This document shows positions 1 through 64,000 of a DNA stretch of 64,000 nt, in pieces. Within the stretch, counting starts at the first letter, position 1, and every line of letters begins with the position of its first letter. The notes beneath the pieces are model-generated. The model saw nothing but the letters and a program-made list of their open reading frames with translations. It was not told the DNA's origin and ran no database searches. Source of the DNA: a virus; IMG/VR virus record IMGVR_UViG_3300046660_000488, positions 310,001 through 374,000 of that record; one strand, given 5' to 3'. The translations under genes were made by a program, and so were the position numbers.

Positions 1-1
1 A

Positions 2-661
2 TTCCCGCCGAACCTGTCGGCGGAAACATCCGACGACGACGTCCGGCGGATCGGCTTCGATGCGCTCGACCATCTTGGCGACGTGGGCTTCCAGAAGCAC
101 TACGACAAGGTCATGTTCTTCGAGCCGACCTTCAAGCGGTTCTGCGACGTGTTCTCGGGCGACATCGCCGACAAGGAAATCATCCCGATCTCACGGATGA
201 TTCGTGGAGAGGGCCGTGGCGATTACGAGACGACTTTCCCACGCGGCGATGCTGAGTATTTCGAGCGGGAGAACATCAACCCGAACGTCGTCCTCGTCTC
301 GCCACAGGACGTCATCGACATGGTCTACGCGGGAGCCCCGGTCGGAACGATTTCTCTCCGCACGGTTCAGGTGATCCTCCAGCCGCCGACACGAGACAAC
401 TTGGATGGTGAGGTCATCGTCATTCCGAGTTCAACTCCGGCATTCTCCTACGTGTCGGTCGGCCCGGATTTCCAGTACTCCGTTTCACCGATCAAGGCCA
501 AGGTTCCTAGTTATCACACGTCGCGCTCTCTTGCGCTGACCGAATTCAAGATCGGTCATCTGACGCTCTACGCCGAAGAGCCGCCGCTGATGATCCATCG
601 CCTGATCACCGAAGCTCGCACGCGGGCGCTGGCCGAGAACCTGTGGGGCACGAGTGGTTGA
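2..661 (+). CDS. hypothetical phage protein, 5'-partial
   Basis: The frame is open from the first bases of the window, so the gene begins upstream. A GTG at 83 could serve as an internal start but nothing supports it over a longer product. The visible part (about 219 residues) has no motif I recognise. It mixes acidic and aromatic residues and has no membrane segment or signal peptide. Its stop overlaps the GTG start of the next gene by 8 bases, so the two are translationally coupled in one plus-strand operon. Function unknown. Confidence 0.7.
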   Translation, partial: FPPNLSAETSDDDVRRIGFDALDHLGDVGFQKHYDKVMFFEPTFKRFCDVFSGDIADKEIIPISRMIRGEGRGDYETTFPRGDAEYFERENINPNVVLVSPQDVIDMVYAGAPVGTISLRTVQVILQPPTRDNLDGEVIVIPSSTPAFSYVSVGPDFQYSVSPIKAKVPSYHTSRSLALTEFKIGHLTLYAEEPPLMIHRLITEARTRALAENLWGTSG

Positions 662-1148
662 ACTGACTTTCGAGTACCGCTCACCGACCGACGAAGAGAT
701 CGCCGACTACGCGGCCTCTGAGCCGGACGACAGTACGATCCTGTTCCAACTGATCTACAGCCACACCGGATCGTTCCCTGCTCAGAAACTCGACATCTAC
801 GAGGTGCAGAGTGAGGGCAAGGGCGCGTTCTGGGAGAACGAAAGCTGCACGCTGAATATGGGCATCGAAGCCTGTGTCGAGAGCGACGTCATCGAGGGCA
901 AAGTCACCGAAGGGTGGTGGGTGATCGAGAAATTCGTTCCCCACTATTCGAAGGACTATTACGGCGAGGTGGACTGCGATTACGAGTGCGACAACATTCG
1001 TCGTGCTCGTTGGTCAGATGTTAATCACTTCGGTCTACCATTGCCTCTCTTGGCACGACTGTTGCTGAAGGTCGGAGTGAACAACTACGTCCCGTTCAAT
1101 TTCGAGCCGAAGTACAACATCAAGCCGGTACAGGAGGGCGAGACTTGA
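654..1148 (+). CDS. hypothetical phage protein (164 aa)
   Basis: A GTG start inside the end of the preceding gene gives a soluble, acidic 164-residue protein with no recognised domain. Several Cys residues (near 60-75 and around 105) are scattered and form no CxxC pair. It overlaps the next gene by four bases (TTGA junction), typical of phage translational coupling. Function not inferable. Confidence 0.7.
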   Translation: MVELTFEYRSPTDEEIADYAASEPDDSTILFQLIYSHTGSFPAQKLDIYEVQSEGKGAFWENESCTLNMGIEACVESDVIEGKVTEGWWVIEKFVPHYSKDYYGEVDCDYECDNIRRARWSDVNHFGLPLPLLARLLLKVGVNNYVPFNFEPKYNIKPVQEGET

Positions 1149-1453
1149 AGACCATTTTCGAACCGTTCGATTTCGAGCGCGGTGACGCCCATCGCCTCTC
1201 CGGCGCCGTGGTCCGCACCACCAAGTACGTCGATGGCAAGGTCCATTTCGGCGAGCCGTGGATGATCGGCTCGATCACCGTGATGAGCACCGACAAGGAA
1301 GCGTGCAAGAAGCGCTGGATGCTGGTCAGCACGATGGACGGCCTGTGCAACGGACCGTTCACGGCCGAAGAGTTGTGCGAGCAACTGAACAGCGCCGGGC
1401 ACGAGCGGGTCACCGTTCCTGTCAGCATCGGCAAGATGCTGGAGAAGAGATAG
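1145..1453 (+). CDS. hypothetical phage protein (102 aa)
   Basis: The TTG start at 1145 overlaps the previous TGA stop. The product is a compact soluble protein of 102 residues without a motif I know. It is the last gene before an intrinsic terminator at 1483-1514, so 2-1453 looks like one transcription unit. The start codon is inferred from the overlap, because no other plausible start lies nearby. Confidence 0.65.
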   Translation: MKTIFEPFDFERGDAHRLSGAVVRTTKYVDGKVHFGEPWMIGSITVMSTDKEACKKRWMLVSTMDGLCNGPFTAEELCEQLNSAGHERVTVPVSIGKMLEKR

Positions 1454-1482
1454 TATTCAGCAATCTGTGCTTGACTGTGAAG

Positions 1483-1514
1483 CCTCCGTAGTGTAACCAC
1501 TGCGGAGGTTTTTC
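1483..1514 (+). terminator. intrinsic terminator
   Basis: An 11-bp stem (CCTCCGTAGTG pairing with CACTGCGGAGG, one G-T pair) with a short TAAC loop is followed by a run of T. It closes the operon ending at 1453. Confidence 0.8.
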
Positions 1515-1526
1515 TTTGGAGGCTGC

Positions 1527-1802
1527 ATGGCCGATCTCAGCGAACAGGACCGCGCCGCGCTGCTGCGCGTTCTGGACCGCATTCGAGTTAGCTCGGGCAA
1601 CACGGCCCGGCTGGCGCGCGAGGCCGATCATGGTCACCGCATGCTGGTTCGCAAGGCCAAGGAACGTGTCGAGCGCGTCAACAGCGCCCACGAAGAAATC
1701 CGGGCGCTGAAGAAGGCTCTGGACCTTCCGCTGGAAGGCTGGGAATCTGTGGTGATGGTCTACAAGACCGACGAAGAGAAATACGGTTTGGAGACCGCCT
1801 GA
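1527..1802 (+). CDS. small coiled-coil-like phage protein (91 aa)
   Basis: ATG start at 1527 with a GGAGG-like ribosome site (TTTGGAGGC) seven bases upstream. The protein is charged and predicted largely helical, with Arg/Lys/Glu-rich stretches between residues 10 and 65 and no membrane segment. Its TGA overlaps the ATG of the next gene by one base. It could be a small DNA- or protein-binding accessory factor, but nothing specific is visible. Confidence 0.7.
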   Translation: MADLSEQDRAALLRVLDRIRVSSGNTARLAREADHGHRMLVRKAKERVERVNSAHEEIRALKKALDLPLEGWESVVMVYKTDEEKYGLETA

Positions 1803-2251
1803 TGGAAAAGCAACCGCCGTTCGAAGGCCACGAGTGGGACGCCCAACTGATCGAAGGTCGGTGGCGCGTCGGTATGAAGGGCAACCTCGACACACCGCAT
1901 GACGCGATCCTGTCGATCCATCCCGGCATCATCAACGAAGCGCTGGCCGAGCGCATCGCGCGCGACATCGTCGAGCTTCAGAACACCCGCCTGAAGAACG
2001 TCGGTTGGGTGCACGTCGCCCAGTGCGATTTCTATCACTTCAAGGACGGGCGCCAAGTTCTGGGCAAGCTCGACGACGGCGAGGTCATGATCCTCTACTG
2101 GGAGGACAAGACCGACTACAAGGACACCTGCGACACCGTCACCTACAAGGCCGGGTGGAGCAACGGTGAACGCTGCATGGACGGCGGCCGGAACACCCAT
2201 GGCCGTCTGCTCGTTTTCGAACCGACCTTCGTACGCGCCATTCCGGAATAA
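1802..2251 (+). CDS. hypothetical phage protein (149 aa)
   Basis: It starts on the last base of the previous stop codon. Soluble, 149 residues, with many Trp/His/Asp residues and no recognised family. It is followed after three bases by another short gene, so it belongs to the same operon as 1527-2603. Function unknown. Confidence 0.7.
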   Translation: MEKQPPFEGHEWDAQLIEGRWRVGMKGNLDTPHDAILSIHPGIINEALAERIARDIVELQNTRLKNVGWVHVAQCDFYHFKDGRQVLGKLDDGEVMILYWEDKTDYKDTCDTVTYKAGWSNGERCMDGGRNTHGRLLVFEPTFVRAIPE

Positions 2252-2254
2252 GCC

Positions 2255-2422
2255 ATGCGGCGGGAACGCTTCTTCACCTTGCCGAGCAACATCGGCTTCC
2301 AAGTCCGCGACCGTGAAACGATGCAATGCGTCGAGGAACGCGGCGGGATGTTGGTGTTCAAGTCGCAAACCGGCGCCAGTAAAGCCGCAGCACGCCTCAA
2401 CCGGGAGACCAAAAATGTTTAA
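2255..2422 (+). CDS. small basic phage protein (55 aa)
   Basis: A 55-residue Arg/Lys-rich frame begins with ATG three bases after the preceding stop and ends overlapping the ATG at 2415 (AAAAATGTTTAA junction). Its codon choice matches the neighbours. The fit between flanking genes is the main support. No function is suggested beyond possible nucleic-acid binding from its charge. Confidence 0.6.
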   Translation: MRRERFFTLPSNIGFQVRDRETMQCVEERGGMLVFKSQTGASKAAARLNRETKNV

Positions 2423-2603
2423 GAACCTGCCGTTTGATCTGAACCTGATCCTGTCGAGGTCGCCGCACGACGCCAACGAAGACAACGGCCTCGTGCTGGT
2501 GGTCGGCCCTGACACGCCGCCGCACTCGCATCCGATGGGGCTTCGCGCTCCGGCGTTCATGGCCTTCATCGAAAAGATGATGACCAACCCAACCGTCCAC
2601 TAA
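2415..2603 (+). CDS. small phage protein (62 aa)
   Basis: ATG at 2415 overlaps the end of the previous gene by eight bases. The 62-residue product is soluble, with a His/Pro-rich middle. It converges on the minus-strand ADP-ribosyltransferase gene, whose last codons overlap this one by four bases. No recognised motif. Confidence 0.6.
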   Translation: MFKNLPFDLNLILSRSPHDANEDNGLVLVVGPDTPPHSHPMGLRAPAFMAFIEKMMTNPTVH

Positions 2604-3508
2604 GCGACGCGGAACCCGTTGACGGCCTTGTCGTCCCAGAACACGTAGGCGTGGTGCTTGAAACCACCGCCCATGGTGATGCCACCGGCGTACTGAATGC
2701 CGGTGATGCGGTCTGCCTGTAGCAGGCGCCGGAAGAGGGCGTGTGCCTCTTCGTTGTGGATGAACGGGCTGTCCGCGCCGATGCCCGTGTAGACCTCACG
2801 GAACGACGGCAGGTCGCCATCCTCGCGCTCATAGCTCGTCACGAAATTGGCGACGTCACGGGCGGTGGCCCGGTCGTCGAATTTGTTGAGCACGCTGATC
2901 AGATCGTTCAGCACACCTCGGGTGATCGTCGCGTCGGCGATCAGGACCCGACGCAGATATTCATCCGGAACATCGAAGACCGCGAGCCCGGCGTTCGACA
3001 CCGGCATCTTTTTCTGGATGACGGCCGTACCGTCCAGCTTGACGCGGACCTCGTAGGTGCGCGCCAGCTTCTTCCACTGTTCAGCCGCGTACGCCATGCG
3101 CTTGGCTTCCTCAGCCTTGCGGAGATCGTTCGTCACGACTCCCCATTGGCCGCCGTCCGAAAACTCGACGGTGGAAGACCAGTACGCGGTCTCCCGGCTG
3201 TGATCGACACCATTGGCGTCGATCTTGGACGCCAGCATGCGGCAGTATTTCTGGACGACTTCCTGCTTGGTCTTGGCGCTGGTGCGGAAGATCACGTCTC
3301 CCGGTGTGTCCGTGCCCTTGGTCATGTAATCGCCCGCGACGCGGCGGCTGTCGGTCAGGTAGATGCCATGGCCGAACAGACCGTAGAGCGAAGTCTTCTC
3401 CGTCTCGAAACTGTCGATCTTGGCAGAGTCGCCACGATACAGGCGGACATGACCCGGCTTGGGAGCCGGGACCTTGGTGGCTTCGGAGAGAATTTCATTC
3501 GCGCGCAT
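2600..3508 (-). CDS. predicted mono-ADP-ribosyltransferase, possibly packaged in the virion
   Basis: Predicted to transfer ADP-ribose from NAD+ to a target (protein or nucleic acid) early in infection. Visible ART-fold motifs: LYRGD at residues 23-27 (NAD-binding beta strand), GHGIYLT at 46-52 followed by A58 and Y61 (the G-x-GIYxTd...A..Y signature of PARP-like and polyvalent-protein ARTs), and a C-terminal block near 278-291 ending HHAYVFWDD. Length 302 aa. I chose ATG 3508 over a longer TTG/ATG option because a CATAAATA late-type box lies just upstream, which makes an upstream start impossible on that transcript. The N-terminus MRANEILSEA resembles a T4 capsid-targeting peptide with a gp21-type cleavage site (L-S-E before A). 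Divergent from a NADAR gene. Family assignment is from motifs only, and the catalytic third motif is uncertain. Confidence 0.7.
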   Translation of the reverse strand: MRANEILSEATKVPAPKPGHVRLYRGDSAKIDSFETEKTSLYGLFGHGIYLTDSRRVAGDYMTKGTDTPGDVIFRTSAKTKQEVVQKYCRMLASKIDANGVDHSRETAYWSSTVEFSDGGQWGVVTNDLRKAEEAKRMAYAAEQWKKLARTYEVRVKLDGTAVIQKKMPVSNAGLAVFDVPDEYLRRVLIADATITRGVLNDLISVLNKFDDRATARDVANFVTSYEREDGDLPSFREVYTGIGADSPFIHNEEAHALFRRLLQADRITGIQYAGGITMGGGFKHHAYVFWDDKAVNGFRVA

Positions 3509-3513
3509 GGCCT

Positions 3514-3521
3514 TATTTATG
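3514..3521 (-). promoter_or_regulatory. late-type box CATAAATA for the ART gene
   Basis: On the minus strand CATAAATA ends five bases before the ATG at 3508. It matches the T4 late-promoter element TATAAATA in seven of eight positions. With the usual spacing, transcription would begin at or next to the start codon, so the mRNA would be leaderless. Confidence 0.55.
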
Positions 3522-3530
3522 GTTGATTTT

Positions 3531-3539
3531 CGTTGACCA
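3531..3539 (+). promoter_or_regulatory. TTGACCA element upstream of the NADAR gene
   Basis: CGTTGACCA at this position belongs to the recurrent TGGTTNACCA family found before several non-structural genes. It may act as a -35 (TTGACC) with a weak -10 (CTATGG) 17 bases downstream, 50 bases before the NADAR start. Confidence 0.4.
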
Positions 3540-3588
3540 AAAACTCGCAGCACGCCTATGGTGCAGGCTTCAGTTACCGGATCACGCC

Positions 3589-4152
3589 ATGCCCTCGTTC
3601 ACCGTCATGCACGCTCATCAGAAGGTCAGCGAGAGCGAGGACTACGTGTTTTTCCTCAACGGCCCGTTGAGCCAATGGCACAAGTCCACGTTCCAGCAGC
3701 GGCTGATCTACAACGGCGAACTCTTCACGTTCAGCCACGCCGAGCAGTACATGATGGCGGGCAAGGCTGTCCTGTTCGACGACTACGAAACGCTGGAAGA
3801 CATCCTGAAGGCCAAGACCCCGGACGAGCAGAAGGCGCTCGGCAAGAAAGTCAAGAATTTCAACCAGACCAAGTGGGATTCCAACGCCCGCAAGATCGTC
3901 CTGCGCGGCAATCTGGCCAAGTTCAGCCAGAACGAAGACCTCAAGCACTACCTGCTGTCGTTCGACCGCAACAAGCGCTTCGTCGAGGGCGCGTGGTACG
4001 ATCCGGTCTGGGGCGTCAAGCTGGCGTGGGACAACCCGCTGATCCTCAACCCGGCCAACTGGCAGGGGACGAACTGGCTGGGCGGTGTGCACGACATCGT
4101 CCGCCAAATCCTGATCCATGATCCGTCGCTGGACCTGATGTCGGATGCGTGA
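3589..4152 (+). CDS. NADAR-domain protein (ADP-ribose-related N-glycosidase fold, YbiA/RibX-like)
   Basis: NADAR proteins cleave N-glycosidic bonds of riboflavin intermediates or remove ADP-ribose from guanine. In some toxin systems they neutralise DarT-type ADP-ribosylation of DNA. The 187-aa product spans the whole domain: FFLNGPLSQWH at 21-31, FSHAEQYMMAGKA at 48-60, KFSQN near 111-115, a YDPVWG block at 137-142 and WLGGVHDIVRQI near 163-174. ATG 3589 is chosen; ATG 3607 is an alternative. It lies 80 bases from, and divergent to, the ART gene, and overlaps the next gene by eight bases. That it opposes the ART, or a host DarT-like defence, is inference. Confidence 0.82.
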   Translation: MPSFTVMHAHQKVSESEDYVFFLNGPLSQWHKSTFQQRLIYNGELFTFSHAEQYMMAGKAVLFDDYETLEDILKAKTPDEQKALGKKVKNFNQTKWDSNARKIVLRGNLAKFSQNEDLKHYLLSFDRNKRFVEGAWYDPVWGVKLAWDNPLILNPANWQGTNWLGGVHDIVRQILIHDPSLDLMSDA

Positions 4153-5170
4153 GCCCTTCATCTTGCATGGCAAGGAAGTCGTGCCCGGCCAGACGCTGAA
4201 GGTCATCCGCGACCAGATCAACTTCGCACACTGGGCACATGCCGAAGGCTATCCGGTCGTCGGCATGCTGTGCACGGTCGCCGAAGAGCAGGACTTGATC
4301 GACACGCACATTCACATGCGGTTCAAGGCCACCGACATCGGTTATCCGGACCGTGAAGACGATGACGACCGCACGGTCGGCCGCAATTTGGAGCGCGCCT
4401 CACTGGGACTGCCGGGCGACCCGGTGGAACCCGAGCTTTTCATCGATCCGATCCCGATCACCAAAGAGCTTCGGCCGATTGACCGGCTCATCCGGCCGCT
4501 CCTGCTGCGCTATCCGTCGCTCTATCGCAAGCGCATTGAAGTGCTGTTCAGCATTTTCCTGTCGAGCGGTTTCGAGTGGAAAGACGGCGTCATCGTCCCC
4601 GACCGTTACGACCTGACCAAGCATCCGTTCGACCGTGGCCTGCACATCAATCCGCTGCGGTACATGAAAGAATTCGACACGGTCTACACGTCGCAAATGC
4701 TGCACGTGGACCAGCCGACAGACCATGGCGATCTTACTGAAGGCGTGCGGCAACTTTACGTCAAGATGGCGGAAGACCGGGCCAAGGAACTTGAACGGAA
4801 GCTGGCCGAAGACTTGGAACGGTCCAGCCGAATCGACGAGATTTGCAGCACGTGCATCCCCGGCGACACGCTGAATCGTCTCGAACACTCCGTCGTGGCC
4901 TACATGGTCCACAGCAACATGATCAGCATGTTCAGCAAAGGCGTCCTCTGGGACATGCCGGTTGAAGTAGAGCAATCCTGCTACGACGCTGCGTGCGAGT
5001 TCATGGATGCGATGGTCAACAGCCATGATTTCCTCGCCTATCCGAAATCAATACCGATTGAGAAATTCAACAATACACACATCAATGAAATCGCGATGTG
5101 TTGGAATGATTTCCATCGGTCGCGCAAGCCCAGTGAAGGGAAGTACTGGAGCGATATCCCGTACATCTAA
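4145..5170 (+). CDS. hypothetical phage protein (341 aa)
   Basis: The ATG overlaps the end of the NADAR gene by eight bases, so the two are co-expressed. The 341-residue soluble protein has a strongly charged helical stretch (residues about 200-235, Lys/Glu rich) and no motif I recognise. The coupling makes it a candidate functional partner of the NADAR protein, but nothing in the sequence shows its activity. Confidence 0.75.
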   Translation: MREPFILHGKEVVPGQTLKVIRDQINFAHWAHAEGYPVVGMLCTVAEEQDLIDTHIHMRFKATDIGYPDREDDDDRTVGRNLERASLGLPGDPVEPELFIDPIPITKELRPIDRLIRPLLLRYPSLYRKRIEVLFSIFLSSGFEWKDGVIVPDRYDLTKHPFDRGLHINPLRYMKEFDTVYTSQMLHVDQPTDHGDLTEGVRQLYVKMAEDRAKELERKLAEDLERSSRIDEICSTCIPGDTLNRLEHSVVAYMVHSNMISMFSKGVLWDMPVEVEQSCYDAACEFMDAMVNSHDFLAYPKSIPIEKFNNTHINEIAMCWNDFHRSRKPSEGKYWSDIPYI

Positions 5171-5183
5171 TCGGCACAGCCTC

Positions 5184-5205
5184 TTTACATGGGTAACCAT
5201 GTAAA
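5184..5205. promoter_or_regulatory. perfect 9-bp palindrome (operator or hairpin)
   Basis: TTTACATGG and CCATGTAAA are separated by GTAA. There is no T-run on the plus side (A-rich instead), so a plus-strand terminator is doubtful. A dimeric repressor site in front of the 5283 operon fits as well. It contains GTAACCA, close to the TGGTTNACCA motif seen elsewhere. Confidence 0.55.
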
Positions 5206-5282
5206 AGAAAAATCCGTTTGCCGTGCGTAATCTGGTGCACTAAAGTGCTCGCAGACAGTTCGCGCGTACTCGGAGAGCAACC

Positions 5283-5567
5283 TTGCCCAAGGCGTACTAC
5301 CACGTTGAGCAACACCCCGGCGTGATTGTGCTCACGGACCTGAACGGGTCTCAGAGCATCACCAACGACGCCGAAGCGGTGATTGTTGACCTCTCCACGA
5401 AATACGATCTCGTCAAGAACCGGGTGATCTACCGTGACTCGATGGGCCGTTACGACGGTCTGGCCGTCAAGGGCAACCGCTTCGTCGGTTTCATCCACAT
5501 CGGCCTCGACGACAAGCACAAAGCGATCATGGCTGCGGCCAGCCGCGAGCGGTGGCCCGACCGATGA
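5283..5567 (+). CDS. hypothetical phage protein (94 aa)
   Basis: TTG start preceded by GGAGAG. First gene of a tightly overlapping operon running to 7483. The 94-residue product is soluble and beta-rich by composition, and I recognise no family. The stop overlaps the next ATG (ATGA). Confidence 0.65.
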   Translation: MPKAYYHVEQHPGVIVLTDLNGSQSITNDAEAVIVDLSTKYDLVKNRVIYRDSMGRYDGLAVKGNRFVGFIHIGLDDKHKAIMAAASRERWPDR

Positions 5568-5749
5568 TGATCCGCTCCGCGATGCTCGAACGCATCGCCC
5601 GACTCATCAGCCCGCACGATTGGGCGGCCTTCGACCAGTTGTCCACGGAGGACTATCGCTTCGTGGGTCTGAGCATCGAACCGTCGCTGGACAAGGCCGA
5701 TAAGATCATCGCGATGATCGAAGAAGATCGAGCGGGAAGGCTGTACTGA
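5564..5749 (+). CDS. small phage protein (61 aa)
   Basis: The ATG at 5564 sits in an ATGATGATG run overlapping the previous stop; the following ATG at 5567 is an alternative. The 61-residue helical protein is without known motif. It ends overlapping the next gene by one base. Confidence 0.6.
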   Translation: MMIRSAMLERIARLISPHDWAAFDQLSTEDYRFVGLSIEPSLDKADKIIAMIEEDRAGRLY

Positions 5750-6108
5750 TGGCGCGCATTTCCACACACAACAAGACCATGGTGATCGTCGAAGAGACGG
5801 TGCAGCGCGTCTATCTGCTCGACCCGGACGACCAGAAAACGGCCCATACCGTCGAAGCCTTGCGTGGGCTGGTGTCCGGCCAATATCTCGAAGGCATTCC
5901 GATGTCGTGGGACAAGCCGATCACGCTGGGCAAGCGCGCCAAGAAGGCGCCGCTGATGCCCAACATCACGCTGCGCGAACTGAACGAAGTCGAGCGCTTC
6001 AGCACGTTCGCCAAGCTGACGGTCGTCGTTCCGGACGAGACCGGCAATCCGTCCTTGGAGTTCAACTTCACCAAGACGACTGCCTCGCGCAAGCCGGTGA
6101 AAGCGTGA
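5749..6108 (+). CDS. hypothetical phage protein (119 aa)
   Basis: It starts within TGATG of the preceding gene. A 119-residue soluble protein with a basic C-terminal tail (KTTASRKPVKA). No family recognised. It is followed by a GTG-started gene overlapping by four bases. Confidence 0.65.
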   Translation: MARISTHNKTMVIVEETVQRVYLLDPDDQKTAHTVEALRGLVSGQYLEGIPMSWDKPITLGKRAKKAPLMPNITLRELNEVERFSTFAKLTVVVPDETGNPSLEFNFTKTTASRKPVKA

Positions 6109-6287
6109 AGGAAACCCCTCTGACGGCCTACTACCGCCGGATCAAGGCCATCAAGCGTGGTGGCGCGGCGGAACAACGTATCTGGGAAGAGATCGACAAG
6201 TTGTCGGCTTACGAACAGGGCCAGTACCTGTTCTACAAGAAGCATGGCGACAAGACGTTCCTCCAAATCACGGGAGTAAGCATTTGA
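6105..6287 (+). CDS. small basic phage protein (60 aa)
   Basis: GTG start overlapping the previous stop by four bases. The 60-residue product is Lys/Arg/Tyr-rich in its first half (TAYYRRIKAIKRG). Too short to classify; possibly nucleic-acid binding. Confidence 0.6.
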   Translation: MKETPLTAYYRRIKAIKRGGAAEQRIWEEIDKLSAYEQGQYLFYKKHGDKTFLQITGVSI

Positions 6288-6781
6288 TCAACCTACCAGC
6301 CGAACACCTCGCGCTCGACACCAAGATCAAGAAACTGCGCGAGCAGAAATGGTCGCCGGAGCAAATCGCGTTGTACCTCAAGGCCGACGTCGCCTACGTG
6401 CGGTCAACGCTCATTGATCTGGGCCTGATGCAGTACCGTCTGCCGAAGGCGGCTCGTCCCGTGGCGCCGGTCGTTGATCAAAAGCTGATCGACGACATTG
6501 AGGTCTATGGCAAGGACTTCCCCAAGAGCGCCCAGACGATCCGCCAGATGCTTCGCCACCTGTCGGTGTCGGAAGTGGCCGCCAAGCTCCAGATGACCTA
6601 CAGCGAGGTCTACATCTTCGCCCGCAAGGCTGGGATGATCTCGGCGCGCACCATCACCGTCGCCCAGCGACGGGAAGCCGTCAAGCTGGCCAAGCAAGTC
6701 GGTGAGGCGGCGGCTGCGCGCCAACTTGGCTTCAGCCCGGCCACGGTCTCTCGGTGGGCCAGCACCCCCAAATTCGCATGA
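6284..6781 (+). CDS. helix-turn-helix DNA-binding protein
   Basis: TTG start at 6284 overlapping the previous stop. The 165-aa protein contains repeated HTH-like segments: residues about 15-50 (SPEQIALYLKADVAYVRSTL), 85-120 (SVSEVAAKLQM then YSEVYIFARKAG), and a C-terminal transposase-type HTH at about 128-160 (AVKLAKQVGEAAAARQLGF then SPATVSRWAS). There is no enzymatic domain, so a transcription regulator is the simplest reading. It sits in the middle of its operon and may control it or the palindrome at 5184. Targets are not visible. Confidence 0.7.
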   Translation: MINLPAEHLALDTKIKKLREQKWSPEQIALYLKADVAYVRSTLIDLGLMQYRLPKAARPVAPVVDQKLIDDIEVYGKDFPKSAQTIRQMLRHLSVSEVAAKLQMTYSEVYIFARKAGMISARTITVAQRREAVKLAKQVGEAAAARQLGFSPATVSRWASTPKFA

Positions 6782-6978
6782 GCCGGACCAGCGCCAAAGG
6801 GCCATCGTTCTGGGTCGATAACGACGGCAAGGTCATGCAGGTGATCGACGGCCAGTCGGTGCATATCGACACGCTCGACCCCGGCGAACTGTTCAAGATG
6901 CGGAACACCATCCGCGTCGGCTCGTCCACCTATCGCTACACAGCCAATCCGGTGATGTTTGTTCGACCCCGCAAATAA
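6778..6978 (+). CDS. small phage protein (66 aa)
   Basis: ATG overlapping the HTH gene stop (ATGA). The 66-residue product is beta-rich, with no recognised family. It overlaps the next gene by 20 bases. Confidence 0.6.
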   Translation: MSRTSAKGPSFWVDNDGKVMQVIDGQSVHIDTLDPGELFKMRNTIRVGSSTYRYTANPVMFVRPRK

Positions 6979-7483
6979 CAGCCTCGGCAAGCGCGTCCTG
7001 ACCTTTCGCGAGCACGAGACCATCAACCGGGCCATGCAGTCGGTCTGGACCATGCCCAAGACACTCATCGAGCAGCCGGGACCGTCCACCAAGGACGAGT
7101 TTATGGAAATCCGGATGCTTCCACGAAAGCATCCGGACGGCGTCGTCGCCGAGCGCGTCGGATTGTTCGGCCGGGCCATCGCGCTGCATGATTACCTCTA
7201 TCCGATCAAGGAGGTGATGGTGAACCCGCGCCGCTATTTCCTGTTCGCGCCGGAGTGGGGGATCATGCTGGCCCCGTACACCTTCGTCCTGCCGGACCGT
7301 GATTTCGCGGGCGTGATCCAGAAACCGGCCACGTTTTACTGGCAAGACCCGGACCACGATGCTTGCTGGATTGGGGCGCCGCTGAAGGATGCTCCGCGAC
7401 CGCACATCCATTTCTACGCAGAGAACGGCGAGACCAAGTTCACCACCGATCTCATGATGATGAAGATGATGTACGAGGATTGA
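6959..7483 (+). CDS. hypothetical phage protein (174 aa)
   Basis: TTG start inside the previous gene. A 174-residue soluble protein with many aromatic residues in the second half and a Met/Asp-rich C-terminus. I recognise no family. Last gene of the 5283-7483 operon. A good sigma70-like promoter starts at its stop codon. Confidence 0.65.
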   Translation: MFDPANNSLGKRVLTFREHETINRAMQSVWTMPKTLIEQPGPSTKDEFMEIRMLPRKHPDGVVAERVGLFGRAIALHDYLYPIKEVMVNPRRYFLFAPEWGIMLAPYTFVLPDRDFAGVIQKPATFYWQDPDHDACWIGAPLKDAPRPHIHFYAENGETKFTTDLMMMKMMYED

Positions 7484-7508
7484 CACCAGTCGTCACCTCG
7501 ACTATGAC
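7480..7508 (+). promoter_or_regulatory. sigma70-like promoter
   Basis: TTGACA at 7480-7485, a 17-base spacer and TATGAC at 7503-7508. It would drive the 7695 operon with a leader of roughly 180 bases. Confidence 0.6.
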
Positions 7509-7694
7509 TTCTACATAGAACGCACTATACGACAAGCTATAGCTGGTTCTAAATCAAGACTGCTTCCCGCAACGGTGAAAGCGTCAACGTGGACTGTGTT
7601 GGCAATAGTGTTTGCTGGCAAGTCAAAGCGAGGCTGAATCGCGATTTCAGCACCCTGTCCACTTCACGCCATAACTCCGTCCTCGGGGAGCCCC
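7509..7694 (+). other. untranslated leader, no gene seen
   Basis: This is one of the longest non-coding stretches in the window. It contains small inverted repeats (CTATA...TATAG near 7526-7542; TGAATCGCGATTTCA near 7634) but no tRNA cloverleaf, riboswitch or convincing small ORF that I can recognise. It may be a structured 5' leader. Confidence 0.4.
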
Positions 7695-8189
7695 ATGACA
7701 CGCACGATCCGGCGCCTGCCGGTGAACAGGTACTCACGACCGTTCAGACGGTACGTGTACGCCTTCGCCACCAAAGACATCAACGTCCTGCGCGAGCACC
7801 GCTACCGGCCTCCGCCGTGTCCGCAGTACGTGCATGTCTGGCGTGAAGAAATGCGCGACGTCTATACGTGGCATACGCGCACGGTGCAGTATCTGAGCGA
7901 GTACACTCGCCGGTGGGTGTCTTATGAAGAGCACTATAGCACCAAGGTAAAGAAGCTCCAGCGCTGGCAGGAGCGTGTGCCCAACCCGGACTGGGACTGG
8001 CGGGCCGACGACACGCACCACATGTGGATCAACGTCCATCACCATGTCTACCGCAACGGATCGGTGACGCGGTGCAGCGCCATAAACGTGCGCTTGGATC
8101 GTCGTCTCTACCATCAGGCCCAGCGCGCGAGGGCCAAGGTTGCACTGCGGAATTTGGTTGACGAATTTTATAATGAACCGATAGGGTAA
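7695..8189 (+). CDS. hypothetical basic phage protein (164 aa)
   Basis: ATG at 7695 after a CGGGGAG ribosome site. The 164-residue product is very rich in Arg, Tyr, His and Trp (strongly basic), with no known domain. The composition suggests nucleic-acid or ribosome binding, which is inference only. Confidence 0.7.
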   Translation: MTRTIRRLPVNRYSRPFRRYVYAFATKDINVLREHRYRPPPCPQYVHVWREEMRDVYTWHTRTVQYLSEYTRRWVSYEEHYSTKVKKLQRWQERVPNPDWDWRADDTHHMWINVHHHVYRNGSVTRCSAINVRLDRRLYHQAQRARAKVALRNLVDEFYNEPIG

Positions 8190-8210
8190 CCATATTGTGG
8201 AGACCCCATT

Positions 8211-8561
8211 TTGCAACCCGTGTTCTATTTTGGACCCGAACATGAACACCCCGGCTACGTCATGTTCCGGGTCAGTCGTGGGGAGAAGATTCCTAAGAAT
8301 TGGTACAAGGTGAGCACCCGTGTGGCGACGGTTGAGTCGGAGCATCCGGGCAGTTGTCGGCCGGAAGCCGGAGCGTTGGAATGGCCAATCCTCCAGCTAA
8401 AGACGGAGGCCAACAAATGGCTCGACGACCAGTGCCGTGGGCATCAGGCGATCCTGCTTGAACGGCGTGACGAGTGTGGCGTTTATCACGACGTCCACAT
8501 CGAGTTCAGCCGAGTGGAGGACGAAACCCTCTTCCACTTCATGTTCCATTGCGGTGAGTAA
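8211..8561 (+). CDS. hypothetical phage protein (116 aa)
   Basis: TTG start at 8211; GGAGACC lies upstream. A soluble 116-residue protein with Cys/His scattered (HPGSCRPE, QCRGHQ, ECGVYHD) but not in a standard zinc-finger spacing. Directly followed by the next gene without a gap. Unknown function. Confidence 0.6.
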   Translation: MQPVFYFGPEHEHPGYVMFRVSRGEKIPKNWYKVSTRVATVESEHPGSCRPEAGALEWPILQLKTEANKWLDDQCRGHQAILLERRDECGVYHDVHIEFSRVEDETLFHFMFHCGE

Positions 8562-8777
8562 GTGTCCAAGCTCTACATCGTCGAAGGTCTCTACGAGAGC
8601 TACAAAGCACCGGCTCTCAAGTACTGGGGCATGGTCGCGTTCAACGACTATGGCTACGGCGTCTTCAAGGATAAGGCGGCGGCGGACTTGATGATCGCGA
8701 TGGCGGATATTTCGCAGATTGGTATTCATCCGAGAGACAAACTCGTGAAGCTTCGCATTGTGAAGCAGCGCGTCTAA
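8562..8777 (+). CDS. small phage protein (71 aa)
   Basis: GTG start immediately after the previous stop. 71 residues, soluble, Tyr-rich N-terminus (KLYIVEGLYESYK). Family unknown. Confidence 0.6.
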   Translation: MSKLYIVEGLYESYKAPALKYWGMVAFNDYGYGVFKDKAAADLMIAMADISQIGIHPRDKLVKLRIVKQRV

Positions 8778-8798
8778 CCAATACTTCAGGTAATTTCT

Positions 8799-9059
8799 AT
8801 GACCGATTTCAGTGACCAAAAAACGCTCACGTCTCTCTTCGTGCATGCGCTGATGTACATCATCCCCGAAGATCATGCGCTCGTCGTCGAGTTCCAAGGC
8901 GAGAAATACGACCTGACGCGCAAGGGCGACAATTTCGAAATCTGGCCGTGCGATTACGACACCGCGCCGGGCTCCATTGTCACGACGGTCGAGGTCGCGC
9001 CGGAAGAAAAGGGAATGTTCGACCAGTTGAACGACATGATCAACAGGATGAAGCCGTAA
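8799..9059 (+). CDS. small acidic phage protein (86 aa)
   Basis: ATG at 8799. 86 residues, acidic, with a predicted mixed fold and no known motif. Sits just before the tyrosyl-tRNA synthetase gene. Confidence 0.65.
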   Translation: MTDFSDQKTLTSLFVHALMYIIPEDHALVVEFQGEKYDLTRKGDNFEIWPCDYDTAPGSIVTTVEVAPEEKGMFDQLNDMINRMKP

Positions 9060-9125
9060 TCTCGTTTACGACCTTGACTTCAGAGGGGTGATCTGGCACG
9101 CAAGAGGCTTGCCCTCGGAGTGCCT

Positions 9126-10418
9126 ATGGACATCGAACTGAAATCGGATTTCCTGCGCGTGATGCAGGAGCGTGGCTTCATCCACCAATGCACCAATCTG
9201 GCTGCGTTGGACGAGGTCATGGCTACGGGTCCGATGAAGGCCTACATCGGCTTCGACCTGACGGCTGACAGCCTGCACGTCGGATCGCTGATCCAACTGA
9301 TGGTCCTACGTCACCTGATCTCGACCGGCCACACGCCGGTGATCCTGTTCGGCGGCGCGACCACGCGCATCGGTGATCCGACCGGCAAGGACAGCATGCG
9401 TCCCCAGTTGACGCCCGATCAGATCGAGACGAACGAGGTCGGCATCCTGAAGGTGGTTGACCGCATCGTCGGCCGGTTCGCTCTCGACCAGAAAAAGAAC
9501 GTTCCGACCATCCTCAACAATCTGACGTGGATGCAGCCCAGCAGGACGCTGGACTACCTGCGGGAGTACGGGCCGCACTTCACGATCAACCGCATGCTGA
9601 CGCTCGACAGTGTCAAGACGCGGCTTGAGCGCCAGCAGCCGATGACGTTCCTCGAATTCAACTACATGCTGTTCCAAGCCATCGACTTCCGGTGGCTGAA
9701 CAGCAACTGCGACATCGAGCTTCAGATCGGCGGCTCCGACCAGTGGGGCAACATCGTCAACGGCGTGGACCTGATTCGTCGCATGGACGGTGAGCAGGCG
9801 TACGGCCTGACCACGCCGCTGCTGGCCAACAGTGCTGGCGAGAAAATGGGCAAGACTGCTGGCGGCGCCGTCTGGCTCGACCCGGACAAGACATCGCCGT
9901 TCGATTTCTGGCAATTCTGGTACAACATCGAGGACGGCAAGGTCGCCTCGTTCCTGCGGTTGTTCACGGAGCTTGATCTGCCGACGATCCGCGACATCTG
10001 CGCGCTCGACATCTTGGAGAGCAAGTCGATCCTCGCGACAGAAATCACGTCGGTCGTGCACGGTCACGAAAAGGCGTTGGAAGTCCTCGACACGGTCAAC
10101 AAGGCCAAGCGCGGCGAGCCGGGTGAGGACTTGGTCTTGATCTCGTGCACAACCAGCATCTACAGCGGTGTGCACGGCTACTGCACGTGGGCCGACATGT
10201 TTGCCGAAGACCCGACCGGTGAGCCTAACCTGTCGAAGGGCGAGACCACGCGGCTGGTCGCCAATGGCGGCATCAAGCTCGACGGCGTGAAGCTGACGGA
10301 TGCGCGTGAATTCGTGAAGGACACGGTTCGCAATCGTCACCTTCAGGGCAAGACGGTCCTGCTGACCATCGGCAAGAAGCGCGCCTTCCGCATTTCCTTC
10401 CCGGAGGAACGCACATGA
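9126..10418 (+). CDS. tyrS: tyrosyl-tRNA synthetase
   Basis: Charges tRNA-Tyr with tyrosine using ATP (class Ic aminoacyl-tRNA synthetase, cytoplasmic). The full-length 430-aa product is normal for the bacterial family. Visible motifs: YIGFD near residue 38 with the HIGH-equivalent LHVG near 48-51, GDPTGK near 84, the tyrosine-site QIGGSDQWGN near 200, a KMSKS-equivalent KMGKT near 240 and a C-terminal S4 RNA-binding domain (NLSKGETTRLVANGG). ATG 9126 is preferred to the GTG six bases upstream. It overlaps the next gene by ATGA. aaRS genes are rare in phages. It may keep translation going if the host enzyme is limiting or attacked (inference). Confidence 0.93.
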   Translation: MDIELKSDFLRVMQERGFIHQCTNLAALDEVMATGPMKAYIGFDLTADSLHVGSLIQLMVLRHLISTGHTPVILFGGATTRIGDPTGKDSMRPQLTPDQIETNEVGILKVVDRIVGRFALDQKKNVPTILNNLTWMQPSRTLDYLREYGPHFTINRMLTLDSVKTRLERQQPMTFLEFNYMLFQAIDFRWLNSNCDIELQIGGSDQWGNIVNGVDLIRRMDGEQAYGLTTPLLANSAGEKMGKTAGGAVWLDPDKTSPFDFWQFWYNIEDGKVASFLRLFTELDLPTIRDICALDILESKSILATEITSVVHGHEKALEVLDTVNKAKRGEPGEDLVLISCTTSIYSGVHGYCTWADMFAEDPTGEPNLSKGETTRLVANGGIKLDGVKLTDAREFVKDTVRNRHLQGKTVLLTIGKKRAFRISFPEERT

Positions 10419-10564
10419 AACTGCTCTTCTGGCGAAAGCCCAAGCCTGCACCTGAGCCCAAGCCGGAACCTCCGGCGGGCTACAAATCACTGGCGGAGGC
10501 CGAAGCGGCTCTCCGGCGCGGCGAGATCACAATGCTCGTCTACGAGAAAGGGACCATCGTCTGA
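10415..10564 (+). CDS. small proline/lysine-rich phage protein (49 aa)
   Basis: ATG overlapping the tyrS stop and ending on the ATG of the next gene. The N-terminal half is Lys-Pro-Glu rich (KPKPAPEPKPEPP), the rest a short helix. The exact fit between two genes supports translation. Role unknown. Confidence 0.55.
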   Translation: MKLLFWRKPKPAPEPKPEPPAGYKSLAEAEAALRRGEITMLVYEKGTIV

Positions 10565-11127
10565 TGATCCGCCAACTCCTGTCTGGATTTTTCGAAACCA
10601 TGGCCGCCATCTTCCGCATCAACGACGGCGACAATGTCGCTGGTCGGAACCTCTTCATCAGCAGCAACCTCGTCATCATCGACGGCGTCGAATATGACAT
10701 GAAGGGCGTCCCTCCGGTGAAGCTGGAGATCGTCAACGGTTCGCTCGACACGCTAAGGGTCTACGGCAACGCCTATGTCGCTGAAGCCGTCACGGTCAAA
10801 ACCGTGGACGCCAGCGGCAACGTCGTCTGCGGACCTGTGACCGGCGACGTGGACGCCAGCGGCGACGTGACCGTGCACGGCAGTGTCGGCGGAAACGTCG
10901 ATTCGTCCAGCGACGTGACGGTCACCGGAAGCGTGGGCGGCTATGTGGACGCCTCGGGTGACGTTCGCTGCGGCGATGTCGGCCAGTACGTCGAATCTTC
11001 CGGCGACGTTGAGGCCGGAGACGTGAACGGCAACATCGACGCCTCGGGTGATGTGACCTGCGGCGGCATCAACGGCAACATCGACGCCTCGGGCGACGTG
11101 ACCGTGAACACCGGCCGTCCGGCATGA
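10564..11127 (+). CDS. bactofilin-like beta-helix repeat protein
   Basis: The 187-aa product carries an N-terminal 60-70 residues, then about six tandem repeats of roughly 18 residues built on G-x-V/I-D-A-S-G-D-V-x-x-G, running to the C-terminus. Such regular G-D-V repeats fold as a right-handed beta-helix as in bactofilins and polymer-forming proteins, which polymerise into cytoskeletal filaments in Caulobacter and relatives. No transmembrane or enzyme motif. It lies between tyrS and trpS with one-base and ATGA overlaps, so the three are one operon. Filament formation or interference with host bactofilins is inference from the repeat. Confidence 0.65.
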   Translation: MIRQLLSGFFETMAAIFRINDGDNVAGRNLFISSNLVIIDGVEYDMKGVPPVKLEIVNGSLDTLRVYGNAYVAEAVTVKTVDASGNVVCGPVTGDVDASGDVTVHGSVGGNVDSSSDVTVTGSVGGYVDASGDVRCGDVGQYVESSGDVEAGDVNGNIDASGDVTCGGINGNIDASGDVTVNTGRPA

Positions 11128-12275
11128 GAATCCTATCCGGCGTCCAGCCCACCGGCAACCTGCACCTTGGCAACTATCTCGGCGCCATCAAGCAGTTCGC
11201 CAAGCTCCAGCAGCCCGGCAACAAGTGCTTCTACAGCGTGGTCGATCTACATGCGATCACCGCTGGCAAGCACGATCCGAACGTGCTGGCCCAGCACACC
11301 CGCGAGATCGCGGCGGCGTACATCGCCTCGGGTGTGGACCCCAACCGCTCGACGATCTTCGTCCAGTCACAGGTTCCGGAAATCGCCGAGCTTCACTGGC
11401 TGCTGTGCAACGTCGCGCGCATGGGCTGGCTGGAACGGATGACGCAGTATCGGGAGAAGACCAACAGCGTCCCTCCCGCTGACCTGCGTGGCATCCTCAG
11501 CCGCGTCGAGAAAGTGCTGAAGGGATCGGGGAGCTACAACCTCGAACCGCTGGAAGGCAATGCCGGGACCGTCTTCAACCACAATGACGTGCTGGCCATG
11601 TACGACATGCTGTCGCGCGTCACCTCCAACAAGGAGGGCGCGAGCGTCGGTCTGTTCACCTATCCGGTGCTGATGGCCGCCGACATCCTGTCGGTCGGCG
11701 CCACGCACGTTCCGGTCGGTCATGACCAACGCCAGCACCTGAACTTGGCTCGCGACATCATCGAGAAGCTGAACACCGACTTCCTGATGGTCCGTGACAT
11801 CCCCGAAGCGCTGCACGTCGCCGAAGGCGCGCGCGTCATGTCGCTGAAGGATGGCACGCGCAAGATGTCCAAGAGCGATGCCGACGACGCTGGCCGGATC
11901 AACATGACCGACAGCGACGAGGTGATCGCCAAGAAGGTCCGCAAGGCGACGGCCGACAGCCTGCCGTTCCCTGAGCACGACGTTGACCTGAAGCCGGAAG
12001 TGGCCAACCTGATCTCGATCTATGCTGGGGTCTCTGGGCTGGCGCGTGAGGCGATCTTCGCCGAATTCGCTGGCAAGGGCTGGGGCGTGTTCAAACCGGC
12101 CCTGACGGACGTCCTGATCACCAACATCGGTCCGATCCGCAACCAGATGGAACGGCTGCTCAAGGACGAAGGCTTCCTCGACTATCTGCTCGGCGAAGGC
12201 GCGATGAAAGCGCGGGAAGAAGCCGCGCGCACCTTGGGCATGACCAAGCACATGATGGGCTTCTACGGTGCTTGA
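11124..12275 (+). CDS. trpS: tryptophanyl-tRNA synthetase with a central insertion
   Basis: Charges tRNA-Trp. Motifs: GVQPTGNLHLGNY at residues 6-18 (HIGH-equivalent HLGN), STIFVQSQVPE near 76-86, GLFTYPVLMAADIL near 176-189, VGHDQ..HL near 200 and a perfect KMSKS in the second half. Length is 383 aa against about 330-350 for the usual bacterial enzyme. The extra ~50 residues sit between MTQYREKTNS (106-115) and the GLFTYP block, where standard enzymes have only a short link. Co-transcribed with tyrS and the repeat protein. The insertion may modulate the tRNA/ATP site, and its effect cannot be judged from sequence. Confidence 0.93.
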   Translation: MRILSGVQPTGNLHLGNYLGAIKQFAKLQQPGNKCFYSVVDLHAITAGKHDPNVLAQHTREIAAAYIASGVDPNRSTIFVQSQVPEIAELHWLLCNVARMGWLERMTQYREKTNSVPPADLRGILSRVEKVLKGSGSYNLEPLEGNAGTVFNHNDVLAMYDMLSRVTSNKEGASVGLFTYPVLMAADILSVGATHVPVGHDQRQHLNLARDIIEKLNTDFLMVRDIPEALHVAEGARVMSLKDGTRKMSKSDADDAGRINMTDSDEVIAKKVRKATADSLPFPEHDVDLKPEVANLISIYAGVSGLAREAIFAEFAGKGWGVFKPALTDVLITNIGPIRNQMERLLKDEGFLDYLLGEGAMKAREEAARTLGMTKHMMGFYGA

Positions 12276-12375
12276 TCTGGCCAACCAAATCGCCGGTGTC
12301 AGTGTTGCGGTTATCACCGCCTCACTGGCATCCGGCTTTGCTGGTATTCGTTACATCGCCCGCAACTGGCGTTAG
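12268..12375 (+). CDS. small single-span membrane peptide (35 aa)
   Basis: GTG start overlapping the trpS end by eight bases. The 35-residue product is almost entirely one hydrophobic helix ([19 protein letters not shown]) with a basic C-terminus. It converges on prs and overlaps its last codon. Too small to classify. Could be chance, but the overlap geometry matches neighbouring junctions. Confidence 0.4.
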
Positions 12376-13286
12376 ATACTGAGGCGAGACACCGACTCTT
12401 CGTGAGCCGCCCGGCGGATCGCTTCGCCGAACACGTCAGCCACCGACACCACCCGGATTTTCTTTGGCAGGTCCGCCTGCGGGATCGTGTCGGTGATAAC
12501 CACGGTCTTGATTGGCGAAGCGATGATGCGCTCGCGGGCTGGGCCAGACAGCACCCCGTGGGTGACGTAGGCGCTGACCGAAGCCGCACCCTTGGCGAGA
12601 AGAGCGTCGGCCGCGTGGCAGAGCGTTCCGGCCGTATCGACGATGTCGTCGTACAGGATGCAGTCGAAGCCTTCGACGTCGCCGATGATGTTCATCACCT
12701 CGCTCTCGTTGGCCTTCTCGCGGCGCTTGTCCACGATGGCCATGCCGATGCCGAGCTTTCCGGCCAGACCACGGGCGCGCACGACGCCGCCGACGTCAGG
12801 GGAGACGACGAGCGGGTTCTTGTAGCTGCGCTCGATGTCGCGGGCCAGCGTCGGCATGGCGGCGAGGTTGTCCACCGGGATGTTGAAGAAGCCTTCGATC
12901 TGTCCGGCGTGCAGGTCCATGGTCAGGATGCGCTGGGCGCCCGCCGTGGTCAGGATGTCGGCGACCAGCTTGGCCGAGATCGCCGTGCGACCGCCTTTGC
13001 GATCCTGCCGGGCGTAGCCGAAGTAGGGGATGACGGCAGTGATCCGCTTGGTGCTGGCGCGCTTGAGCGCGTCGATGCAGATCAGAAGCTCCATTAGGTT
13101 GTCGTTGGCTGGATTGCTGGTCGATTGCATGACGTAGACGTCCTGCCCGCGCATGTTCTCGAAGATGCGGACGGAGATTTCCTTGTCGGAGAACGTCTTG
13201 ACCGTGGACTCACACAGACGGATGCCGAGATATTCGGCAACGGTCTCGGCGAAAGCCGGATTGGAATTGCCAGCCAACAGCTTCAT
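12372..13286 (-). CDS. prs: ribose-phosphate pyrophosphokinase (PRPP synthetase)
   Basis: Makes PRPP from ribose 5-phosphate and ATP, the precursor for nucleotide and NAD synthesis. The 304-aa product covers both phosphoribosyltransferase-like domains: [10 protein letters not shown] near 32-41, [10 protein letters not shown] (catalytic flexible loop region) near 89-98, [11 protein letters not shown] near 123-133, and the PRPP-binding DDIVDTAGT near 208-216. In some phages a Prs homologue (Adps) instead makes ADP-ribose pyrophosphate for NAD+ restoration, and sequence alone does not separate the two here. No Namat/NAMPT partner lies in this window. It stands alone on the minus strand with its own promoter. 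Confidence 0.92.
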
Positions 13287-13315
13287 GGTCGTGCCTCGTC
13301 AGAAACGTTGCACGA

Positions 13316-13343
13316 CCTATAATGTTTCCGACCATTTGGTCAA
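13316..13343 (-). promoter_or_regulatory. prs promoter with TTTGGTNNACCAAA palindrome
   Basis: On the minus strand TTGACC (13338-13343), a 16-base spacer and TATAGG (13316-13321). The -35 lies inside the palindrome TTTGGT-CA-ACCAAA (13335-13348), the best copy of the TGGTTNACCA element seen before early-type genes. Confidence 0.55.
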
Positions 13344-13353
13344 CCAAATTCGG

Positions 13354-13851
13354 TCAGGATTCGAAGAAGAAATGGTCCGCCAGTTCGAGGAATTTGTCGA
13401 GGGGCAGGAGCCAGTAATCCTTGTAGACGATGATCGGTTCCAACGGGACGCTACCTTTGTCCACGACGACCATTTCCGGCACGTTGTTGAACTTCATAAT
13501 GACGAGGACTTTCTTGTTCGCCTGCTTGGCGTCATGCTCGCACTGCTTGATCCACTCGTCGATGAACGTGCATTTCTGGTTCACCATGGACACGAAGGTC
13601 GGCGGCGTCTTGTAGTGCTTGCACTCGATGGAGAACTTGAAGCCGTCCGGGCAGATGATGTCGCCGAACGTCGCTTTGTCTAGGTCGTGAGTCTGCGTGC
13701 GGCGCGCGTTGCTTCCGCCGAAGAACGATCCTGAGTCTGCATTTCGGCGAAACGATTTCTCGATGCCTGTATGCTTCTCGAAGCGAGAAGAGAACGTGTT
13801 CGAGATTTTACGCTCGAAGGTGTTGCCTTTGTTTTTACCGTTAACGGGCAT
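13354..13851 (-). CDS. PD-(D/E)XK-type nuclease candidate
   Basis: The 165-aa product starts KGNTFERKISNTFSSRF, the N-terminal helix seen in Holliday-junction-resolvase-like and restriction-type nucleases. It carries GDI at the middle followed by FSIECKHYK, giving the D...(E)-x-K catalytic pattern. Basic overall. ATG 13851 is chosen; a GTG at 13860 is an alternative. A GATAAATA box lies 30 bases upstream. Probable role: DNA processing or host DNA degradation. The precise substrate is not visible. Confidence 0.6.
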   Translation of the reverse strand: MPVNGKNKGNTFERKISNTFSSRFEKHTGIEKSFRRNADSGSFFGGSNARRTQTHDLDKATFGDIICPDGFKFSIECKHYKTPPTFVSMVNQKCTFIDEWIKQCEHDAKQANKKVLVIMKFNNVPEMVVVDKGSVPLEPIIVYKDYWLLPLDKFLELADHFFFES

Positions 13852-13880
13852 GAGTTCCACTGCTGAATAAACGCTGCCCT

Positions 13881-13888
13881 TATTTATC
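13881..13888 (-). promoter_or_regulatory. late-type box GATAAATA
   Basis: Minus-strand GATAAATA 29 bases before the start at 13851, leaving room for a leader. Confidence 0.5.
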
Positions 13889-13934
13889 GCGTCGAATTTT
13901 TGCCTCTGGTTATATGGGGTTCGAAGGAGCCCCC

Positions 13935-14249
13935 ATGACCGCTGTCGATCCCATTCAAAAGCAAATCCGCAAGGTCGCCAACCGCATGGAGCGGCAGAAT
14001 TATCTGGAATCGCGGCCTCTGTCGGACGCCAAGGTCCGGGCCGTGGTCAAGCACAATCTCTCCGTCGCCCATCCGGAAAAGACTGGCGAAGAGCTTGACA
14101 AAATGGTAAACGAAATCCTCAAATCGGTGATGCAGCCCTACAAGGGTCCTGCCGCCACCAAGCCGCCGCCCAAGCCGATCCTCGGCCGGGATTTGTACGA
14201 CGCCGAACGCCGCCAGACGGTGAAGAACATGCGGAGCCGCAGACGATGA
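13935..14249 (+). CDS. hypothetical phage protein (104 aa)
   Basis: ATG 13935 has a good AAGGAG site five bases upstream, better than the ATG at 13914. The basic 104-residue protein is helical with a Pro-rich linker and an Arg-rich C-terminus (KNMRSRRR). First gene of an overlapping operon to 15852. Function unknown. Confidence 0.7.
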   Translation: MTAVDPIQKQIRKVANRMERQNYLESRPLSDAKVRAVVKHNLSVAHPEKTGEELDKMVNEILKSVMQPYKGPAATKPPPKPILGRDLYDAERRQTVKNMRSRRR

Positions 14250-14431
14250 CCATCATGGCTGCTTTTGGCGTCATCCTCGCCGTTCTGTGTTCGGTCGGAA
14301 CCTACTTCGCCATCACCCGTCGTTTGCGGCGCGAGATTTCGGCCGAGTATTTCTGGGCCGCCATGGTCATCCTGTTCGTCGTCCAGATCATCGGCTGGCG
14401 CCTGTTCATCGTCAACGGCGGCCTCGGATGA
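14246..14431 (+). CDS. two-span small membrane protein (61 aa)
   Basis: ATGA overlap with the previous gene. Residues about 4-22 and 39-56 form two hydrophobic helices with a basic loop (RRLRREIS) between, so a small inner-membrane protein. Similar geometry is seen in holin-like or superinfection-exclusion peptides, but there is no specific evidence. Confidence 0.65.
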   Translation: MTIMAAFGVILAVLCSVGTYFAITRRLRREISAEYFWAAMVILFVVQIIGWRLFIVNGGLG

Positions 14432-14799
14432 AGTATTATTTCGACGGTGGCTGCAAGCCGAACCCCGGTCAGATGGAAGTGGCGGTGGTCTCCGACGACG
14501 GAGCCGTCAAGCGCCATGGTTTCGTCGGCATGGGGACCAACAACGAGGCCGAATGGCTGGCGTTCATCTGGGCCTGCAATCTGGCGCTGGAGAATGGCCA
14601 CACCGACCTGACGATCAGCGGCGATTCAAAGCTGGTGATCTGCCAAGCCTTGGGCGAATGGCGGGTCAAGCATGAAGCGCTGCGGCCGTTCTACGAAACG
14701 TTCAAGGCGCTGCGGCCCAAGTTCACGAACTTGAAGCTCGTGCACGTTTTGCGCGGCAAGAACCCGGCTGGCCACTACATCGAAAGTCTGCACCGATGA
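14428..14799 (+). CDS. rnhA: ribonuclease HI-like protein
   Basis: RNase H fold, 123 aa. Degrades RNA in RNA-DNA hybrids if active. Three acidic residues of the active site are visible: D6 in YYFDGG, E40 in TNNEAEW and D66 in SGDSKLV. The fourth position, normally D in an N-x-x-x-D motif, appears as H116 (N112 to H116), so activity may differ from the classical enzyme. ATG overlaps the previous stop. It is separate from the FEN-type T4 RNase H homologue at 53094, so the phage has two hybrid-removing candidates. Confidence 0.8.
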   Translation: MKYYFDGGCKPNPGQMEVAVVSDDGAVKRHGFVGMGTNNEAEWLAFIWACNLALENGHTDLTISGDSKLVICQALGEWRVKHEALRPFYETFKALRPKFTNLKLVHVLRGKNPAGHYIESLHR

Positions 14800-14981
14800 C
14801 CGCATCCCAGATGATCGACGTCGCCTTCGTCGTGTGCCTTGGTGGCCTGCTGCTGACCTACGTCCTCGACGCGGTGGCGTTCATCTTCATCCACGTGTCG
14901 ATCTGGTGGATCAGCCGGACCGATCCAGAGCGAGCGGAAGGCCATCGGCGCTACTATCGCTACATGCGAGATCGCCGATGA
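14796..14981 (+). CDS. small membrane protein (61 aa)
   Basis: ATGA overlap. One long hydrophobic region (residues about 7-40), possibly two helices, followed by a basic tail rich in Arg/Tyr (RRYYRYMRDRR). No family recognised. Confidence 0.65.
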   Translation: MTASQMIDVAFVVCLGGLLLTYVLDAVAFIFIHVSIWWISRTDPERAEGHRRYYRYMRDRR

Positions 14982-15169
14982 ACACGGTGTTCGTTCTGAA
15001 GACCCCGGACGTTGCCAGCACCCTCGCATTCTTCGAGGAACTTGGGCTGGTGTTCCAGACGGAAATCCACGGGACCGGCCCGGTGCACTATGCGTGCGAG
15101 CAGAACGGCCGCGTGTTCGAAATCTACCCGTCCAAGGACGGAGGGACGACTACCAAATTTTTTGACTAA
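14978..15169 (+). CDS. single-module VOC (glyoxalase-superfamily) protein (63 aa)
   Basis: Begins TVFVLKTPDVASTLAFFEEL then LGLVF, the typical start of a vicinal-oxygen-chelate module (strand, then helix with S..FFe.LG). It ends after VFEIYPS, about half the length of a normal VOC protein. A metal-binding Glu may be E in FEIYPS. The function could be binding rather than catalysis, or it may dimerise to build a full site. ATG overlaps the previous stop. Confidence 0.6.
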   Translation: MNTVFVLKTPDVASTLAFFEELGLVFQTEIHGTGPVHYACEQNGRVFEIYPSKDGGTTTKFFD

Positions 15170-15183
15170 TTCTGGAAGCGATT

Positions 15184-15852
15184 ATGATGGACAAATTTTG
15201 CCATGCGTGCGGCGTCAAGCACGTGGACATTGCCTACCCCAAGACCTGCATGGCTTGCAGCCGGATCACCTATTCCAACCCCAAGCCGGTCGCCGTCGCG
15301 CTAGTCCCGGTCTACGACCGCAAGAACAAGCGCACGGGCATCCTGATCGGTGAACGCGGCATCGAGCCCCAGAAAGGCACGTACGGCCTGCCGGGCGGCT
15401 ACGTGGACGACAAGGACACGAGCTTTGCTGGCGCCGCCGCGCGCGAGGTCTTCGAAGAGACCGGTCTGCGCGTCGATCCCAACGAGCTTGTCCCGTTCCA
15501 TTCCTTCTCGGACGGTCGCAACATCCTCGTCTTCCTGACGATGAGCGAGACGATCTCGTTCGACACGGTGGTGAAGAATTTCGAGCCGTGCGATGAGTGC
15601 CCGGCCGTTCGCGTCGCATGGGAACCGGAAGACCTGTCGTTCTCGTCGCACACCATCGCCATGGAAAAGTGGTTTGACCGCCGGGCGGCCATCGAACGCA
15701 TTCGCGGTGACATCGGTGAAGGTCTTGAGATCACAGGCCTGCAAACGCAGGCCGTCTACGAGGCCATGGAGATCGGCATCAAATCGTTCGTGGACATCGC
15801 GTCTGAACTGCGCGCTCAGGAACGCGAAGACCTCAAATCCACCGCAGTTTGA
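15184..15852 (+). CDS. Nudix hydrolase with N-terminal zinc ribbon
   Basis: 222 aa. Zinc-ribbon cysteines CHAC (residues 6-9) and CMAC (22-25) precede a Nudix domain with LPGGYVDDKD then REVFEETGL; the Nudix box has D in place of the first Glu. The zinc-ribbon plus Nudix layout is like NudC-type NADH/decapping pyrophosphatases and ADP-ribose pyrophosphatases. Substrate (NAD(H), ADP-ribose, capped RNA) is not determined. A C-terminal helical extension of about 60 residues is unassigned. Given Prs, ART and NADAR genes in the same genome, an NAD/ADP-ribose role is plausible (inference). Confidence 0.85.
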   Translation: MMDKFCHACGVKHVDIAYPKTCMACSRITYSNPKPVAVALVPVYDRKNKRTGILIGERGIEPQKGTYGLPGGYVDDKDTSFAGAAAREVFEETGLRVDPNELVPFHSFSDGRNILVFLTMSETISFDTVVKNFEPCDECPAVRVAWEPEDLSFSSHTIAMEKWFDRRAAIERIRGDIGEGLEITGLQTQAVYEAMEIGIKSFVDIASELRAQEREDLKSTAV

Positions 15853-16180
15853 AGTACGTCGCCTCGGTGAGGTCTTCGAAATAGAATCCGTCGTGCTTCA
15901 TGTGCCATCGCTTGTGAAGCGTCTCGACGATCCAGACTACCATGTCGGCGGTTTCGGCTGATTTCCAGCCCTTCTCTTCGATGTGGTAGTCAAAGGGTAG
16001 CAGGCAGTATCGGTCAAGTTGCTTGATGCTATGCTTACCCCGCAGCCATTCAGGCAAGTCGGGATAGTTCTTCACACCGATACACTCCAGTGTGGTATTG
16101 ACTTTGGATACTGGGCGACCGAAGAATTCTTCAAGGTCGCCCAGCATCTTCTGTTCATATCGTGACTTCGATAGCATCAT
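15833..16180 (-). CDS. hypothetical phage protein downstream of gp51-like gene (115 aa)
   Basis: Starts at an ATGATG overlapping the stop of the upstream gene. 115 residues, Trp/His/Tyr-rich C-terminal half, no known motif. Transcribed with the baseplate hub genes, so a virion-assembly role is possible. Confidence 0.65.
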   Translation of the reverse strand: MMLSKSRYEQKMLGDLEEFFGRPVSKVNTTLECIGVKNYPDLPEWLRGKHSIKQLDRYCLLPFDYHIEEKGWKSAETADMVVWIVETLHKRWHMKHDGFYFEDLTEATYFKLRWI

Positions 16181-16449
16181 AGGATCGGCAGGTTCGTCTT
16201 CTCGACAAATTTGATTCTGTCTTCTATGTATCGAATGTAACGCTTGCGCTCTTCGTGACTTAGAGACCACGCTTCATCACGAGTGAGACCGCCACGCATG
16301 TGCCAACTCAGCGTAATGACGTGGTCAATCAGTTCCCTCTGTTGAGCGCGAAAGCTCCTGATCAACCGCTGAATATCGTTCGGGTCTGTTAGGCTCAGGA
16401 GCCTTGCTCGAAAAAAGTTGACGGGTTGAACTCGATCTCGGTTTCCCAT
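16177..16449 (-). CDS. 51: gp51-like baseplate hub assembly chaperone
   Basis: About 90 aa. Contains HMRGGLTRDEAWSLSHEER followed by RYIRYIED, matching the W-x-MRG...S.xER pattern of the small T4-type baseplate hub assembly proteins. It lies directly downstream of the gp26 homologue exactly as T4 gene 51 follows gene 26. The start is uncertain: ATG 16449 or 16470, both inside the gp26 gene, since no start codon exists closer to its end. Confidence 0.6.
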   Translation of the reverse strand: MGNRDRVQPVNFFRARLLSLTDPNDIQRLIRSFRAQQRELIDHVITLSWHMRGGLTRDEAWSLSHEERKRYIRYIEDRIKFVEKTNLPIL

Positions 16450-17522
16450 TCGTGCTGGCAAGCCGTGCACGCCACGTGGATAGCCTTGTCGATGCCCTTG
16501 GTGTTGATCTCGCGCAGCTTGGCTTCGAGCTTGGAGGTCATTGACCGGCCGACGTTCTGGATGAAGCGGCCAATGGCCCCACGATCCGTCACGGTGGCTT
16601 CCGGGGTAACCAGCGCCACGATAGCCCCGATCATCGCGTTGGATTGCAGCGACGACAGGCGACGGAACGCGCGGTTACGAGCAGCAGAAATCTGAACCTC
16701 GTCGCCGGATGCTTCCGCGATCTGTAGGGATCGACCTTCCTCGTAGCTGGTCAGCGTGATGGTCGTCACCGTCTCCAGCGTATAGGGCTTGACATAGGCG
16801 GTAAGGCCCGGAGCCAGTTCGACCGGGTTCTGCTGATCTACATAGGTCATCGAGCCCATGACGGACGGCAGGTGGCACTCGAACGTGTGCTCGGCGCCGC
16901 AGGACGGGCAAGCAACCTCGATCTCCATGTTGTCGCCATACGATGCGGCGCGGATGGCCAGCAGCAGGACGTCAAGGTCCGGGCTCGACACGGCGCGCGG
17001 GTTTCGGATCGCCGGGACGCACGACTTCAGAAGTTCCTCGATAGCGTATCCGCTCATCAGGGCGTCGGGGTTCTTCATCAGAAGCTCGTCCTGAGCCCGC
17101 ATCGGGAAGATCGGCACTTCGTGGTTCAGGGCCGGGTTGTAGTCCCGTTGATCGAAGAACGCGCCACGGGTCGGGAGCATCACCGTCAGGCCGGGCACGC
17201 GATAGAAGCGCGCCAGCGGGTCGATGGCCGCCTGTTGAGCCTGATCCAGCGCGGCCAGTGCTTCAGCCGGAGACGTGAAGGGCTGCTCGCCGAACGCTGG
17301 GAACGACGGCGGAGCGCCCATGCCCGGAGGCGGAGCGAACGCTTGGGGCGCGGGCTGCGTGAACTCGGTCCGATGCTGCGGTTGCGGCTGTTGGACCTGT
17401 TGCGGACGCGGCGGCGGGATGTGAGGCGCGGCCGGGCGCTGCATGGCTTGGAACGGATGGGGCGGCGGAAGATCACCGTCACCGTAGTTCTCGTTGAATT
17501 CGTCGTCGGGGAATTGCGTCAT
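16395..17522 (-). CDS. 26: baseplate hub subunit gp26 homologue
   Basis: Structural/assembly protein of the baseplate hub. 375 aa. An N-terminal Pro/Gln-rich tail of about 100 residues (absent in T4) precedes the conserved core: LPTRGAFFD near 136, FPMRAQDELLMKNPDAL near 160-176, ELLKSC near 183, LDVLLLAIRAASYG near 203-216. Two cysteine pairs, CPSC and CTAC, may bind zinc. A TCTAAATA late-type box lies 36 bases upstream. It is transcribed away from the tape-measure-like gene. Confidence 0.75.
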   Translation of the reverse strand: MTQFPDDEFNENYGDGDLPPPHPFQAMQRPAAPHIPPPRPQQVQQPQPQHRTEFTQPAPQAFAPPPGMGAPPSFPAFGEQPFTSPAEALAALDQAQQAAIDPLARFYRVPGLTVMLPTRGAFFDQRDYNPALNHEVPIFPMRAQDELLMKNPDALMSGYAIEELLKSCVPAIRNPRAVSSPDLDVLLLAIRAASYGDNMEIEVACPSCGAEHTFECHLPSVMGSMTYVDQQNPVELAPGLTAYVKPYTLETVTTITLTSYEEGRSLQIAEASGDEVQISAARNRAFRRLSSLQSNAMIGAIVALVTPEATVTDRGAIGRFIQNVGRSMTSKLEAKLREINTKGIDKAIHVACTACQHEWETEIEFNPSTFFEQGS

Positions 17523-17557
17523 GGGGAGTAAACACCCTCTAAATTAGTTGTCAGCAG

Positions 17558-17565
17558 TATTTAGA
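17558..17565 (-). promoter_or_regulatory. late-type box TCTAAATA before gene 26
   Basis: Minus-strand TAAATA box 36 bases before the gp26 start. Back to back with the plus-strand box at 17595. Confidence 0.55.
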
Positions 17566-17594
17566 GAGGCAGAAAAGTCAGCAGTTAAATGGGC

Positions 17595-17602
17595 CATAAA
17601 TA
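17595..17602 (+). promoter_or_regulatory. late-type box CATAAATA before tape-measure-like gene
   Basis: Plus-strand CATAAATA 28 bases before ATG 17630. A second, weaker AATAAATC follows at about 17614. Confidence 0.6.
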
Positions 17603-17629
17603 ATCACATAACCAATAAATCCCAGTGAC

Positions 17630-20347
17630 ATGAGCGATATTACAGCACGCCAGATGGATGACCTCCTGTCCCAGTTGAAATCAGCAACTGGTGCATTTGG
17701 TAAAGCCGCCGACAAACTCAACGACACTGGGTCGTCGAAGAATGCTGCATCGAAGGCTGCGAAGGAGACGCTTGATCTTGAGGATAAGAAGCAAGGCTTC
17801 ATTTCCAAGAACATTCAGAGCCTGAAGCAGAGCACCCACGCACAAGACACCTTCGCCGAACGCATCGGGAAATCCTCGGGAATCCTCGGGGCTGCTTTGG
17901 GCGAGTTCGTCAATTGGTCCAAGGAAACGGTCTCCACCTACCGCGAAATGGTTCAGGTCGGCCAGACGTTCAACGGCTCGATGCTGGAAATGAGCAAGGC
18001 TGCGGCCGAGAGCGGCATGCCGCTGAAGGAATTCGCGGAAGCCATCAAATCCAACAGCCACGTCGTCGCCCAGCTTGGCGCGAGCGGTAAGTCGGGTAGC
18101 TTCGGCGACCTTCAGAAGAAAATTCGCATCGCCACTGAGAGCGCTGGTCTGTTCGGCCTGTCCGTCCAAGGCCTGACCGCGTTCCAAGGCGACTATCTCG
18201 AAATCCAGCGTCTGTCGAACGATCTCGATACGCGCGCCTCGTCGCGTTACCAGAAGACGATCATCGACTTGGCCAGTTCGGCTGGCGTGATGGCTCAGAT
18301 CACGGGTGAAGCACAGGATCAAATCCGCGAGAAATCAAAGGCTGCTCTAAGCGATTCTCTGGTCACCGCGACGCTGGCCCAAAACGCGCAGCGCGGCATG
18401 GGCGCCTACAACGACGCCCTCCAGAAAGCCGTTGTCGAACTGGCCGCGCAGCCGGGCATCGCCGGTACGATGCTGTCCAAGGGCATGGCCGACACCTTCT
18501 CCCACTTCGGCATGGCCTACATGACCGAAGCCGGTCAGAAATTCATTGAAGCCGGTGTCTCGGGAGCGTCGGACGTTCTGGGTGAAGCGGCGCGCCGCAT
18601 TTCGGCCGGTGAGGACGCCACGACCGTCAACATGCAGATGGTCAGCCAACTGAAGACGATGCTGTCCGATCCGCAGACGCGCGAATCTCTGAAGCTGCAA
18701 GCGGTCGCTGGCAACAAAGCCGCCGAAGAAATCCTCCAGCTTTCTGCTGACCTGAAAACCTATACCAAGGCCGACATCGCCAAGGCGAAGAACGATCAGA
18801 AGAACAAGGACATGATCACGCAGATCAGCCTTGCTGGTAAGAGCGTGTGGGATCGTCTGACTGGCGACTTCCTGACCGGGTTCCTGCAACCGATCACCGA
18901 AATCTTCAACGACCCCAAGGCCGTCGCCGAGTGGAAGACGACGTTCGAGGAGCTTGCCAAGCAGATTGAACCTCTGGGTAAGCAATTCGGTCAATTCGTC
19001 AAGGAAGTCTTCACGCCGGGGATGGTAAAGGACTTGGTGAATGGATTGGTCGCCACCGTCAAAACGGTCAAGGTCATCGGTGATCTTGGCTTCGGCCTGA
19101 CCAAGATCGTCTTTGGCTACACCAATTTCATCAGCAAGATCACCAAGCCGCTCGACGGTCTGCATAAGGGGCTCGGTGGTCTGGCTACGGGCATTGCTCT
19201 GGTCGCCACATGGTTCGCTGGCAAGAAACTGATCGGTGCGATCATGAAGGGCATGGGCCTTGGTGGTGGCAAGACCACGATCAAGGCGACCGTCGCCAAC
19301 ATCTTCGCGAACAAGATCACCGGCGGGCGGCGCGGTCGCGGCGGGCGCGGATCGGGCGCGGCCGGAGCCATGGGCGACGCTGCTGAGGAAGTGCTGGAAG
19401 ACACCGTCGAGGGCGGCGCTGGCAAGATCGGCCGTAAGCGTCGTGGCGTCGGCGGTCTGCTCAAGCGCGCCATGAAGGGTCGTGGAACGAAGGGTCTGAA
19501 GGCGTTCGCAAAGCGCGTTCCGGGCGCTGCATGGGATTTCGCCAAGAAACACCCCAAGGACTTGATCAAGGGAGCCGCGAAGGGCGCGGTTGTCGGCGCC
19601 GTCGTGGGCATCGCCACGGACATGGCCACCGAAGCGGTCTTGGATAAGCTGGGCGTCAAGGGCGACGACAAGAAAGCCGTGTCGGACATCACGAGCGGTG
19701 TGACCGGTGGAGCGTCCATGGGCGCGACCATCGGCTCGATCATTCCCGGCGTCGGAACGCTGGCTGGCGGCATCATCGGTGGCGCGGTCGGCGGCCTGAT
19801 CGGCGTGGCCAAGAACTTCAAGACCGTGAAAAAGTGGGTCGGTGATTTCGCCAAGGGCGCTGGCGACATGTTCAAGAACATGTGGGACTGGATCACCAAG
19901 GCCGAGTGGATGAAGCCGATCCTGACCATGCTGAAATTCAGCCCGGTTGGTCTGGCTTTCATGGGCACGAAGGCGCTCGCCGGAGCCCTCACCAAGCCGA
20001 AGGACTTGCCGGGCGGCACGCTGGGCGATCCTGATGGCGCGTCAGCCCCGCAAGCCAAGGCCGGTATCTTCGACCGCCTCGGCGATTTCTTCAAGCCGAA
20101 GGCTTCGGGCGTCAAGACCCCGCCGCCTCCGTCAGGCACGGGAACATTGGGCGGCGCTGATCGTCTTCGCAACAACCAGCAGTCCGGAAATGGTGGTCAG
20201 AACGTCTCGAACGCTGACCTTCTGAAGGAAATGAAGGCTGGACGAGAGGCGACTGAACGTCAAACGGCCATCATGTCACGCCTGCTGCAACAGTCGAACC
20301 AGTTGTCACAGAAGGGTATTTCGGCTTCGGAAATGAAGGGAATGTAA
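17630..20347 (+). CDS. large virion protein, tail tape-measure-like
   Basis: 905 aa, the longest structural gene apart from the polymerase. N-terminal half is alpha-helical and Ala/Ser/Gln-rich. Residues about 510-545, 650-680 and 700-740 are hydrophobic Gly/Ala-rich stretches (GATIGSIIPGVGTLAGG, IIGGAVGGLIGVA). A basic Arg/Gly-rich linker sits near 560-580, and the C-terminus is Pro-rich then helical. This pattern fits tape-measure or tail-tube-internal proteins that cross the host membrane during injection. It sits between gp26 and gp20 with its own late box. Not clearly homologous to T4 gp29 by eye. Confidence 0.6.
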   Translation: MSDITARQMDDLLSQLKSATGAFGKAADKLNDTGSSKNAASKAAKETLDLEDKKQGFISKNIQSLKQSTHAQDTFAERIGKSSGILGAALGEFVNWSKETVSTYREMVQVGQTFNGSMLEMSKAAAESGMPLKEFAEAIKSNSHVVAQLGASGKSGSFGDLQKKIRIATESAGLFGLSVQGLTAFQGDYLEIQRLSNDLDTRASSRYQKTIIDLASSAGVMAQITGEAQDQIREKSKAALSDSLVTATLAQNAQRGMGAYNDALQKAVVELAAQPGIAGTMLSKGMADTFSHFGMAYMTEAGQKFIEAGVSGASDVLGEAARRISAGEDATTVNMQMVSQLKTMLSDPQTRESLKLQAVAGNKAAEEILQLSADLKTYTKADIAKAKNDQKNKDMITQISLAGKSVWDRLTGDFLTGFLQPITEIFNDPKAVAEWKTTFEELAKQIEPLGKQFGQFVKEVFTPGMVKDLVNGLVATVKTVKVIGDLGFGLTKIVFGYTNFISKITKPLDGLHKGLGGLATGIALVATWFAGKKLIGAIMKGMGLGGGKTTIKATVANIFANKITGGRRGRGGRGSGAAGAMGDAAEEVLEDTVEGGAGKIGRKRRGVGGLLKRAMKGRGTKGLKAFAKRVPGAAWDFAKKHPKDLIKGAAKGAVVGAVVGIATDMATEAVLDKLGVKGDDKKAVSDITSGVTGGASMGATIGSIIPGVGTLAGGIIGGAVGGLIGVAKNFKTVKKWVGDFAKGAGDMFKNMWDWITKAEWMKPILTMLKFSPVGLAFMGTKALAGALTKPKDLPGGTLGDPDGASAPQAKAGIFDRLGDFFKPKASGVKTPPPPSGTGTLGGADRLRNNQQSGNGGQNVSNADLLKEMKAGREATERQTAIMSRLLQQSNQLSQKGISASEMKGM

Positions 20348-20355
20348 GCGTCCAC

Positions 20356-20363
20356 GCTAAATA
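20356..20363 (+). promoter_or_regulatory. late-type box GCTAAATA before portal gene
   Basis: TAAATA box 30 bases before ATG 20394. Confidence 0.6.
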
Positions 20364-20393
20364 AGATCGCATATTTCCTCGAAATGGTTTGCG

Positions 20394-22193
20394 ATGTGGA
20401 CGAAACACTTCCGGAAAGTTGACCGGGCCTCTTATACTTCTGATCAACTTCCTGTACATGCGGGCGACAACTTCAATGGCGCGGCGACAAGCTCGAAATT
20501 TTCGAGCTTCTTGCCGGAGGTCTATGCTGGTCACCCTAACCGCATCCAGCGCTACTACCAATACGCTGAAATGGACCGCGACAGTGACATCGGCGCCGCG
20601 CTGAACACCATCGCCGATTTCTGCACCCAGTCGGAAGAACAGGCCGAAGAGCCGTTCATGATCAAGTTCGACGATGACGCCTCTGAAGCAGAGATCAACG
20701 TCATCAACACGAATCTGAAGGTCTGGGTCAAGATCAACAAGTTCCGTAGCCGTCTGTGGGAGATTTTCCGCAAGACGATCATGAACGGTGACCAATTCTT
20801 CCTGCGCGATCCCGAGACCATGGAATGGCTCTGGGTCGATCACTTCGCCGTGGAAATGGTCGAAGTCGATGACGCCAAGGGCAAGAAGCCGGACAAGTAC
20901 GTGATCCGTGGCCTCGACCTGAACCGTCAGGTCAAGTTCGCCACGCGCTCGGCCGACCCCACCCAGTATCGCAACCCCTTCGGCACGAGCCTCGTGCCCG
21001 GCGCTCGCGCGGCTCCGCCGCCTTCGTCGTCGGCCGGTGGCGCCAATGTGTTCCAGATGGCTGGCGGCGGTCGTGATGCTCGCCAGAACATGGGCGGCCA
21101 ACAGGCCAACGAACTCGTCGTCATCGAAGCCGAGCACATGATCCACCTTTCGCTGTCGGCGGAAATGGACGTCAACTGGCCGTTCGGCCAATCCGTGCTT
21201 GAGCCCATCTTCAAGACCTACAAGCAGAAAGAACTGCTTGAGGACTCGATCATCATCTATCGCGTCCAGCGCGCCCCCGAGCGCCGCATCTTCTACATCG
21301 ACGTTGGCGACATGAACCCGGTCCGGGCGCGTTCCTACGTCGAGCAAGTCAAGACCGACATCCACCAGCGTCGCATCCCCAACCGTACGGGCGGTGGTTC
21401 GTCGGTGATGGATGCCGCCTACAACCCCATGGGCGTTCTGGACGATTACTTCTTCGCCCAGTCTGCCAATGGTCGCGGCTCGAAGGTCGAAACCCTGCCC
21501 GGTGGTGAACTGGTTGGTGAGATCGGCGACTTGACCTACTTCACCAAGAAGCTGGCCCGTGGTCTGCAAATCCCGACGAGCTACATGTCCTTCGGCGACG
21601 ACAGCCAGCAGGCGACGTTCAATGACGGACGTCTTGGCCAAGCAGTCATCGAAGAATTCAAGTTCAACAAGTACTGCATGCGTCTTCAAGGTCTGCTTTC
21701 GCCGACTTTCGACACTGACTTCAAGTTCTTCCTGAAGAACAACGGCGTCAAGGAAGACCTGTTCGGCATCTTTGAACTCCGTTTTAACCCCCCGCAAAAC
21801 TTCACTAAATATCGCCAGATCGAACTCGACTCTGCACAAGTCGCTGTTTACCAGCAAATCGCCGACAACAAGAAGTTGTCGGAGCGTTTCAAGATGAAGC
21901 GTTACCTCGGAATGACTGACGAGGAGATTTTGGAAAACGAGCGCATGTGGAAGGAAGAGAACCCGACGAAGGTCAAGAAGGTGCAAGGCGCCACTTCGGC
22001 CGAGTCGGAGCCGGAAGGCGATCTGGCATCGGTTGGCCTGCGTATGCCCGGAGACGATGGCATGGGCGATCTCGGCGACGAAACGATGCCTGACGACATG
22101 AACGCAGATGGGGCCATGGCTCCAGACGCAGGCGCCGGGGCTCCGCCTCCTCCAGCCGGTGGTGACGCCGGTGGCGGCGGTCCTCCGCTCTAA
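20394..22193 (+). CDS. 20: portal vertex protein gp20
   Basis: Dodecameric portal at the head vertex through which DNA is packaged and ejected. 599 aa, slightly longer than T4 gp20 because of a Gly/Pro/Asp-rich C-terminal tail of about 70 residues and a Gly/Ser-rich insertion near 205-240. Conserved gp20 features are visible: PNRIQRYYQYAEMDRDSDIGAA cannot be missed in residues 48-69 (split here as PNRIQRYYQ and YAEMDRDSDIG), LLEDSIIIYRVQRAPERR near 282-299, FYIDVGDMNP near 301-310, and KLARGLQIPTSY near 385-396. It heads the head-gene block. Confidence 0.92.
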   Translation: MWTKHFRKVDRASYTSDQLPVHAGDNFNGAATSSKFSSFLPEVYAGHPNRIQRYYQYAEMDRDSDIGAALNTIADFCTQSEEQAEEPFMIKFDDDASEAEINVINTNLKVWVKINKFRSRLWEIFRKTIMNGDQFFLRDPETMEWLWVDHFAVEMVEVDDAKGKKPDKYVIRGLDLNRQVKFATRSADPTQYRNPFGTSLVPGARAAPPPSSSAGGANVFQMAGGGRDARQNMGGQQANELVVIEAEHMIHLSLSAEMDVNWPFGQSVLEPIFKTYKQKELLEDSIIIYRVQRAPERRIFYIDVGDMNPVRARSYVEQVKTDIHQRRIPNRTGGGSSVMDAAYNPMGVLDDYFFAQSANGRGSKVETLPGGELVGEIGDLTYFTKKLARGLQIPTSYMSFGDDSQQATFNDGRLGQAVIEEFKFNKYCMRLQGLLSPTFDTDFKFFLKNNGVKEDLFGIFELRFNPPQNFTKYRQIELDSAQVAVYQQIADNKKLSERFKMKRYLGMTDEEILENERMWKEENPTKVKKVQGATSAESEPEGDLASVGLRMPGDDGMGDLGDETMPDDMNADGAMAPDAGAGAPPPPAGGDAGGGGPPL

Positions 22194-22205
22194 GAGGACA
22201 GGCAA

Positions 22206-22451
22206 ATGAGAATTGACGAATTCGTAGATCAGAGAGACTTGGAAACGGCCATCTATGAACCGGCCGAAGACGAGTACAACAAGCGCCATCTGGACGACAC
22301 GCGCAAGCCCGTCCTGACGCTGGCGACGTTGAACCGCCTCAAGCGCATGCGCGCTCTGCGGAAGCTCGAAGCGCTGAAGCGCGAAGACCTGATCGCCGTG
22401 ATGTACGCAGCCCCGTCCGACGCGGGCGGCGGTGGCCTTCCCGGTTTCTAA
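22206..22451 (+). CDS. conserved small head-region protein
   Basis: 81 aa, 12 bases after gene 20. Contains DTRKPVLTLATLNRLKRMRALRKLEALKR (residues about 31-59), a basic helix typical of small proteins that follow gene 20 in T4-like phages of bacteria other than enterics. The length and position match gp67/68-type prohead core proteins, but sequence identity to T4 is not evident. Confidence 0.65.
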   Translation: MRIDEFVDQRDLETAIYEPAEDEYNKRHLDDTRKPVLTLATLNRLKRMRALRKLEALKREDLIAVMYAAPSDAGGGGLPGF

Positions 22452-22636
22452 TACGATCCGGGGTTGGTGACCTTCAGGAGGTGGATCAGCCCCGGATTTT
22501 TCGTCTCGACGACAATGAAGTTGTCGCTGTGCTCCAGAGAGTAATCATCCCCATAACAAGCACTTTCGATGCGTTCGAGGATGCAAATCGCATCCTCTTC
22601 GCAGTTGTACGGTATTTTCAGGCGGAATTTCGTCAC
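22448..22636 (-). CDS. small antisense-oriented gene in the head block (62 aa)
   Basis: GTG start at 22636, with a TGTAAATA box 32 bases upstream on the same strand. The 62-residue acidic product (MTKFRLKIPYNCEEDAIC...) has a mixed alpha/beta look, two cysteines and good codon use. It is the only minus-strand gene between 17.6 and 32 kb. No family recognised. The dedicated box argues that it is real. Confidence 0.55.
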   Translation of the reverse strand: MTKFRLKIPYNCEEDAICILERIESACYGDDYSLEHSDNFIVVETKNPGLIHLLKVTNPGSY

Positions 22637-22668
22637 AAAAAGTACCGGTTTTTGCAGTTATCGAAGGG

Positions 22669-22676
22669 TATTTACA
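22669..22676 (-). promoter_or_regulatory. late-type box TGTAAATA
   Basis: Minus-strand box serving the gene at 22448-22636. It is back to back with the plus-strand box at 22684. Confidence 0.45.
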
Positions 22677-22683
22677 TCAGCAT

Positions 22684-22691
22684 ACTAAATA
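22684..22691 (+). promoter_or_regulatory. late-type box ACTAAATA before acidic core gene
   Basis: TAAATA box 50 bases upstream of ATG 22742. Confidence 0.55.
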
Positions 22692-22741
22692 AAAACAGAT
22701 GCTTGAGCGGCGTCTAAAGCAACTATTTAAGGGAGAATACT

Positions 22742-23743
22742 ATGCGTTCCATTCTTGAACAGGCGTTTGATGCGCTGCTCAATGAGCAGCACGGCAAGGC
22801 TGAAGAACTGTTCCACAAATTCATGGTCGAGCGTGCTCGCCAAATCCATGAGTCGATCCGTCAGGGCGAAGACTATGTCCTCGAAGAAAACTGGCAGGAC
22901 GAACTGACGACTGAATCCTACTTCGGCGAAGAAGACCTCGATGGTCTGGACGGCGAAGAAGGTGAAGAAGGCGCTGAAGGCGGCGACGAAGGCTTCAGTG
23001 ATGAAGGCGACGATCTGGGCGCTGAAGGCGGCGAATTCGGCGCTGATGATGCGGCTGACGATCTGGGCGGCGACCTCGGCACTGAAGGTGGCGAAGAAGG
23101 CGAATTCGGCGAGCCGGAAGGCGACGACGCTTCGGTTGCTGATCGTCTGGACGACATCGAAGACACCATCGAGAAGTTCGCTGCTGAATTCACGGCGGCC
23201 ATGGACGCTCTGGCTGGCGGCGACGATCTGGGCGACGAAGACGACCTCGGCGCTGAAGGCGGCGAAGAAGACTTCGGTGCTGGCGAAGGTGAAGACGACG
23301 GCCTCGGCGCCGAAGTTGACGGCGCTGGCGAGTTCGGCGGCGAAGCACCGGAAGACGACATGGAAGACGGCGAAGATCAGCCGATGGAGAACGCCGAGTA
23401 CGACGACATGATGGAATCCATCATCGACGAACTCGAAAAGGTCTCGGTCACGCTGGACGACGGCAAGGAAATCGGCACGGGTTCGAGCTTCACGCAAGTG
23501 AAGACGGCCGCGATTCCGCAGAAGAGCCCGGACGCCCGTCAGGGTGGCGCGCCGATCAAGCAGAAGCGCGATGACCACAAGAGCTTCGAGCGCGAAACCG
23601 CTCCTTCGGTTGCCGACATGAAGAAGCGTCGCAACACCAAGGGCAAGGGCACGGAAGGCCAATCGTCGGTTTCGAAAGAAGGCGACAAGTCGGCTGAACT
23701 GAACAAGCTGGACTCGGAACAAAACACCAAGTCCCTGTTCTAA
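22742..23743 (+). CDS. highly acidic prohead core protein candidate
   Basis: 333 aa. N-terminus (MRSILEQAFDALLNEQHGKA) contains LLNE, a gp21-type cleavage context. Residues about 60-215 are an extreme Gly/Glu/Asp repeat region (GEEG, GAEGGDEG, DDLG), and the C-terminal 90 residues are basic (KKRRNTKGKG). A charged scaffold between gp20 and gp21 that is later cleaved is the usual behaviour of T4 core proteins gp67/gp68. Identity is inferred from position and composition. GGGAG ribosome site before ATG. Confidence 0.65.
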   Translation: MRSILEQAFDALLNEQHGKAEELFHKFMVERARQIHESIRQGEDYVLEENWQDELTTESYFGEEDLDGLDGEEGEEGAEGGDEGFSDEGDDLGAEGGEFGADDAADDLGGDLGTEGGEEGEFGEPEGDDASVADRLDDIEDTIEKFAAEFTAAMDALAGGDDLGDEDDLGAEGGEEDFGAGEGEDDGLGAEVDGAGEFGGEAPEDDMEDGEDQPMENAEYDDMMESIIDELEKVSVTLDDGKEIGTGSSFTQVKTAAIPQKSPDARQGGAPIKQKRDDHKSFERETAPSVADMKKRRNTKGKGTEGQSSVSKEGDKSAELNKLDSEQNTKSLF

Positions 23744-23769
23744 GTCTTAGAGCAGACCCAAAAGTCAAG

Positions 23770-23799
23770 AACCCCCAAGGAAACTTGGGGGTTTTTCTT
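23770..23799 (+). terminator. intrinsic terminator after acidic core gene
   Basis: A 10-bp stem AACCCCCAAG/CTTGGGGGTT with GAAA loop followed by TTTCTTT. Separates the core gene from gp21. Confidence 0.9.
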
Positions 23800-23805
23800 T
23801 GTCCG

Positions 23806-23813
23806 CATAAATA
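23806..23813 (+). promoter_or_regulatory. late-type box CATAAATA before gene 21
   Basis: CATAAATACTTGAC, a close match to the T4 late box with the usual trailing C, 49 bases before ATG 23863. Confidence 0.65.
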
Positions 23814-23862
23814 CTTGACATGATTTTACGGGTGTTAGTGCCCTACTCTACAGGAGAACACC

Positions 23863-24501
23863 ATGTCTAAGTTTCTCACTGAACGCCTGACTTTCGACGA
23901 AGCCAATCTGACCATCGAACGACTGGTCGAAGGTGAAGGCGAGAACGCGAAGAAGTCGCTGTTCATGTCGGGCGTGTTCATTCAGGGCGGCGTCCGCAAC
24001 CTGAACCAGCGCGTCTATCCGGTCCACGAGATCAGCGGCGCCGTTGACAACATCAACGAGATCATCCGCAAGGGCGAAAGCGTCCTCGGCGAGCTTGATC
24101 ACCCGGAAGAACTGACGATCAACCTCGACCGCGTCACCCACATGATCACCAAGATGTGGATGGAAGGCAATACTGGCATGGGCAAGTTGAAGCTCATCCC
24201 GACGCCGAGCGGTGAAATTGCCCGCACGATGCTGGAAGCCGGTGTGAAGCTGGGCGTTTCGAGCCGTGGTTCGGGCAACGTCGATGAGAGCGGCCACGTC
24301 TCGGACTACGAGATCGTCACGGTTGACATCGTCGCCCGTCCGTCTGCCCCGAACGCTTACCCCAAAGCCGTCTACGAAGCAATGATGGGCCGTCGCGGGG
24401 CCGTCATCGAAGACCTCGCCCGTTCGGTCATCAACGATCCGAAGGCCCAGAAGCACCTGCACACTGAACTGCTTGGTTGGATCAACAACCTGAAGGCCTA
24501 A
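23863..24501 (+). CDS. 21: prohead core serine protease gp21
   Basis: Maturation protease (herpesvirus-assemblin-like family) that cleaves scaffold, capsid and packaged proteins at L/I-x-E sites. 212 aa, equal to T4 gp21. Catalytic residues are apparent: H80 in GELDHPE and S133/S134 in GVSSRGSG. NQRVYP near 48-53 is also conserved. Good AGGAG site before ATG. It stands between two strong terminators with its own box, so it is transcribed alone. Confidence 0.92.
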   Translation: MSKFLTERLTFDEANLTIERLVEGEGENAKKSLFMSGVFIQGGVRNLNQRVYPVHEISGAVDNINEIIRKGESVLGELDHPEELTINLDRVTHMITKMWMEGNTGMGKLKLIPTPSGEIARTMLEAGVKLGVSSRGSGNVDESGHVSDYEIVTVDIVARPSAPNAYPKAVYEAMMGRRGAVIEDLARSVINDPKAQKHLHTELLGWINNLKA

Positions 24502-24525
24502 AAAGCCTGCGAAAACAACACAGAA

Positions 24526-24556
24526 TAGCCCCGCAAAATAATGCGGGGCTAATTCT
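24526..24556 (+). terminator. intrinsic terminator after gene 21
   Basis: TAGCCCCGCA and TGCGGGGCTA form a 10-bp stem around a six-base A-rich loop, followed by ATTCTT. Confidence 0.85.
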
Positions 24557-24608
24557 TCTCCGAAAATCGCGAAAATTCAGCCTTATTCGGAACGTTTTCA
24601 AACAGCCA

Positions 24609-24616
24609 CATAAATA
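24609..24616 (+). promoter_or_regulatory. late-type box CATAAATA before genes 22-23
   Basis: CATAAATA 124 bases upstream of gene 22, giving an unusually long leader (24625-24740) with a GGTAGGGAAACCTTCCC hairpin. Genes 22 and 23 have no box between them, so they share this promoter. Confidence 0.6.
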
Positions 24617-24740
24617 TAGCAAGAGTCATTGATATACTTAAGCCTTTTGGATTCTATCCGGTTCGCTTGATTACTGTGGCTCCCGAAGTTCGGGGTAGGG
24701 AAACCTTCCCAATAATTTGAACCCAAGGAGAACTCATCCT

Positions 24741-25988
24741 ATGGATAAAACTCTCGCCAGCATTCTTGGGGCATCCGGTCTCTCTACGGAGATCGTTGAA
24801 AGCCTTCAAGAAGCCTTCGACAAGAAGGTGGCAGAGGCCCGCGCGGAAGCTGAACTGGCGATGCGCGAAGAGTTCGCTCGTCGTTATGAACACGACAAGT
24901 CTGCTCTGGTCGAAGCCATGGACCGTATGCTCACCACGGAAGTGGGAAAGTTTGCGGACCAGAACGCGGCACAGTTTGCCCAGTTCAATGAAGCACGGGA
25001 TGCGTTCCGTGCCGCAGTGAACGAAAGCCGCACCCACTACCAAAAGAAGCTCCGTGAGCACCTGTCCATGACGAAGCAATTCGCCAAGGAACAACTCATG
25101 AAGGAAGCGATGTCTTATCGCGCCGCCAAGAAGTCGCTTGCAGAAGCAAAGGCCTCGGCCCGCGCTGAACTGACCGCCTTCAAGGAAGCTGCTGTCAAGA
25201 CCCAAGCTGCTCGCATGAAGAAGATCGACGAATTCGTTGTCGCACAAGTCGGCAAGGAACTGCGTGAATTCTCTGAAGACCACCGCGCTCTGGTTGAAAC
25301 CCGCGTTAAGCTGGTTACCGAAGGTCGCAAGCGTCTGAAGGAAACTCGCGACGCCTTCATCAAGCAATCGGCCACCAAGGTCGAGCAGATGGTTACGGAA
25401 TCGCTGAAGAGCGAAATGAAGCAACTGCACGAAGACTTGGAGCGTAACCGTCAGAACACGTTCGGTCGCCGTATCTTCGAAGCCGTCGCCGCCGAATACA
25501 TGGCCTCGTATCTCGCCGAAGGCACTGAAGTCAAGAAGCTTCAGAGCATGCTCGAAGGCCAGACTGCCGAACTGAGCGAAGTCAAGACCAAGCTCGATGA
25601 AGCACAAAAGGGCGCCGACCAAATCCGTCGCAAAGCACATCTGGCCGAAAGCCGTGCCGAGCGTAGTCGAGTCATGGCCGAACTTCTCTCTCCTCTTCGT
25701 GGAGAGAAGCGCGTGGTCATGGAAGGCATGCTGGAGACTGTCAAAACCGACAACCTCCGTACTGCTTTCAAGAAACTTCTCCCGGTTGTCATGACTGAAA
25801 GCCGTCGTCCAGCAGCACAGGCCCCGGCCGGTGCACGGAAGCTGATGGAGAACCCCCAAACGCCTACGCGCGCCGTCACTGGCGACCGCGCTAACCGCAC
25901 GCTCTTCGAATCGTCGCAAGCCGAAATCGAAAGCGAAATTGATCTTGAACTCGCGAAAGTCGTCCGACTCGCCGGTATCCAGAAGTAA
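24741..25988 (+). CDS. 22: major prohead scaffold protein gp22
   Basis: Forms the inner core on which gp23 assembles and is degraded by gp21. 415 aa, almost wholly helical and coiled-coil (Glu/Lys/Ala/Arg-rich from residue 20 to 330), with a Pro/Ala break near 360 and a short acidic C-terminal segment. Longer than T4 gp22 (269 aa) as often seen in non-enteric relatives. ATG 24741 has AAGGAG upstream and is preferred to an upstream in-frame ATG. Position between genes 21 and 23 fixes the identity. Confidence 0.85.
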   Translation: MDKTLASILGASGLSTEIVESLQEAFDKKVAEARAEAELAMREEFARRYEHDKSALVEAMDRMLTTEVGKFADQNAAQFAQFNEARDAFRAAVNESRTHYQKKLREHLSMTKQFAKEQLMKEAMSYRAAKKSLAEAKASARAELTAFKEAAVKTQAARMKKIDEFVVAQVGKELREFSEDHRALVETRVKLVTEGRKRLKETRDAFIKQSATKVEQMVTESLKSEMKQLHEDLERNRQNTFGRRIFEAVAAEYMASYLAEGTEVKKLQSMLEGQTAELSEVKTKLDEAQKGADQIRRKAHLAESRAERSRVMAELLSPLRGEKRVVMEGMLETVKTDNLRTAFKKLLPVVMTESRRPAAQAPAGARKLMENPQTPTRAVTGDRANRTLFESSQAEIESEIDLELAKVVRLAGIQK

Positions 25989-26003
25989 GAAGGAAACTAT
26001 TCA

Positions 26004-27215
26004 ATGAACAAGTTTGAAGGACAGTGGCAAGCCACTAAGAAGGCCCTTTGCGAAGGCGCCGACCTCAAGAAGAACGCTGACGGTACTGCGAACAAGACCA
26101 AGCAGCGCATGATGGAAACCATTCTCGACAACACCCGTCGTGAACTGAAGCTGCTGGAATCGGCCACCGCCGGTGCCACCAACGCCGCCTCCATCGCCAC
26201 CCTGAACAAGGTCATCATGCCGGTCATCCGCCGCGTCATGCCGACCGTGATCGCCAACGAAATCATCGGCATTCAGCCGATGACGGGTCCGGTCGCCCAA
26301 ATCCACACGCTGCGCGTTCGCTACGCCGACACGGTCCCGACCGCTGGCGGTGGTGTTACCGCCGGTAACGAAGCTCTGGGTCCGTTCGACATCGCTCGCT
26401 TCTACAGCGGTAACGAAAACCCGGCTAACCCGCGTGCGGCCTCGACGCCGTCGCTGGAAGGTCGCGCTGGCAACCGCCTGTCGATCCAAATCCTGAAGGA
26501 AGTCGTCGAAGCCAAGACCCGCAAGCTGTCGGCTCGCTGGACCTTCGAAGCTGCTCAGGACGCCCAAGCTCAGCAGGGCATCGACATCGAAGCCGAAATC
26601 ATGGCCGCTCTGGCTCAGGAAATCACGGCCGAAATCGACCAAGAAATCCTGTTCAGCCTGCGCGCCCTGCCGGGTACGCCGGGTTCGATCTTCAAGCAAG
26701 ACGACGTGACGGGCACGCCGACCTTCGTGGGCGACGTCCACGCTGCTCTGGCCATCCTGATCAACCGTCAGTCCAACCTGATCGCTCAGCGCACGCGCCG
26801 TGGTTCGGGTAACTGGGTTGTCGTTTCGCCGACCGCTCTGACGATCCTGCAATCGGCCACCACGTCGGCGTTCGCTCGCACGACGGAAGGCGTTTTCGAA
26901 GCTCCGACCAACACCAAGTACGTTGGTACGCTGAACAACTCGCTGAAGGTCTACGTTGACCAGTACGCCAACGATGCGACCCCGGTCCTCATCGGCTACA
27001 AGGGCAACGAAATGGACGCCGCCGCGTTCTACTGCCCCTACGTTCCGCTGACCTCGTCGGGCGTGATCATCGATCCGCAGACCTTCGAGCCGGTCGTTTC
27101 GTTCATGACCCGCTACGGCTACCTCGAACTGACGAACTCCGCTTCGTCGCTCGGCAACGCCGCTGACTATCTGGGTCTGGTCGGCATCGACACCGGTTCG
27201 CTGACCTTCATCTAA
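26004..27215 (+). CDS. 23: major capsid protein gp23
   Basis: HK97-fold capsid subunit. 403 aa. A gp21 cleavage site is expected after LLE (residues 50-52), giving a mature form from S53. Conserved gp23 stretches include VMPTVIANEIIGIQPMTGP (near 78-96), FEAAQDAQAQQGIDIEAE (near 180-197), and VYVDQYANDATPVLIGYKG (near 312-330). Shorter than T4 gp23 (521 aa), lacking most of the T4 insertion domain as in many marine and alphaproteobacterial relatives. AGGAAAC ribosome site before ATG. Confidence 0.95.
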   Translation: MNKFEGQWQATKKALCEGADLKKNADGTANKTKQRMMETILDNTRRELKLLESATAGATNAASIATLNKVIMPVIRRVMPTVIANEIIGIQPMTGPVAQIHTLRVRYADTVPTAGGGVTAGNEALGPFDIARFYSGNENPANPRAASTPSLEGRAGNRLSIQILKEVVEAKTRKLSARWTFEAAQDAQAQQGIDIEAEIMAALAQEITAEIDQEILFSLRALPGTPGSIFKQDDVTGTPTFVGDVHAALAILINRQSNLIAQRTRRGSGNWVVVSPTALTILQSATTSAFARTTEGVFEAPTNTKYVGTLNNSLKVYVDQYANDATPVLIGYKGNEMDAAAFYCPYVPLTSSGVIIDPQTFEPVVSFMTRYGYLELTNSASSLGNAADYLGLVGIDTGSLTFI

Positions 27216-27252
27216 GCTTCGGCTTATTGAAGGACTTCGGTCCCAACAATTG

Positions 27253-27283
27253 CGGCGGGAGCTTAACGGCTCCCGCCGTTCTT
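27253..27283 (+). terminator. intrinsic terminator after gene 23
   Basis: CGGCGGGAGC/GCTCCCGCCG 10-bp stem with six-base loop, then TTCTTG. Confidence 0.8.
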
Positions 27284-27311
27284 GTATCTGCCATCCAAAG
27301 ACCAACGGTCG

Positions 27312-27319
27312 CCTAAATA
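27312..27319 (+). promoter_or_regulatory. late-type box CCTAAATA
   Basis: CCTAAATACCC 28 bases before ATG 27348. Confidence 0.6.
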
Positions 27320-27347
27320 CCCGAAACCCAATGTCGGGAGCACGACC

Positions 27348-28529
27348 ATGTCTTACAATACCGGATACCGCGAAAGCATTCGCGGAACTATGTACCGCTC
27401 GTTCAAGATCAGCAAGAACGGGCCGACCATCTATCAAGGCGATGACATCGCCGATTACGCCGTCCCGCAGGAAGGCGACCTCTGGATTCAGACCGACGTC
27501 GCGGGTCTCCAGCAATACACCAGCGGTGCATGGGCGCCGATCTCGGCCGCTGGCGGCGGTGTTTCCCCGTCCGATCTGACCACGGCCCTCAACGCCGCTC
27601 TGGCCCCGATGGCAGACCCAAAGGTTCTGCACGTCTCGAAGGTCACGCACAGCTTCACGGCTGACGGTTCACCGAACAAACCCTTCAACACCATCCAAGC
27701 CGCTCACAACTGGGCCGCAACCAACGTCAACGAGAACGCCGGTGGCGTCGTTCTTCTGGTTCATCCGGGCGTCTATTCCGAGAACGTGACGATCACCCGC
27801 GCCAAAACCCATATCCGTGGGCTGTTCGGTCCGCAGGTCGTGACGGCTATCGCGGGCAACGTCGTGGTCAATCTGACCAACTCGCTCGGCAACTGGACCA
27901 ACAACCGCGTCAGCATCGAAGACATCCAGATCACCTCTGCTTCGACCGGCGCTCTGGTGGCCCTGTCCGGCGCCAACCCCATCGGGTTCTACATGAACCG
28001 CGTGAAGCTTTTCTCGTCCACGGCTGGCCAGACCCTGTTCCTCACGAACAACACGGTCGGCGCGGGCGTCCGCTTCGAGATCGACCACTGCGACATCCAA
28101 ACCTCGTCGAACGCCATCGCCTTCGACATCGCTAACGCCGCTGCCGGTTCGGTGATCCGCCGCACGATCTCGGAAACCAATACTGCCGCCGCCATGCGTT
28201 TCCGCTCGGGCTCGATGGCCATGGAAGACACGCAGATCGGAACGACGGGATCGCAAGTCGCGATCCAAGTTGACGCTGGCACGCTGACCCTTCAGCGCGA
28301 CACGATCTACAACACCTTCGCCAACGGCGATGGCCTGTCCCTGTTGGGCGGCACGACCTCCTTGGGCTTCAGCGTCATCAACGTTCCGGCCGGAACCGGC
28401 TTTGCCGTTCGTGGCGTCTCGGGCGCGGTGTTTGCCCATGCGACGAACGTCTATCAGACCAACAACAAGGTCTCGTCGGCAATGGGTGCTGGTCTGGTTG
28501 CTTTGACCACCACCGTTTCCGCAGTCTAA
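27348..28529 (+). CDS. right-handed beta-helix virion protein (head fibre or decoration candidate)
   Basis: 393 aa. After an N-terminal ~100-residue domain (with DLWIQTDVAGLQQYTSGAW typical of fibre-attachment regions), residues about 105-390 look like a pectate-lyase-type parallel beta-helix: GSPNKPFNTIQAA, VVLLVHPGVYSENVTI, then repeated strands with N/G turns. Placed alone after the capsid gene with its own late box and a GGGAG site. Position favours a capsid fibre or decoration protein, and the fold also suits a polysaccharide-binding tail protein. No catalytic residues identified. Confidence 0.6.
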   Translation: MSYNTGYRESIRGTMYRSFKISKNGPTIYQGDDIADYAVPQEGDLWIQTDVAGLQQYTSGAWAPISAAGGGVSPSDLTTALNAALAPMADPKVLHVSKVTHSFTADGSPNKPFNTIQAAHNWAATNVNENAGGVVLLVHPGVYSENVTITRAKTHIRGLFGPQVVTAIAGNVVVNLTNSLGNWTNNRVSIEDIQITSASTGALVALSGANPIGFYMNRVKLFSSTAGQTLFLTNNTVGAGVRFEIDHCDIQTSSNAIAFDIANAAAGSVIRRTISETNTAAAMRFRSGSMAMEDTQIGTTGSQVAIQVDAGTLTLQRDTIYNTFANGDGLSLLGGTTSLGFSVINVPAGTGFAVRGVSGAVFAHATNVYQTNNKVSSAMGAGLVALTTTVSAV

Positions 28530-28540
28530 GAAACACAGAT

Positions 28541-28573
28541 CGGGCGTCAATATTTTGCTTGACGTCCGATCAA
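28541..28573 (+). terminator. 13-bp hairpin overlapping a promoter
   Basis: GATCGGGCGTCAA and TTGACGTCCGATC pair (one G-U) around TATTTTGC. There is no long T-run, so its role is ambiguous: terminator for the beta-helix gene or structured operator. The right arm carries the -35 of the next promoter. Confidence 0.5.
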
Positions 28574-28586
28574 CTTTCTATACTAT
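28559..28586 (+). promoter_or_regulatory. sigma70-like promoter for 28622 gene
   Basis: TTGACG (28559-28564), 16-base spacer, TACTAT (28581-28586). The -35 is inside the hairpin arm described above. Confidence 0.45.
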
Positions 28587-28621
28587 GCCTCCAGCATCGA
28601 AACAGATCAAGGAGAGCACAG

Positions 28622-28981
28622 ATGGCCTATCCGAGCGCCGACGACTACAAGAACACCCTGCCCTATCCGAGCATTCCGGGTGAACCCGCCGTGCTCCGGA
28701 AGAAGGCCCGTGATCTGACCGCCGACGAAGCCGCCAGCCTCACCACCACGCTCGCCGATCACGAAGCCGCCGTCGCCGCCGCCAAGGCCGCGCGGACCGC
28801 TTACAACGCCGAGAACAACCGCCTGCACCTGCAACTGAAGGCCGACCTCGAAGTCGCCGAAGACGTCGTGGGTCACCCCAAGGCCGACAAGGTCTGGAAG
28901 ATGGCCAACGATCAGGCCAACGGGAGCGGCCACAGCGACATCATCAGCATCTACAGCGATCTGGTTGAACTGATCAAGTAA
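28622..28981 (+). CDS. small helical phage protein (119 aa)
   Basis: ATG 28622 with AAGGAG upstream. 119 residues; the first 35 are Pro/Tyr-rich, then a long Ala/Glu/Lys helix (likely coiled coil) to about residue 90. No known family. It forms a single-gene unit between a promoter and a strong terminator, suggesting high expression. Confidence 0.7.
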   Translation: MAYPSADDYKNTLPYPSIPGEPAVLRKKARDLTADEAASLTTTLADHEAAVAAAKAARTAYNAENNRLHLQLKADLEVAEDVVGHPKADKVWKMANDQANGSGHSDIISIYSDLVELIK

Positions 28982-29010
28982 GGCCGGGTCAAAGATCGAA
29001 GAAAGGTTGA

Positions 29011-29046
29011 GCGGCGGATGCTTCGGCGTCCGTCGCTTTTTCTTTG
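29011..29046 (+). terminator. intrinsic terminator
   Basis: GCGGCGGATGC / GCGTCCGTCGC stem with a TTCG tetraloop and TTTTTCTTT tail. Confidence 0.9.
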
Positions 29047-29065
29047 TCTACTTGCATTTTGACCG

Positions 29066-29096
29066 TTGACTTCAGCACAGATTCCGTTACTGTGCT
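29066..29096 (+). promoter_or_regulatory. promoter with AGCACAG/CTGTGCT inverted repeat
   Basis: TTGACT (29066-29071), 16-base spacer, TACTGT (29088-29093). AGCACAG (29074-29080) and CTGTGCT (29090-29096) flank the -10, as expected for a repressor operator. A related repeat occurs at 31126-31161. Confidence 0.5.
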
Positions 29097-29125
29097 CTCA
29101 ACGTCAACGAACGGAGACCAAGCGC

Positions 29126-29446
29126 ATGTCGGAATATAGCTTCAACATCGCCGACGAAGTCCGTAAGGCGACCGTCAAGTTTCTGGATTCGATCTTCAGC
29201 GGCAACACGAACACCGCGTTCGAAAAGCTGATCTCGCATGCGCGCAGCATCGGCCTGCGTTCGCCCAGCCTGAAGAACGTCTACACGCTGAACGACACCG
29301 ACGCGATGAGCTACGCCCGCACCATGTACCTCGACGAGGTTCTGTGCGGCGACATGAAGGTCGGCAAATTCGTCGATGACGTGTTCATGCACGTGGCGAT
29401 CCAAGCCGCCTACTCGAACCCGCATTTCCTGACGTCGGAGGGCTAA
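29126..29446 (+). CDS. hypothetical phage protein (106 aa)
   Basis: ATG 29126 with CGGAG upstream. 106 residues, helical, Asp/Met-rich C-terminal half. Unknown family. First gene of a promoter-linked group 29126-31099. Confidence 0.7.
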   Translation: MSEYSFNIADEVRKATVKFLDSIFSGNTNTAFEKLISHARSIGLRSPSLKNVYTLNDTDAMSYARTMYLDEVLCGDMKVGKFVDDVFMHVAIQAAYSNPHFLTSEG

Positions 29447-29451
29447 CGCCC

Positions 29452-29664
29452 ATGGCGCCGCGCCCCAAGAAAACCCTGTACGAGCGCACGCAGGAAGCGG
29501 ACGTTCGTGCAGGGACCTACCTCGCCGACGCCAACGAGGCCTCGGAAGCTGGCAAGCACGCTCTTGCCACCAAGCTCTACGACAAGGCCCAATTCTGGCT
29601 CGACCGCTACAACCTGCTGTCCGGCAACGGTAACGGCAACAATCGTCCCCGCCCCAAGTACTAG
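29452..29664 (+). CDS. small basic phage protein (70 aa)
   Basis: ATG five bases after the previous stop. 70 residues with two Ala/Lys helices and a Gly/Asn/Pro-rich basic tail (GNGNGNNRPRPKY). No family recognised. Confidence 0.65.
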   Translation: MAPRPKKTLYERTQEADVRAGTYLADANEASEAGKHALATKLYDKAQFWLDRYNLLSGNGNGNNRPRPKY

Positions 29665-29676
29665 GAGACTGCACCC

Positions 29677-30156
29677 ATGAAGACCCTCATCCTGATCGTC
29701 GCCGCCGGTGCAGCCTTCGCCAGCCCTGTGGCCGCCCAGTCCTATTACTCGGCTCCGCAGGCCCAGTATCAGCCCCAGCAGAACCGCAACTGCGACGGGA
29801 CTATCCAGAGCGGCGTCGCCGGTGCGACCCTCGGGGCGTCCATGGCGGGCAACAACAGCGGCAACAAGGCTGGCGGCGCCCTGATCGGCGCTCTGCTGGG
29901 CGCGGCGGTGAACCACGCCGCCTGCGACCGCGAGCAGCCTCGCCAGCAATACTACGCCCCGCCGCCGCAGCCGCAGTATCAGCAGTCGGCGGGCTACGGC
30001 TTCCAGCAGCCGCAGCAGTACTCCCCGCAGCCGGTCTATCAACGCCAACCCGAGTGCGGTATGGGTCAGATCATCATCCGCGCTCCGGATGGCACGACCA
30101 CCGCCATCGACAAGCAAATGTGTATGACCGCCCAAGGCTGGAAGATCGCCCAATGA
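29677..30156 (+). CDS. exported glycine-zipper protein
   Basis: Signal peptide at residues 1-21 (MKTLILIVAAGAAFASPVAAQ, cleavage after AAQ or VAA). Then a Gln/Tyr/Pro-rich region, a glycine-zipper hydrophobic segment near 46-72 (GVAGATLGASMAG, GGALIGALLGAAV) and a Cys-containing C-terminal domain (ECGMG, QMCMT). This is the layout of periplasmic/outer-membrane glycine-zipper (17-kDa surface antigen-like) proteins of host bacteria. A phage protein sent to the envelope could act in superinfection exclusion or envelope remodelling (inference). Possibly acquired from a host. Confidence 0.7.
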   Translation: MKTLILIVAAGAAFASPVAAQSYYSAPQAQYQPQQNRNCDGTIQSGVAGATLGASMAGNNSGNKAGGALIGALLGAAVNHAACDREQPRQQYYAPPPQPQYQQSAGYGFQQPQQYSPQPVYQRQPECGMGQIIIRAPDGTTTAIDKQMCMTAQGWKIAQ

Positions 30157-30497
30157 TCAGCATCGACCCCTCCATTTTCTCGGCCGCACTAGCGCCGGGC
30201 GCGATCAACGCGCTGATGACCTCGCTGCGCTTCCTCGGCGACTGCCAGATGCGGGGCGACCTGCGTGGCCCGATGGAGGTCCGGCCGGTCTACGGCAAGC
30301 CCCAGCGCCTGTATCAGCACGGCGGCACGGTCCTCGTGCCGTTCCTCGTGGCGCTCGAAATCACCGTCGAGTGGTCGAAATTCGAGGACACCACCATGAC
30401 CATGCCGCTCGGCGGCTCGGACTGGAAGGCGTTTCAAGACTACAAGGACATGATCGCCAGCGCTGTGGCGCGAGAGCCGGAGGAAGACCCCGCATGA
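30153..30497 (+). CDS. hypothetical phage protein (114 aa)
   Basis: ATGA overlap with the previous gene. 114 residues, no signal or membrane helix, acidic C-terminus (AREPEEDPA). Family not recognised. Confidence 0.65.
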   Translation: MISIDPSIFSAALAPGAINALMTSLRFLGDCQMRGDLRGPMEVRPVYGKPQRLYQHGGTVLVPFLVALEITVEWSKFEDTTMTMPLGGSDWKAFQDYKDMIASAVAREPEEDPA

Positions 30498-31099
30498 CCC
30501 GCTCACAGTACCGCACGGTCTCGCCACACACCTTCTATTTCCGTGACCAGCCCAAGGGCCGGACGGCCTACTATTTCGTTCGCGACAGCCTGAACGGCAA
30601 TCGCTACGTGAAGGTGGACAAGGTCACCCTCGAAGGTACGCAATTTTTCGCCGCCATCGACCATCGCCGCATCCCGCTGCACATCGACACCAGCGAACTC
30701 TATATGGAATGGGGCGTCGTCACGTACTTCGGCCTGCCGGATGTCGTGGAAGAGACTTTCACGAGCCTGAAGGTCGGCGTCCAAGACGAGCTTCGCAACA
30801 TCGACCACGAAATCGCCGAGCGAGAACCATTCGAGGAATTCGGCGCCGAGCACCTACTGTCGATTTTCGAGGACGCGGTTAAAGCGGCGGGCGAAAGCTA
30901 CGAACGCCACGCTCCGACAAAATTCGCGGCCGAGCCATATCCGGTCTGGCGCCGTCGTCAGGAGACGATGGCCAAGCTGATCGGGGCGATCCGCAACATC
31001 GAGTTGGGTTTCTACGACGAAGCCCTCTCCCTGATCGGTGACGCCAAGCTGGAGATCGCTGACTACAAGGTCATGGCGGACGCGATCTTCCAGAAGTAA
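30494..31099 (+). CDS. hypothetical phage protein (201 aa)
   Basis: ATGA overlap. 201 residues: N-terminal beta-rich part (to about 85) followed by a helical part with Glu/Arg. Recognised motif: none. Last gene before the inverted-repeat promoter region. Confidence 0.7.
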   Translation: MTRSQYRTVSPHTFYFRDQPKGRTAYYFVRDSLNGNRYVKVDKVTLEGTQFFAAIDHRRIPLHIDTSELYMEWGVVTYFGLPDVVEETFTSLKVGVQDELRNIDHEIAEREPFEEFGAEHLLSIFEDAVKAAGESYERHAPTKFAAEPYPVWRRRQETMAKLIGAIRNIELGFYDEALSLIGDAKLEIADYKVMADAIFQK

Positions 31100-31125
31100 T
31101 CTCTGCTTCCGGCAGAAATCGGCAT

Positions 31126-31170
31126 GAAGCACAGTTTAGCGCTTGCGTTAGACTGTGCTTCGTGTATTAT
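31126..31170 (+). promoter_or_regulatory. promoter with GAAGCACAGT/ACTGTGCTTC inverted repeat
   Basis: Perfect 10-bp arms at 31126-31135 and 31152-31161. TTGCGT (31143-31148) and TATTAT (31165-31170), spacer 16, lie such that one arm fills the spacer. Likely operator-controlled promoter for 31197. Shares AGCACAG/CTGTGCT with 29074-29096. Confidence 0.5.
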
Positions 31171-31196
31171 GCTGTTCTCTTCAAGCGGAGGACACC

Positions 31197-31490
31197 ATGA
31201 TCGCGAACGCCGTCGAAATCTGGAAGAGCCTCCCCGCTGGCGTCAGCCGCGACATGTTCGAGGCCAAGGTCTCGCGAGCCACCAAATCGCTGCACGCCCG
31301 CTATGAAGCCCAAGACCGCGCCCGCAAGGTTCTGGTGCAGTTCATCATGCGCTGCGACCACAACTCGCAGCAGTACTTCACCATCGAAGCGATGTCGCGC
31401 CTGCTGATGCAGGACGCCCCGCTGTCGGCGCTGCACGCGCTGGCCAAGGCTCGCCGCTTCCGCACCCAAAACCAACTCGCCAACATCTAA
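31197..31490 (+). CDS. hypothetical phage protein (97 aa)
   Basis: ATG with GGAGG upstream. 97 residues, basic and helical throughout (ATKSLHARYEAQDRARKVL). No known family. First of a three-gene operon ending at the strong terminator at 32063. Confidence 0.7.
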   Translation: MIANAVEIWKSLPAGVSRDMFEAKVSRATKSLHARYEAQDRARKVLVQFIMRCDHNSQQYFTIEAMSRLLMQDAPLSALHALAKARRFRTQNQLANI

Positions 31491-31502
31491 GGGAGGATCA
31501 TC

Positions 31503-31904
31503 ATGGGCCGTGCCTTGAAGTCTTGGCAGACGATGCCGAACGCGCCGAGCACCTACGAGGTCGCTCCGCACCGCTACACCATCGAAGGCACGGATTCCTC
31601 GTACCGGTGGGCCGACAGCTATGACCAGTTCATGGCGGGCGTGCCCTACAAGGAAGGCGAGGTCGTCTACCTGCTCCGCAACGGCGTGGCGGCCAAGGCC
31701 TTCATCCTGAGCGTGTGGTACGAGCGCGACAGCCTCGGCGACCGGCGCGAGAAATTCAAGGTGGTGGTCGAGCGCCTGACCGGCGACGCCTTCTCCAAAA
31801 ACTGGGAGTGGGTCCACCCCGGCTTCATCCAGCGCGGCTACGCGGCTGCTGGTCTGGCGCCGGACGTCGTGGCGTGGGAAGCGCGGGAGCTAGAACCCGC
31901 ATGA
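31503..31904 (+). CDS. hypothetical phage protein (133 aa)
   Basis: ATG after GGGAGG. 133-residue soluble protein, Trp/Tyr-rich, predicted beta. Unknown family. Overlaps the next gene by four bases. Confidence 0.65.
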   Translation: MGRALKSWQTMPNAPSTYEVAPHRYTIEGTDSSYRWADSYDQFMAGVPYKEGEVVYLLRNGVAAKAFILSVWYERDSLGDRREKFKVVVERLTGDAFSKNWEWVHPGFIQRGYAAAGLAPDVVAWEARELEPA

Positions 31905-32059
31905 ACCCAGTCCTCTACGCCGCAGTGACCCTCGCCAAGAACGAGCAGATCAGGTCGGTTCGAGTCCTCCGCAGCCGCCTCAGCCAGTACGGCTTCAGCG
32001 ACGAGGAAATTTCCGAAGGTCTGAACCTCTGGGCTGAATACGCCCGCGCCACCCGATGA
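31901..32059 (+). CDS. small phage protein (52 aa)
   Basis: ATGA overlap. 52-residue helical protein with a RecX/SHOCT-like look (RSRLSQYGFSDEEISEGLNL), the length of one three-helix RecX module. Too short to assign. Confidence 0.5.
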   Translation: MNPVLYAAVTLAKNEQIRSVRVLRSRLSQYGFSDEEISEGLNLWAEYARATR

Positions 32060-32062
32060 CAA

Positions 32063-32093
32063 GAAACCCCCGGACACAATGTCCGGGGGTTTC
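32063..32093. terminator. bidirectional intrinsic terminator
   Basis: AAACCCCCGGAC / GTCCGGGGGTTT 12-bp stem with five-base loop. T-rich on the plus side and A-flanked so usable on both strands between convergent operons (31197-32059 and phoH). Confidence 0.85.
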
Positions 32094-32143
32094 TCTAATT
32101 CCGGGGAGGGAGGTGAGCGGCGTTCCCCGAGTGATTGACTTGC

Positions 32144-32935
32144 TTAGACTTCCGAACCGTAGAGGTCGAGGATTTCTTCGATGACCGGGTGACGTTCAAC
32201 GTCGCCTGCCTCGAACGAAACCACTTCCATGGCCGAGCTTCCGCGTGCGGCCAAACGGGTGGTGAAGTCCTTCAGACCGTTGTCGTGCAGACCACGGTCG
32301 TGCTGGGCGAGGTCGCCCGTGACGAACATGCGGCAGTTGTCGCCGATGCGCGTCAGGATCATCTTCATCTGGTTCGGGTTGGTGTTTTGCATTTCGTCGG
32401 CGAGAACGATGCAGTTTTTCATCGTTCGGCCGCGCATGTACGCGAGCGGTGCGATCTCGATGACTTCCTCTTCGAGCATCTTGTCGATCTGCTTGGGCGT
32501 GTAATAATCCTTGAACACGTCCATGATCGGGATGACCCACGGCGCCATTTTCTCGATCAACGTACCCGGCAGGAAACCGTGCTGCTCGTCAACCGACACC
32601 GCAGGGCGGGTCAGGATGACCTTGTCGATCTTGCCCTCTTGCAGGGACTTGATCGCGAACAGCGTTGCCAGAAGCGTCTTACCGCAGCCTGCCGGACCCA
32701 TCGCAAACACAATGTGCTTGGATTCGTCGTAGAGGGCGTCGATATAATTTTCCTGAGCAAGGTTGCGGGGTGTGATCGTGACGCGCTTTGCGCGGGACGA
32801 CTTGGCTTCATCAAAATCGACCACGTTGTCGCCAATTTGACGACGACGGTTCTTTTGATACTCGGGAGCATTACGCTCTTCCCGAGGATTAGGCTTGTTG
32901 GAACGCTTAGCGTTCCGGGCGAGGTGTCTAGCCAC
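32144..32935 (-). CDS. phoH: PhoH-like ATPase
   Basis: P-loop NTPase common in large lytic phages; related to PhoH/helicase domain, role in RNA metabolism or stress is unsettled. 263 aa from GTG 32935, chosen because GGAGG is five bases upstream and the TATAAATA promoter excludes the longer frame. Walker A GPAGCGKT at residues 80-87, Walker B VLADEMQN near 184-191, and a TGDLAQ motif near 212-217. N-terminal ~40 residues are basic and non-conserved. Confidence 0.9.
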   Translation of the reverse strand: MARHLARNAKRSNKPNPREERNAPEYQKNRRRQIGDNVVDFDEAKSSRAKRVTITPRNLAQENYIDALYDESKHIVFAMGPAGCGKTLLATLFAIKSLQEGKIDKVILTRPAVSVDEQHGFLPGTLIEKMAPWVIPIMDVFKDYYTPKQIDKMLEEEVIEIAPLAYMRGRTMKNCIVLADEMQNTNPNQMKMILTRIGDNCRMFVTGDLAQHDRGLHDNGLKDFTTRLAARGSSAMEVVSFEAGDVERHPVIEEILDLYGSEV

Positions 32936-32973
32936 TTCTGCCTCCGTTAGGTGGTTTGTTAACCGCTCGAAAG

Positions 32974-32981
32974 TATTTATA
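32974..32981 (-). promoter_or_regulatory. perfect T4 late box TATAAATA before phoH
   Basis: Minus-strand TATAAATACTTTC, an exact copy of the T4 late promoter element, 38 bases before the GTG start. Confidence 0.75.
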
Positions 32982-33220
32982 GGGAGGGGTATCCTCAATA
33001 GTACTGACATAATAACTACGGTGTTTGCCTATACGTGTCGGACCAGAAACTCTGCTCACCTAAGCTTCTGATCTACTTTAATAATACTTCCGTCACATAA
33101 TCCCGGCGATATAAAACGGAGGCAGAATTAGTTCGGATGGCAGACAAATATTCGCGGTTAATCCGGTTGACACGGAGAGGTCCGAGTGCAATTTGGTTCA
33201 CGAGATTGTGGGGTTTGTGT

Positions 33221-33601
33221 ATGCCGCCGAGACGAGACGATTCCGCGTTCGAACGCGCGAAAAAGAAGGCTCACGACATCATTCAGGGAATGGTGTTCCG
33301 GCCGCCAGAAGACGATCTGGTGGTGCTGAAATCACAGATCATGGTGATGAAGCAGACCGGCCTGCGGCCGTCCGGCGATCCAGACAGCATGCCTCACCTG
33401 TATCCGGAGGACCGGAGGGTCGTGGACGTGGCGGAAAGCTTCGTGGCGTCCGTGGAGGCCGCCGGTTACCCACCGAGCCTCTACCAGCCTCCCTGCGCGC
33501 CCAAGGACCCCAACAAGGGCCTGTATTTCCTCTACGGCCTGATGGCCGGTAGCGGTAGCGCGATCATCGTCATTTCGATGATCCTGATGATGTCCAAATA
33601 A
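33221..33601 (+). CDS. C-terminally anchored membrane protein (126 aa)
   Basis: C-terminal hydrophobic helix (residues about 100-122, YGLMAGSGSAIIVISMILMM) after a charged soluble part: a tail-anchored topology. The same frame is open from ATG 33137 (154 aa) but the extra residues use rare codons (AGA, TTA) unlike the rest, so ATG 33221 is preferred with low certainty. Function unknown. Confidence 0.55.
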   Translation: MPPRRDDSAFERAKKKAHDIIQGMVFRPPEDDLVVLKSQIMVMKQTGLRPSGDPDSMPHLYPEDRRVVDVAESFVASVEAAGYPPSLYQPPCAPKDPNKGLYFLYGLMAGSGSAIIVISMILMMSK

Positions 33602-33624
33602 AAAGGCGGGGATTGCTCCCCGCC
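33598..33624 (-). terminator. intrinsic terminator of the tdk operon
   Basis: GGCGGGGATTGCTCCCCGCC hairpin (eight-bp stem) with TTTTTATTT on the minus strand. Confidence 0.85.
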
Positions 33625-33626
33625 CT

Positions 33627-34217
33627 TCAGTTATCGCCCCAGTGGTCGTTGCATCGCGCCTCGTATTTGTCGAGAGCGCCAAGTTCCACCTGCGCGCCTT
33701 CTCCAGACTTCTTGTGAGTCTTTGTGGCCGGACGGCCGCACACGGTACAATTCGCCGTGATCTTGACCATTTCATCCGCCATGGCGCCCAGTTGAGCGGT
33801 CTTGGAAAAGGGCTGGCCTTGCCAGTCCATGTCCAATCCAGTGACGACGACATCTACGCCCTTGCCCAGCAGGGCTCGGACGACTTCTACGATGTCGCCA
33901 TCGAAATGCGGGTCCGTGAAGAACTGGACCTCGTCGATGAACACGCAATCGGGCCGGACCACGCAACGGCCATCGCGCTCGATCCAAGCCTCTTTCTCGG
34001 CCGTGATCTCGTCAGCCGACCGCACCGAGATTGCTTCCACCCGAAGTCCGTCATGGCTGACGATGCTTTCGGTGGCGTAACGGTCGTCGAACGAAGGCTT
34101 GTAGACCTTCACGCGGCGGTTCTGGCCGCTCTTGGCCCACAGCACTCGCTTGAGCAGTTCAGTGGTTTTCCCGGCGTACATAGGGCCGCAGATGACCGTC
34201 AGTCGGCCGTAGCTCAT
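33627..34217 (-). CDS. tdk: thymidine kinase
   Basis: Phosphorylates thymidine to dTMP (type II TK). 196 aa, usual size. P-loop GPMYAGKT at 11-18, DCVFIDEVQFF near 92-102 (Walker B plus DExxF), lasso-domain cysteines CTVCGRPATKTHK near 157 and RCNDHW at the C-terminus as zinc ligands. Last gene of the minus operon from 35004. Works with ThyX and the nucleotidase in dTTP supply. Confidence 0.93.
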   Translation of the reverse strand: MSYGRLTVICGPMYAGKTTELLKRVLWAKSGQNRRVKVYKPSFDDRYATESIVSHDGLRVEAISVRSADEITAEKEAWIERDGRCVVRPDCVFIDEVQFFTDPHFDGDIVEVVRALLGKGVDVVVTGLDMDWQGQPFSKTAQLGAMADEMVKITANCTVCGRPATKTHKKSGEGAQVELGALDKYEARCNDHWGDN

Positions 34218-34423
34218 GTGTGCCTCGCATTGTGCATCACGAGGGCTTCCTGAAGCTTCTGCCGGATTGGATCACCGACCGTGAGGACGGAGATCAGGCC
34301 TTCCAACTGAAGCTTGAAGAGGTCCGACGAGGCAGTGCGCGGCTTGGCGTCGCGAGCAAGCCGGGCTTCGCGATCCAAGCGCTCTTGCTCGCGAAGTTGA
34401 TCGTCAATGCTCACGCGGGTCAT
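34214..34423 (-). CDS. small helical phage protein (69 aa)
   Basis: ATGA overlap with the upstream HAD gene and ATG/stop overlap with tdk. 69 residues, strongly charged N-terminal helix (DDQLREQERLDREARLA), probable coiled coil. Unknown function. Confidence 0.6.
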   Translation of the reverse strand: MTRVSIDDQLREQERLDREARLARDAKPRTASSDLFKLQLEGLISVLTVGDPIRQKLQEALVMHNARHT

Positions 34424-35004
34424 GCGGTAATGGCCTTGTGGATTTCGCGCCAGCATTGGACGCGTTTGGGCTTAATCTCGGCGGTCACGCCATCGGGAAC
34501 GAAGCGGTTGTAGGGACGGTCGAGTAGGAAGGTCTGGTGACCAATCCCGGCACCGGTGTGGGCGTGCCACACGTTGTCCTCGACCCAGACCGTGCTGTCG
34601 TACTGCATCAGGGTCTGAACCTTGGGCTTCAGCAGACCAACACAGTGGATCACTTCCCACGGGAAGCCGAAGGACCGCTCAAGGTTCTCCAGACGCATGT
34701 CTGCGACCTCTGGGGTGTCCACGCAGGCCGAGATAGCCACGAAGCGGAAGCCTTCCGCATAGAGCTTGGGAAGCACCTCTAGGGCGTCTTCCTCGGGCTC
34801 CAGATACGGCATGGTGTCACGGCACGTGGAGAATTCGATGACCAGTTCCGTGGCGCGGTCGCGGTCACAGTTCAGGAAGGTCTCGATGGTGCAGAGATCG
34901 CGCAGTCGGCCGAAGGTCGGCAGACCCTTTGCTTCGCACCAGTCTTGAAATTTGTCGCCAAACTTCAAGACGGTATCGTCGATGTCCGTCAGGATGAGGT
35001 TCAT
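34420..35004 (-). CDS. HAD-family 5'-nucleotidase-like hydrolase
   Basis: 194 aa. HAD motif I DIDDT at residues 7-11 (D-x-D-x-T), motif II VAISACV near 93-98, K in KPKVQTL near 127 and an acidic motif IV VWVEDN near 139-144. Resembles NT5C-type deoxyribonucleotidases that dephosphorylate dNMPs, consistent with its operon with thymidine kinase. Exact substrate is inference. Confidence 0.75.
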   Translation of the reverse strand: MNLILTDIDDTVLKFGDKFQDWCEAKGLPTFGRLRDLCTIETFLNCDRDRATELVIEFSTCRDTMPYLEPEEDALEVLPKLYAEGFRFVAISACVDTPEVADMRLENLERSFGFPWEVIHCVGLLKPKVQTLMQYDSTVWVEDNVWHAHTGAGIGHQTFLLDRPYNRFVPDGVTAEIKPKRVQCWREIHKAITA

Positions 35005-35036
35005 TAGAAAATACCGTCTTGAAAATGGTCGCGGGC

Positions 35037-35453
35037 TTAGGCCAGCGAGAACGTGCCTTCGGCGACGCCAGCGTCGGCGACTTGGGCGACAGTCAGGCGC
35101 TTGGCTTCGTTGGTCAGCCAGACGTCCATGGCTTCCGTGATCTGGGCCTCGTACTTGTTGAGGTAGTAATCCATCACGTCCTCGTCCGGAGTGTTGACGA
35201 GGTTGTTCTTGATCACCTTGGTCTGGGTCACGTCGATGATGACGTTGGCGTTCCGAAGGTGGACGGCGTTGACGCGGTCAACCAGCGACGGCTGCTCGAA
35301 CGCATCCAGATTGCCGGTGACTTCCTTCCAGCCCTTCTTTTCCGTGCGGACGCCCTTGGCCGGGCGTTGGATCAGGGAAATGATCAGGAAGGGGCGGTTC
35401 CGCAGGTAACGATCAACCTTCGGGGCCAGCGACGGGGCGGCTTGTTCTGTCAA
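35037..35453 (-). CDS. hypothetical protein next to clamp loader (138 aa)
   Basis: TTG start with GGAG eight bases upstream. 138 residues, no recognised motif. It occupies the place of T4 gene 62 (small clamp-loader subunit) just downstream of gene 44, but I see no sequence likeness to gp62. A GGTAAATA box lies about 100 bases upstream. Confidence 0.6.
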   Translation of the reverse strand: MTEQAAPSLAPKVDRYLRNRPFLIISLIQRPAKGVRTEKKGWKEVTGNLDAFEQPSLVDRVNAVHLRNANVIIDVTQTKVIKNNLVNTPDEDVMDYYLNKYEAQITEAMDVWLTNEAKRLTVAQVADAGVAEGTFSLA

Positions 35454-35558
35454 AATAGTCTCCAGTATGGCTTCAACTATGAAAGTAGAGTTTGGTGCGA
35501 TTTCTCGCTGTCCATCATCTTCTTCACAATATCAGCTTCGACTTTCCTACCGCAATAT

Positions 35559-36497
35559 TTACCGGCGGGCGATCTTGATCAAAGCAGCCACGCAGCCAGC
35601 CAAATTGATCTCAGGGTCGGCGCTGATCCCGTGGTTCACCAGATACTGGGCGATAACCGACAGGGCGTCGTTTTCCTGATCTTCAGTCGAGCCCCACAGT
35701 TGGAGGTTCGTGTAGAAATACCGGTAGATGTCCGGGTAATCCTCGATCAAGGCGTTCGCCGTGACGACCTCGCGGCCCTGCTTGAACTTGCCCTGCTTGA
35801 ACAGGTCGATCATGTCCAGCAGGTATTCCTTGGCGTCAACGAGGGTTTCCTTCGCGGGCGCCGGGCCGAGCACGCCGCCGACCGTTTCCTTGTCCATCAG
35901 GCCGATGCAGCGCCGAAGGTCGGGGTAGGTCAGGTCGCAGTACTTGATCAGGTTGTCGATGTCGAAACCGATGTTCTCCAGCGTCAGGATTTCGCCTGCG
36001 CGGGCCATGAACTCGTTGCGGTCCATGGCCGAGAACGAATAATGCTGAATTCGGCTCGTGATCGCTTCGATGATCTTGTTTGGATAGTTGCAGGTCAGGA
36101 TGAACCGGCAAGTCCGTTCCTTCTGCTCCATTTCAGTGCGAAGGAATTTCTGGGACAGGACCGACAGGGCGTCGGCCTCGTCGAGGATCACGTACTTGAT
36201 CCCGGTGGCGTTGAAGGCCCACGTGTTGCAGAAATTGACGATGCGATCCTGCACCTCGTCGATCTTCCGTTCGCGGCTCGCCGGGATGAACAGGATGTCG
36301 CCCTTGGGGATACCAAGCTCGTTCATCAGAACGAAGGCCAGCGACGTCTTGCCAGTGCCCGGCGTGCCGGAGAACAGCAGGTGGGGCAGAGAGCCCTTCT
36401 TCACCATTTCTTCGAACTTCGAACGCTGGCGGAAATCCTGCCAGACGTACTCCGCGATGGTCTTCGGACGGTATTTTTCCGTGAGAAGGCTTGCCAT
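35559..36497 (-). CDS. 44: sliding clamp loader subunit gp44 (AAA+)
   Basis: Opens and loads the gp45 clamp using ATP. 312 aa, like T4 gp44 (319). Walker A GTPGTGKT at 44-51, Walker B VILDEAD near 103-109, sensor-1 TCN near 135-137 and an S-R-I-Q finger near 148-151 (SRC equivalent). Upstream sequence has two GTTTACC copies and a TGGTTTACCA element (36551-36560). No gp62-like partner is evident in the window. Confidence 0.93.
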   Translation of the reverse strand: MASLLTEKYRPKTIAEYVWQDFRQRSKFEEMVKKGSLPHLLFSGTPGTGKTSLAFVLMNELGIPKGDILFIPASRERKIDEVQDRIVNFCNTWAFNATGIKYVILDEADALSVLSQKFLRTEMEQKERTCRFILTCNYPNKIIEAITSRIQHYSFSAMDRNEFMARAGEILTLENIGFDIDNLIKYCDLTYPDLRRCIGLMDKETVGGVLGPAPAKETLVDAKEYLLDMIDLFKQGKFKQGREVVTANALIEDYPDIYRYFYTNLQLWGSTEDQENDALSVIAQYLVNHGISADPEINLAGCVAALIKIARR

Positions 36498-36550
36498 GAA
36501 ATGACCTACTGCAATCTGGTAAACAAAATGGGTAAACGAAAATACGAGAC

Positions 36551-36560
36551 TGGTTTACCA
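36551..36560. promoter_or_regulatory. TGGTTTACCA element upstream of gene 44
   Basis: Near-palindromic copy of the recurrent element, overlapping the end of the GroES-like gene. Two further GTTTACC half-sites follow on the minus strand before the gene 44 start. Confidence 0.4.
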
Positions 36561-36944
36561 GTTTGTTCCACGAACCGCAAATTCCAATCCGGGGTTCGAT
36601 TGGGCGCCCGACTCTTTCCTCGGGTCTTCGTCGGTCACCAGCATGACCGCCTTGGGCCAATCGACGCGCCACAGGTCCACGGACACGCCGTCGATCTCGA
36701 TGACGGTCTTGTTGGTCCAGCGGCCGTGTTCGGTCATGATCCACTGGCCGACCTTGACTTCGGTGACGTCGGGACCGACCATATAGACGCGGCCCCAGCG
36801 GGCACGGATGCCCCGGTTGGTCATGTCGTCGTCGGGGATGATCAGACCGGCCTTGGTGAACTTGTGGCCATGGTCCAGATCGGTGATCCAGACGTGGTCC
36901 TTGCGCGGGGTGAACGTCTTGGCCTTGATAGTGGTAATCGCCAT
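36555..36944 (-). CDS. GroES-like co-chaperonin
   Basis: 129 aa. Hsp10 fold signatures: HVWITDLDHGHKFTKAGLIIPDD (residues about 17-39; split as HVWITDLDHG and GLIIPDD, the mobile-loop region), RARWGRVYMVGP near 47-58, KVGQWIMTEHGRWT near 64-77. Phage Hsp10 proteins such as T4 gp31 replace GroES so that host GroEL can fold the large capsid protein; this gene likely does that for gp23. Distance from the head genes is usual in T4-like phages. Confidence 0.8.
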   Translation of the reverse strand: MAITTIKAKTFTPRKDHVWITDLDHGHKFTKAGLIIPDDDMTNRGIRARWGRVYMVGPDVTEVKVGQWIMTEHGRWTNKTVIEIDGVSVDLWRVDWPKAVMLVTDEDPRKESGAQSNPGLEFAVRGTNW

Positions 36945-37011
36945 GTCGGAAATGCCTTAAGAAAATATCGTAAACGCATGATACCGGATGGCGAAAATCG
37001 GCGTCAAAATC

Positions 37012-37040
37012 AAAAGGGCGGAACCGAAGCCCCGCCCTTT
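37012..37040 (-). terminator. intrinsic terminator of the lysis genes
   Basis: AAAGGGCGG / CCGCCCTTT stem with GC-rich loop, followed on the minus strand by TTTTGATTTTG. Confidence 0.8.
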
Positions 37041-37041
37041 C

Positions 37042-37548
37042 TTAGACTGAAGTCTCCGGCGGAACCGGAGAGTTCGGAACCGACACCGACACGGTGGTCG
37101 CATCGGGTGGGATGGACGCCGTGACTGTGGTCGAGGCGCCTGCCGAATCCACAGAGAAACTGTGGTGGTTGTCGTCGTCATCGTCGAACTCAAGGTTCGC
37201 GCCGATGCCGTTGGGGGCGGTGACGGCCAATTGCTTGACCTTGCCGAACGCCAGAGCAACGATCACCAGACCGATAAGGCCCAGCGAGATCATCAGGCCA
37301 GAGCCGAGCGAATGGATACGGTCAGCCGCGACCGCCTCCGGCCACTTTCCGTAGCCAATGATCATCGTGTACCACGCGGCGAACGCAGTCACGACCATCC
37401 CGGCTCCGAGCATGAGGGCGAAAGTAATGGTTGGGAGCAGTTTCAATTGATTGAACAGCTTACGGAGTTTTGGTGCCTCCGCCGTTCCCATCCTTTGCAG
37501 ATTTTGCTGAAGGTTGGGCGGCAGTTTGGGCAGATTTGGTAGCTTCAT
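37042..37548 (-). CDS. two-span membrane protein, holin candidate
   Basis: 168 aa. Two hydrophobic helices near residues 37-66 and 82-103, a charged DDDDDN stretch at about 121-126 and a Thr/Pro/Val-rich hydrophilic tail. It follows i-spanin and o-spanin genes, so a holin or antiholin is likely. T4 holin (gp t) has one span, so the family differs. Starts inside the o-spanin gene (overlap 89 bases), which is unusual and could be a wrong start. Confidence 0.6.
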   Translation of the reverse strand: MKLPNLPKLPPNLQQNLQRMGTAEAPKLRKLFNQLKLLPTITFALMLGAGMVVTAFAAWYTMIIGYGKWPEAVAADRIHSLGSGLMISLGLIGLVIVALAFGKVKQLAVTAPNGIGANLEFDDDDDNHHSFSVDSAGASTTVTASIPPDATTVSVSVPNSPVPPETSV

Positions 37549-37849
37549 CTTGGTTCCTCTTTTCGATGTCTTTTGCCTGTCTTTCTGTTTCGCTCTTGAT
37601 TTTCATGCGAGTTTCGTGCTCGCAAATCCAAGCAGTGTATCCGGCAAGCATCCAGTCAGAGACTTCCAAGTCGGTTCCGGTACGAACGTAGTCCGCCTTG
37701 GCGGGCCAAGGGCACTTGTTTTCGTCGAAGAACTCAGCAGCGGGTTTGACCGCGACGTAGGTTACCTTCGTCACGATTTGAGGCTTGGGGTTACCACCGC
37801 ATCCAGCAAGCAGCAGGGCGGCGAAAGTCATGGCGAGTAGCTTCTTCAC
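37460..37849 (-). CDS. outer-membrane spanin lipoprotein (Rz1-like)
   Basis: 129 aa. Lipoprotein signal peptide with lipobox LLAGC (Cys17). After cleavage the protein is hydrophilic with a central charged helix and a Ser/Ala/Gln/Gly C-terminus. It overlaps the upstream i-spanin gene by four bases, the classic separated o-spanin arrangement. Fuses outer and inner membrane with the i-spanin at the last step of lysis. Longer than lambda Rz1. Confidence 0.75.
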   Translation of the reverse strand: MKKLLAMTFAALLLAGCGGNPKPQIVTKVTYVAVKPAAEFFDENKCPWPAKADYVRTGTDLEVSDWMLAGYTAWICEHETRMKIKSETERQAKDIEKRNQDEATKSAQTAAQPSAKSAKDGNGGGTKTP

Positions 37850-38265
37850 TTCTGTGCCTTCCTGTCTGCTTCCAATTGCTCGATACGATCCACCGTCTCG
37901 ATGACCACCGGACCGGCTTTGCCGTTCTGAAGCTCACCGGTGGCGACCCGGTCATGGATCACGGTGGATGTGTTCTTGATCTTGCCGACCGCTACCGACA
38001 GGCTGTCACGAAGTTCCTGAGCGGCCTGCTCGGATTTCTTTGCTTGCTCGTCGGAGAATTTGCGGTCTTTTTCAGCTTGTACAACTGCGGCCTTCAAGTC
38101 GCGTACGACATATTCCTCTCGAACGTCGTCTCGAACACCATCCAAGAACTTGTGGGTGTAGTGCTGCGCGGCAAAGAACAGCCCAATCGCCAGCGCGATC
38201 CCACCAAATAGCTTGGCGAGAAACTTGCCGAGTGGCGAATTCAGGAAAACCCAAGCCGCGCCCAC
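37846..38265 (-). CDS. inner-membrane spanin (Rz-like)
   Basis: 139 aa. N-terminal membrane anchor (residues about 13-34, FLAKLFGGIALAIGLFFAA) then a periplasmic coiled coil (about 48-105, Glu/Lys/Gln/Ala-rich), the i-spanin layout. Directly followed by the lipoprotein gene. No endolysin lies next to it. Confidence 0.75.
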   Translation of the reverse strand: MGAAWVFLNSPLGKFLAKLFGGIALAIGLFFAAQHYTHKFLDGVRDDVREEYVVRDLKAAVVQAEKDRKFSDEQAKKSEQAAQELRDSLSVAVGKIKNTSTVIHDRVATGELQNGKAGPVVIETVDRIEQLEADRKAQK

Positions 38266-38267
38266 GG

Positions 38268-38624
38268 TTAGTCTTCCTTGTCTTCGATCTTGCGGGCCTT
38301 GCGCGGCGCTTCACGGACGGCTTGCGTCGGCGCCTTGGGCGTCGAGGCGGCCTTCATCGCAGCGGCCACAGCTTCTTCCGGCGTCGCGAAGGTCGTCGGA
38401 GCATCGACCGCGATGTTGCGGAGCGAAACTTGGCGGACAGCCTTGGGGTTCTGCGCGTAGTATTGCTGGGTCACGACTTCGCGGCGCTGCAAGATTTGGC
38501 CACGAGCGCCGATACGGTCGCCACGGGCGTTCATGCTTGCGTTGCCGAGCGCGATCACATTCTCGTTCTCGGCCATCAGGCGGGTCATATCGACCTCTTC
38601 GCCCTTCATCGAACGAACTTTCAT
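38268..38624 (-). CDS. conserved T4-like structural-region protein (118 aa)
   Basis: ATG 38624 with AGGAGTG upstream and a GCTAAATA late box 30 bases before it. Starts MKVRSMKGEEVDMTRLMAEN followed by NVIALGNASMNARGD, a pattern I associate with a conserved protein of T4-like phages of non-enteric bacteria. The rest is Ala/Arg/Lys-rich. Virion association is inferred from the late promoter. Confidence 0.65.
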   Translation of the reverse strand: MKVRSMKGEEVDMTRLMAENENVIALGNASMNARGDRIGARGQILQRREVVTQQYYAQNPKAVRQVSLRNIAVDAPTTFATPEEAVAAAMKAASTPKAPTQAVREAPRKARKIEDKED

Positions 38625-38653
38625 AGTAGTCACTCCTGTTAAGTGTGCGCTGG

Positions 38654-38661
38654 TATTTAGC
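38654..38661 (-). promoter_or_regulatory. late-type box GCTAAATA
   Basis: Minus-strand GCTAAATACCAGC; the trailing CCAGC is shared with the box at 40454. It would drive 38268-38624 and the lysis genes downstream. Confidence 0.6.
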
Positions 38662-38704
38662 CATGCGGGTGGCTTAACTACCGACACATCACAAAACGGT
38701 GTGA

Positions 38705-39232
38705 CTACTTAAGGAAGTCGTGGACGTCCAAGTTGAATGTGATGGGATTTACTTTGTGGACGCCGATCAGGAACAGGCAGAAACTGGTCACCGAAGACCC
38801 CCGGCCCACGCCCCAGACGATCTTGTTCTTCCTGAAATGGTCGATCAGGTAGATCATCAACTGGAGCAGCGGAATCAACTGCCGTTCCTCGAACAGGTCC
38901 ATTTCCATGTTGACCCGCTCGACCTCGACGACGGTCTTGCATTTGTCCAGCAGATAGTGGCGGACGTCTATGGCCTTGAACTCGTCAGGGACGAACCATG
39001 TGGCCGCGCGCTGGGCGTGTTCTTCCTCGGGGGAATGGTCGATGGGCGGCGGCATGGTCAGGGCGGCGTGCCGCTTGTCGAAATGCCGACACCATTCGTT
39101 ATAGGCGGCGATCTCGTCGCTGGGTTCGACGAAGATGCGAGAAATGTCCGCACCAGTCATCAGCAACTCGCCAACGGACGCGGGGTCGATGATCGTTCGA
39201 CCCCATTCGTCCACACGCCTATTCACGCTCAT
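38705..39232 (-). CDS. DnaE (PolIII alpha)-derived fragment
   Basis: 175 aa. The C-terminal third (YLIDHFRKNKIVWGVGRGSS followed by SFCLFLIGVHKVNP and FNLDVHDFLK) aligns by eye with the C-family polymerase segment G-x-GRGS..S...Y.LGI..IDP...L.F..FL just before the catalytic P-D-F-D-I-D-F aspartates. The protein stops before those residues, so it cannot be a polymerase. The N-terminal part has no recognised motif. Possibly an exapted fragment that competes with host DnaE. The homology is strong locally; function unknown. Confidence 0.6.
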   Translation of the reverse strand: MSVNRRVDEWGRTIIDPASVGELLMTGADISRIFVEPSDEIAAYNEWCRHFDKRHAALTMPPPIDHSPEEEHAQRAATWFVPDEFKAIDVRHYLLDKCKTVVEVERVNMEMDLFEERQLIPLLQLMIYLIDHFRKNKIVWGVGRGSSVTSFCLFLIGVHKVNPITFNLDVHDFLK

Positions 39233-39251
39233 CGTCGTCTCTCAGGAAACC

Positions 39252-39944
39252 TCAGTCCTGAGTCTTACCACCATCGATAACCGTAGGCCTAAAATTATGT
39301 CGCACGATGGCGCCATTTGATGCCGTGGGCCGTTTCTGGTCAAGGAAATCGAACGTGAAGGCGTAGGCCGGGCGAACCGACAGATCGGCGTCATCCGGTG
39401 GAACTGTGTCCAGCGTCGAGCCGTCGTCGCGATCCCACCACGGCTCGTCGAAGTAGCGGCGGGTGTCGAACCATTCATCAGCGTCAGGCAGGACAGCCGA
39501 CGAATCGCCGACGAAATCGAACGAGACGCCCAGTTGGTTTCCGGTTTCGATCCGCATGGCGCCGAAGGCCATGGAAAGACCCGAGAGGGCTTGCAGCTTG
39601 GCTTGCAGCAGCGGGGCCATGTGTTGGTCAGTCGGCTCGAACGGCGTCAGCATCAGGACGTTGCTGATCATCGGTTTGGTCCCGGCGTCGTCGAAGATCA
39701 TCTTGATGGCCGTGGCGTTGCTCTGGGCGAACACGATGGCCCCGTCGAGGATGTTGTCCAGCCAGAAGCGGATTTTCTCGAAGGCGCGGTCAATCTCGTG
39801 CTCGGACGCTTCGTCCAGCGGGATGAATTCGGCGCGGACCCGCATCTTGGTGGGGACCAGCAAATCTTCGATCATCCGCACGAACCCGACTTCAAAATGG
39901 AAATAGTTGAAGCAATTCACTTCGAGGTCATCTTCGTCAATCAT
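39252..39944 (-). CDS. hypothetical phage protein (230 aa)
   Basis: 230 aa, acidic, with a central predicted helical region and Asp/Trp-rich C-terminal half (DEWFDTRRYFDEPWWD). Four bases separate it from the upstream gene. In the late-box-driven unit starting at 40397, so probably structural or assembly-related. Confidence 0.65.
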   Translation of the reverse strand: MIDEDDLEVNCFNYFHFEVGFVRMIEDLLVPTKMRVRAEFIPLDEASEHEIDRAFEKIRFWLDNILDGAIVFAQSNATAIKMIFDDAGTKPMISNVLMLTPFEPTDQHMAPLLQAKLQALSGLSMAFGAMRIETGNQLGVSFDFVGDSSAVLPDADEWFDTRRYFDEPWWDRDDGSTLDTVPPDDADLSVRPAYAFTFDFLDQKRPTASNGAIVRHNFRPTVIDGGKTQD

Positions 39945-39947
39945 GGG

Positions 39948-40397
39948 TTACTCGCCTTCTCGGGTGTCGTCGGGGGTATCTTCAGGGGGCTTGGGGCGCG
40001 CATCGCTTCGTTCGAACCGGCGATGCGGCGCCGCAGGCTCCGGGTTGAGGGGATTTGTCGTGCGCTGAGCGGCAAGACGTTCGCGGCCGACTTTGCGGCG
40101 CTGCGACATTTTGCTCTCTTCTTCGGAGACCACGTTGTCGCGGTGGTTCTTGCCAGCGAGGTCGGGTTCGGTCTCGATCACATCGGGGAAGATTTTCTTC
40201 TGCTCTTCGAACAGGTCACGGAGCATGCGTTCGCGCCGCTCGGCGTTGATCACGGCGAGCATGTTCCACAGTTGAGTGACCATGTCGGTGCTATGCCACC
40301 GGCTGGCCAGATTCATCTTACGGCTTAGCTCTTCCGATTTGCGGTTGAGTTCATCTTCACTCATCCCAGAAACATCGAAGCCCGGCAAATCGAACAT
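39948..40397 (-). CDS. helical phage protein (149 aa)
   Basis: 149 aa. N-terminal helical hairpin (EDELNRKSEELSRKMNLAS, then MVTQLWNMLAVINAE), then a charged, disordered Pro/Arg/Glu tail. A CATAAATA box lies 57 bases upstream. Unknown role in the late unit. Confidence 0.65.
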   Translation of the reverse strand: MFDLPGFDVSGMSEDELNRKSEELSRKMNLASRWHSTDMVTQLWNMLAVINAERRERMLRDLFEEQKKIFPDVIETEPDLAGKNHRDNVVSEEESKMSQRRKVGRERLAAQRTTNPLNPEPAAPHRRFERSDARPKPPEDTPDDTREGE

Positions 40398-40453
40398 ATC
40401 TCTGTATACCAGTTTTCAGGCCGTTTCCCTAAATGAAAACAGCCATATGCTGG

Positions 40454-40461
40454 TATTTATG
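40454..40461 (-). promoter_or_regulatory. late-type box CATAAATA
   Basis: Minus-strand CATAAATACCAGC before the 40397 gene. Confidence 0.55.
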
Positions 40462-40466
40462 ATCGG

Positions 40467-40706
40467 TTATTTCTTTGGGGGCGCTTTAGGAAGCCTATTT
40501 ACGAACGCAGGATTTGTGACCCTATAGTTCGTACCACAGTTGGAGCAATAGAAATCCACGTAACGAAAGATGACATTCTTGAACCCAAGTTCCGACACGC
40601 TTCCGCAATCGCAACTAAAGCACAATGGTCCATCTACCGTCAGACGTCGATCTTGGTTTGCTTCTACCTTTGGTTCTTTACCGCCCGGAAAACGAATGAT
40701 CTCCAT
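40467..40706 (-). CDS. zinc-ribbon protein (79 aa)
   Basis: Cysteines FSCDCG (residues about 30-35) and FYCSNCG (52-58) form a zinc ribbon. Flanks are basic. A CATAAATA box is 44 bases upstream. Small zinc ribbons in phages bind RNA polymerase or nucleic acid; no target is visible. Confidence 0.65.
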   Translation of the reverse strand: MEIIRFPGGKEPKVEANQDRRLTVDGPLCFSCDCGSVSELGFKNVIFRYVDFYCSNCGTNYRVTNPAFVNRLPKAPPKK

Positions 40707-40749
40707 ACCCTTACGCCCGTGGACCCACCCACTAAACTTGTTACCAAAA

Positions 40750-40757
40750 TATTTATG
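40750..40757 (-). promoter_or_regulatory. late-type box CATAAATA
   Basis: Minus-strand box for the zinc-ribbon gene. Confidence 0.5.
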
Positions 40758-40825
40758 GGGTCCTATGCCACAAATAAGACGCCTTTTGCTTTGGACGGTG
40801 GGTGACTAACGATGCACGCTAGGGG

Positions 40826-42829
40826 TTAATGATCGTTCATATACACCAGAGCGAGGCCGCCGCCTGATGTGCCCGGCCGGGTTCCCGTGTTCAGGGACGT
40901 GACCGCACTTGGGGCCTGAACCGGCGGCTCGTTGTAAAGTGTCGCGCCGACTTGCAGAGAGCTACCGCCGGTGTTGAACCGCGCCAACACGGTGGTTCCA
41001 TTATACGTCCCGGTAAAACTTCCACCCACTCCGTAACTGGCATAGGCCACGGGCGGATAACTTGTGGAGTCCGAATAATTGATGGTGCTGTTGTACGGCC
41101 GCGTTGATCCATAACCGTAGAGCATCACCGTGGGCAAAAGCTCTGCGAATGTGGTCGAGGCATGGCTGATCGGGCAACCGGCGGCTCCGAACGATCCGCT
41201 GGAAGCACCCGAACCGACCCGCAGTTCCTTGCCATCATTTACGCCGCCGTTGACGCGGAACGCCAAACGAGGGGCTGTGACGTTGGCGACCTGATCGGGG
41301 GCCGCGTTGAAGTTGGTCTGCACGAGGCTGAACGAGGTTTCATCACCAAGGCATTGGTAATCCCAGACCGCAGTTTCGCCATAGGATTGCGGACCGCCCT
41401 TCGAATCATCCGACCAGTACGCACCAACTGCGGACGCCGTGCCCGCGAGGTGGACCCGCAACGTCCCAGCGTAACCCTGACCGGGGATCGTGACCGTGGT
41501 CGCAATGGACGATTGGGGAGCAGCCGCCGTCTGGACGTAAGGAACGTTCTGGCTGAGACCTCCAGCATAGACTGCCACGGGTGTCGGTCCGGTGAGTGTG
41601 ACATAGCCCGTATAACCCGCTGCGATGAACTGGTTGGCCGAGTATTTCCGCAGGAAGGGAACGGACACACCGGTGGTTCCCAGCGGGTTGAAATCGACCG
41701 GGCCGTAGGATACCGGCGACCCTTGTTGCGCGTAGGTCTGGTCGATCCAGCGGAAGTACCGGACGTCAACGGCGGTGGTGACCGCGAGATCAGATTGTAG
41801 AGCGACAATGCTCTTGATGTTAGCCACACCAACCGTCGCGACTTGCGACCACGACGAGCCGTTGTAGCGGAAGATGTAGACCGTCGTCCGCAGGTGGTTC
41901 AGGGCGAAGAAATGGGTTCCGTCCGGCGAGAAGACACCTTGGATGAAATGCCGATTGTTCGTTTCAAGGTAGAACGCCTGCACGCTCGCGCCCGTTGCTC
42001 CGCTCAATGTGCTGATGGCCACCACGGCGTGGTTGTCACCGTCGCCATTTCCGAACGCGGCGATGTGTTGCTTGGTCGGTGAGACCACGCAAGCGAACTG
42101 GTTGTTGTTTCCAAAACCGGCTTCACCACCATCCGGATCGTACGGCCAGCCGCTGAAGCTGGTCATCGTATACTGAGTGTAGGGCGTCGCCCCTGTCGCT
42201 GAATACAGGAACCGATTACTCGGGCCTGAAATGTATTTCTCATCGTCCGTGACCGACAAATTGACCGGAGATTCCGCGCCACTCATTAGGTACAGCGGCA
42301 ACGAGCCAATCGAGACGCGCGAGCTATAGTTTGGCGATCCGTTCGCATTGGTGTCAAAGCGCCAGACCGTGCCGCCGGAGTCGAGCAAGTAAACTCGCGT
42401 ACCCGTCGTATTGAACGTGATCGCACGGAAATATCCCGTGCCCCAGCCGGATGACGTATCGGCGTACGATCCTGACCCGGAGCCGTCTTCCTTAGCGGTT
42501 TGGAGGTAACCAATCGTGTCCTGAGCAACCGTACCGGAATAGACCCAGCCGTTGGAATTGCGGACGATCACTGCCGAGTACGGTGATCCCGTGGCGGACA
42601 GGCGAGTCGTCAGGTCGTAATAAGTACCAGACCCGGTGTCAGCGGCGTTCGACGCACCGTAGAAATGGTGGAAGCTGAGCGGGCCTGATGTGGGGATGCC
42701 TTGATTTGCTACGGTATCGGGAACAAACGGCCCGCCGCGATAATAATTCGAAAGCTTGATCGGCGCCGAGCCGCCGAATTCGGCCACCAAGTCGCTGAAG
42801 CTGATTTTGCCGTTTGTGGGAAGAGCCAT
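40826..42829 (-). CDS. tail fibre/adhesin-like virion protein
   Basis: 667 aa. N-terminus has GKISFSDLVAEFGGSAPIKL followed by SNYYRGG, a recurring attachment motif of phage tail-fibre proteins, plus a second copy-like GPLSFHHFYGAS near 48-59. The middle (about 110-420) looks like a beta-propeller (repeated hydrophobic strands with FNTTGTRVYLLD, FSPDGTHFFALN), and the rest is Ser/Thr/Gly-rich beta. Probably receptor binding. An AATAAATA box ends four bases before the ATG, predicting a leaderless late mRNA. Confidence 0.75.
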   Translation of the reverse strand: MALPTNGKISFSDLVAEFGGSAPIKLSNYYRGGPFVPDTVANQGIPTSGPLSFHHFYGASNAADTGSGTYYDLTTRLSATGSPYSAVIVRNSNGWVYSGTVAQDTIGYLQTAKEDGSGSGSYADTSSGWGTGYFRAITFNTTGTRVYLLDSGGTVWRFDTNANGSPNYSSRVSIGSLPLYLMSGAESPVNLSVTDDEKYISGPSNRFLYSATGATPYTQYTMTSFSGWPYDPDGGEAGFGNNNQFACVVSPTKQHIAAFGNGDGDNHAVVAISTLSGATGASVQAFYLETNNRHFIQGVFSPDGTHFFALNHLRTTVYIFRYNGSSWSQVATVGVANIKSIVALQSDLAVTTAVDVRYFRWIDQTYAQQGSPVSYGPVDFNPLGTTGVSVPFLRKYSANQFIAAGYTGYVTLTGPTPVAVYAGGLSQNVPYVQTAAAPQSSIATTVTIPGQGYAGTLRVHLAGTASAVGAYWSDDSKGGPQSYGETAVWDYQCLGDETSFSLVQTNFNAAPDQVANVTAPRLAFRVNGGVNDGKELRVGSGASSGSFGAAGCPISHASTTFAELLPTVMLYGYGSTRPYNSTINYSDSTSYPPVAYASYGVGGSFTGTYNGTTVLARFNTGGSSLQVGATLYNEPPVQAPSAVTSLNTGTRPGTSGGGLALVYMNDH

Positions 42830-42833
42830 GCCG

Positions 42834-42841
42834 TATTTATT
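42834..42841 (-). promoter_or_regulatory. late-type box AATAAATA, leaderless geometry
   Basis: Minus-strand AATAAATAC; only four bases (CGGC) separate the box from the ATG at 42829. Confidence 0.55.
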
Positions 42842-42851
42842 TGGTTGACCA
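42842..42851. promoter_or_regulatory. TGGTTGACCA element
   Basis: Full copy of the recurrent element, 33 bases before the HNH gene on the plus strand and abutting the late box of the minus-strand fibre gene: early and late signals back to back. Confidence 0.45.
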
Positions 42852-42883
42852 CATCAACATTTCGTGCTCAAACCCCCGGTATT

Positions 42884-43291
42884 ATGGCCGCAACAGACCG
42901 CCTCTTGGATCGCAAAGAATTCGGCGAGCGTGTATACGCCCGTGACAAGCACAAGTGCGTCTTCTGCGGAGCAAAGGCTGACGACCCTCACCACATCTTG
43001 GATCGCAAGCTCTATCCGGATGGCGGCTATTACCTGAACAACGGCGCGTCCGTCTGCAACCCGTGCCACATGAAATGCGAGACCGGTGAGTTCACCGTCG
43101 AGCAGGTTCGAGTCAAGGCTGGGATCACCGATCCGATCTACCCGCCGGGCATCACGGCCGACATGGTCGTGGACAAATGGGGCAACCAGTATCTGGAGGA
43201 TGGGCGGCGGATCAAAGGCCCACTGTTCGAGGACACGGCCGTTCAGAAACTGTTCAAGCGCGATCTGTGGATGTTCGAAGACCATGAGTAA
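42884..43291 (+). CDS. HNH endonuclease
   Basis: 135 aa. HNH motif: CVFCGAKADDPHHILDRK (residues about 25-42), N-x-x-S-V near 53-57 and CNPCHMKCE near 58-66 with two CxxC pairs as structural zinc. Standalone small HNH nucleases in phages act in homing or packaging; no intron lies nearby. It heads the unit leading to the RNA-ligase genes. Confidence 0.82.
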   Translation: MAATDRLLDRKEFGERVYARDKHKCVFCGAKADDPHHILDRKLYPDGGYYLNNGASVCNPCHMKCETGEFTVEQVRVKAGITDPIYPPGITADMVVDKWGNQYLEDGRRIKGPLFEDTAVQKLFKRDLWMFEDHE

Positions 43292-43559
43292 GAAGAGCCT
43301 CAGCACCTACCATTTCACGGTCAACGGCAGTCCCGAGAAAGTCTGCGATCTGAAATCCACTATCTATGACGAGGCAGTCGCGGCGATCCCTGCAATGCTG
43401 AGTGAGCCAGAGAAGCAGTATCCGCTCGAAATCACGATCTGGGTTCCGGACCTTCTTCCCGACTATGGGCCGTATGATTACTACATCGAAAAGCCGGGTG
43501 GTGCTGTCGCCATTGCTGTGACCCGGCCGGATGGAACAAAGATGGCCATCTACACTTGA
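43284..43559 (+). CDS. hypothetical phage protein (91 aa)
   Basis: ATG overlapping the HNH stop by eight bases. 91-residue soluble protein with many Pro/Tyr in the second half. Family unknown. The RNA-ligase promoter begins at its stop. Confidence 0.65.
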   Translation: MSKKSLSTYHFTVNGSPEKVCDLKSTIYDEAVAAIPAMLSEPEKQYPLEITIWVPDLLPDYGPYDYYIEKPGGAVAIAVTRPDGTKMAIYT

Positions 43560-43583
43560 CTTGGGTCGTATCTCCAGTATAAT
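43556..43583 (+). promoter_or_regulatory. sigma70-like promoter for the RNA-repair genes
   Basis: TTGACT (43556-43561), 16-base spacer, perfect TATAAT (43578-43583), 37 bases before the RNA ligase start. Confidence 0.7.
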
Positions 43584-43619
43584 GGGAGCTTCTATTCAAC
43601 CCTCAATGAGGAGGCGGCC

Positions 43620-44276
43620 ATGCTGGACTACTCGATCCTGCACAAATATCCGCATACGCCGCACCTGCCTCAGTCGCGGTCGCGGACCGATGACGACCGG
43701 GTTCTGACCAAGACCACGCACCTTCTGGGCATGGACGTCGTGATGTCGGAGAAGATGGATGGCGAGAACGCCTCCCTCTACAACCATCACATCCACGCCC
43801 GGTCGCTGGACTCGCGTCCTCGCCCTGATCAGGACTGGGTTCGCCGGTTCTGGTCCAACCGACGCGCCGACATTCCGGCCAAGTGGCGGGTCTGCGGCGA
43901 GAACCTGTGGGCCAAGCACTCGATCATCTACGACAACCTCCCGAGCTACTTCCTTGGGTTCTCCATCTGGAATGACGAGAACGTCACGCTGGGTTGGGAC
44001 GAAACGCTGGAGTGGTTCAAGCTGCTGGACATCATCCCGGTTCGCGAACTCTATCGCGGCCCGTACTCGGATGACGTGGTCCTCGACCTCATCAGCAAGA
44101 TGAACCCGGACAAGCAAGAAGGGTTTGTCGTCCGCAACATCAACTCGTTCTCGCATGACGATTTCGAGTTGAATGCGGCCAAGTACGTTCGGCCCAAGCA
44201 CGTGCAGACCGATCAGCACTGGCTACACGGCGCCATCACGCCAAACGGGCTCGCCCCGGACGGCCAGCAACAGTAA
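43620..44276 (+). CDS. RNA ligase (Rnl2-like nucleotidyltransferase)
   Basis: ATP-dependent ligation of RNA ends. 218 aa. Motif I EKMDGEN (K45 is the adenylation site), a GEN at 93-95, motif III FLGFSIWND near 111-119, motif IV EGFVVR at 167-172, and motif V KYVRPKH at 188-194. It has only the catalytic domain. Together with the phosphatase-kinase and HD genes downstream it makes a tRNA-break repair set as in T4 (Pnkp/Rnl1). Good GGAGG ribosome site. Confidence 0.88.
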   Translation: MLDYSILHKYPHTPHLPQSRSRTDDDRVLTKTTHLLGMDVVMSEKMDGENASLYNHHIHARSLDSRPRPDQDWVRRFWSNRRADIPAKWRVCGENLWAKHSIIYDNLPSYFLGFSIWNDENVTLGWDETLEWFKLLDIIPVRELYRGPYSDDVVLDLISKMNPDKQEGFVVRNINSFSHDDFELNAAKYVRPKHVQTDQHWLHGAITPNGLAPDGQQQ

Positions 44277-44287
44277 CGGACGCTTTC

Positions 44288-44530
44288 ATGTCCCATATGA
44301 AATACCTCGTGCACGACAAAAATGGGGTGGAAGAGCCTTTCATCTTCCCCGAGACAATTGAGCACGTAGAAATGGCCGACCTTCTGGGTGTTGAAAACAA
44401 CGTCGTCTCGGCGGGTTTCTTCACCATCACCGATAGGGGCGCGTCCTGCTACGGTTCGTCGATGACGCTGATGGTCAGCGCCCGCCGGATCGAGGACCGC
44501 GACCTCATCAACCGTTTAGCGGGGTACTGA
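44288..44530 (+). CDS. hypothetical phage protein (80 aa)
   Basis: ATG 44288, between the ligase and Pnkp-like genes. 80 residues, soluble, mixed fold. No motif recognised. Its placement inside the repair operon is the only functional hint. Confidence 0.65.
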   Translation: MSHMKYLVHDKNGVEEPFIFPETIEHVEMADLLGVENNVVSAGFFTITDRGASCYGSSMTLMVSARRIEDRDLINRLAGY

Positions 44531-44531
44531 C

Positions 44532-45509
44532 ATGATCCGGGCGATCATCGTTGACATGGACGGGACGCTCGCGAACGTGAAGCACCGTCTGCATTATCTG
44601 AGCCGCTTGCCCAAGGGCATGTCGAGCTTCGAGACCTACCATGGCCTGATCGACCAGCCCAAGGACTGGACGAGCTTCCATGACGCCTGCGTGGACGACA
44701 CGCCCATCGAAGCGGTGGCGTGGCTGGTCACGGCCCTGTTCGCCACCACGAGCCTGTCGAGTGGCAAGTACGCCATCGTCATCGTCTCGGCGCGCCATGA
44801 GCCCTATCGCGAGCGGACCGAAGCGTGGCTGGCCAAATTCGGCATCCCCCACGACCGCCTGTATATGCGGACGGACGAGGACACGCGACCGGACCACGAG
44901 ATCAAGGCGGACATCCTCGCCCAGATGATGGACGACGGATACGAGCCGTGGCTGGCCATCGACGACCGGCCGGAGGTCTGCGACATGTGGGAGAGCTTCG
45001 GGATCGCGGTCCTGCGGTGCTCCTACGAGGACGTACAGGCCAAGTACGCTGGCAAGGTGATGGTGACCCTGCTCGTCGGCCCGTCCGGCGCCGGGAAGTC
45101 CACCTACGCCAAGAAGCACTTCAAGCCGGGCGAGATCATCGAAACCGACGCCATCCGTGAAGCGGAAGGTTTGGGTCATGATCCGGACGCGCTGGCTCTG
45201 ACCTTCAAGCTGGCGCGCGGCTATGCCAAGGCGCGGCTTGATGCTGGCCTGCCGGTGGTCATCGACGCGACCAACCTTCGCAAGAAGGATCGCGCCCATT
45301 TCACCCGGCTCGTCCCGACCGGCGCGTTGATCAAGTACGTCCTGATCGACCGCAACTACGAGGACAAGGTCGAGACCAAGGGCGACCGGCTCGCCGACAT
45401 CGTGGACCGGCATCACCGGTATTTCCGCGACACGACGATGAAGGACATGAAGCTGGCCGATGGGCTGGGCAACGTCATCGTCGAAGACAAGCGTATCGGT
45501 CGCCGCTAA
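44532..45509 (+). CDS. polynucleotide phosphatase-kinase, phosphatase-first order
   Basis: 325 aa. N-terminal HAD phosphatase: DMDGT at 8-12, VSARHE near 85-90, AIDDRPEV near 142-149. C-terminal P-loop kinase: GPSGAGKST at 183-191, ETDAIR near 204-209, DATNL near 242-246. This is the T4 Pnkp pair of activities (3' phosphatase, 5' kinase) with the domain order reversed relative to T4, where kinase comes first. It would prepare RNA ends for the adjacent ligase. A DNA substrate or metabolic role cannot be excluded. Confidence 0.85.
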   Translation: MIRAIIVDMDGTLANVKHRLHYLSRLPKGMSSFETYHGLIDQPKDWTSFHDACVDDTPIEAVAWLVTALFATTSLSSGKYAIVIVSARHEPYRERTEAWLAKFGIPHDRLYMRTDEDTRPDHEIKADILAQMMDDGYEPWLAIDDRPEVCDMWESFGIAVLRCSYEDVQAKYAGKVMVTLLVGPSGAGKSTYAKKHFKPGEIIETDAIREAEGLGHDPDALALTFKLARGYAKARLDAGLPVVIDATNLRKKDRAHFTRLVPTGALIKYVLIDRNYEDKVETKGDRLADIVDRHHRYFRDTTMKDMKLADGLGNVIVEDKRIGRR

Positions 45510-45529
45510 CCCGGCGGCCGATATTCTCG

Positions 45530-45559
45530 TTGACGAATTTCTATTTTCGGGCGTATGAT
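45530..45559 (+). promoter_or_regulatory. sigma70-like promoter for HD gene
   Basis: TTGACG (45530-45535), 18-base spacer, TATGAT (45554-45559), 27 bases before the TTG start. Confidence 0.5.
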
Positions 45560-45585
45560 CTCGCGGAATCTCGTAGGAGAATGCC

Positions 45586-46269
45586 TTGCTTCGCCATGTC
45601 CGCCACGTCCGAGAAATGCCGTTCCTCGCCAAGCAATGGTCGCTGATCCATGACGCCGAAGGCATGTTTCCGGACTGGAAGGAATTCTGGCGGATCATCG
45701 AGTGCTACAATGAGAAGCACCGTTCCTACCACGCGCTCGACCACCTGATCTTCGGCCTCAAGGAAATTGAACGGCTGGGCAAGGAATTGTCCAACCGCAC
45801 GACCGTGACCTTGGCCTATTTCTACCACGACATCCGCTACGACCCGCACCGCAAGGACAACGAGGAAGTCAGTGCCATCCAACTGCGCGAGTACGCTCAG
45901 CGCCGGGGCTTCAGCCCGCATCGCACGACGATCTCGTTCAACCTCGTGATCGAGACCTCGCGCCACATGACGTCCAAGCTGCGCTCGCCGCACTGGAAGC
46001 TGATGAGCGACGCCGACATGGCGATCTTCGCCACGCCGCCCAAGACCTACATGAAGTACGCCAAGGGCATCTGGTCGGAATACTCGTTCGTCGGGATCGA
46101 AACCTACGTCGAGAACCGCTGCAAATTCCTCAAAAGTCTCGACGGCCTGAAAATCCTCTGGCTTCCTGACGGGGCCATGACGAAGGCCGAGCGCAACAAT
46201 ATCGCGCAGAAGAACGTCGCTCTCGAACTGGCGACCCTTCAGGAATGCCCGGCCCTAATCACTGGCTAA
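45586..46269 (+). CDS. HD-domain metal-dependent phosphohydrolase
   Basis: 227 aa. HD motif: H in YHALDH at 48-53, HD at 81-82 in FYHDIRYDP, and a distal D in SDADMAIF near 139-146. Resembles the predicted metal-dependent HD superfamily. TTG start with AGGAG seven bases upstream. Next to Pnkp and ligase, it may open 2',3'-cyclic phosphates or degrade nucleotides, but the substrate is not shown. Confidence 0.8.
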   Translation: MLRHVRHVREMPFLAKQWSLIHDAEGMFPDWKEFWRIIECYNEKHRSYHALDHLIFGLKEIERLGKELSNRTTVTLAYFYHDIRYDPHRKDNEEVSAIQLREYAQRRGFSPHRTTISFNLVIETSRHMTSKLRSPHWKLMSDADMAIFATPPKTYMKYAKGIWSEYSFVGIETYVENRCKFLKSLDGLKILWLPDGAMTKAERNNIAQKNVALELATLQECPALITG

Positions 46270-46386
46270 CGGGAACGGCCCACTGTCGCGGTGGGTCTCA
46301 TAGCGCACGTCTTGGCACGCTTCACATAGATAAGCCCCGCCCTTTACAGGGACGGGGCTTTCTTTTTGACAGTCTGAGCAGGGCAT
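46255..46386 (-). CDS. 43-aa zinc-ribbon micro-ORF
   Basis: ATG at 46386 to TAG at 46255 on the minus strand. Encodes CSDC (residues 3-6) and CEAC (21-24), the spacing of a zinc ribbon, within 43 residues. An AGTAAATA box ends five bases before the ATG. It starts eight bases after the M16 gene stop and spans the plus-strand terminator at 46332, so the hairpin DNA would be coding. Coincidence is possible. Confidence 0.45.
   Translation of the reverse strand: MPCSDCQKESPVPVKGGAYLCEACQDVRYETHRDSGPFPLASD
46332..46366 (+). terminator. intrinsic terminator after HD gene
   Basis: AAGCCCCG / CGGGGCTT with inner CCCT/AGGG stem, followed by TCTTTTT. Embedded in the coding frame of the micro-ORF on the other strand. 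Confidence 0.85.
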
Positions 46387-46391
46387 AGCCC

Positions 46392-46399
46392 TATTTACT
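46392..46399 (-). promoter_or_regulatory. late-type box AGTAAATA
   Basis: Minus-strand box ending five bases before the micro-ORF ATG; it overlaps the last codons of the M16 gene. Confidence 0.4.
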
Positions 46400-47735
46400 T
46401 GGTCTCTTCGACGTAGGCGCCGTGCAGCGCGTCGGTGAACAGGGTTTCGAAATCGATGCCCTCGGGGATGCCGCCAGCGACCACCAGAGTGGGGCTGATG
46501 GACGACAGAAGCTCTTGTGCCGCTTCGATCACTTCGTCGCGGGTCACCGACCGGTAGCGGTCGAGCAGGACTTGGTCCGACTCCGCCTCGCCCTTGGCGA
46601 ACAGTTGGGTGGCGACCGAGTCCGTCACATAGTCCGGGTTACGGTTCTGGGACAGTTGCTGGAGGATGATCTGGTTGCGCGAGCGCGTCCAGTCGGCTTC
46701 GGTGACTTCGCCCTGCGCGATGCGAACCAGTTCGCTGATCGCCGTCTTCAGAAATTCGACGACGTTGCCGGTCGAGGCCGAACCCTTGATGACGAAGAGC
46801 GACAGGTCTGCGTTGCGGAGCAGGCCCGAGCCCACCGAATAACAGAGAGCCTTGCGCTCGCGGGTGTTCTGGAACAGCGGTGAGGACATGCCGCCGCCCA
46901 GCACGTTGGCCAACATGGCGTACTTGGTCAGCGACAGGTCAATCGAGCCCGGCGCCGGGAAGGCGACGTACATGTGCGATTGCTCGAAGCGGTCGTCCTC
47001 GTGGATGGTCACGCCGCCGACGTACTGGGCCGGTTCGATGGCGACGGCCGGAGCGCGCTCCAGATGGCCGAAGTACTTCTCGCCCATGGCGACCAGAGCG
47101 TCGTGGTCCACGTCACCGGCCGCGATCAGCAGCATGTGCTCCGGGTGGTAGAAAGTCTTGACGTAGTTGAACAGGTCGTCCTGCGTGAACGACATGACAT
47201 TTTCGGACGTGCCAAGGATTTCGCGGCCCAGCGGAGTGTTGCCGTAGGCCGTCAGGTCCAACTGGGCGCGGGCGATGTGCGAAATCTTGTCGCCGTACTC
47301 GGCGATCTCTTCGCAGACCACGCCCTTCTCGCGCTCGATCTCGTCCATCGGGAAGGTGGCGTGACAGACGATGTCGGCGAGGATTTCCACCGACTTCTCC
47401 ATGTGCTCGCTCAGGCCCTCGACCAGATAAGAAGTGGCGGCCTTGCCGGTGGCGGCATTCACGTAGCCGCCGAGCACTTCGATCTGTTCGGCGATTTCCT
47501 TGACGTTCCGGTGCTTCGTGCCCTTGAACAGCACGTGCTCCAGATAGTGGGTGATCCCGTTCAACTCGCTGGTCTCGTTGCGAGCGCCGACCTTCGTGTA
47601 GACCGTGACCTGAACCTCGCCCGGCGTGGGACGCACGGCGCTGACCACGCGCAACCCGTTCGGGAGCGTGGTGATGGTGACGCCTTCCTTGGCGGAGACG
47701 ATGGTGTCGGGTGCGGTCTGGGTCAGGTTGGTCAA
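46395..47735 (-). CDS. M16-family zinc metallopeptidase (processing-peptidase-like)
   Basis: 446 aa from TTG 47735 (AAGGAG upstream), the size of a one-unit M16B peptidase. Inverted zinc motif HYLEH at residues 63-67, and the third ligand E142 lies 76 residues after E66, exactly as in the family. Also present: the Gly-rich LANVLGGGMSSPLFQ segment in the C-terminal half and a TRSRNQ region. Catalytically complete. Such peptidases degrade or process oligopeptides in bacteria and mitochondria and are very rare in phages, so acquisition from an alphaproteobacterial host is likely. No signal peptide: cytoplasmic. Confidence 0.9.
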   Translation of the reverse strand: MTNLTQTAPDTIVSAKEGVTITTLPNGLRVVSAVRPTPGEVQVTVYTKVGARNETSELNGITHYLEHVLFKGTKHRNVKEIAEQIEVLGGYVNAATGKAATSYLVEGLSEHMEKSVEILADIVCHATFPMDEIEREKGVVCEEIAEYGDKISHIARAQLDLTAYGNTPLGREILGTSENVMSFTQDDLFNYVKTFYHPEHMLLIAAGDVDHDALVAMGEKYFGHLERAPAVAIEPAQYVGGVTIHEDDRFEQSHMYVAFPAPGSIDLSLTKYAMLANVLGGGMSSPLFQNTRERKALCYSVGSGLLRNADLSLFVIKGSASTGNVVEFLKTAISELVRIAQGEVTEADWTRSRNQIILQQLSQNRNPDYVTDSVATQLFAKGEAESDQVLLDRYRSVTRDEVIEAAQELLSSISPTLVVAGGIPEGIDFETLFTDALHGAYVEETK

Positions 47736-47760
47736 AGGAACTCCTTGAAACTGAAAGAGC

Positions 47761-47792
47761 ACGGTAGACTGAAAACACGATCTCGTCAACCA
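47761..47792 (-). promoter_or_regulatory. TTGACG promoter with TGGTTGACG element for M16
   Basis: Minus strand: TTGACG (47784-47789) within TGGTTGACG, 17-base spacer, weak TACCGT (47761-47766). Confidence 0.4.
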
Positions 47793-47814
47793 GTTTTACT
47801 CTGTGCTGTATAGA

Positions 47815-47839
47815 TTTCTCTCAGAATAGCAGAGAGAAA
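47815..47839. repeat. 8-bp inverted repeat TTTCTCTC/GAGAGAAA
   Basis: Hairpin-capable repeat with a nine-base spacer in the divergent region between M16 and the 47880 gene; flanked by CTGTGCT at 47802. Could be an operator. Confidence 0.45.
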
Positions 47840-47867
47840 CGCCAAAACCAATTTCCACGTTTGGCCG

Positions 47868-47875
47868 CCTAAATA
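47868..47875 (+). promoter_or_regulatory. late-type box CCTAAATA, leaderless geometry
   Basis: Only AGGG separates the box from ATG 47880, so transcription would start at the ATG. Confidence 0.5.
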
Positions 47876-47879
47876 AGGG

Positions 47880-48494
47880 ATGGCCAACGAAATCGACATC
47901 GAAAAGATTCAGGAATCACCGCACCTTCTGGACATGCTGCTCCAGATGGAAGACGTGCTTGATTCGCTGGACATCTACGTTTTCAAGAACTGGTACAAGG
48001 GCGAGGTGGTCGAAGGACCCGGCGTGCGTCGGTATTGGCTCGATTTCACGCTGAAGTACAAGCACAACCAGATGCCCGATCCCAAGGCCGCCATGCGGTT
48101 GATCAAGCACGGCATCCGCGTTGACTTCTCCAAGGGTACGGAGAAATCCAAGGAATACAACGCCAACTACGATCAGACGGTTCACGACGACACTGTTCCA
48201 GTGCAGAAGGGCGACGCCCCGCCGGAAGAGAAAGACGTTCGCCCCGAGGACACGGTTTGGCTGGTGGCCATCAGCATCCCGCGTCGCCTCGTTGCTGAAC
48301 TGTCGGCCGAGCAGATCGACAACGAATACGACGACGAAGTCGATATCGAGGACGTCGATGACGCCATGGATACCGGCATCGACGACGAGAGCGAGGTCAT
48401 GGCTGACGAGAACGGCGCGTCCGCTGACGGCGCGGCTGATCCGATGGCCGACATGGGCGGCGCGCCTCCGCCTCAGCAGGGAGCGCCCCAATGA
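47880..48494 (+). CDS. conserved T4-like phage protein (204 aa)
   Basis: 204 aa. Conserved-looking core LLDMLLQMEDVLDSLDIYVF then NWYKGEVVEGPGVRRYW and KYKHNQMPDPKAAMRLIKHG (residues about 16-85), then an acidic, disordered C-terminal third rich in Asp/Glu/Gly/Pro. Late box and position with 48491 suggest a virion or assembly protein. No T4 number can be assigned. Confidence 0.7.
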   Translation: MANEIDIEKIQESPHLLDMLLQMEDVLDSLDIYVFKNWYKGEVVEGPGVRRYWLDFTLKYKHNQMPDPKAAMRLIKHGIRVDFSKGTEKSKEYNANYDQTVHDDTVPVQKGDAPPEEKDVRPEDTVWLVAISIPRRLVAELSAEQIDNEYDDEVDIEDVDDAMDTGIDDESEVMADENGASADGAADPMADMGGAPPPQQGAPQ

Positions 48495-49249
48495 TGAAAC
48501 TGGTTGAAGGTATGCGTCACGGCGATCTGGAAGACATGGTCCTCCAGATGATCAGCGTGGACGAGTACGAGAGCAAACTGGACGATTCGGCAATCGTCAT
48601 CGGCTTCTATGTCAACGACAAGGACGCGGCCGACGACCTGAACCGCTTCATCCAAAAGTCGGCGGTCGAACTGCTGGACACCGAGGTGTCTCCGGCTCCG
48701 GACCAGCACGGCTACTACATGGTCTTCGTCGAGCTTCTGAACGACATCAAGATCGTGGACAACATTGAGGCGATTTTGGCCGAGGTCTCCGCATTGGTTG
48801 CGGACGACAAGTGGCAAATGCAGGTCTACGGCATCGACAAGGTGCTCGATTTCTCGCGTAAGGTACTCAAAAATAGGTTCGATCAGCTTCGCCACGAGCC
48901 CAAAAATGACGACGACGAGCGCACCGAAAACGAGAGCCGCGTGGTCGAATTTTTGGAAAACAGCGATCTGTCAAATGCTCTCTATGAAAACGAGCATGTT
49001 GAGTTGACTTCGCTCTGCGGTAACTTTCGTGGGCTCGTTGTGAGCATGGGATCGTACGAAGACGTGATCTCGCGCAATGGGCTTGAGAATACCGCAATCT
49101 CCATGGAGTTCGCCCATATTAGCGAATGCCGGGTGTTGTCTCAAATGCTCGGAGAGAACTGGGTGCCTATGCGTATTGGTGACTACGTTTTGCTCCAGCG
49201 ACATGACACCGATGATGCCCTGTTGCTCAGAAAACCGCTGTTTTTCTAG
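48491..49249 (+). CDS. conserved T4-like phage protein (252 aa)
   Basis: ATGATG overlapping the previous stop. 252 aa with a recognisable conserved style: IGFYVNDKDAADDLNRFIQK then AVELLDTEVSPAPDQHGYYM and VFVELLND (residues about 35-95). Codon use in the last 100 residues is slightly more AT-rich. Probably acts with the 47880 product in virion assembly; function unknown. Confidence 0.7.
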   Translation: MMKLVEGMRHGDLEDMVLQMISVDEYESKLDDSAIVIGFYVNDKDAADDLNRFIQKSAVELLDTEVSPAPDQHGYYMVFVELLNDIKIVDNIEAILAEVSALVADDKWQMQVYGIDKVLDFSRKVLKNRFDQLRHEPKNDDDERTENESRVVEFLENSDLSNALYENEHVELTSLCGNFRGLVVSMGSYEDVISRNGLENTAISMEFAHISECRVLSQMLGENWVPMRIGDYVLLQRHDTDDALLLRKPLFF

Positions 49250-49355
49250 TCAATAGCGGAAATCAGTCGGCGGACCGAAAAAGCGTTTTGCACAACGTCA
49301 GCGGCTGTGCGATTGTTTCCATCGCTAAGGGGACTTTAACGTTTACGGGGTTCGG

Positions 49356-49697
49356 ATGTCTGCGTCGTTCGCGGAAATGCCTTCTGCTTCATGGAAGAAG
49401 CTTGACAATTGGAAAAAGCCGAACCTGCGTCCCTCCTTCACCGAGTTGCGTGCGGCCAAGCCCTCTTTTGAGTTCGTCGAGAAACCTGCCGTTTTCGTCA
49501 CGCTTGACGATGTCGTGCTCTTCGATATGCGCGACTGGATTCATAATCGTGTCGCCAAACACGGCGATGAAAATTGCCGCCAGTACGAAATGTACGGCCG
49601 TTTCCATGTCCGGCAGTTCGAGGTCGATTACGTCGGCGCCTCGTTCCGCTTCCTCGACATCCAAGACGCGGTTCTCTTCAAGATGTTCTGGGCCTAA
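49356..49697 (+). CDS. hypothetical phage protein (113 aa)
   Basis: ATG 49356. 113 residues, soluble, aromatic and beta-rich in its second half. No family recognised. Preceded by 106 non-coding bases with only a small GCGAT/ATCGC hairpin. Confidence 0.65.
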   Translation: MSASFAEMPSASWKKLDNWKKPNLRPSFTELRAAKPSFEFVEKPAVFVTLDDVVLFDMRDWIHNRVAKHGDENCRQYEMYGRFHVRQFEVDYVGASFRFLDIQDAVLFKMFWA

Positions 49698-49739
49698 CCC
49701 ACACAACTAGAAGAGTAATATACATCCACCTACACAGAG

Positions 49740-49771
49740 AGCCCTCGCTAAATAAAGCCGAGGGCTTTTTT
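49740..49771 (+). terminator. intrinsic terminator carrying a TAAATA box in its loop
   Basis: GCCCTCG / CGAGGGC stem with six T after it. The loop region contains GCTAAATA (49747-49754), identical to the late box of gene 20, so the hairpin can terminate one gene while the loop sequence promotes the next. Confidence 0.75.
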
Positions 49772-49773
49772 GC

Positions 49774-50052
49774 GTGGTGGTTGCTGTGGAGGGATTTCTA
49801 GGGTCGTTGATGAGTCTTTTGACAAGTGGGAAGAGCGCGGCTGACGTGCTCCCCATTGTCATGAGTCTTGTTATTTGGCATCTACTCGTCGAGCGAAAGA
49901 AGCTCATTGAAGACAACAAGAAAAAAGACGAGAAGATTGATAAAATTTTGGACGATTACTACAAGGGAAACCTGACCCTCACTGAGGCTCTGAATTCCTT
50001 GAAGCTCGTACTTTATGAAATTCGTGGCAATATTACATTTCGTCGGGACTAA
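49774..50052 (+). CDS. small membrane protein with cytoplasmic coiled coil (92 aa)
   Basis: N-terminal hydrophobic region (about 7-40, with SLVIWHLLV), then a Lys/Glu/Asp coiled-coil segment (ERKKLIEDNKKKDEKID). Three bases from the PAS gene. Start uncertain (GTG 49774; TTG 49807 or ATG 49810 possible). May anchor the PAS protein to the membrane (inference). Confidence 0.6.
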   Translation: MVVAVEGFLGSLMSLLTSGKSAADVLPIVMSLVIWHLLVERKKLIEDNKKKDEKIDKILDDYYKGNLTLTEALNSLKLVLYEIRGNITFRRD

Positions 50053-50055
50053 ACT

Positions 50056-51258
50056 ATGATCTGGCCGTTCAATTCCCGTCGCAAAGTGGATGATCGCCGT
50101 GAGCGCGACATTCTCCGCGATCTGCGCGTGTTGGAAAGCCAGCACGCGCTGCTCGAAGCTGCGACGCAAACGGCCGATGCCGCGAATGTGGTCACCAACA
50201 GCCTGCGCGCCCGTCTTCAGGACAGCATTTCGCAGTTCGAGAACACGGCCCGCATCCTGAATGACGCTTTGGTCATCTGTGACCTTGAAGGCAAGGTTCA
50301 GGCGTTCAACCCAGCCGCTGAGCGCATGTTCAATCTCCCGGCTCGTGACGCACGCGATGCCTTCGTCGGCGACCTGCTGGAATGGGGCGACACCGCGCTG
50401 ACGGACATCGAGTACGTTTGGGAGCTACTGAGCCGCCTCGAAAAGGAAGACGACGACGGCGCCACCCTCAAAGGTGTAGCGTCTAATGGCCGCACCTTCC
50501 CCATCGACGTCAACCACACGCGCTTGGATCGCTCGGACAACTCGGCCATCGTCCTGCTGGTCATCCGCGACATCACGCCATGCGCTGACATCAAGGTCTC
50601 ACTGAAGAGCTACCGGTCGATCTTCGACTCGGCGTTCGACTGCATCCTCGTCATCGACAACGACGACATCGTCGCCGCCAACCCGGTCGCCTCGGAATTC
50701 TTCGGCTACAGCGCAGAAGAGCTTCTAAGCAAGCGTCTGGACGATCTGATCGTCACTGGCCGCCACGACCTCTCCAAGGCCTTCAGCACCGGTGACGACG
50801 CCGTGGACCTGAAAGGCAAGATCGCCGATCACGACGGTCACCAGATGGAAGTCACGTTCACCACCACCACGATCTGGTGGAACGGACGCCCGGCCGCACT
50901 GGTAACGATCAAGGACACCACGAGCGTGTACGTGCGCGCGCCGCAGATCGAGAACTTGATCTGCTGCTTCAACGACAAATTCAAGATCACCTTCGTGAAC
51001 GCGGCCTTCGCCTCGTTCTACGGTCTTGGGCGCGACAAACTGGTTGGGTCGGACATCCGCGCCCTACAGCCGGAGAACGACCGCAGCGCCTTCCTGATGC
51101 ACCTGAACGGGCTGACGCCACAAACGCCGAGCCGCCGCATGCAGCTTCGCACACGCGATCATGACGGCGCCATCTGCACGCAAGTGTGGACTGACAACGC
51201 GACCTTCGACGACGATGGCGTCGAGTATCAGCGTATCGGCCACGTCACCCGCGATTAA
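50056..51258 (+). CDS. triple PAS-domain protein without output domain
   Basis: 400 aa. A short basic N-terminus and helix (residues 1-60) precede three PAS modules: about 65-165 (ILNDALVICDLEGKVQAFNP, FPIDVNHTRLD, VLLVIRDIT), 185-290 (SAFDCILVIDNDDIVAANPV, FFGYSAEELL) and 297-400 (FVNAAFASFYGLGRDKLVG). No kinase, cyclase or DNA-binding domain follows. Ligand-sensing or protein-binding is the family role, and in a phage it may interfere with host PAS-based signalling. Unusual for a phage. Confidence 0.85.
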   Translation: MIWPFNSRRKVDDRRERDILRDLRVLESQHALLEAATQTADAANVVTNSLRARLQDSISQFENTARILNDALVICDLEGKVQAFNPAAERMFNLPARDARDAFVGDLLEWGDTALTDIEYVWELLSRLEKEDDDGATLKGVASNGRTFPIDVNHTRLDRSDNSAIVLLVIRDITPCADIKVSLKSYRSIFDSAFDCILVIDNDDIVAANPVASEFFGYSAEELLSKRLDDLIVTGRHDLSKAFSTGDDAVDLKGKIADHDGHQMEVTFTTTTIWWNGRPAALVTIKDTTSVYVRAPQIENLICCFNDKFKITFVNAAFASFYGLGRDKLVGSDIRALQPENDRSAFLMHLNGLTPQTPSRRMQLRTRDHDGAICTQVWTDNATFDDDGVEYQRIGHVTRD

Positions 51259-51881
51259 TGGTGTAGGTCGCCCCACACCTTCATCAACCGATCCAGATAC
51301 GCATTATCTTCCGCCTCGTAGCGGTCGGCCGCGTCCATGTAGTGGTCGTAGAATTCCTCGTCGGTCGTCGGATAGTCCAGAGACTTGCGCTTGCGGCGCT
51401 CGACGTTCCACCAGCGATACAGGATCGCAGCTTCACTCCACGCCTTCTCCAGCGGCCCGTAGACGTCCTGACCATCGGTCTGGGCGCGTAAATCAGCGCA
51501 ATGGCGGTCGATGTTCTCGGCCGTGGCGTAGTAGCGCTCGACATGCTCGGAGAACACCTCGAAGGTGGCGTTGAGCATCCGGATGTCCGTCCCGTGCCAG
51601 CCGGGCTTCAGATAGCGCGGGCGGATGACGTGCTGCTGATGGGTGGTGCGGGATTTGACCCACCAAATCCATTTGTCCAGCGTCCGCCAGTACACGCGGC
51701 GTAAGCCCATGGGCACGGTCCGGGTGATGAACCAGCGCACCGGGAACCGGCTCTTGCGGAAACGGTCGATCCGCTTCCACTTATCGCAGGTCGCGCCCAC
51801 CGGCCCGGTCATGATCAGCCAGCCAAGACCGAACGGCTTTTTCTGCCGGACGTGCCGGGTCTTGCTGTGCATGATGTCCAT
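51255..51881 (-). CDS. hypothetical basic phage protein (208 aa)
   Basis: 208 aa, basic, Trp/Arg/Tyr-rich (LDKWIWWVKSRTTHQQ; WHGTDIRMLNATF). No transmembrane segment long enough to be sure; no known family. Converges on the PAS gene, overlapping by four bases. Confidence 0.65.
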   Translation of the reverse strand: MDIMHSKTRHVRQKKPFGLGWLIMTGPVGATCDKWKRIDRFRKSRFPVRWFITRTVPMGLRRVYWRTLDKWIWWVKSRTTHQQHVIRPRYLKPGWHGTDIRMLNATFEVFSEHVERYYATAENIDRHCADLRAQTDGQDVYGPLEKAWSEAAILYRWWNVERRKRKSLDYPTTDEEFYDHYMDAADRYEAEDNAYLDRLMKVWGDLHH

Positions 51882-51884
51882 GGG

Positions 51885-52223
51885 TCAACCCCTAAGCCAA
51901 ATCAACCAGATCGCAAACCAGACCAGCTTCGCACCATAGTGCAGGAACTGGTCGGTCTTGTAGCCGATCTTTCCTTCGCACTTGGCGAAGTCGATCAGGC
52001 CGTGAGCGACGGTCTCGGCGAGGGCCAGCCCAACCGATTGCGTCAAGACGCCGACCACCGCGCCGTGGATCAGGCTATGGGCCGACAGGATGAAGGGCCA
52101 GTGGTCCTTGCCCTGCGGCATGTTGCGGTTCTTTCCGAAGGCGACGTATTCGCTCTGGGAAGCATAGTCAGCCCAAGCGTGGCCCGCTATCAGCAGGAAC
52201 AGGGTCAGGAGTGGGGTAAACAT
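51885..52223 (-). CDS. DUF3307-like integral membrane protein
   Basis: 112 aa. Starts with a hydrophobic segment (possible signal), then HAWADYASQS, KDHWPFILSAHSLIHGAVVG, AETVAHGLIDFAKCE and DQFLHYGAKLVWF: the spaced His/Asp pattern in membrane helices of DUF3307 proteins. Role unknown; membrane localisation is confident. Confidence 0.7.
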   Translation of the reverse strand: MFTPLLTLFLLIAGHAWADYASQSEYVAFGKNRNMPQGKDHWPFILSAHSLIHGAVVGVLTQSVGLALAETVAHGLIDFAKCEGKIGYKTDQFLHYGAKLVWFAIWLIWLRG

Positions 52224-52881
52224 CGGGTTTCAACTTTCGCAATGCGTCAAGTATGGCTTTGTCCACGGCGGCTTTGTGATTGGCCTTCAAGGACTCGTAT
52301 ATTTCCTGTTCGGCTACCGAATTGTCGCCTTCCAAGGTTTCGAGAATTTCCTTCTCGATGGTGCAAGGCCCTTGGGCCGCCCGCATGCTGGCGAACGTCA
52401 TCGGTTCGCTGATCTCGACAATTTCGAAATCAGCCTCGACGATCTTCAGCTTTACGGATCGGAAAGGCGTATCTTCACCATTCGCGCCAAACCGCCCGCC
52501 ATAGGGTCCGGGTCCACCGTCCACGAACATCGCGCCCGTGGAGTCTTGGCGCCAGTCGTGGTTCCAGCGGCTGAAGATGACCTCGCCGCCGATTTCGTAG
52601 CCGTGCCATTCGTACTCGGCCGCCGACGTGGCGTCGCAGATCATCAGCTTGTCATCGTGGACGAACAGACCGAAATAGTGCTTGTGGCCTTTGCTCAGGT
52701 CCGGCTTCTTCTTGTAGAAAACCGACACCGGAGTCTGGTTCCACTGCCCATCCCGACCTTTGAGCGCGAGGTCAGCGATGTATGTGGCCTCGTAGGCTGC
52801 TTCAGCCTTGTCGATGATGATCCCGGTGTAGGGAGCGCCCTTGTTGATCCAGATAACTTCAGCCAAAGCTGCCACCATCAA
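52168..52881 (-). CDS. hypothetical phage protein (237 aa)
   Basis: 237 aa with an N-terminal weakly hydrophobic segment; rich in Gly/Trp/Tyr in the middle, acidic helical C-terminus. Overlaps the DUF3307-like gene by 56 bases, which suggests its last part or the next start may be misjudged. Unknown family. Confidence 0.65.
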   Translation of the reverse strand: MMVAALAEVIWINKGAPYTGIIIDKAEAAYEATYIADLALKGRDGQWNQTPVSVFYKKKPDLSKGHKHYFGLFVHDDKLMICDATSAAEYEWHGYEIGGEVIFSRWNHDWRQDSTGAMFVDGGPGPYGGRFGANGEDTPFRSVKLKIVEADFEIVEISEPMTFASMRAAQGPCTIEKEILETLEGDNSVAEQEIYESLKANHKAAVDKAILDALRKLKPDVYPTPDPVPADSGPRLG

Positions 52882-53089
52882 GCCTAATCGTACTACCGAG
52901 AAGCTTCTGCGTTTCGCGAAGATCGTCGGATAGAGACACGTTTCGTTGCAAAACCTGACCGATGGCGGCGACCAGATCGTTGGCCTCCGCCATCGGCAGG
53001 CGAAGCTCCTTCGAGCCGGTTCGACCGGCCTGACGGACCTTCGCTATAAAAGCATCGATTCCTTCGACGTTCAGTTTCGTAGACGACAT
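52859..53089 (-). CDS. small helical phage protein (76 aa)
   Basis: ATG 53089, five bases after the exonuclease stop. 76 residues, helical (GIDAFIAKVRQAG...ANDLVAAIGQVLQ). No known family; co-transcribed with the exonuclease. Confidence 0.6.
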   Translation of the reverse strand: MSSTKLNVEGIDAFIAKVRQAGRTGSKELRLPMAEANDLVAAIGQVLQRNVSLSDDLRETQKLLGSTIRLDGGSFG

Positions 53090-53093
53090 ATTA

Positions 53094-54323
53094 TCACGCA
53101 TACGGGGCGTTGAGATAGGCCGCATGATCCTGAGCCTCGACAATCAGGGACGGCAGGTAGTTGTCCTTGCAGAATTTCAGGAAATGGACCCCGACGCCCT
53201 GCACCTTGGGCTTTTGGACAGCCTCGAACACAACCTCCGTCATCAGGTTCTTGATCCGGTCGGGCATCTGGGTGAGGTCGATCAGCGATTCGTTGATCTT
53301 GAACTCGGAACCCACCGTAACCTTTTCCTTGATCGGATCGCCGGTCTGCGGATCGAAACCGACGATCTTGTCCCACTCCGTCTGGAAGAAATTGTTCCAG
53401 ACGTAGTCCTTGGTCTTGCGGTCTTCCCAAGCTTCGCAGATGCCCGCGCGCTTGGATGACCCCTTGTAGAAGACGCCGGGGTAGGACGAGAACACGCTGT
53501 CGCCGACGTCGCCACGGATCAGCTTCACGAACAGGGCCTTACGCCACCATTCGGGCTCGATGGTGAACGAGAATTCTTCCCGAACAAACGGCTCCGGAAC
53601 ATACGCCACCGGCTCATACGACGGCTTCTTGACCTGTTTCTTCGCTTCGGCCGCGTCGTGGCGCTCGCGTTTCTTGACTTGTTTTTCGCGGTGCTTGATC
53701 TGCCGCTCGTCTTCCGCAAGCTCGTGCTTGGTGCGGGCTTCGGCGAACGTGCCCTTGATCGACACCTTGCCGCTGTCGGGCTTGATCGCGAACACCAGTT
53801 GTTCACCGGTCTCGACGCGGAACACGCCGTCCGTGGTCAGCAGGGTGTCGTCGAGGCCGTTGTAGATTTTGACCTTGGGGGACAGCAACTGCACGAAGTC
53901 GCTGTCGCTCGACAGGATGATGTGCTCGTCGTCCGGGTGTAGGGCGATCCAGTGCGCGATCCAGTCGTCGCCTTCCACGCCATCCTTCTGGAGGACGGTG
54001 CAGCGGGTCTTGTCGTTCAGGAATTCCTGAAAGTCGTTCATGACGTGCATGAACGCGGCTTCCTCTTCCTTTTCGGCCGGGGTCGCCTCCATCTTGTCCA
54101 GCTTCCGCTTGGACTTGTACTTGGGGTAGATGTCGTAGCGCCAGCTACGGCCTTCGCAGGTGAAGACGAAGTGATCCGTCTTGAACTCGCGGTGCAGCTT
54201 CCGCAGCGAGCGGAAGATGATGGTCAGAGCCAGACCCGCCTTCGTGAAGGCGTCGCCCTGTGCGGCGTGGCGGGCGCGATAAAACAGGTTTGCGACATCA
54301 ACAATCGCGTAGCGTCTGGACAT
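53094..54323 (-). CDS. rnh: FEN-type 5'-3' exonuclease (T4 RNase H homologue)
   Basis: Removes RNA primers and 5' flaps on the lagging strand. 409 aa, longer than T4 RNase H (305). Motifs: DVANLFYRAR near 8-17, VEGDDWIAHW near 121-130, SSDSDFVQLL near 143-152 (acidic metal ligands), RGDVGDSVFSSYPG near 279-292 (H2TH region). A Lys/Glu-rich insertion of about 40 residues lies near 210-250. ATG 54323 is preferred to an upstream TTG. A strong TTGACA-N17-TAAGAT promoter with a TGGTTAACCA element lies upstream. Confidence 0.85.
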   Translation of the reverse strand: MSRRYAIVDVANLFYRARHAAQGDAFTKAGLALTIIFRSLRKLHREFKTDHFVFTCEGRSWRYDIYPKYKSKRKLDKMEATPAEKEEEAAFMHVMNDFQEFLNDKTRCTVLQKDGVEGDDWIAHWIALHPDDEHIILSSDSDFVQLLSPKVKIYNGLDDTLLTTDGVFRVETGEQLVFAIKPDSGKVSIKGTFAEARTKHELAEDERQIKHREKQVKKRERHDAAEAKKQVKKPSYEPVAYVPEPFVREEFSFTIEPEWWRKALFVKLIRGDVGDSVFSSYPGVFYKGSSKRAGICEAWEDRKTKDYVWNNFFQTEWDKIVGFDPQTGDPIKEKVTVGSEFKINESLIDLTQMPDRIKNLMTEVVFEAVQKPKVQGVGVHFLKFCKDNYLPSLIVEAQDHAAYLNAPYA

Positions 54324-54347
54324 GAATGGCCTCAAATAATGACCCCC

Positions 54348-54390
54348 ATCTTAGGAGCCAATTAGAAGCCTGTCAAATTTTGGTTAACCA
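54348..54390 (-). promoter_or_regulatory. exonuclease promoter with TGGTTAACCA palindrome
   Basis: Minus strand: TTGACA (54371-54376), 17-base spacer, TAAGAT (54348-54353). The perfect palindrome TGGTTAACCA (54381-54390) sits just upstream of the -35. Confidence 0.65.
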
Positions 54391-54393
54391 GAT

Positions 54394-54621
54394 TTAGGCC
54401 GCGAGTTTGGCCGCCTGCTGCGCGCTGATCTGGTCGTAGAATTTCGACCGCCAGTCGCCCCAGTCGCCGAAACAGCCGATGCTGATCATCACGTGTTCGG
54501 GGACGATTTCTGTGTCGAGCACGAGCGCGCTGATGCGGCGCCCGAACAGGTAGGTTTCCCTGACCAGCTTCTGAACGTTGTCGCCCGGCTTGCGAGTGAC
54601 CCTATCCTTGATCGTGATCAT
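54394..54621 (-). CDS. hypothetical phage protein (75 aa)
   Basis: ATG 54621 directly follows the T-run of the upstream terminator; the stem's AGAGGGG doubles as a ribosome site. 75 residues, mixed fold, no family. Confidence 0.6.
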   Translation of the reverse strand: MITIKDRVTRKPGDNVQKLVRETYLFGRRISALVLDTEIVPEHVMISIGCFGDWGDWRSKFYDQISAQQAAKLAA

Positions 54622-54650
54622 AAAAAATCCCCTCTGTGGAGCAGAGGGGG
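54622..54650 (-). terminator. intrinsic terminator whose stem supplies a ribosome site
   Basis: CCCCTCT/AGAGGGG stem followed by ATTTTTT on the minus strand, then ATG of the next gene. Confidence 0.75.
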
Positions 54651-54675
54651 ACTTTAGAGCAAGTTCAGGGAGAAA

Positions 54676-55008
54676 TCAAGCCTTGAGTTTGAACTGAATG
54701 GCAACCACAGAATCAGAGGCTGCTTCGATGCTGTAGCTTTCACCGAGGCCAGAGCTAAACAGCTTCAGGAGAATGGCGAACGGAATACCTTCAGCGGGGA
54801 CGAACACCGCGACGCTCACGCTGCCATTTTCGATGTAGACCGCATTGCGGCGAGCGAATTCGAGGCCCAGACGTTCGAAAACTTCCTTCGTCTTTGCCTC
54901 GATCTGTTGGTCGCGCATGGCCTCAGCTTCGGACGCTTCCGGGTCGTAGCCGTATTCGTCTGGTTCTTCGTTGATACCAGCCAATTCGATGATGCGAGAG
55001 TGATCCAT
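54676..55008 (-). CDS. hypothetical phage protein (110 aa)
   Basis: 110 aa, acidic N-terminal half (NEEPDEYGYDPEASEAEAM), then a mixed region. A GGTAAATA box ends six bases before the ATG (leaderless geometry). Unknown role. Confidence 0.65.
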   Translation of the reverse strand: MDHSRIIELAGINEEPDEYGYDPEASEAEAMRDQQIEAKTKEVFERLGLEFARRNAVYIENGSVSVAVFVPAEGIPFAILLKLFSSGLGESYSIEAASDSVVAIQFKLKA

Positions 55009-55014
55009 GGGTAC

Positions 55015-55022
55015 TATTTACC
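55015..55022 (-). promoter_or_regulatory. late-type box GGTAAATA
   Basis: Minus-strand box six bases from the ATG at 55008; it overlaps the stop region of the 55024 gene. Confidence 0.4.
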
Positions 55023-55023
55023 C

Positions 55024-55974
55024 TTAGTACCGGTAGCGGCCGTTCTGTCCGTTGTTGTAGAACCGGTTGGAGTTGAACGGGACGGGCTCGTCGTCAAACG
55101 GGATGCCAGCGTTGTCGCGGCAGACGTCCGAGAACCATTGCTCGACCAGTTCTTCATCCGTGCGGCCGATGTAGCCGTTCAGACGAAGCTCTTCGATCCA
55201 GCGCTCATTCCAGTCGAATTTGAAGAAGATGCCGTTGATGCCCTTGGAGGGGTCGAACGAGTTGTCCACGACGGCGACCCACGGCTCACCCTTGGCGGTG
55301 GCCATGGCCTTGTCGTACTCGAACTGGGTCATCTTGCCGTGCTTGAAATCGACGGTCAGGAACGCCTGTTCCTTCTCCTGATCGGTCAGATACTCGTCGA
55401 GCTTGGCCGACTCCATGTCGTAATCGTACTGGCTGATCTTGCCGTGCTTCAGCTTGGCGTCGAGCACTTCGTATTCGGTCAGGGCCGAGCCGAGATCGTA
55501 GTCGAATTCGCTGATCTTGCCGTGGTTGTAAAGGACCCGGAGGCGGTCGTTGTCCGTCTCGGCGACCGACATGTCGAAATCGAATTGGGTCAACAAGCCG
55601 TGCTTCAACTTGACCAAGCTCTGGGCATGCTCGTTCGGCGCCTGAAGCATGTCGTAGTCGTACTGGCTAATCTTGCCGTGTTTCAGGTCGATCTTGGCCT
55701 GCTGGTCGGGATCAACCTCGCCGCCGTTGGCGTACAGGGCCTTGGCCGAGTCGTAGTCCCAGTCGGCAATCTTGCCGTATTTCTTGGACACTTCGAGGAC
55801 CGCGCTCAGGTACTCGATGGATTTCTTGTTCGGGTTCGCGATCTCGGCGAGCCGCAGATCGAGGTCTTCGCCGTCGAAATAGTAGTGAGCTTCAGCTTCA
55901 TCGTACACCCGACCCACGAGCCCCCAGCTTGCCGGGAGAAGGTTGAACGGGATGAATTTGGTCTTCTTGGCCAT
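55024..55974 (-). CDS. protein with six KHGKISQYDYD-type repeats (316 aa)
   Basis: Six copies of a short motif, (L/F)KHGKIxQYDYD, start near residues 65, 97, 122, 148, 174 and 209 with 25-35 residue spacing. Each looks like a SHOCT-type helical hairpin (G-x-I-[T/S]-x-x-[E/Q]-[F/Y]-[E/D]). N-terminal 60 residues and C-terminal 80 are unrelated. No membrane segment. Possibly an oligomerising virion or regulatory protein. Co-transcribed with 55979-56449 from an ACTAAATA box. Confidence 0.75.
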   Translation of the reverse strand: MAKKTKFIPFNLLPASWGLVGRVYDEAEAHYYFDGEDLDLRLAEIANPNKKSIEYLSAVLEVSKKYGKIADWDYDSAKALYANGGEVDPDQQAKIDLKHGKISQYDYDMLQAPNEHAQSLVKLKHGLLTQFDFDMSVAETDNDRLRVLYNHGKISEFDYDLGSALTEYEVLDAKLKHGKISQYDYDMESAKLDEYLTDQEKEQAFLTVDFKHGKMTQFEYDKAMATAKGEPWVAVVDNSFDPSKGINGIFFKFDWNERWIEELRLNGYIGRTDEELVEQWFSDVCRDNAGIPFDDEPVPFNSNRFYNNGQNGRYRY

Positions 55975-55978
55975 GGGA

Positions 55979-56449
55979 TCAGTCCTGTGCGAGACGCAGG
56001 AACATGCAGAACCGGTCCCACTCGCTCTTGAGGGTTGGATTTTCGTGCACGACGTTCATGATCTTGGCGAAGTCAGTGCCGACCGTGAGGTAGTGATTGA
56101 TGATGTGGGAGATATCCATGATCGTCTGTTCGTCCGGCGGATCGCCATTGCCGGTCGAATACAGAGAGGGGACGTCGATGTCCCGAGAGTGGAGCAGAGA
56201 GCATGCTTCCTGCATGATGCCGTGACCCGCCTTCAGGTACATTAGCTCAATTGGTTGCTGTTCCATGAAATCGGAGAACCGAGCAGTCCACTGGGCATTG
56301 ATGTCCTTCTCAAGCTCAGCAAGTTGATCGCGGATGTCGGCGCGCCGTTCGCGGCGCTCATCGGTGTTGGCCGCGTCGTTGTTCTTGAGGTCTTCGCCTA
56401 CGACATCATAGATGGCGGCGACGGTGGCTTCTTCGGGGGTGTTATCCAT
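55979..56449 (-). CDS. hypothetical phage protein (156 aa)
   Basis: 156 aa, helical and acidic, no motif recognised. Starts 26 bases after an ACTAAATA box; first gene of a two-gene late-type unit with the repeat protein. Confidence 0.65.
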   Translation of the reverse strand: MDNTPEEATVAAIYDVVGEDLKNNDAANTDERRERRADIRDQLAELEKDINAQWTARFSDFMEQQPIELMYLKAGHGIMQEACSLLHSRDIDVPSLYSTGNGDPPDEQTIMDISHIINHYLTVGTDFAKIMNVVHENPTLKSEWDRFCMFLRLAQD

Positions 56450-56475
56450 GGTGTTTACTTCGAAAACTGCGAAGT

Positions 56476-56483
56476 TATTTAGT
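56476..56483 (-). promoter_or_regulatory. late-type box ACTAAATA
   Basis: Minus-strand TAAATA box before 55979-56449. Confidence 0.55.
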
Positions 56484-56493
56484 CCAAGAAGGG

Positions 56494-56522
56494 AAAAGGG
56501 CAGGCCGCAGCCTGCCCTTTTA
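56494..56522. terminator. intrinsic terminator after the gp45 operon
   Basis: AAAAGGGCAGGC / GCCTGCCCTTTT 12-bp stem with four-base loop, symmetrical. It terminates the minus-strand unit ending at 56626. The 100 bases between hold nothing I recognise. Confidence 0.85.
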
Positions 56523-56625
56523 AGTCACGGTGGGCTGTCTGGGAGACCTCCCGCCGCTGCGTGCCGCCCGCGAGTGATTTGGATCACCTCCCTTTTTGGA
56601 CGATTGCTGGGCGGCCGGTCGGTGA

Positions 56626-57042
56626 TCACGTCTCGCGGGTTTGACCCTTCGGAGGCGTGGGATAGGAGGGGTGCAGCGTCGGATCGTTGACGTTGAACAC
56701 CGTGAAAGATGGGCGCTGGTTGGTTCCCGAGAAACCGTAGCCCGAGCCCACGACGGGCTCGCCGAACGTGCCGTTCATGTTGTCGAAGCCGCCGGGCGTC
56801 AGCGAGGATTCCACGGCGCCGACCGTGACGATGTTCGGGCCGAGGATCATGCCCAGACCACCGGCGATGGCCTCCATGATTTCCTTGGGGTCGTGCTTGA
56901 CATCCAACTGGCGTCCACCCTTGAGGTGAACGGCCGACGCCGAATAGCCAAGGTAGTCGATTGGCGAGACTTGCACGATCTGGCCAGCCTTGACGTACGT
57001 GGTCTGATCGTTGCAGGTCGTCATTTCCAGAAACTGGCTCAT
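56626..57042 (-). CDS. hypothetical phage protein downstream of the clamp (138 aa)
   Basis: ATG 57042 overlaps the gp45 stop (ATGA). 138 aa: N-terminal ~65 residues look like an OB/SH3-type beta barrel (TYVKAGQIVQVSPIDYLGY...GGRQLDVKHDPKEIM), the C-terminal half is Gly/Pro/Asn-rich and disordered. Coupled to the clamp gene, so a replication role is possible. Confidence 0.65.
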   Translation of the reverse strand: MSQFLEMTTCNDQTTYVKAGQIVQVSPIDYLGYSASAVHLKGGRQLDVKHDPKEIMEAIAGGLGMILGPNIVTVGAVESSLTPGGFDNMNGTFGEPVVGSGYGFSGTNQRPSFTVFNVNDPTLHPSYPTPPKGQTRET

Positions 57043-57773
57043 GCGTTTGCTCTCATGACGTAGCTGTAGTCGCCGTAGGGTGTCTCGACTTGCACCGAGA
57101 TCACGCCACGGTCGGTGACGTTGAAGGTGGCGAGGTGGTTGCCCGCCTGCTTGAGGTATTCGAGGATCATCTTGACATCCCACTGGATGTCGCCTCTGAG
57201 CTTGCCTTCCACGCCTTCGGCGAAGACCATGCTCGCCCGGTGGGTCGAGGACGAGTCGTCGCCGAGGATGAAGTGGAGGTTGCCTTCCTCATCGGTGCGG
57301 ATGTCCACGGTCGTGTGGAACTCGCTGTACATGTTGTACAGTTGGTTGAATTCGGTGACCTTTTCCTTCTTGATCTCGACCGATACATCCCAAGGGATAC
57401 GGCCGATGATCGTCACGCTGGGCGCCGCTTCCGGGTTCATGACCCGATAGTCGGCCTTGCTGCGCGTTTTCGGGTTGCGGAACTCGATCTGCTCGACCGT
57501 GGTGGTGTCATTGTAGTCCCGGCGTTTGACCGCGACCGTGGCGTCCATCGACTTGTAGGACGCAAAGTTCAGCAGGCCCGACAGCAATTCCATGTTGGCC
57601 ATGCCGAATTCGCCGCTCAGATCAGCCAGCGGTTCCTTCAGCTTGCCCTCGAAGAAACGGATCATGTTCCCGTCTTCGCCTTTGATCAGGGTCTCAGTCT
57701 CTGAGCCGATCACGCGAACCACGGGGAAAAGGGCCGACGCCTGTTTGACGATGTCAGAAAGCGCGTCGCGCAT
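57039..57773 (-). CDS. 45: sliding clamp gp45
   Basis: Trimeric processivity clamp for gp43 and, in T4, co-activator of late transcription. 244 aa (T4: 228). Two-domain PCNA-like beta/alpha pattern; conserved end GDYSYVMRANA and FNQLYNMYSEF-like segment. ATG 57773 with TAGGAG upstream; a TTG one codon earlier is possible. AGTTAACCA element lies 26 bases upstream. Confidence 0.85.
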   Translation of the reverse strand: MRDALSDIVKQASALFPVVRVIGSETETLIKGEDGNMIRFFEGKLKEPLADLSGEFGMANMELLSGLLNFASYKSMDATVAVKRRDYNDTTTVEQIEFRNPKTRSKADYRVMNPEAAPSVTIIGRIPWDVSVEIKKEKVTEFNQLYNMYSEFHTTVDIRTDEEGNLHFILGDDSSSTHRASMVFAEGVEGKLRGDIQWDVKMILEYLKQAGNHLATFNVTDRGVISVQVETPYGDYSYVMRANA

Positions 57774-57798
57774 CAAAAAATCTCCTAAAGTATGACTC

Positions 57799-57807
57799 AG
57801 TTAACCA
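57799..57807 (-). promoter_or_regulatory. TGGTTAACT element before gene 45
   Basis: On the minus strand TTTGGTTAACTGAGTC, a near-full copy of the TGGTTNACCA element. Confidence 0.35.
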
Positions 57808-57829
57808 AAATGGAAAATGCGCGGCAATA

Positions 57830-58333
57830 TCAGTCTTGCTTGAACATCTTGAAGAGGGTCGCCGTAACGTCGTTCTCGAAACTGTAGACGGCGAAATTCG
57901 ACTTGATCTTTGGGGTGGGCGCGAAAATGGAATGGGTGGTGGTGATTTCGTACTGAACTGTCCAGCCGCCGCCTTTGCCTTGCGTCGCGATCCACAACGC
58001 ATCGCCTTCGAGCGCTCGTTTTTCGCCACAGTCGATCCGCACCTTGAACGGGAACGGTTCGGTTCGGATGACGAAATCGACCGCATGCTCAGCAGGTGGA
58101 TGGTAGTGCATCTTCCCACCGTCCTCAGACACGAACAGGATCGTGAATTCCGGTGGCAGGTGATCATGCAATTTGGCCATGCCCATCTGACGCGGGAGGA
58201 ACACGTGATCCTTCGTCACCGTGGGGTCAATCGGCTGGACGCCGACGATGGCCTTGGCGATGCGCTGGACTTCGCTCAGGACTTCGCTCAGGACTTCGTC
58301 TTCATCGTCAGGCAAATGTGAAGAATTCTGCAC
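57830..58333 (-). CDS. hypothetical protein between gp43 and gp45 (167 aa)
   Basis: GTG 58333 inside the polymerase 3' end, with AGGAG eight bases upstream. 167 aa; acidic start with a tandem EVLSEVLSEVQ, then a beta-rich domain. Position is where T4 has regA/62, but I see no resemblance. A T4-type replisome accessory role is possible. Confidence 0.65.
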   Translation of the reverse strand: MQNSSHLPDDEDEVLSEVLSEVQRIAKAIVGVQPIDPTVTKDHVFLPRQMGMAKLHDHLPPEFTILFVSEDGGKMHYHPPAEHAVDFVIRTEPFPFKVRIDCGEKRALEGDALWIATQGKGGGWTVQYEITTTHSIFAPTPKIKSNFAVYSFENDVTATLFKMFKQD

Positions 58334-61190
58334 CCATTCTCTCCTTGGTTTCTTCCATATTCCACTTCAGCACGCCAAAGAGGTTGTTGAGCTTGTTGTC
58401 GATGATCGTGGTCTCCATCGCCTCGTGGTTGAAGGGCAAGTCCTTGAACCACTGCGGGATTTGCAGTTCGTCGATGGGATATGCCACTTCCGAGACCCCA
58501 AGCATGTTGTGCTTGAGCTTGCAGACGACGATCTTGGAGCCGTCGCCGATCCGCATGGAGTACTTGTCGTCGAAGGTTTTGCAGAGCTTGTTCCAGTTCA
58601 TGGCGGCCTCGACGTGCGAGACCTTGTTGACCTTGACCTTCGTGCCCTTGCGGAGCTTCAGCGCTTCTTGGAACGACAGGTCGTTCACGTACTGCTTGCG
58701 GCTGACGTAGTCCGCCAGCGCCGACACCTTCTTAGGCGCGCCCTTGTCCCAGCCGGGCTTCGTCTTGAAGTCCTTCCGGAAGGCTCGGATTTGGTCGAAG
58801 ATGTTCGCCTTATCGACGCCGCAAAGCAGGTCCATCAGCACCTTGGACAGGAATTCCTGCATGTACTTGGGCGTGTCGGCGCGCTTCAGGTCCAGACCCA
58901 TGACCTTGAGCTTGCCCGGCTTGCCGTCGATATCCAGACGGTGGCCGTCCTTGTCGTACATCAGCACCGCGTATTTCTTCTTCTTGATGAAGAGGCCCTT
59001 CGACGCCACCAGTTCGCGACCGGCCTTGATCAGCCCGCCGCGCTCTTCGCCAGTGTTGAAGGTCCGGTTCATGAATTCGGGGAACGTCGCGTTGCACTGC
59101 TCAGCGATCTGGTCGTACAGTTCGATGGTCTGATCGCGGGTCCAGCCCTCGACGTCCTTGAACAGCATCTTCGCCGTGAAATACGAGGAGTCCGTGTCCG
59201 AGTAGATGATCGCGTCGCCGTCGATCTGGTACGTGCCCGTGATGATCTCGTTGATCTTCGAGTTCATGTGACGCACGACCGACCGGCCGGTCAGGGTGAC
59301 CGACTGACCAAGGCGCTCGTCATAGAACCGCAGGCCTTCGTTAAGCAGGGCGCCGTACAGCGAGTTCAGCAGAATCTTACGAGCCTGCTGGCGCTGATTC
59401 CAGAAGCCTTCCCAGTAGATGCAGAGTTCCTTCTGCTCCGGGGTCAGGTCGCCGGTCAGGGGCAGGTTCACCTCTTGGACGAACGCGGCTTCCGCGTCCT
59501 TCAGGGGCTTGCCTTCCTTGCGCTTGGTGAAAGCCTCTTCCTTGGCCTGCATCTGCTTACGTTCGGAATACCACTTGGCCAGCAGTTGCGGGATGATGCC
59601 GCTCTTCTTGGTCGAGAAGATCGTTCCGTTGGCAGTGACGCAGAGCTTGTTCGCCGGGTTGAAGATGTAGTCGTAGAACGACAGGCCCGTGAACGAACGC
59701 GACGTGCCGTCCTCGAAATCGACAACGAACGGGGTGTCGTCGCGGCGGTGCATGGCGTCCACCTCGAAACAGGCGAACACCCCTTCCCACGCTTCGGCCC
59801 GCTTCTTGGGACCAAGCTCCAGCACCTTCTTGTTGATGAAATCCATCGTCGAGCCCAGACGAATCTGGCCAACGATGGTCTCAGGGCTCATGTTGAGCGA
59901 CCGGATCACGGACGGGTACAGCGAGTTGATGTCCACGCAGCCGATCTCGTCCCACAACCCAGTCTTGGGCGGGGCGACATAGGCGCCGACGACCGGCGTA
60001 CGGCCGTCAACTACAGGCGGAGCCGGGCCATCATCGTCGTCGTTCTCGTAGCCGAAGTTGTCCTTGAATTCTTCTTCCTTCAGGACGTTCTTGCGGTCGG
60101 GCACGACGAAACCCATCGCGTGCATTTCGTTGATGATCGCGGTCTCGACCAGCGACACCGACCCGAGCGTCGTCTTCAGCAGCACACAGTTGCCGTGTGC
60201 GACTTGGTTCGAAAGCTCGATGAAGCGCTTCTTCTTGTCGATCTTGTACAGCAGCAGGGTATCCTGCCGATTGTATTCGATGAACTTGTGGAAGTCCTTC
60301 TTGTACAGGTCGTCCAGCGTCCCTTGGTATGGGACCTTGTTCTCCTTCACTTCGATTTCACCAACGAAATCGAGGCGGTAGGAGTGAAGTTGCTGGGTGT
60401 TGTGCTTCTGGTAGAGGTCCAGATAGTCAAGGTGGACCCGGCCGACCAGATCGTAGGTCTTATGAGTCCGCTTGAACTTCATGTACTCGCGCTCGCGCGG
60501 GTACTGGCGCCACAGGCACAGGTCGCGCGTGTAGTCCTTGCCCAGCACCCTCGTCATGCGGTTGACGATGTAGGGAATGTCGAAGCCGGTTGAATTCCAG
60601 CCCGACAGCACGTCAACGTCTTCGATCAGGTCGATGAAAGTCTTCATCAGTTCACCTTCGTTGGTGAACAGGAAGGTGTCTTCGATGCTGTCGGCGATGG
60701 CCTGACCATCCTCGTGGGTGTAGGTCGGCGGAAGCAGGACGAGCGTGACCAGACGCGAGATCGAAGTCAGATAGACAGAGATCGCGGTGATGGCGCTGAA
60801 AGGGTCCACGGTGGTGGCCCACCCACGGTCGGGGTTCCAGTCCACCTCAATATCGAAGAAGCCGATGTTGAGGACAGGCGCTTCCACACCCATGTAATGC
60901 GTGGCCAGCGAGCGGAACACCGGGTTGATGTCCGACTCGAAGATTTTGGGCGCGCGCTTGTTGCCTGTGCCACCCTGCATTTTCTCCAACTCCTTGCGGA
61001 ACTTGCCGCCGTGGTTGGTCGAGTATTTCTTGCAGGGGTCGCCGAAAATTGACTGGTGGGAACCGGAGTTGGCTTCGTAGTAGAAGACATACTCGGCGTC
61101 GTGTTCCGTGAGCACACGTTGACCGTTGTGCCGCTCCGCCACCAGAATCTTGTCGTTCTTGCGGTCGTGAATGGCGTCAACGTAGCTCAT
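58308..61190 (-). CDS. 43: family-B DNA polymerase gp43
   Basis: Replicative polymerase with proofreading exonuclease. 960 aa (T4: 898). Exo I FFDIEVDW with D113 and E115 as in T4; Pol motif A DINSLYPS, motif B region RKILLNSLYGALLN, motif C YSDTDSSY, and KKKKYAVLMYD. ATG 61190 is chosen because an AATAAATA box lies at 61220, which rules out the longer frame. No split or intron is visible. Confidence 0.96.
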   Translation of the reverse strand: MSYVDAIHDRKNDKILVAERHNGQRVLTEHDAEYVFYYEANSGSHQSIFGDPCKKYSTNHGGKFRKELEKMQGGTGNKRAPKIFESDINPVFRSLATHYMGVEAPVLNIGFFDIEVDWNPDRGWATTVDPFSAITAISVYLTSISRLVTLVLLPPTYTHEDGQAIADSIEDTFLFTNEGELMKTFIDLIEDVDVLSGWNSTGFDIPYIVNRMTRVLGKDYTRDLCLWRQYPREREYMKFKRTHKTYDLVGRVHLDYLDLYQKHNTQQLHSYRLDFVGEIEVKENKVPYQGTLDDLYKKDFHKFIEYNRQDTLLLYKIDKKKRFIELSNQVAHGNCVLLKTTLGSVSLVETAIINEMHAMGFVVPDRKNVLKEEEFKDNFGYENDDDDGPAPPVVDGRTPVVGAYVAPPKTGLWDEIGCVDINSLYPSVIRSLNMSPETIVGQIRLGSTMDFINKKVLELGPKKRAEAWEGVFACFEVDAMHRRDDTPFVVDFEDGTSRSFTGLSFYDYIFNPANKLCVTANGTIFSTKKSGIIPQLLAKWYSERKQMQAKEEAFTKRKEGKPLKDAEAAFVQEVNLPLTGDLTPEQKELCIYWEGFWNQRQQARKILLNSLYGALLNEGLRFYDERLGQSVTLTGRSVVRHMNSKINEIITGTYQIDGDAIIYSDTDSSYFTAKMLFKDVEGWTRDQTIELYDQIAEQCNATFPEFMNRTFNTGEERGGLIKAGRELVASKGLFIKKKKYAVLMYDKDGHRLDIDGKPGKLKVMGLDLKRADTPKYMQEFLSKVLMDLLCGVDKANIFDQIRAFRKDFKTKPGWDKGAPKKVSALADYVSRKQYVNDLSFQEALKLRKGTKVKVNKVSHVEAAMNWNKLCKTFDDKYSMRIGDGSKIVVCKLKHNMLGVSEVAYPIDELQIPQWFKDLPFNHEAMETTIIDNKLNNLFGVLKWNMEETKERMGAEFFTFA

Positions 61191-61219
61191 GAAATCGTAC
61201 CAGAGTTGGGAATGGGCAG

Positions 61220-61227
61220 TATTTATT
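61220..61227 (-). promoter_or_regulatory. late-type box AATAAATA before gene 43
   Basis: Minus-strand AATAAATACTGCC 29 bases before the polymerase ATG. A TAAATA box before a replication gene shows the motif is not strictly late. Confidence 0.55.
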
Positions 61228-61232
61228 GGCGG

Positions 61233-61260
61233 GGAGAGGGGCAAAATTTCCCCTCTCCCG
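61233..61260. terminator. 10-bp hairpin GGGAGAGGGG/CCCCTCTCCC
   Basis: Strong stem with an eight-base AT-rich loop after the dsbA-like gene but no T-run on either side; may be a Rho-independent-like pause or RNA end-stabiliser. Confidence 0.5.
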
Positions 61261-61283
61261 TATTATCCAGAGCCTTTTGGGGC

Positions 61284-61559
61284 TTAGATAACCTCGCCGC
61301 CGCGACCGGTGACTTCGAGGATTTCGTCCACGATGTCGTGGTTTTCCTTCTCGGCCTGACGCGAGGCCTTGTAGGCGATGCGGGCGGCCTTCATCAGGTG
61401 GGCGGGCTTCCAGCCGAACTCTTCGGCCAGCGCCTTCGCCGAGTCCTTCAGGCCTGCCTTCAGGTCGTCGGTCTCTTGGAAAATCTTGGTCGAGGCGTCC
61501 ATGAACTGGCCGAGCTTGACGCGGTCGTTGGTCGAGAGGGTTTCAACGTCGATAGCCAT
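61284..61559 (-). CDS. dsbA: DsbA-like double-stranded DNA-binding protein
   Basis: 91 aa. Small helical protein matching T4 DsbA style: a helix with KLGQFMDASTKIFQE, then DDLKAGLKDSAKALAEEFGW and KPAHLMKAARIAYK. In T4 DsbA binds late promoters and stimulates late transcription, which fits the TAAATA boxes. T4 DsbA (89 aa) has the same length. Assigned by motif style. Confidence 0.7.
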   Translation of the reverse strand: MAIDVETLSTNDRVKLGQFMDASTKIFQETDDLKAGLKDSAKALAEEFGWKPAHLMKAARIAYKASRQAEKENHDIVDEILEVTGRGGEVI

Positions 61560-61713
61560 GTGAAAATATCCGGCAAAAATGGTTTCAAGAAATCAGCCGG
61601 TGGAAATCCCCGGCTCACTTTCTGACCATATCGAACCGAAAAATTCAGCGCAAAATTTCGTTTACCAAGGCGGAGGGCTGGACATCGTTTCCCAGATTGC
61701 TACAGTGGCGTCC

Positions 61714-62001
61714 ATGGCAATTTCACATTACCTCGGGGTCGTCCTCGACCAGACAAGCTGGCCGCAGCCCGGTCACCGGATGCAGTTCACCGGCAAGGGT
61801 GGCTACGATGGCGAGATCGAGCATGCGTCCTCGAAATTCGAGCCGAACCAAATCCTGACCGTGAAGGAATTCGTGGTCGGCGGGTCGGCCAGCCGGGTCA
61901 TCTTCAATGAGATCGACGGCGGCTGGAATTCGGTCCTGTTCGAATGGCTGGACGATCCGCGTCCGCCCGAGGATGTGTCTCAATACGTGGACCCCGCCTG
62001 A
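61714..62001 (+). CDS. hypothetical phage protein (95 aa)
   Basis: ATG 61714. 95 residues, beta-rich with an acidic C-terminus. No family recognised. Coupled to the CoaD-like gene by one-base overlap. A CGTTTACCA element lies about 55 bases upstream. Confidence 0.65.
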   Translation: MAISHYLGVVLDQTSWPQPGHRMQFTGKGGYDGEIEHASSKFEPNQILTVKEFVVGGSASRVIFNEIDGGWNSVLFEWLDDPRPPEDVSQYVDPA

Positions 62002-62654
62002 TGGAAACCGTTGGCCTCTACGTCGGCTCGTTCGATCCGGTGACCCTTGGACACCTCGACATCGTCAGCAAAGCGATGAAGACCTTCGACAAGGTCATCG
62101 TCGGCAAGGGCTTCAACCCGAAGAAAAAACAATCCCTCCTGCATCCGGGCGTCGCAGCGGCTATGATCGCCCACGCCGCCAGAGAAGCGCTTGGCGTCGA
62201 ATTCGACACGCGAATCGCCAAGGGTGGTGAGATCGGCGAGGGCAAGGTCATCATCCGACATGACCGCAAGGACAAGCGATATCCCTCCACCGAGCAATAC
62301 CCTCGCGAAAACCTGCATCCGGCCTACACGTCGCTGGACGGCCGCCTGCACATCGGTGTCTACGAGGACGACATTTCGGCCTACGCAAAGCGCATGGGCG
62401 CCACCCATCTGGTGCGGGGCCTTCGGCAGGTCAGCGATTTCAACGACGAATTCACCCTGCACGGGGTGATGCGCGAGATTTCGCCTGAACTGATCCCGAT
62501 CCACATCATCTGCGACGCCAAATTCCTGCACGTCTCGTCGAGCACGGTGCGTGAACTGGCCAAGCTCGGCTACAACGACAACCTCGACTGGCTGGTTACA
62601 CCCACGGTCAAGGACATGGTGATCGACTGCACGGCGTCGGTGCTGCGCTGGTGA
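62001..62654 (+). CDS. coaD: CoaD-like phosphopantetheine adenylyltransferase with insertion
   Basis: Nucleotidyltransferase of the HxGH class; CoaD makes dephospho-CoA from ATP and phosphopantetheine. 217 aa against about 160 for CoaD. Motifs: GSFDPVTLGHLDIV at 9-22 (TxGH), VRGLRQVSDFNDEF at 138-151 (diagnostic for CoaD), and SSSTVREL at 179-186 (ISSTxVR). An extra ~50 residues (about 68-115, basic, RHDRKDKRYPS) sits before the VRG block. A changed substrate such as NMN is possible. Start on the last base of the preceding stop. Confidence 0.82.
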   Translation: METVGLYVGSFDPVTLGHLDIVSKAMKTFDKVIVGKGFNPKKKQSLLHPGVAAAMIAHAAREALGVEFDTRIAKGGEIGEGKVIIRHDRKDKRYPSTEQYPRENLHPAYTSLDGRLHIGVYEDDISAYAKRMGATHLVRGLRQVSDFNDEFTLHGVMREISPELIPIHIICDAKFLHVSSSTVRELAKLGYNDNLDWLVTPTVKDMVIDCTASVLRW

Positions 62655-62917
62655 TCCATCGCGGCTTGCATACGCGAGAGCGGCAGGAGTCCAAGGGCTG
62701 GAAGAGCATCGCGTGGTGCTCCACGCCGGTCTATGCCGGGACAACCATGGTTGGCCGGGACGTGGAAGGCGGTGGCTGGTTCCGCACTTTCCAGAAGGGT
62801 GGCATGCTGTTCTACTACCACGGGGTCGATGACCACGGTGGCCCGTTCGACGGCGGACCCTGCAAAACCAGAGCCGCCGCCGCGCGGCTGGCGTCTCGCC
62901 TGTTTATGAAAACTTGA
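62651..62917 (+). CDS. hypothetical phage protein (88 aa)
   Basis: GTG start overlapping the CoaD-like stop. 88 aa, Gly/Trp/Phe-rich, basic; no family recognised. Confidence 0.6.
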   Translation: MIHRGLHTRERQESKGWKSIAWCSTPVYAGTTMVGRDVEGGGWFRTFQKGGMLFYYHGVDDHGGPFDGGPCKTRAAAARLASRLFMKT

Positions 62918-63134
62918 CCACAAGCCTGATGCCATACTGATCGTCGGTCGGAGGATCGCGCATCAAGCTGATCCGCGCGTTGGTCGGCTTTTGGGGCGGC
63001 GGCAGGTTCGCCACGTGGCGCTGTATGGCTTTCGTGACGAATGCGACGACGTTGATGCCATAGTGACGCTCAGCGTCCTCAACGGCTTCGGATGTGATCT
63101 GGAACGTGACGCCGTCTACGGTGTGTGTTTGCAT
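62904..63134 (-). CDS. hypothetical phage protein (76 aa)
   Basis: ATG 63134 after GTAGGAGAG. 76 aa, soluble; no motif recognised. Converges on the previous gene with a 14-base overlap. Confidence 0.6.
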   Translation of the reverse strand: MQTHTVDGVTFQITSEAVEDAERHYGINVVAFVTKAIQRHVANLPPPQKPTNARISLMRDPPTDDQYGIRLVVKFS

Positions 63135-63145
63135 GGTGCTCTCCT

Positions 63146-63172
63146 ACGAAAAAGGGAGGGCCGAAGCCCTCC
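63146..63172 (-). terminator. intrinsic terminator after thyX
   Basis: GGGAGGGC/GCCCTCCC stem with TTCGG-type loop and TTTTT on the minus strand. Confidence 0.85.
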
Positions 63173-63178
63173 CGATCC

Positions 63179-64000
63179 TTATTTCTTCTTCTTGGTCTTG
63201 CCGATTTGAACAGGCGGTGTCTGGGGCGCGGTGTTGACCAGCAACTCAACCGCCTTGGGAAGGATTTCTTCCTCAAGCCTCTTGCTGGCGGCGGCCATCG
63301 ACTTGGTCAGTTCGCCGTAGGCGGGAAGGCCCCATTGCGTCGCGAATTCGCGAAGCTCACGGGGCGACATTTCGTACTTGTCGGCGAAGGCCTTATCCGA
63401 GCCCGCTTCAAGAAGCGCGTCGGTCCACCAGACCTTCGGCGCGCTCGGGCACGCCAGCAGGGCCTTCAGCAGCGAAGTCTCCATCCGCGAGTTGTGGGTC
63501 GCTTGGCGGATGTAATCCTCGAAAGCCTGAACCGACTCGGGGAACAGCGGCTGGATCAGGTCATAGATCGCGTTGGCGACGTCGCGGATTTCCCGCTGAG
63601 CATGCGGGTCCATACGCAGACGCAGAAGGTGGAACAGGTTGTGGAGGTCTTGCTTCCAGTACAGTTCCGTGTAGTTGCCGGTCGGTAGGATCGTGCGGGC
63701 CAGTTCGCGAGCGATGCCGCCGAAATCGTCGCTCAGCAGCGGGTCGGCTGGATCATACGGATCGCACCAGACATCGCGCTTGTTTTCTCCGCGATCACCA
63801 AGCAGGGCCTTGTAGATGTCGTAGGACGTGCGATTGGCTTGCTCGATCATCCAACGAACGCCGGTCTTATCCTCGTCCGAGAGGTCACCGGAGCGGCCCT
63901 GTTTGTTGTCCTTGGACTGGGGCGCGATGTAATCGGGCTCGGGCATGTAGAATTCGTCGGTCATGACCGAGTAACGACCCGAGTACTCGTTCAGGCTGGC
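63179..64000 (-). CDS. thyX: flavin-dependent thymidylate synthase ThyX, partial (N-terminus outside window)
   Basis: Makes dTMP from dUMP using FAD/NADPH and methylene-THF. The frame is open to the window edge. The first visible residues ASLNEYSGRYSV match the ThyX NE-S-x-RY motif, followed by DEFYMP. Further on: GIARELARTILPTGNYTELY and HNLFHLLRLRMDPHAQREIR, the conserved ThyX C-terminal block. The RHR flavin motif should lie upstream. A C-terminal extension of about 100 residues ends in Lys (KTKKKK). Complements thymidine kinase. Confidence 0.92.
   Translation of the reverse strand, partial: ASLNEYSGRYSVMTDEFYMPEPDYIAPQSKDNKQGRSGDLSDEDKTGVRWMIEQANRTSYDIYKALLGDRGENKRDVWCDPYDPADPLLSDDFGGIARELARTILPTGNYTELYWKQDLHNLFHLLRLRMDPHAQREIRDVANAIYDLIQPLFPESVQAFEDYIRQATHNSRMETSLLKALLACPSAPKVWWTDALLEAGSDKAFADKYEMSPRELREFATQWGLPAYGELTKSMAAASKRLEEEILPKAVELLVNTAPQTPPVQIGKTKKKK

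What the first reader, a model, noticed from the sequence alone, without database searches (positions are those of the whole stretch)
2600..4152. Divergent ADP-ribosyltransferase and NADAR hydrolase pair in a T4-like phage
The minus-strand gene has PARP/polyvalent-type ART motifs (LYRGD, GHGIYLT, A..Y). The neighbouring plus-strand gene is a complete NADAR domain, a family known to remove ADP-ribose from guanine and to serve as antitoxin to DarT-like ARTs. The two start 80 bases apart and diverge. A phage-borne writer/eraser pair, with the eraser coupled to an unknown 341-aa gene, could modify host DNA/RNA/protein while protecting phage DNA, or could counter host DarTG-type defence.
Basis: partly seen in the sequence, partly recalled or inferred. 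Interest (0 to 1): 0.8.

Follow-up and report, generated by a model that had tools for sequence, protein, structure and literature searches.

The report
Head-packaged ADP-ribosyltransferase in a huge phage
The supposed "writer/eraser pair" is more likely a chance neighbourhood: the "writer" looks like one of at least nine ADP-ribosyltransferase-like proteins that a 578-kb T4-type phage makes late, packs into its head with a short address tag and injects into the next cell, while the "eraser" is a common stand-alone phage enzyme.

Summary
In detail: a 302-aa ART-like gene (2600-3508, minus) and a complete NADAR gene (3589-4152, plus) diverge 80 bp apart. The pair reading does not hold well. The window is part of a 578,292-bp T4-type phage record. 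The ART gene has its own T4-like late promoter (TAAATA, 5 nt before its ATG) and starts MRANEILSE|A, a T4-type capsid-targeting/gp21-cleavage sequence. Genome-wide, TAAATA-N(2-9)-ATG occurs 73 times (reversed control 1). The strict [LI]xE tag occurs in 29/55 such genes versus 0/71 other window genes, and in 8 of all 9 ART-PolyVal hits. A second 517-kb phage has the orthologous ART, promoter and tags; its NADAR lies ~95 kb away, and no other NADAR neighbourhood examined (0/12) holds an ART. The NADAR lacks tag and late promoter and is YbiA-type (Glu). Best explanation: the ART-like protein is a head-packaged, injected effector (T4 Alt/IP logic) from an expanded arsenal that also includes Acb1, SprT, GNATs and a cell-wall hydrolase; the NADAR is a separate NAD/ADP-ribose enzyme. 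Unproven: catalysis (third ART motif unclear in P0001), packaging (no mass spectrometry for this phage), and fold (AlphaFold failed).

The parts
2600..3508 (-). ART-like protein (P0001, 302 aa), predicted head-packaged effector
   Evidence: ART-PolyVal/DUF3990 weak hits; paralogue; orthologue in G001
3482..3508 (-). Codons 1-9 MRANEILSE: capsid-targeting-like tag; predicted prohead-protease cut after E9 (LSE|A)
   Evidence: matches L/I-x-E rule of T4 gp21 (PMC9026906) and T4 IPIII MKTYQEFIAE|A read from NC_000866; shared by 8 of 9 ART-PolyVal ORFs
3514..3519 (-). TAAATA late-promoter box, 5 nt before the ART ATG
   Evidence: only TAAATA in the first 13 kb of the window
3589..4152 (+). NADAR protein (P0002), YbiA-type catalytic set E52, K59, E134
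   Evidence: PF08719 E 1.8e-38; alignments
4145..5170 (+). 341-aa orphan ORF overlapping the NADAR stop (P0003)
   Evidence: no relative found
23863..24501 (+). prohead (head maturation) protease, the predicted tag-cleaving enzyme
   Evidence: phrog_207 E 2.6e-57; TAAATA 49 nt upstream
24741..25988 (+). scaffold/core protein (predicted docking partner of tags)
   Evidence: phrog_237 E 1.4e-4, phrog_10922; TAAATA upstream
26004..27215 (+). major capsid protein; propeptide probably ends KLLE|SATAG
   Evidence: phrog_138 E 8.8e-93; sequence
20394..22193 (+). portal protein, with TAAATA 30 nt upstream of its start
   Evidence: phrog_213 E 6.4e-104

Best explanation
P0001 is an ART-superfamily effector made late in infection from its own T4-type late promoter. 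It is drawn into the prohead by its N-terminal tag MRANEILSE, trimmed after E9 by the phage's gp21-type protease, packed with the DNA and injected into the next host, where it is predicted to ADP-ribosylate a host target in the first minutes (the logic of T4 Alt and the T4 internal proteins). It is one of at least nine tagged ART-PolyVal-type genes and roughly thirty tagged genes scattered as self-contained promoter+tag cassettes through this genome. The adjacent NADAR is a separately expressed, stand-alone YbiA-type ADP-ribosyl hydrolase, not a dedicated antitoxin. Shown: the sequence features and their statistical association. Inferred: late expression, packaging, cleavage, injection, catalysis and targets.
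For: TAAATA-N(2-9)-ATG: 73 sites versus 1 in the reversed-pattern control. In the window TAAATA precedes portal, protease, scaffold, baseplate-hub and other virion genes. Strict tag ([LI]xE, E at residue 8-13): 29/55 TAAATA-abutting genes versus 0/71 other window genes, Fisher 1.3e-13. All 9 ART-PolyVal ORFs found by domain search begin with such an N-terminus, 8 strictly. A second phage, G001 (516,805 bp), has the same promoter/tag logic, seven ART-PolyVal ORFs (at least three strictly tagged) and a P0001 orthologue. There the tag M[ST][NH]WYRN[LI][VI]NL[LMI]E heads otherwise dissimilar proteins. In the nearest proteome-characterised relative, Atu_ph07, eleven tandem genes (gp53-gp63) start M[KR]xxxLxE inside the CDS 31-76 cluster, 29 products of which were found in virions by mass spectrometry (PMC6102473); its ART-PolyVal-like gene starts MKWQDLSEG. 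The first 10 residues of T4 IPIII suffice for packaging (PMC9026906). Rak2-like CBB has the ATAAATA late motif (PMC5259590).
Against: No transcriptome, proteome or cleavage data exist for this phage. AlphaFold could not fold P0001. The third catalytic position (W291+3/+4) is K/A in P0001 and E/K or E/Y in its two relatives, against Q at that place in canonical ART-PolyVal members, so P0001 may be inactive. The named relatives Phosso and Atu_ph07 do not show the TAAATA-abutting-ATG arrangement above control. The tag was noticed before it was tested, so p-values are descriptive.
Confidence: 0.72

Rival explanations
1. A dedicated writer/eraser (toxin-antitoxin-like) pair: the NADAR removes ADP-ribose that this ART places on guanine or another target, protecting phage DNA.
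For: Adjacent divergent genes. A YbiA-type NADAR is antitoxin to the ART YarT in myxobacteria (PMC11125620). T4 itself has alt and NADAR gene 30.3 about 3 kb apart. NADAR active-site residues are intact.
Against: Different predicted expression classes; pair not kept in G001 (about 95 kb apart); 0/12 other NADAR loci with an ART neighbour; one NADAR against at least nine ARTs; P0001 lacks a clear catalytic Q/E.
Confidence: 0.1
2. P0001 is packaged but is a catalytically dead ART relative, acting as a binding protein, decoy or internal-body component.
For: Third motif degenerate in P0001; long divergent insert between the two conserved ART parts.
Against: NAD-binding motifs LYRGD and GxGIYLTDS and the C-terminal G-x-x-Y-x-GG...H-x-A-x-x-x-W block are invariant in three proteins only about 32-38% identical.
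Confidence: 0.2
3. The N-terminal [LI]xE motif is not a packaging tag but another late-gene signal or lineage coincidence.
For: No packaging data for this phage; the motif is short (5.5% of interior 20-mers fit).
Against: Enrichment restricted to late genes, none in 71 others; same tag on dissimilar bodies in G001 and Atu_ph07, there in a mass-spectrometry-confirmed virion cluster (PMC6102473); fits the published T4 rule.
Confidence: 0.12
4. The NADAR is anti-defence: it protects phage DNA or clears ADP-ribose signals of host systems (DarTG1, TIR/NADase), independent of the ART. (Compatible with the best explanation; it concerns only the NADAR.)
For: Phage NADARs hydrolyse guanine-ADP-ribose in vitro and are proposed to counter host ADP-ribose systems (PMC11125620, PMC9503650).
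Against: YbiA and T4-phage NADARs did not rescue DarT1 toxicity in vivo (PMC11125620); in Phosso, B23 and XacN1 the gene lies among NAD-salvage genes, which also fits metabolic housekeeping.
Confidence: 0.4

Closest known systems
T4 Alt (head-packaged ADP-ribosyltransferase)
   Same: ART superfamily, late gene, head packaging with an N-terminal propeptide, injection at infection start; T4 also has a NADAR (30.3) about 3 kb from alt
   Different: Alt is a 682-aa R-S-E-type ART; P0001 is 302 aa with LYRGD...GIYLTD motifs closest to ART-PolyVal/DUF3990; here at least nine ARTs; packaging only predicted
T4 internal proteins IPI-III with capsid targeting sequence (CTS)
   Same: about 10-aa N-terminal tag ending L/I-x-E on unrelated bodies; accessory, variable cargo; IPs block type IV restriction (PMC12373910)
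   Different: consensus is M-R-x3-[IL]-x-x-E rather than MKTYQEFIAE; cargo includes many recognisable enzymes; about thirty tagged genes rather than three
ART-PolyVal domains of phage polyvalent proteins (Pfam PF18760)
   Same: ART motifs; L076 carries a P0001-like ART segment inside a 1323-aa protein
   Different: here mostly one ART per small protein, each with its own tag, instead of one multidomain polypeptide
YarT-YbiA and DarT1-NADAR toxin-antitoxin systems
   Same: ART gene next to a NADAR gene
   Different: here divergent with separate predicted promoters, not conserved as a pair, ART predicted packaged
Agrobacterium phage Atu_ph07 virion cluster CDS 31-76
   Same: tandem genes with the same type of N-terminal tag in a cluster confirmed by virion mass spectrometry (PMC6102473)
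   Different: in G000 cassettes are scattered and many have individual late promoters at the start codon

Membership tests
ART superfamily / ART-PolyVal (PF18760) | Profile match above curated cut-off | tested here: not met
   P0001 18.3 bits vs 31.2; six-frame 19.2 bits, E 6e-4; orthologue 24.5 bits, E 5e-5. Filed as a diverged relative, not a member
ART superfamily / ART-PolyVal (PF18760) | Motifs I and II (R/H in YRG/YHG; Y in GxYLT) | tested here: met
   R25 and Y50, invariant in three family members
ART superfamily / ART-PolyVal (PF18760) | Motif III catalytic E/Q/D | tested here: inconclusive
   K294/A295 in P0001 where canonical members have Q; E in its two relatives one position earlier
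ART superfamily / ART-PolyVal (PF18760) | ART fold | tested here: inconclusive
   AlphaFold pLDDT 37.8 and 42.7; fold search meaningless
NADAR (PF08719) | Profile above cut-off over the full domain | tested here: met
   132.8 bits vs 35.1, positions 10-162/163
NADAR (PF08719) | Catalytic E..K plus Glu/Asp/His in the last strand | tested here: met
   E52, K59, E134 by alignment; Glu = YbiA type (rule from PMC11543638, PMC11125620)
DarT1-NADAR toxin-antitoxin | Asp-type (BC4488) NADAR next to a DarT gene | tested here: not met
   NADAR has Glu; the ART has no DarT profile match
YarT-YbiA type toxin-antitoxin pair | ART and NADAR conserved together in one operon | tested here: not met
   divergent, not conserved
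YarT-YbiA type toxin-antitoxin pair | ART toxic, NADAR rescues | not testable with these tools
   needs co-expression assay
T4-type capsid-targeted internal protein | Short N-terminal propeptide ending L/I-x-E | tested here: met
   MRANEILSE|A; enrichment statistics
T4-type capsid-targeted internal protein | gp21-type protease and T4-type core in the same phage | tested here: met
   phrog_207 E 2.6e-57, MCP, portal, scaffold in the window
T4-type capsid-targeted internal protein | Late expression | tested here: inconclusive
   late-promoter-like TAAATA at the start codon; no RNA data
T4-type capsid-targeted internal protein | Present, cleaved, in virions | not testable with these tools
   only indirect: virion cluster in Atu_ph07 (PMC6102473)

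The most novel reading that the evidence does not exclude
A lineage of 500-580-kb T4-type phages carries an expandable injectome: dozens of scattered one-gene cassettes, many with a late promoter abutting the start codon (leaderless mRNA) and each with a capsid-targeting tag. Together they pre-load the head with many different ARTs plus Acb1-type anti-CBASS enzyme, SprT protease, GNATs and others, so that a cocktail of host-takeover and anti-defence enzymes acts before any phage gene is expressed.
Probability: 0.55. Interest if true: 0.78.

Novelty: new variant of a known kind. Interest (0 to 1): 0.6.

Why it matters
If true, the promoter+tag signature lets one read from sequence alone which orphan genes of huge phages are injected effectors, and turns a list of unknown genes into a testable set of host-takeover and anti-defence enzymes. 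Published surveys inferred packaging of phage ARTs from gene neighbourhood or domain fusion (about 44% of phage ARTs, PMC9503650); here a cleavable-type tag marks all nine ART-PolyVal genes of one genome. It also warns against reading an ART-NADAR adjacency as a toxin-antitoxin pair.

Tried and rejected
Structure of P0001: two AlphaFold jobs (2- and 3-sequence alignments) at pLDDT 38 and 43; the PDB fold search gave no hit with E <= 0.001 and top probabilities of about 0.1 or less, so discarded. Direct homologues of P0001, ART2 or P0003 in phage records and IMG/VR by single sequence: none; GTDB scan with the two-sequence alignment: none. Profile comparison of the P0001 pair with the canonical ART-PolyVal trio aligned the N-terminal motifs at only 49% probability. 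Macro domain as another eraser in the genome: none. The idea that the nearest named relatives share the promoter arrangement: not supported (Phosso 17 vs 13 control, Atu_ph07 66 vs 91).

Full report
What is there. The window is positions 310001-374000 of a 578,292-bp virus record. At 2600-3508 (minus) lies a 302-aa ORF with LYRGD and GHGIYLTD; at 3589-4152 (plus) a 187-aa NADAR protein (PF08719, E 1.8e-38); 80 bases separate the starts; a 341-aa orphan ORF (4145-5170) overlaps the NADAR stop. The window also holds a T4-type head cluster: portal, prohead protease, scaffold and major capsid protein. By capsid protein the closest named phages are Sinorhizobium phage Phosso (77%) and Agrobacterium phage Atu_ph07 (65%), then Rak2-like phages.

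Is the first gene an ART? P0001 alone gives only sub-threshold Pfam hits, but the two it gives are ART-PolyVal and DUF3990 (both ART-type by my knowledge). A paralogue lies elsewhere in the genome (30% identity, E 4.7e-11), and an orthologue in the 516,805-bp IMG/VR contig G001 matches their profile at 4.9e-55 and Pfam ART-PolyVal at 5.3e-5. The three share V-x-LYRGD, G-x-G-[IL]YLTDS and a C-terminal G-x-x-Y-x-GG...GG-x-x-H-x-A-x-x-x-W block. A similar N-terminal ART segment sits inside a 1323-aa protein of another phage contig. The third catalytic motif is unclear in P0001, and structure prediction failed, so I call it ART-like, probably an enzyme, not proven.

The unexpected part. The ART gene starts MRANEILSE-A. 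T4 head proteins that are packaged carry N-terminal propeptides cut by gp21 after L/I-x-E, and the first ten residues of IPIII suffice to send foreign proteins into the head (PMC9026906); T4 ipIII read here begins MKTYQEFIAE-A. The sequence upstream of the ART start is ATAAATAAGGCC-ATG. A genome-wide search for TAAATA-N(2-9)-ATG gave 73 matches against 1 for the reversed pattern. In the window TAAATA lies mostly between genes and precedes portal, protease, scaffold and baseplate-hub genes, so it is most likely a late promoter of the T4 type; Rak2-like phage CBB has the same motif before structural genes (PMC5259590). It is the only TAAATA in the first 13 kb of the window; the NADAR operon has none. 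Of ORFs of at least 90 aa abutting TAAATA, 29 of 55 have the strict tag, against 0 of 71 other window genes (Fisher 1.3e-13); interior segments fit the rule 5.5% of the time. A search for ART-PolyVal domains, blind to N-termini, found nine ORFs; every one begins with such an N-terminus, eight strictly. The p-values are descriptive because the pattern was seen before it was tested, although the cleavage rule itself comes from T4.

Other tagged genes in this genome encode a cell-wall hydrolase, a SprT-like protease, GNAT acetyltransferases, a weak ParB-like match, and an Acb1 anti-CBASS protein (E 7e-37, without an abutting TAAATA). G001 repeats the scheme: TAAATA-abutting ATGs 108 versus 42 control, tags on most of the sampled genes, an Acb1 with both promoter and tag, and one tag, M[ST][NH]WYRN[LI][VI]NL[LMI]E, on several dissimilar proteins. 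In Atu_ph07 eleven tandem genes (gp53-gp63) begin M[KR]xxxLxE, inside the CDS 31-76 cluster from which 29 products were found in virions by mass spectrometry (PMC6102473); individual identities are in a supplement I could not read.

The NADAR. It is single in the genome, untagged and without a late promoter. Alignment shows E52, K59 and E134, the YbiA-type set, where T4 gp30.3 has His and DarT1 antitoxins Asp (PMC11543638, PMC11125620). NADAR occurs in 676 phage records. In B23, Phosso and XacN1 it lies among NAD-salvage genes. None of 12 other NADAR loci has an ART-like ORF within 4 kb, by a motif search. In G001 the NADAR (about 182.5-183.1 kb) and the P0001 orthologue (278.6 kb) are far apart. 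With about nine ARTs among roughly 850 genes, an ART beside the single NADAR by chance has a probability of a few percent (my estimate). The dedicated pair is therefore unlikely, though YarT-YbiA (PMC11125620) shows such pairs exist.

Mechanism. Late in infection the promoter+tag cassette is transcribed; the spacing of 4-5 nt from box to ATG in 48 of 57 cases suggests leaderless mRNA. The tag binds the prohead core, the gp21-type protease cuts after E9, the mature protein stays with the DNA and is injected. In the new host it is predicted to modify a host molecule. All steps after the sequence features are inferred from T4.

Relation to known work. Packaged phage ARTs and CTS-bearing internal proteins are known from T4; Iyer and colleagues inferred packaging of many phage ARTs from gene context (PMC9503650) and noted ARTs and NADARs in jumbo phages (PMC7824862). 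I found no paper in the searchable library that links tags, late promoters and a multi-ART arsenal in huge phages, but that library lacks most subscription journals and bioRxiv. I rate this a new variant of a known kind.

Noticed in passing
G000 137774-138295 plus (L029:1501-2022) and G001 L126:935-1504: Acb1-type anti-CBASS proteins carry a capsid-targeting-like N-terminus (MRAIEIFE, MKFRELLE); in G001 also a TAAATA start. Suggests a pre-packaged, injected anti-CBASS enzyme.
   Followed up: partly
whole genome G000; G001: The late-promoter box sits 4-5 nt before the ATG in most cases, leaving no room for a Shine-Dalgarno: probable leaderless late mRNAs. Not enriched in Phosso or Atu_ph07.
   Followed up: partly
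L007 (genome 465000-484000), coordinates about 1969-8790: Dense island of tagged late genes on both strands, including ART-PolyVal, GNAT and ART-like proteins.
   Followed up: partly
MF403008.1 39484-50592 (L099:27485-38593): Eleven tandem Atu_ph07 genes with the same N-terminal tag M[KR]xxxLxE, mostly 250-270 aa (also 362, 490, 778 aa), inside the virion-protein cluster CDS 31-76.
   Followed up: partly
G001 L138, L139, L140, L136: Tag M[ST][NH]WYRN[LI][VI]NL[LMI]E repeated on dissimilar proteins, a second tag class.
   Followed up: partly
NC_000866 123454-128765 (L117): T4 itself has the packaged ART alt and the NADAR gene 30.3 about 3 kb apart on the same strand.
   Followed up: no
window 2415-3589: The ART cassette (minus) is wedged into a plus-strand operon, its stop overlapping the stop of the preceding gene by 4 bases: looks like an inserted moron-like cassette.
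   Followed up: no
window 47880-48494: 204-aa protein with abutting TAAATA and conserved start IEKIQESPHLLDMLLQMEDVLDSLD, found also in G001 (L145); unknown function.
   Followed up: no
window 9126-10418 and 11124-12275: ORFs whose starts resemble aminoacyl-tRNA synthetases (class I-like), read by eye only.
   Followed up: no
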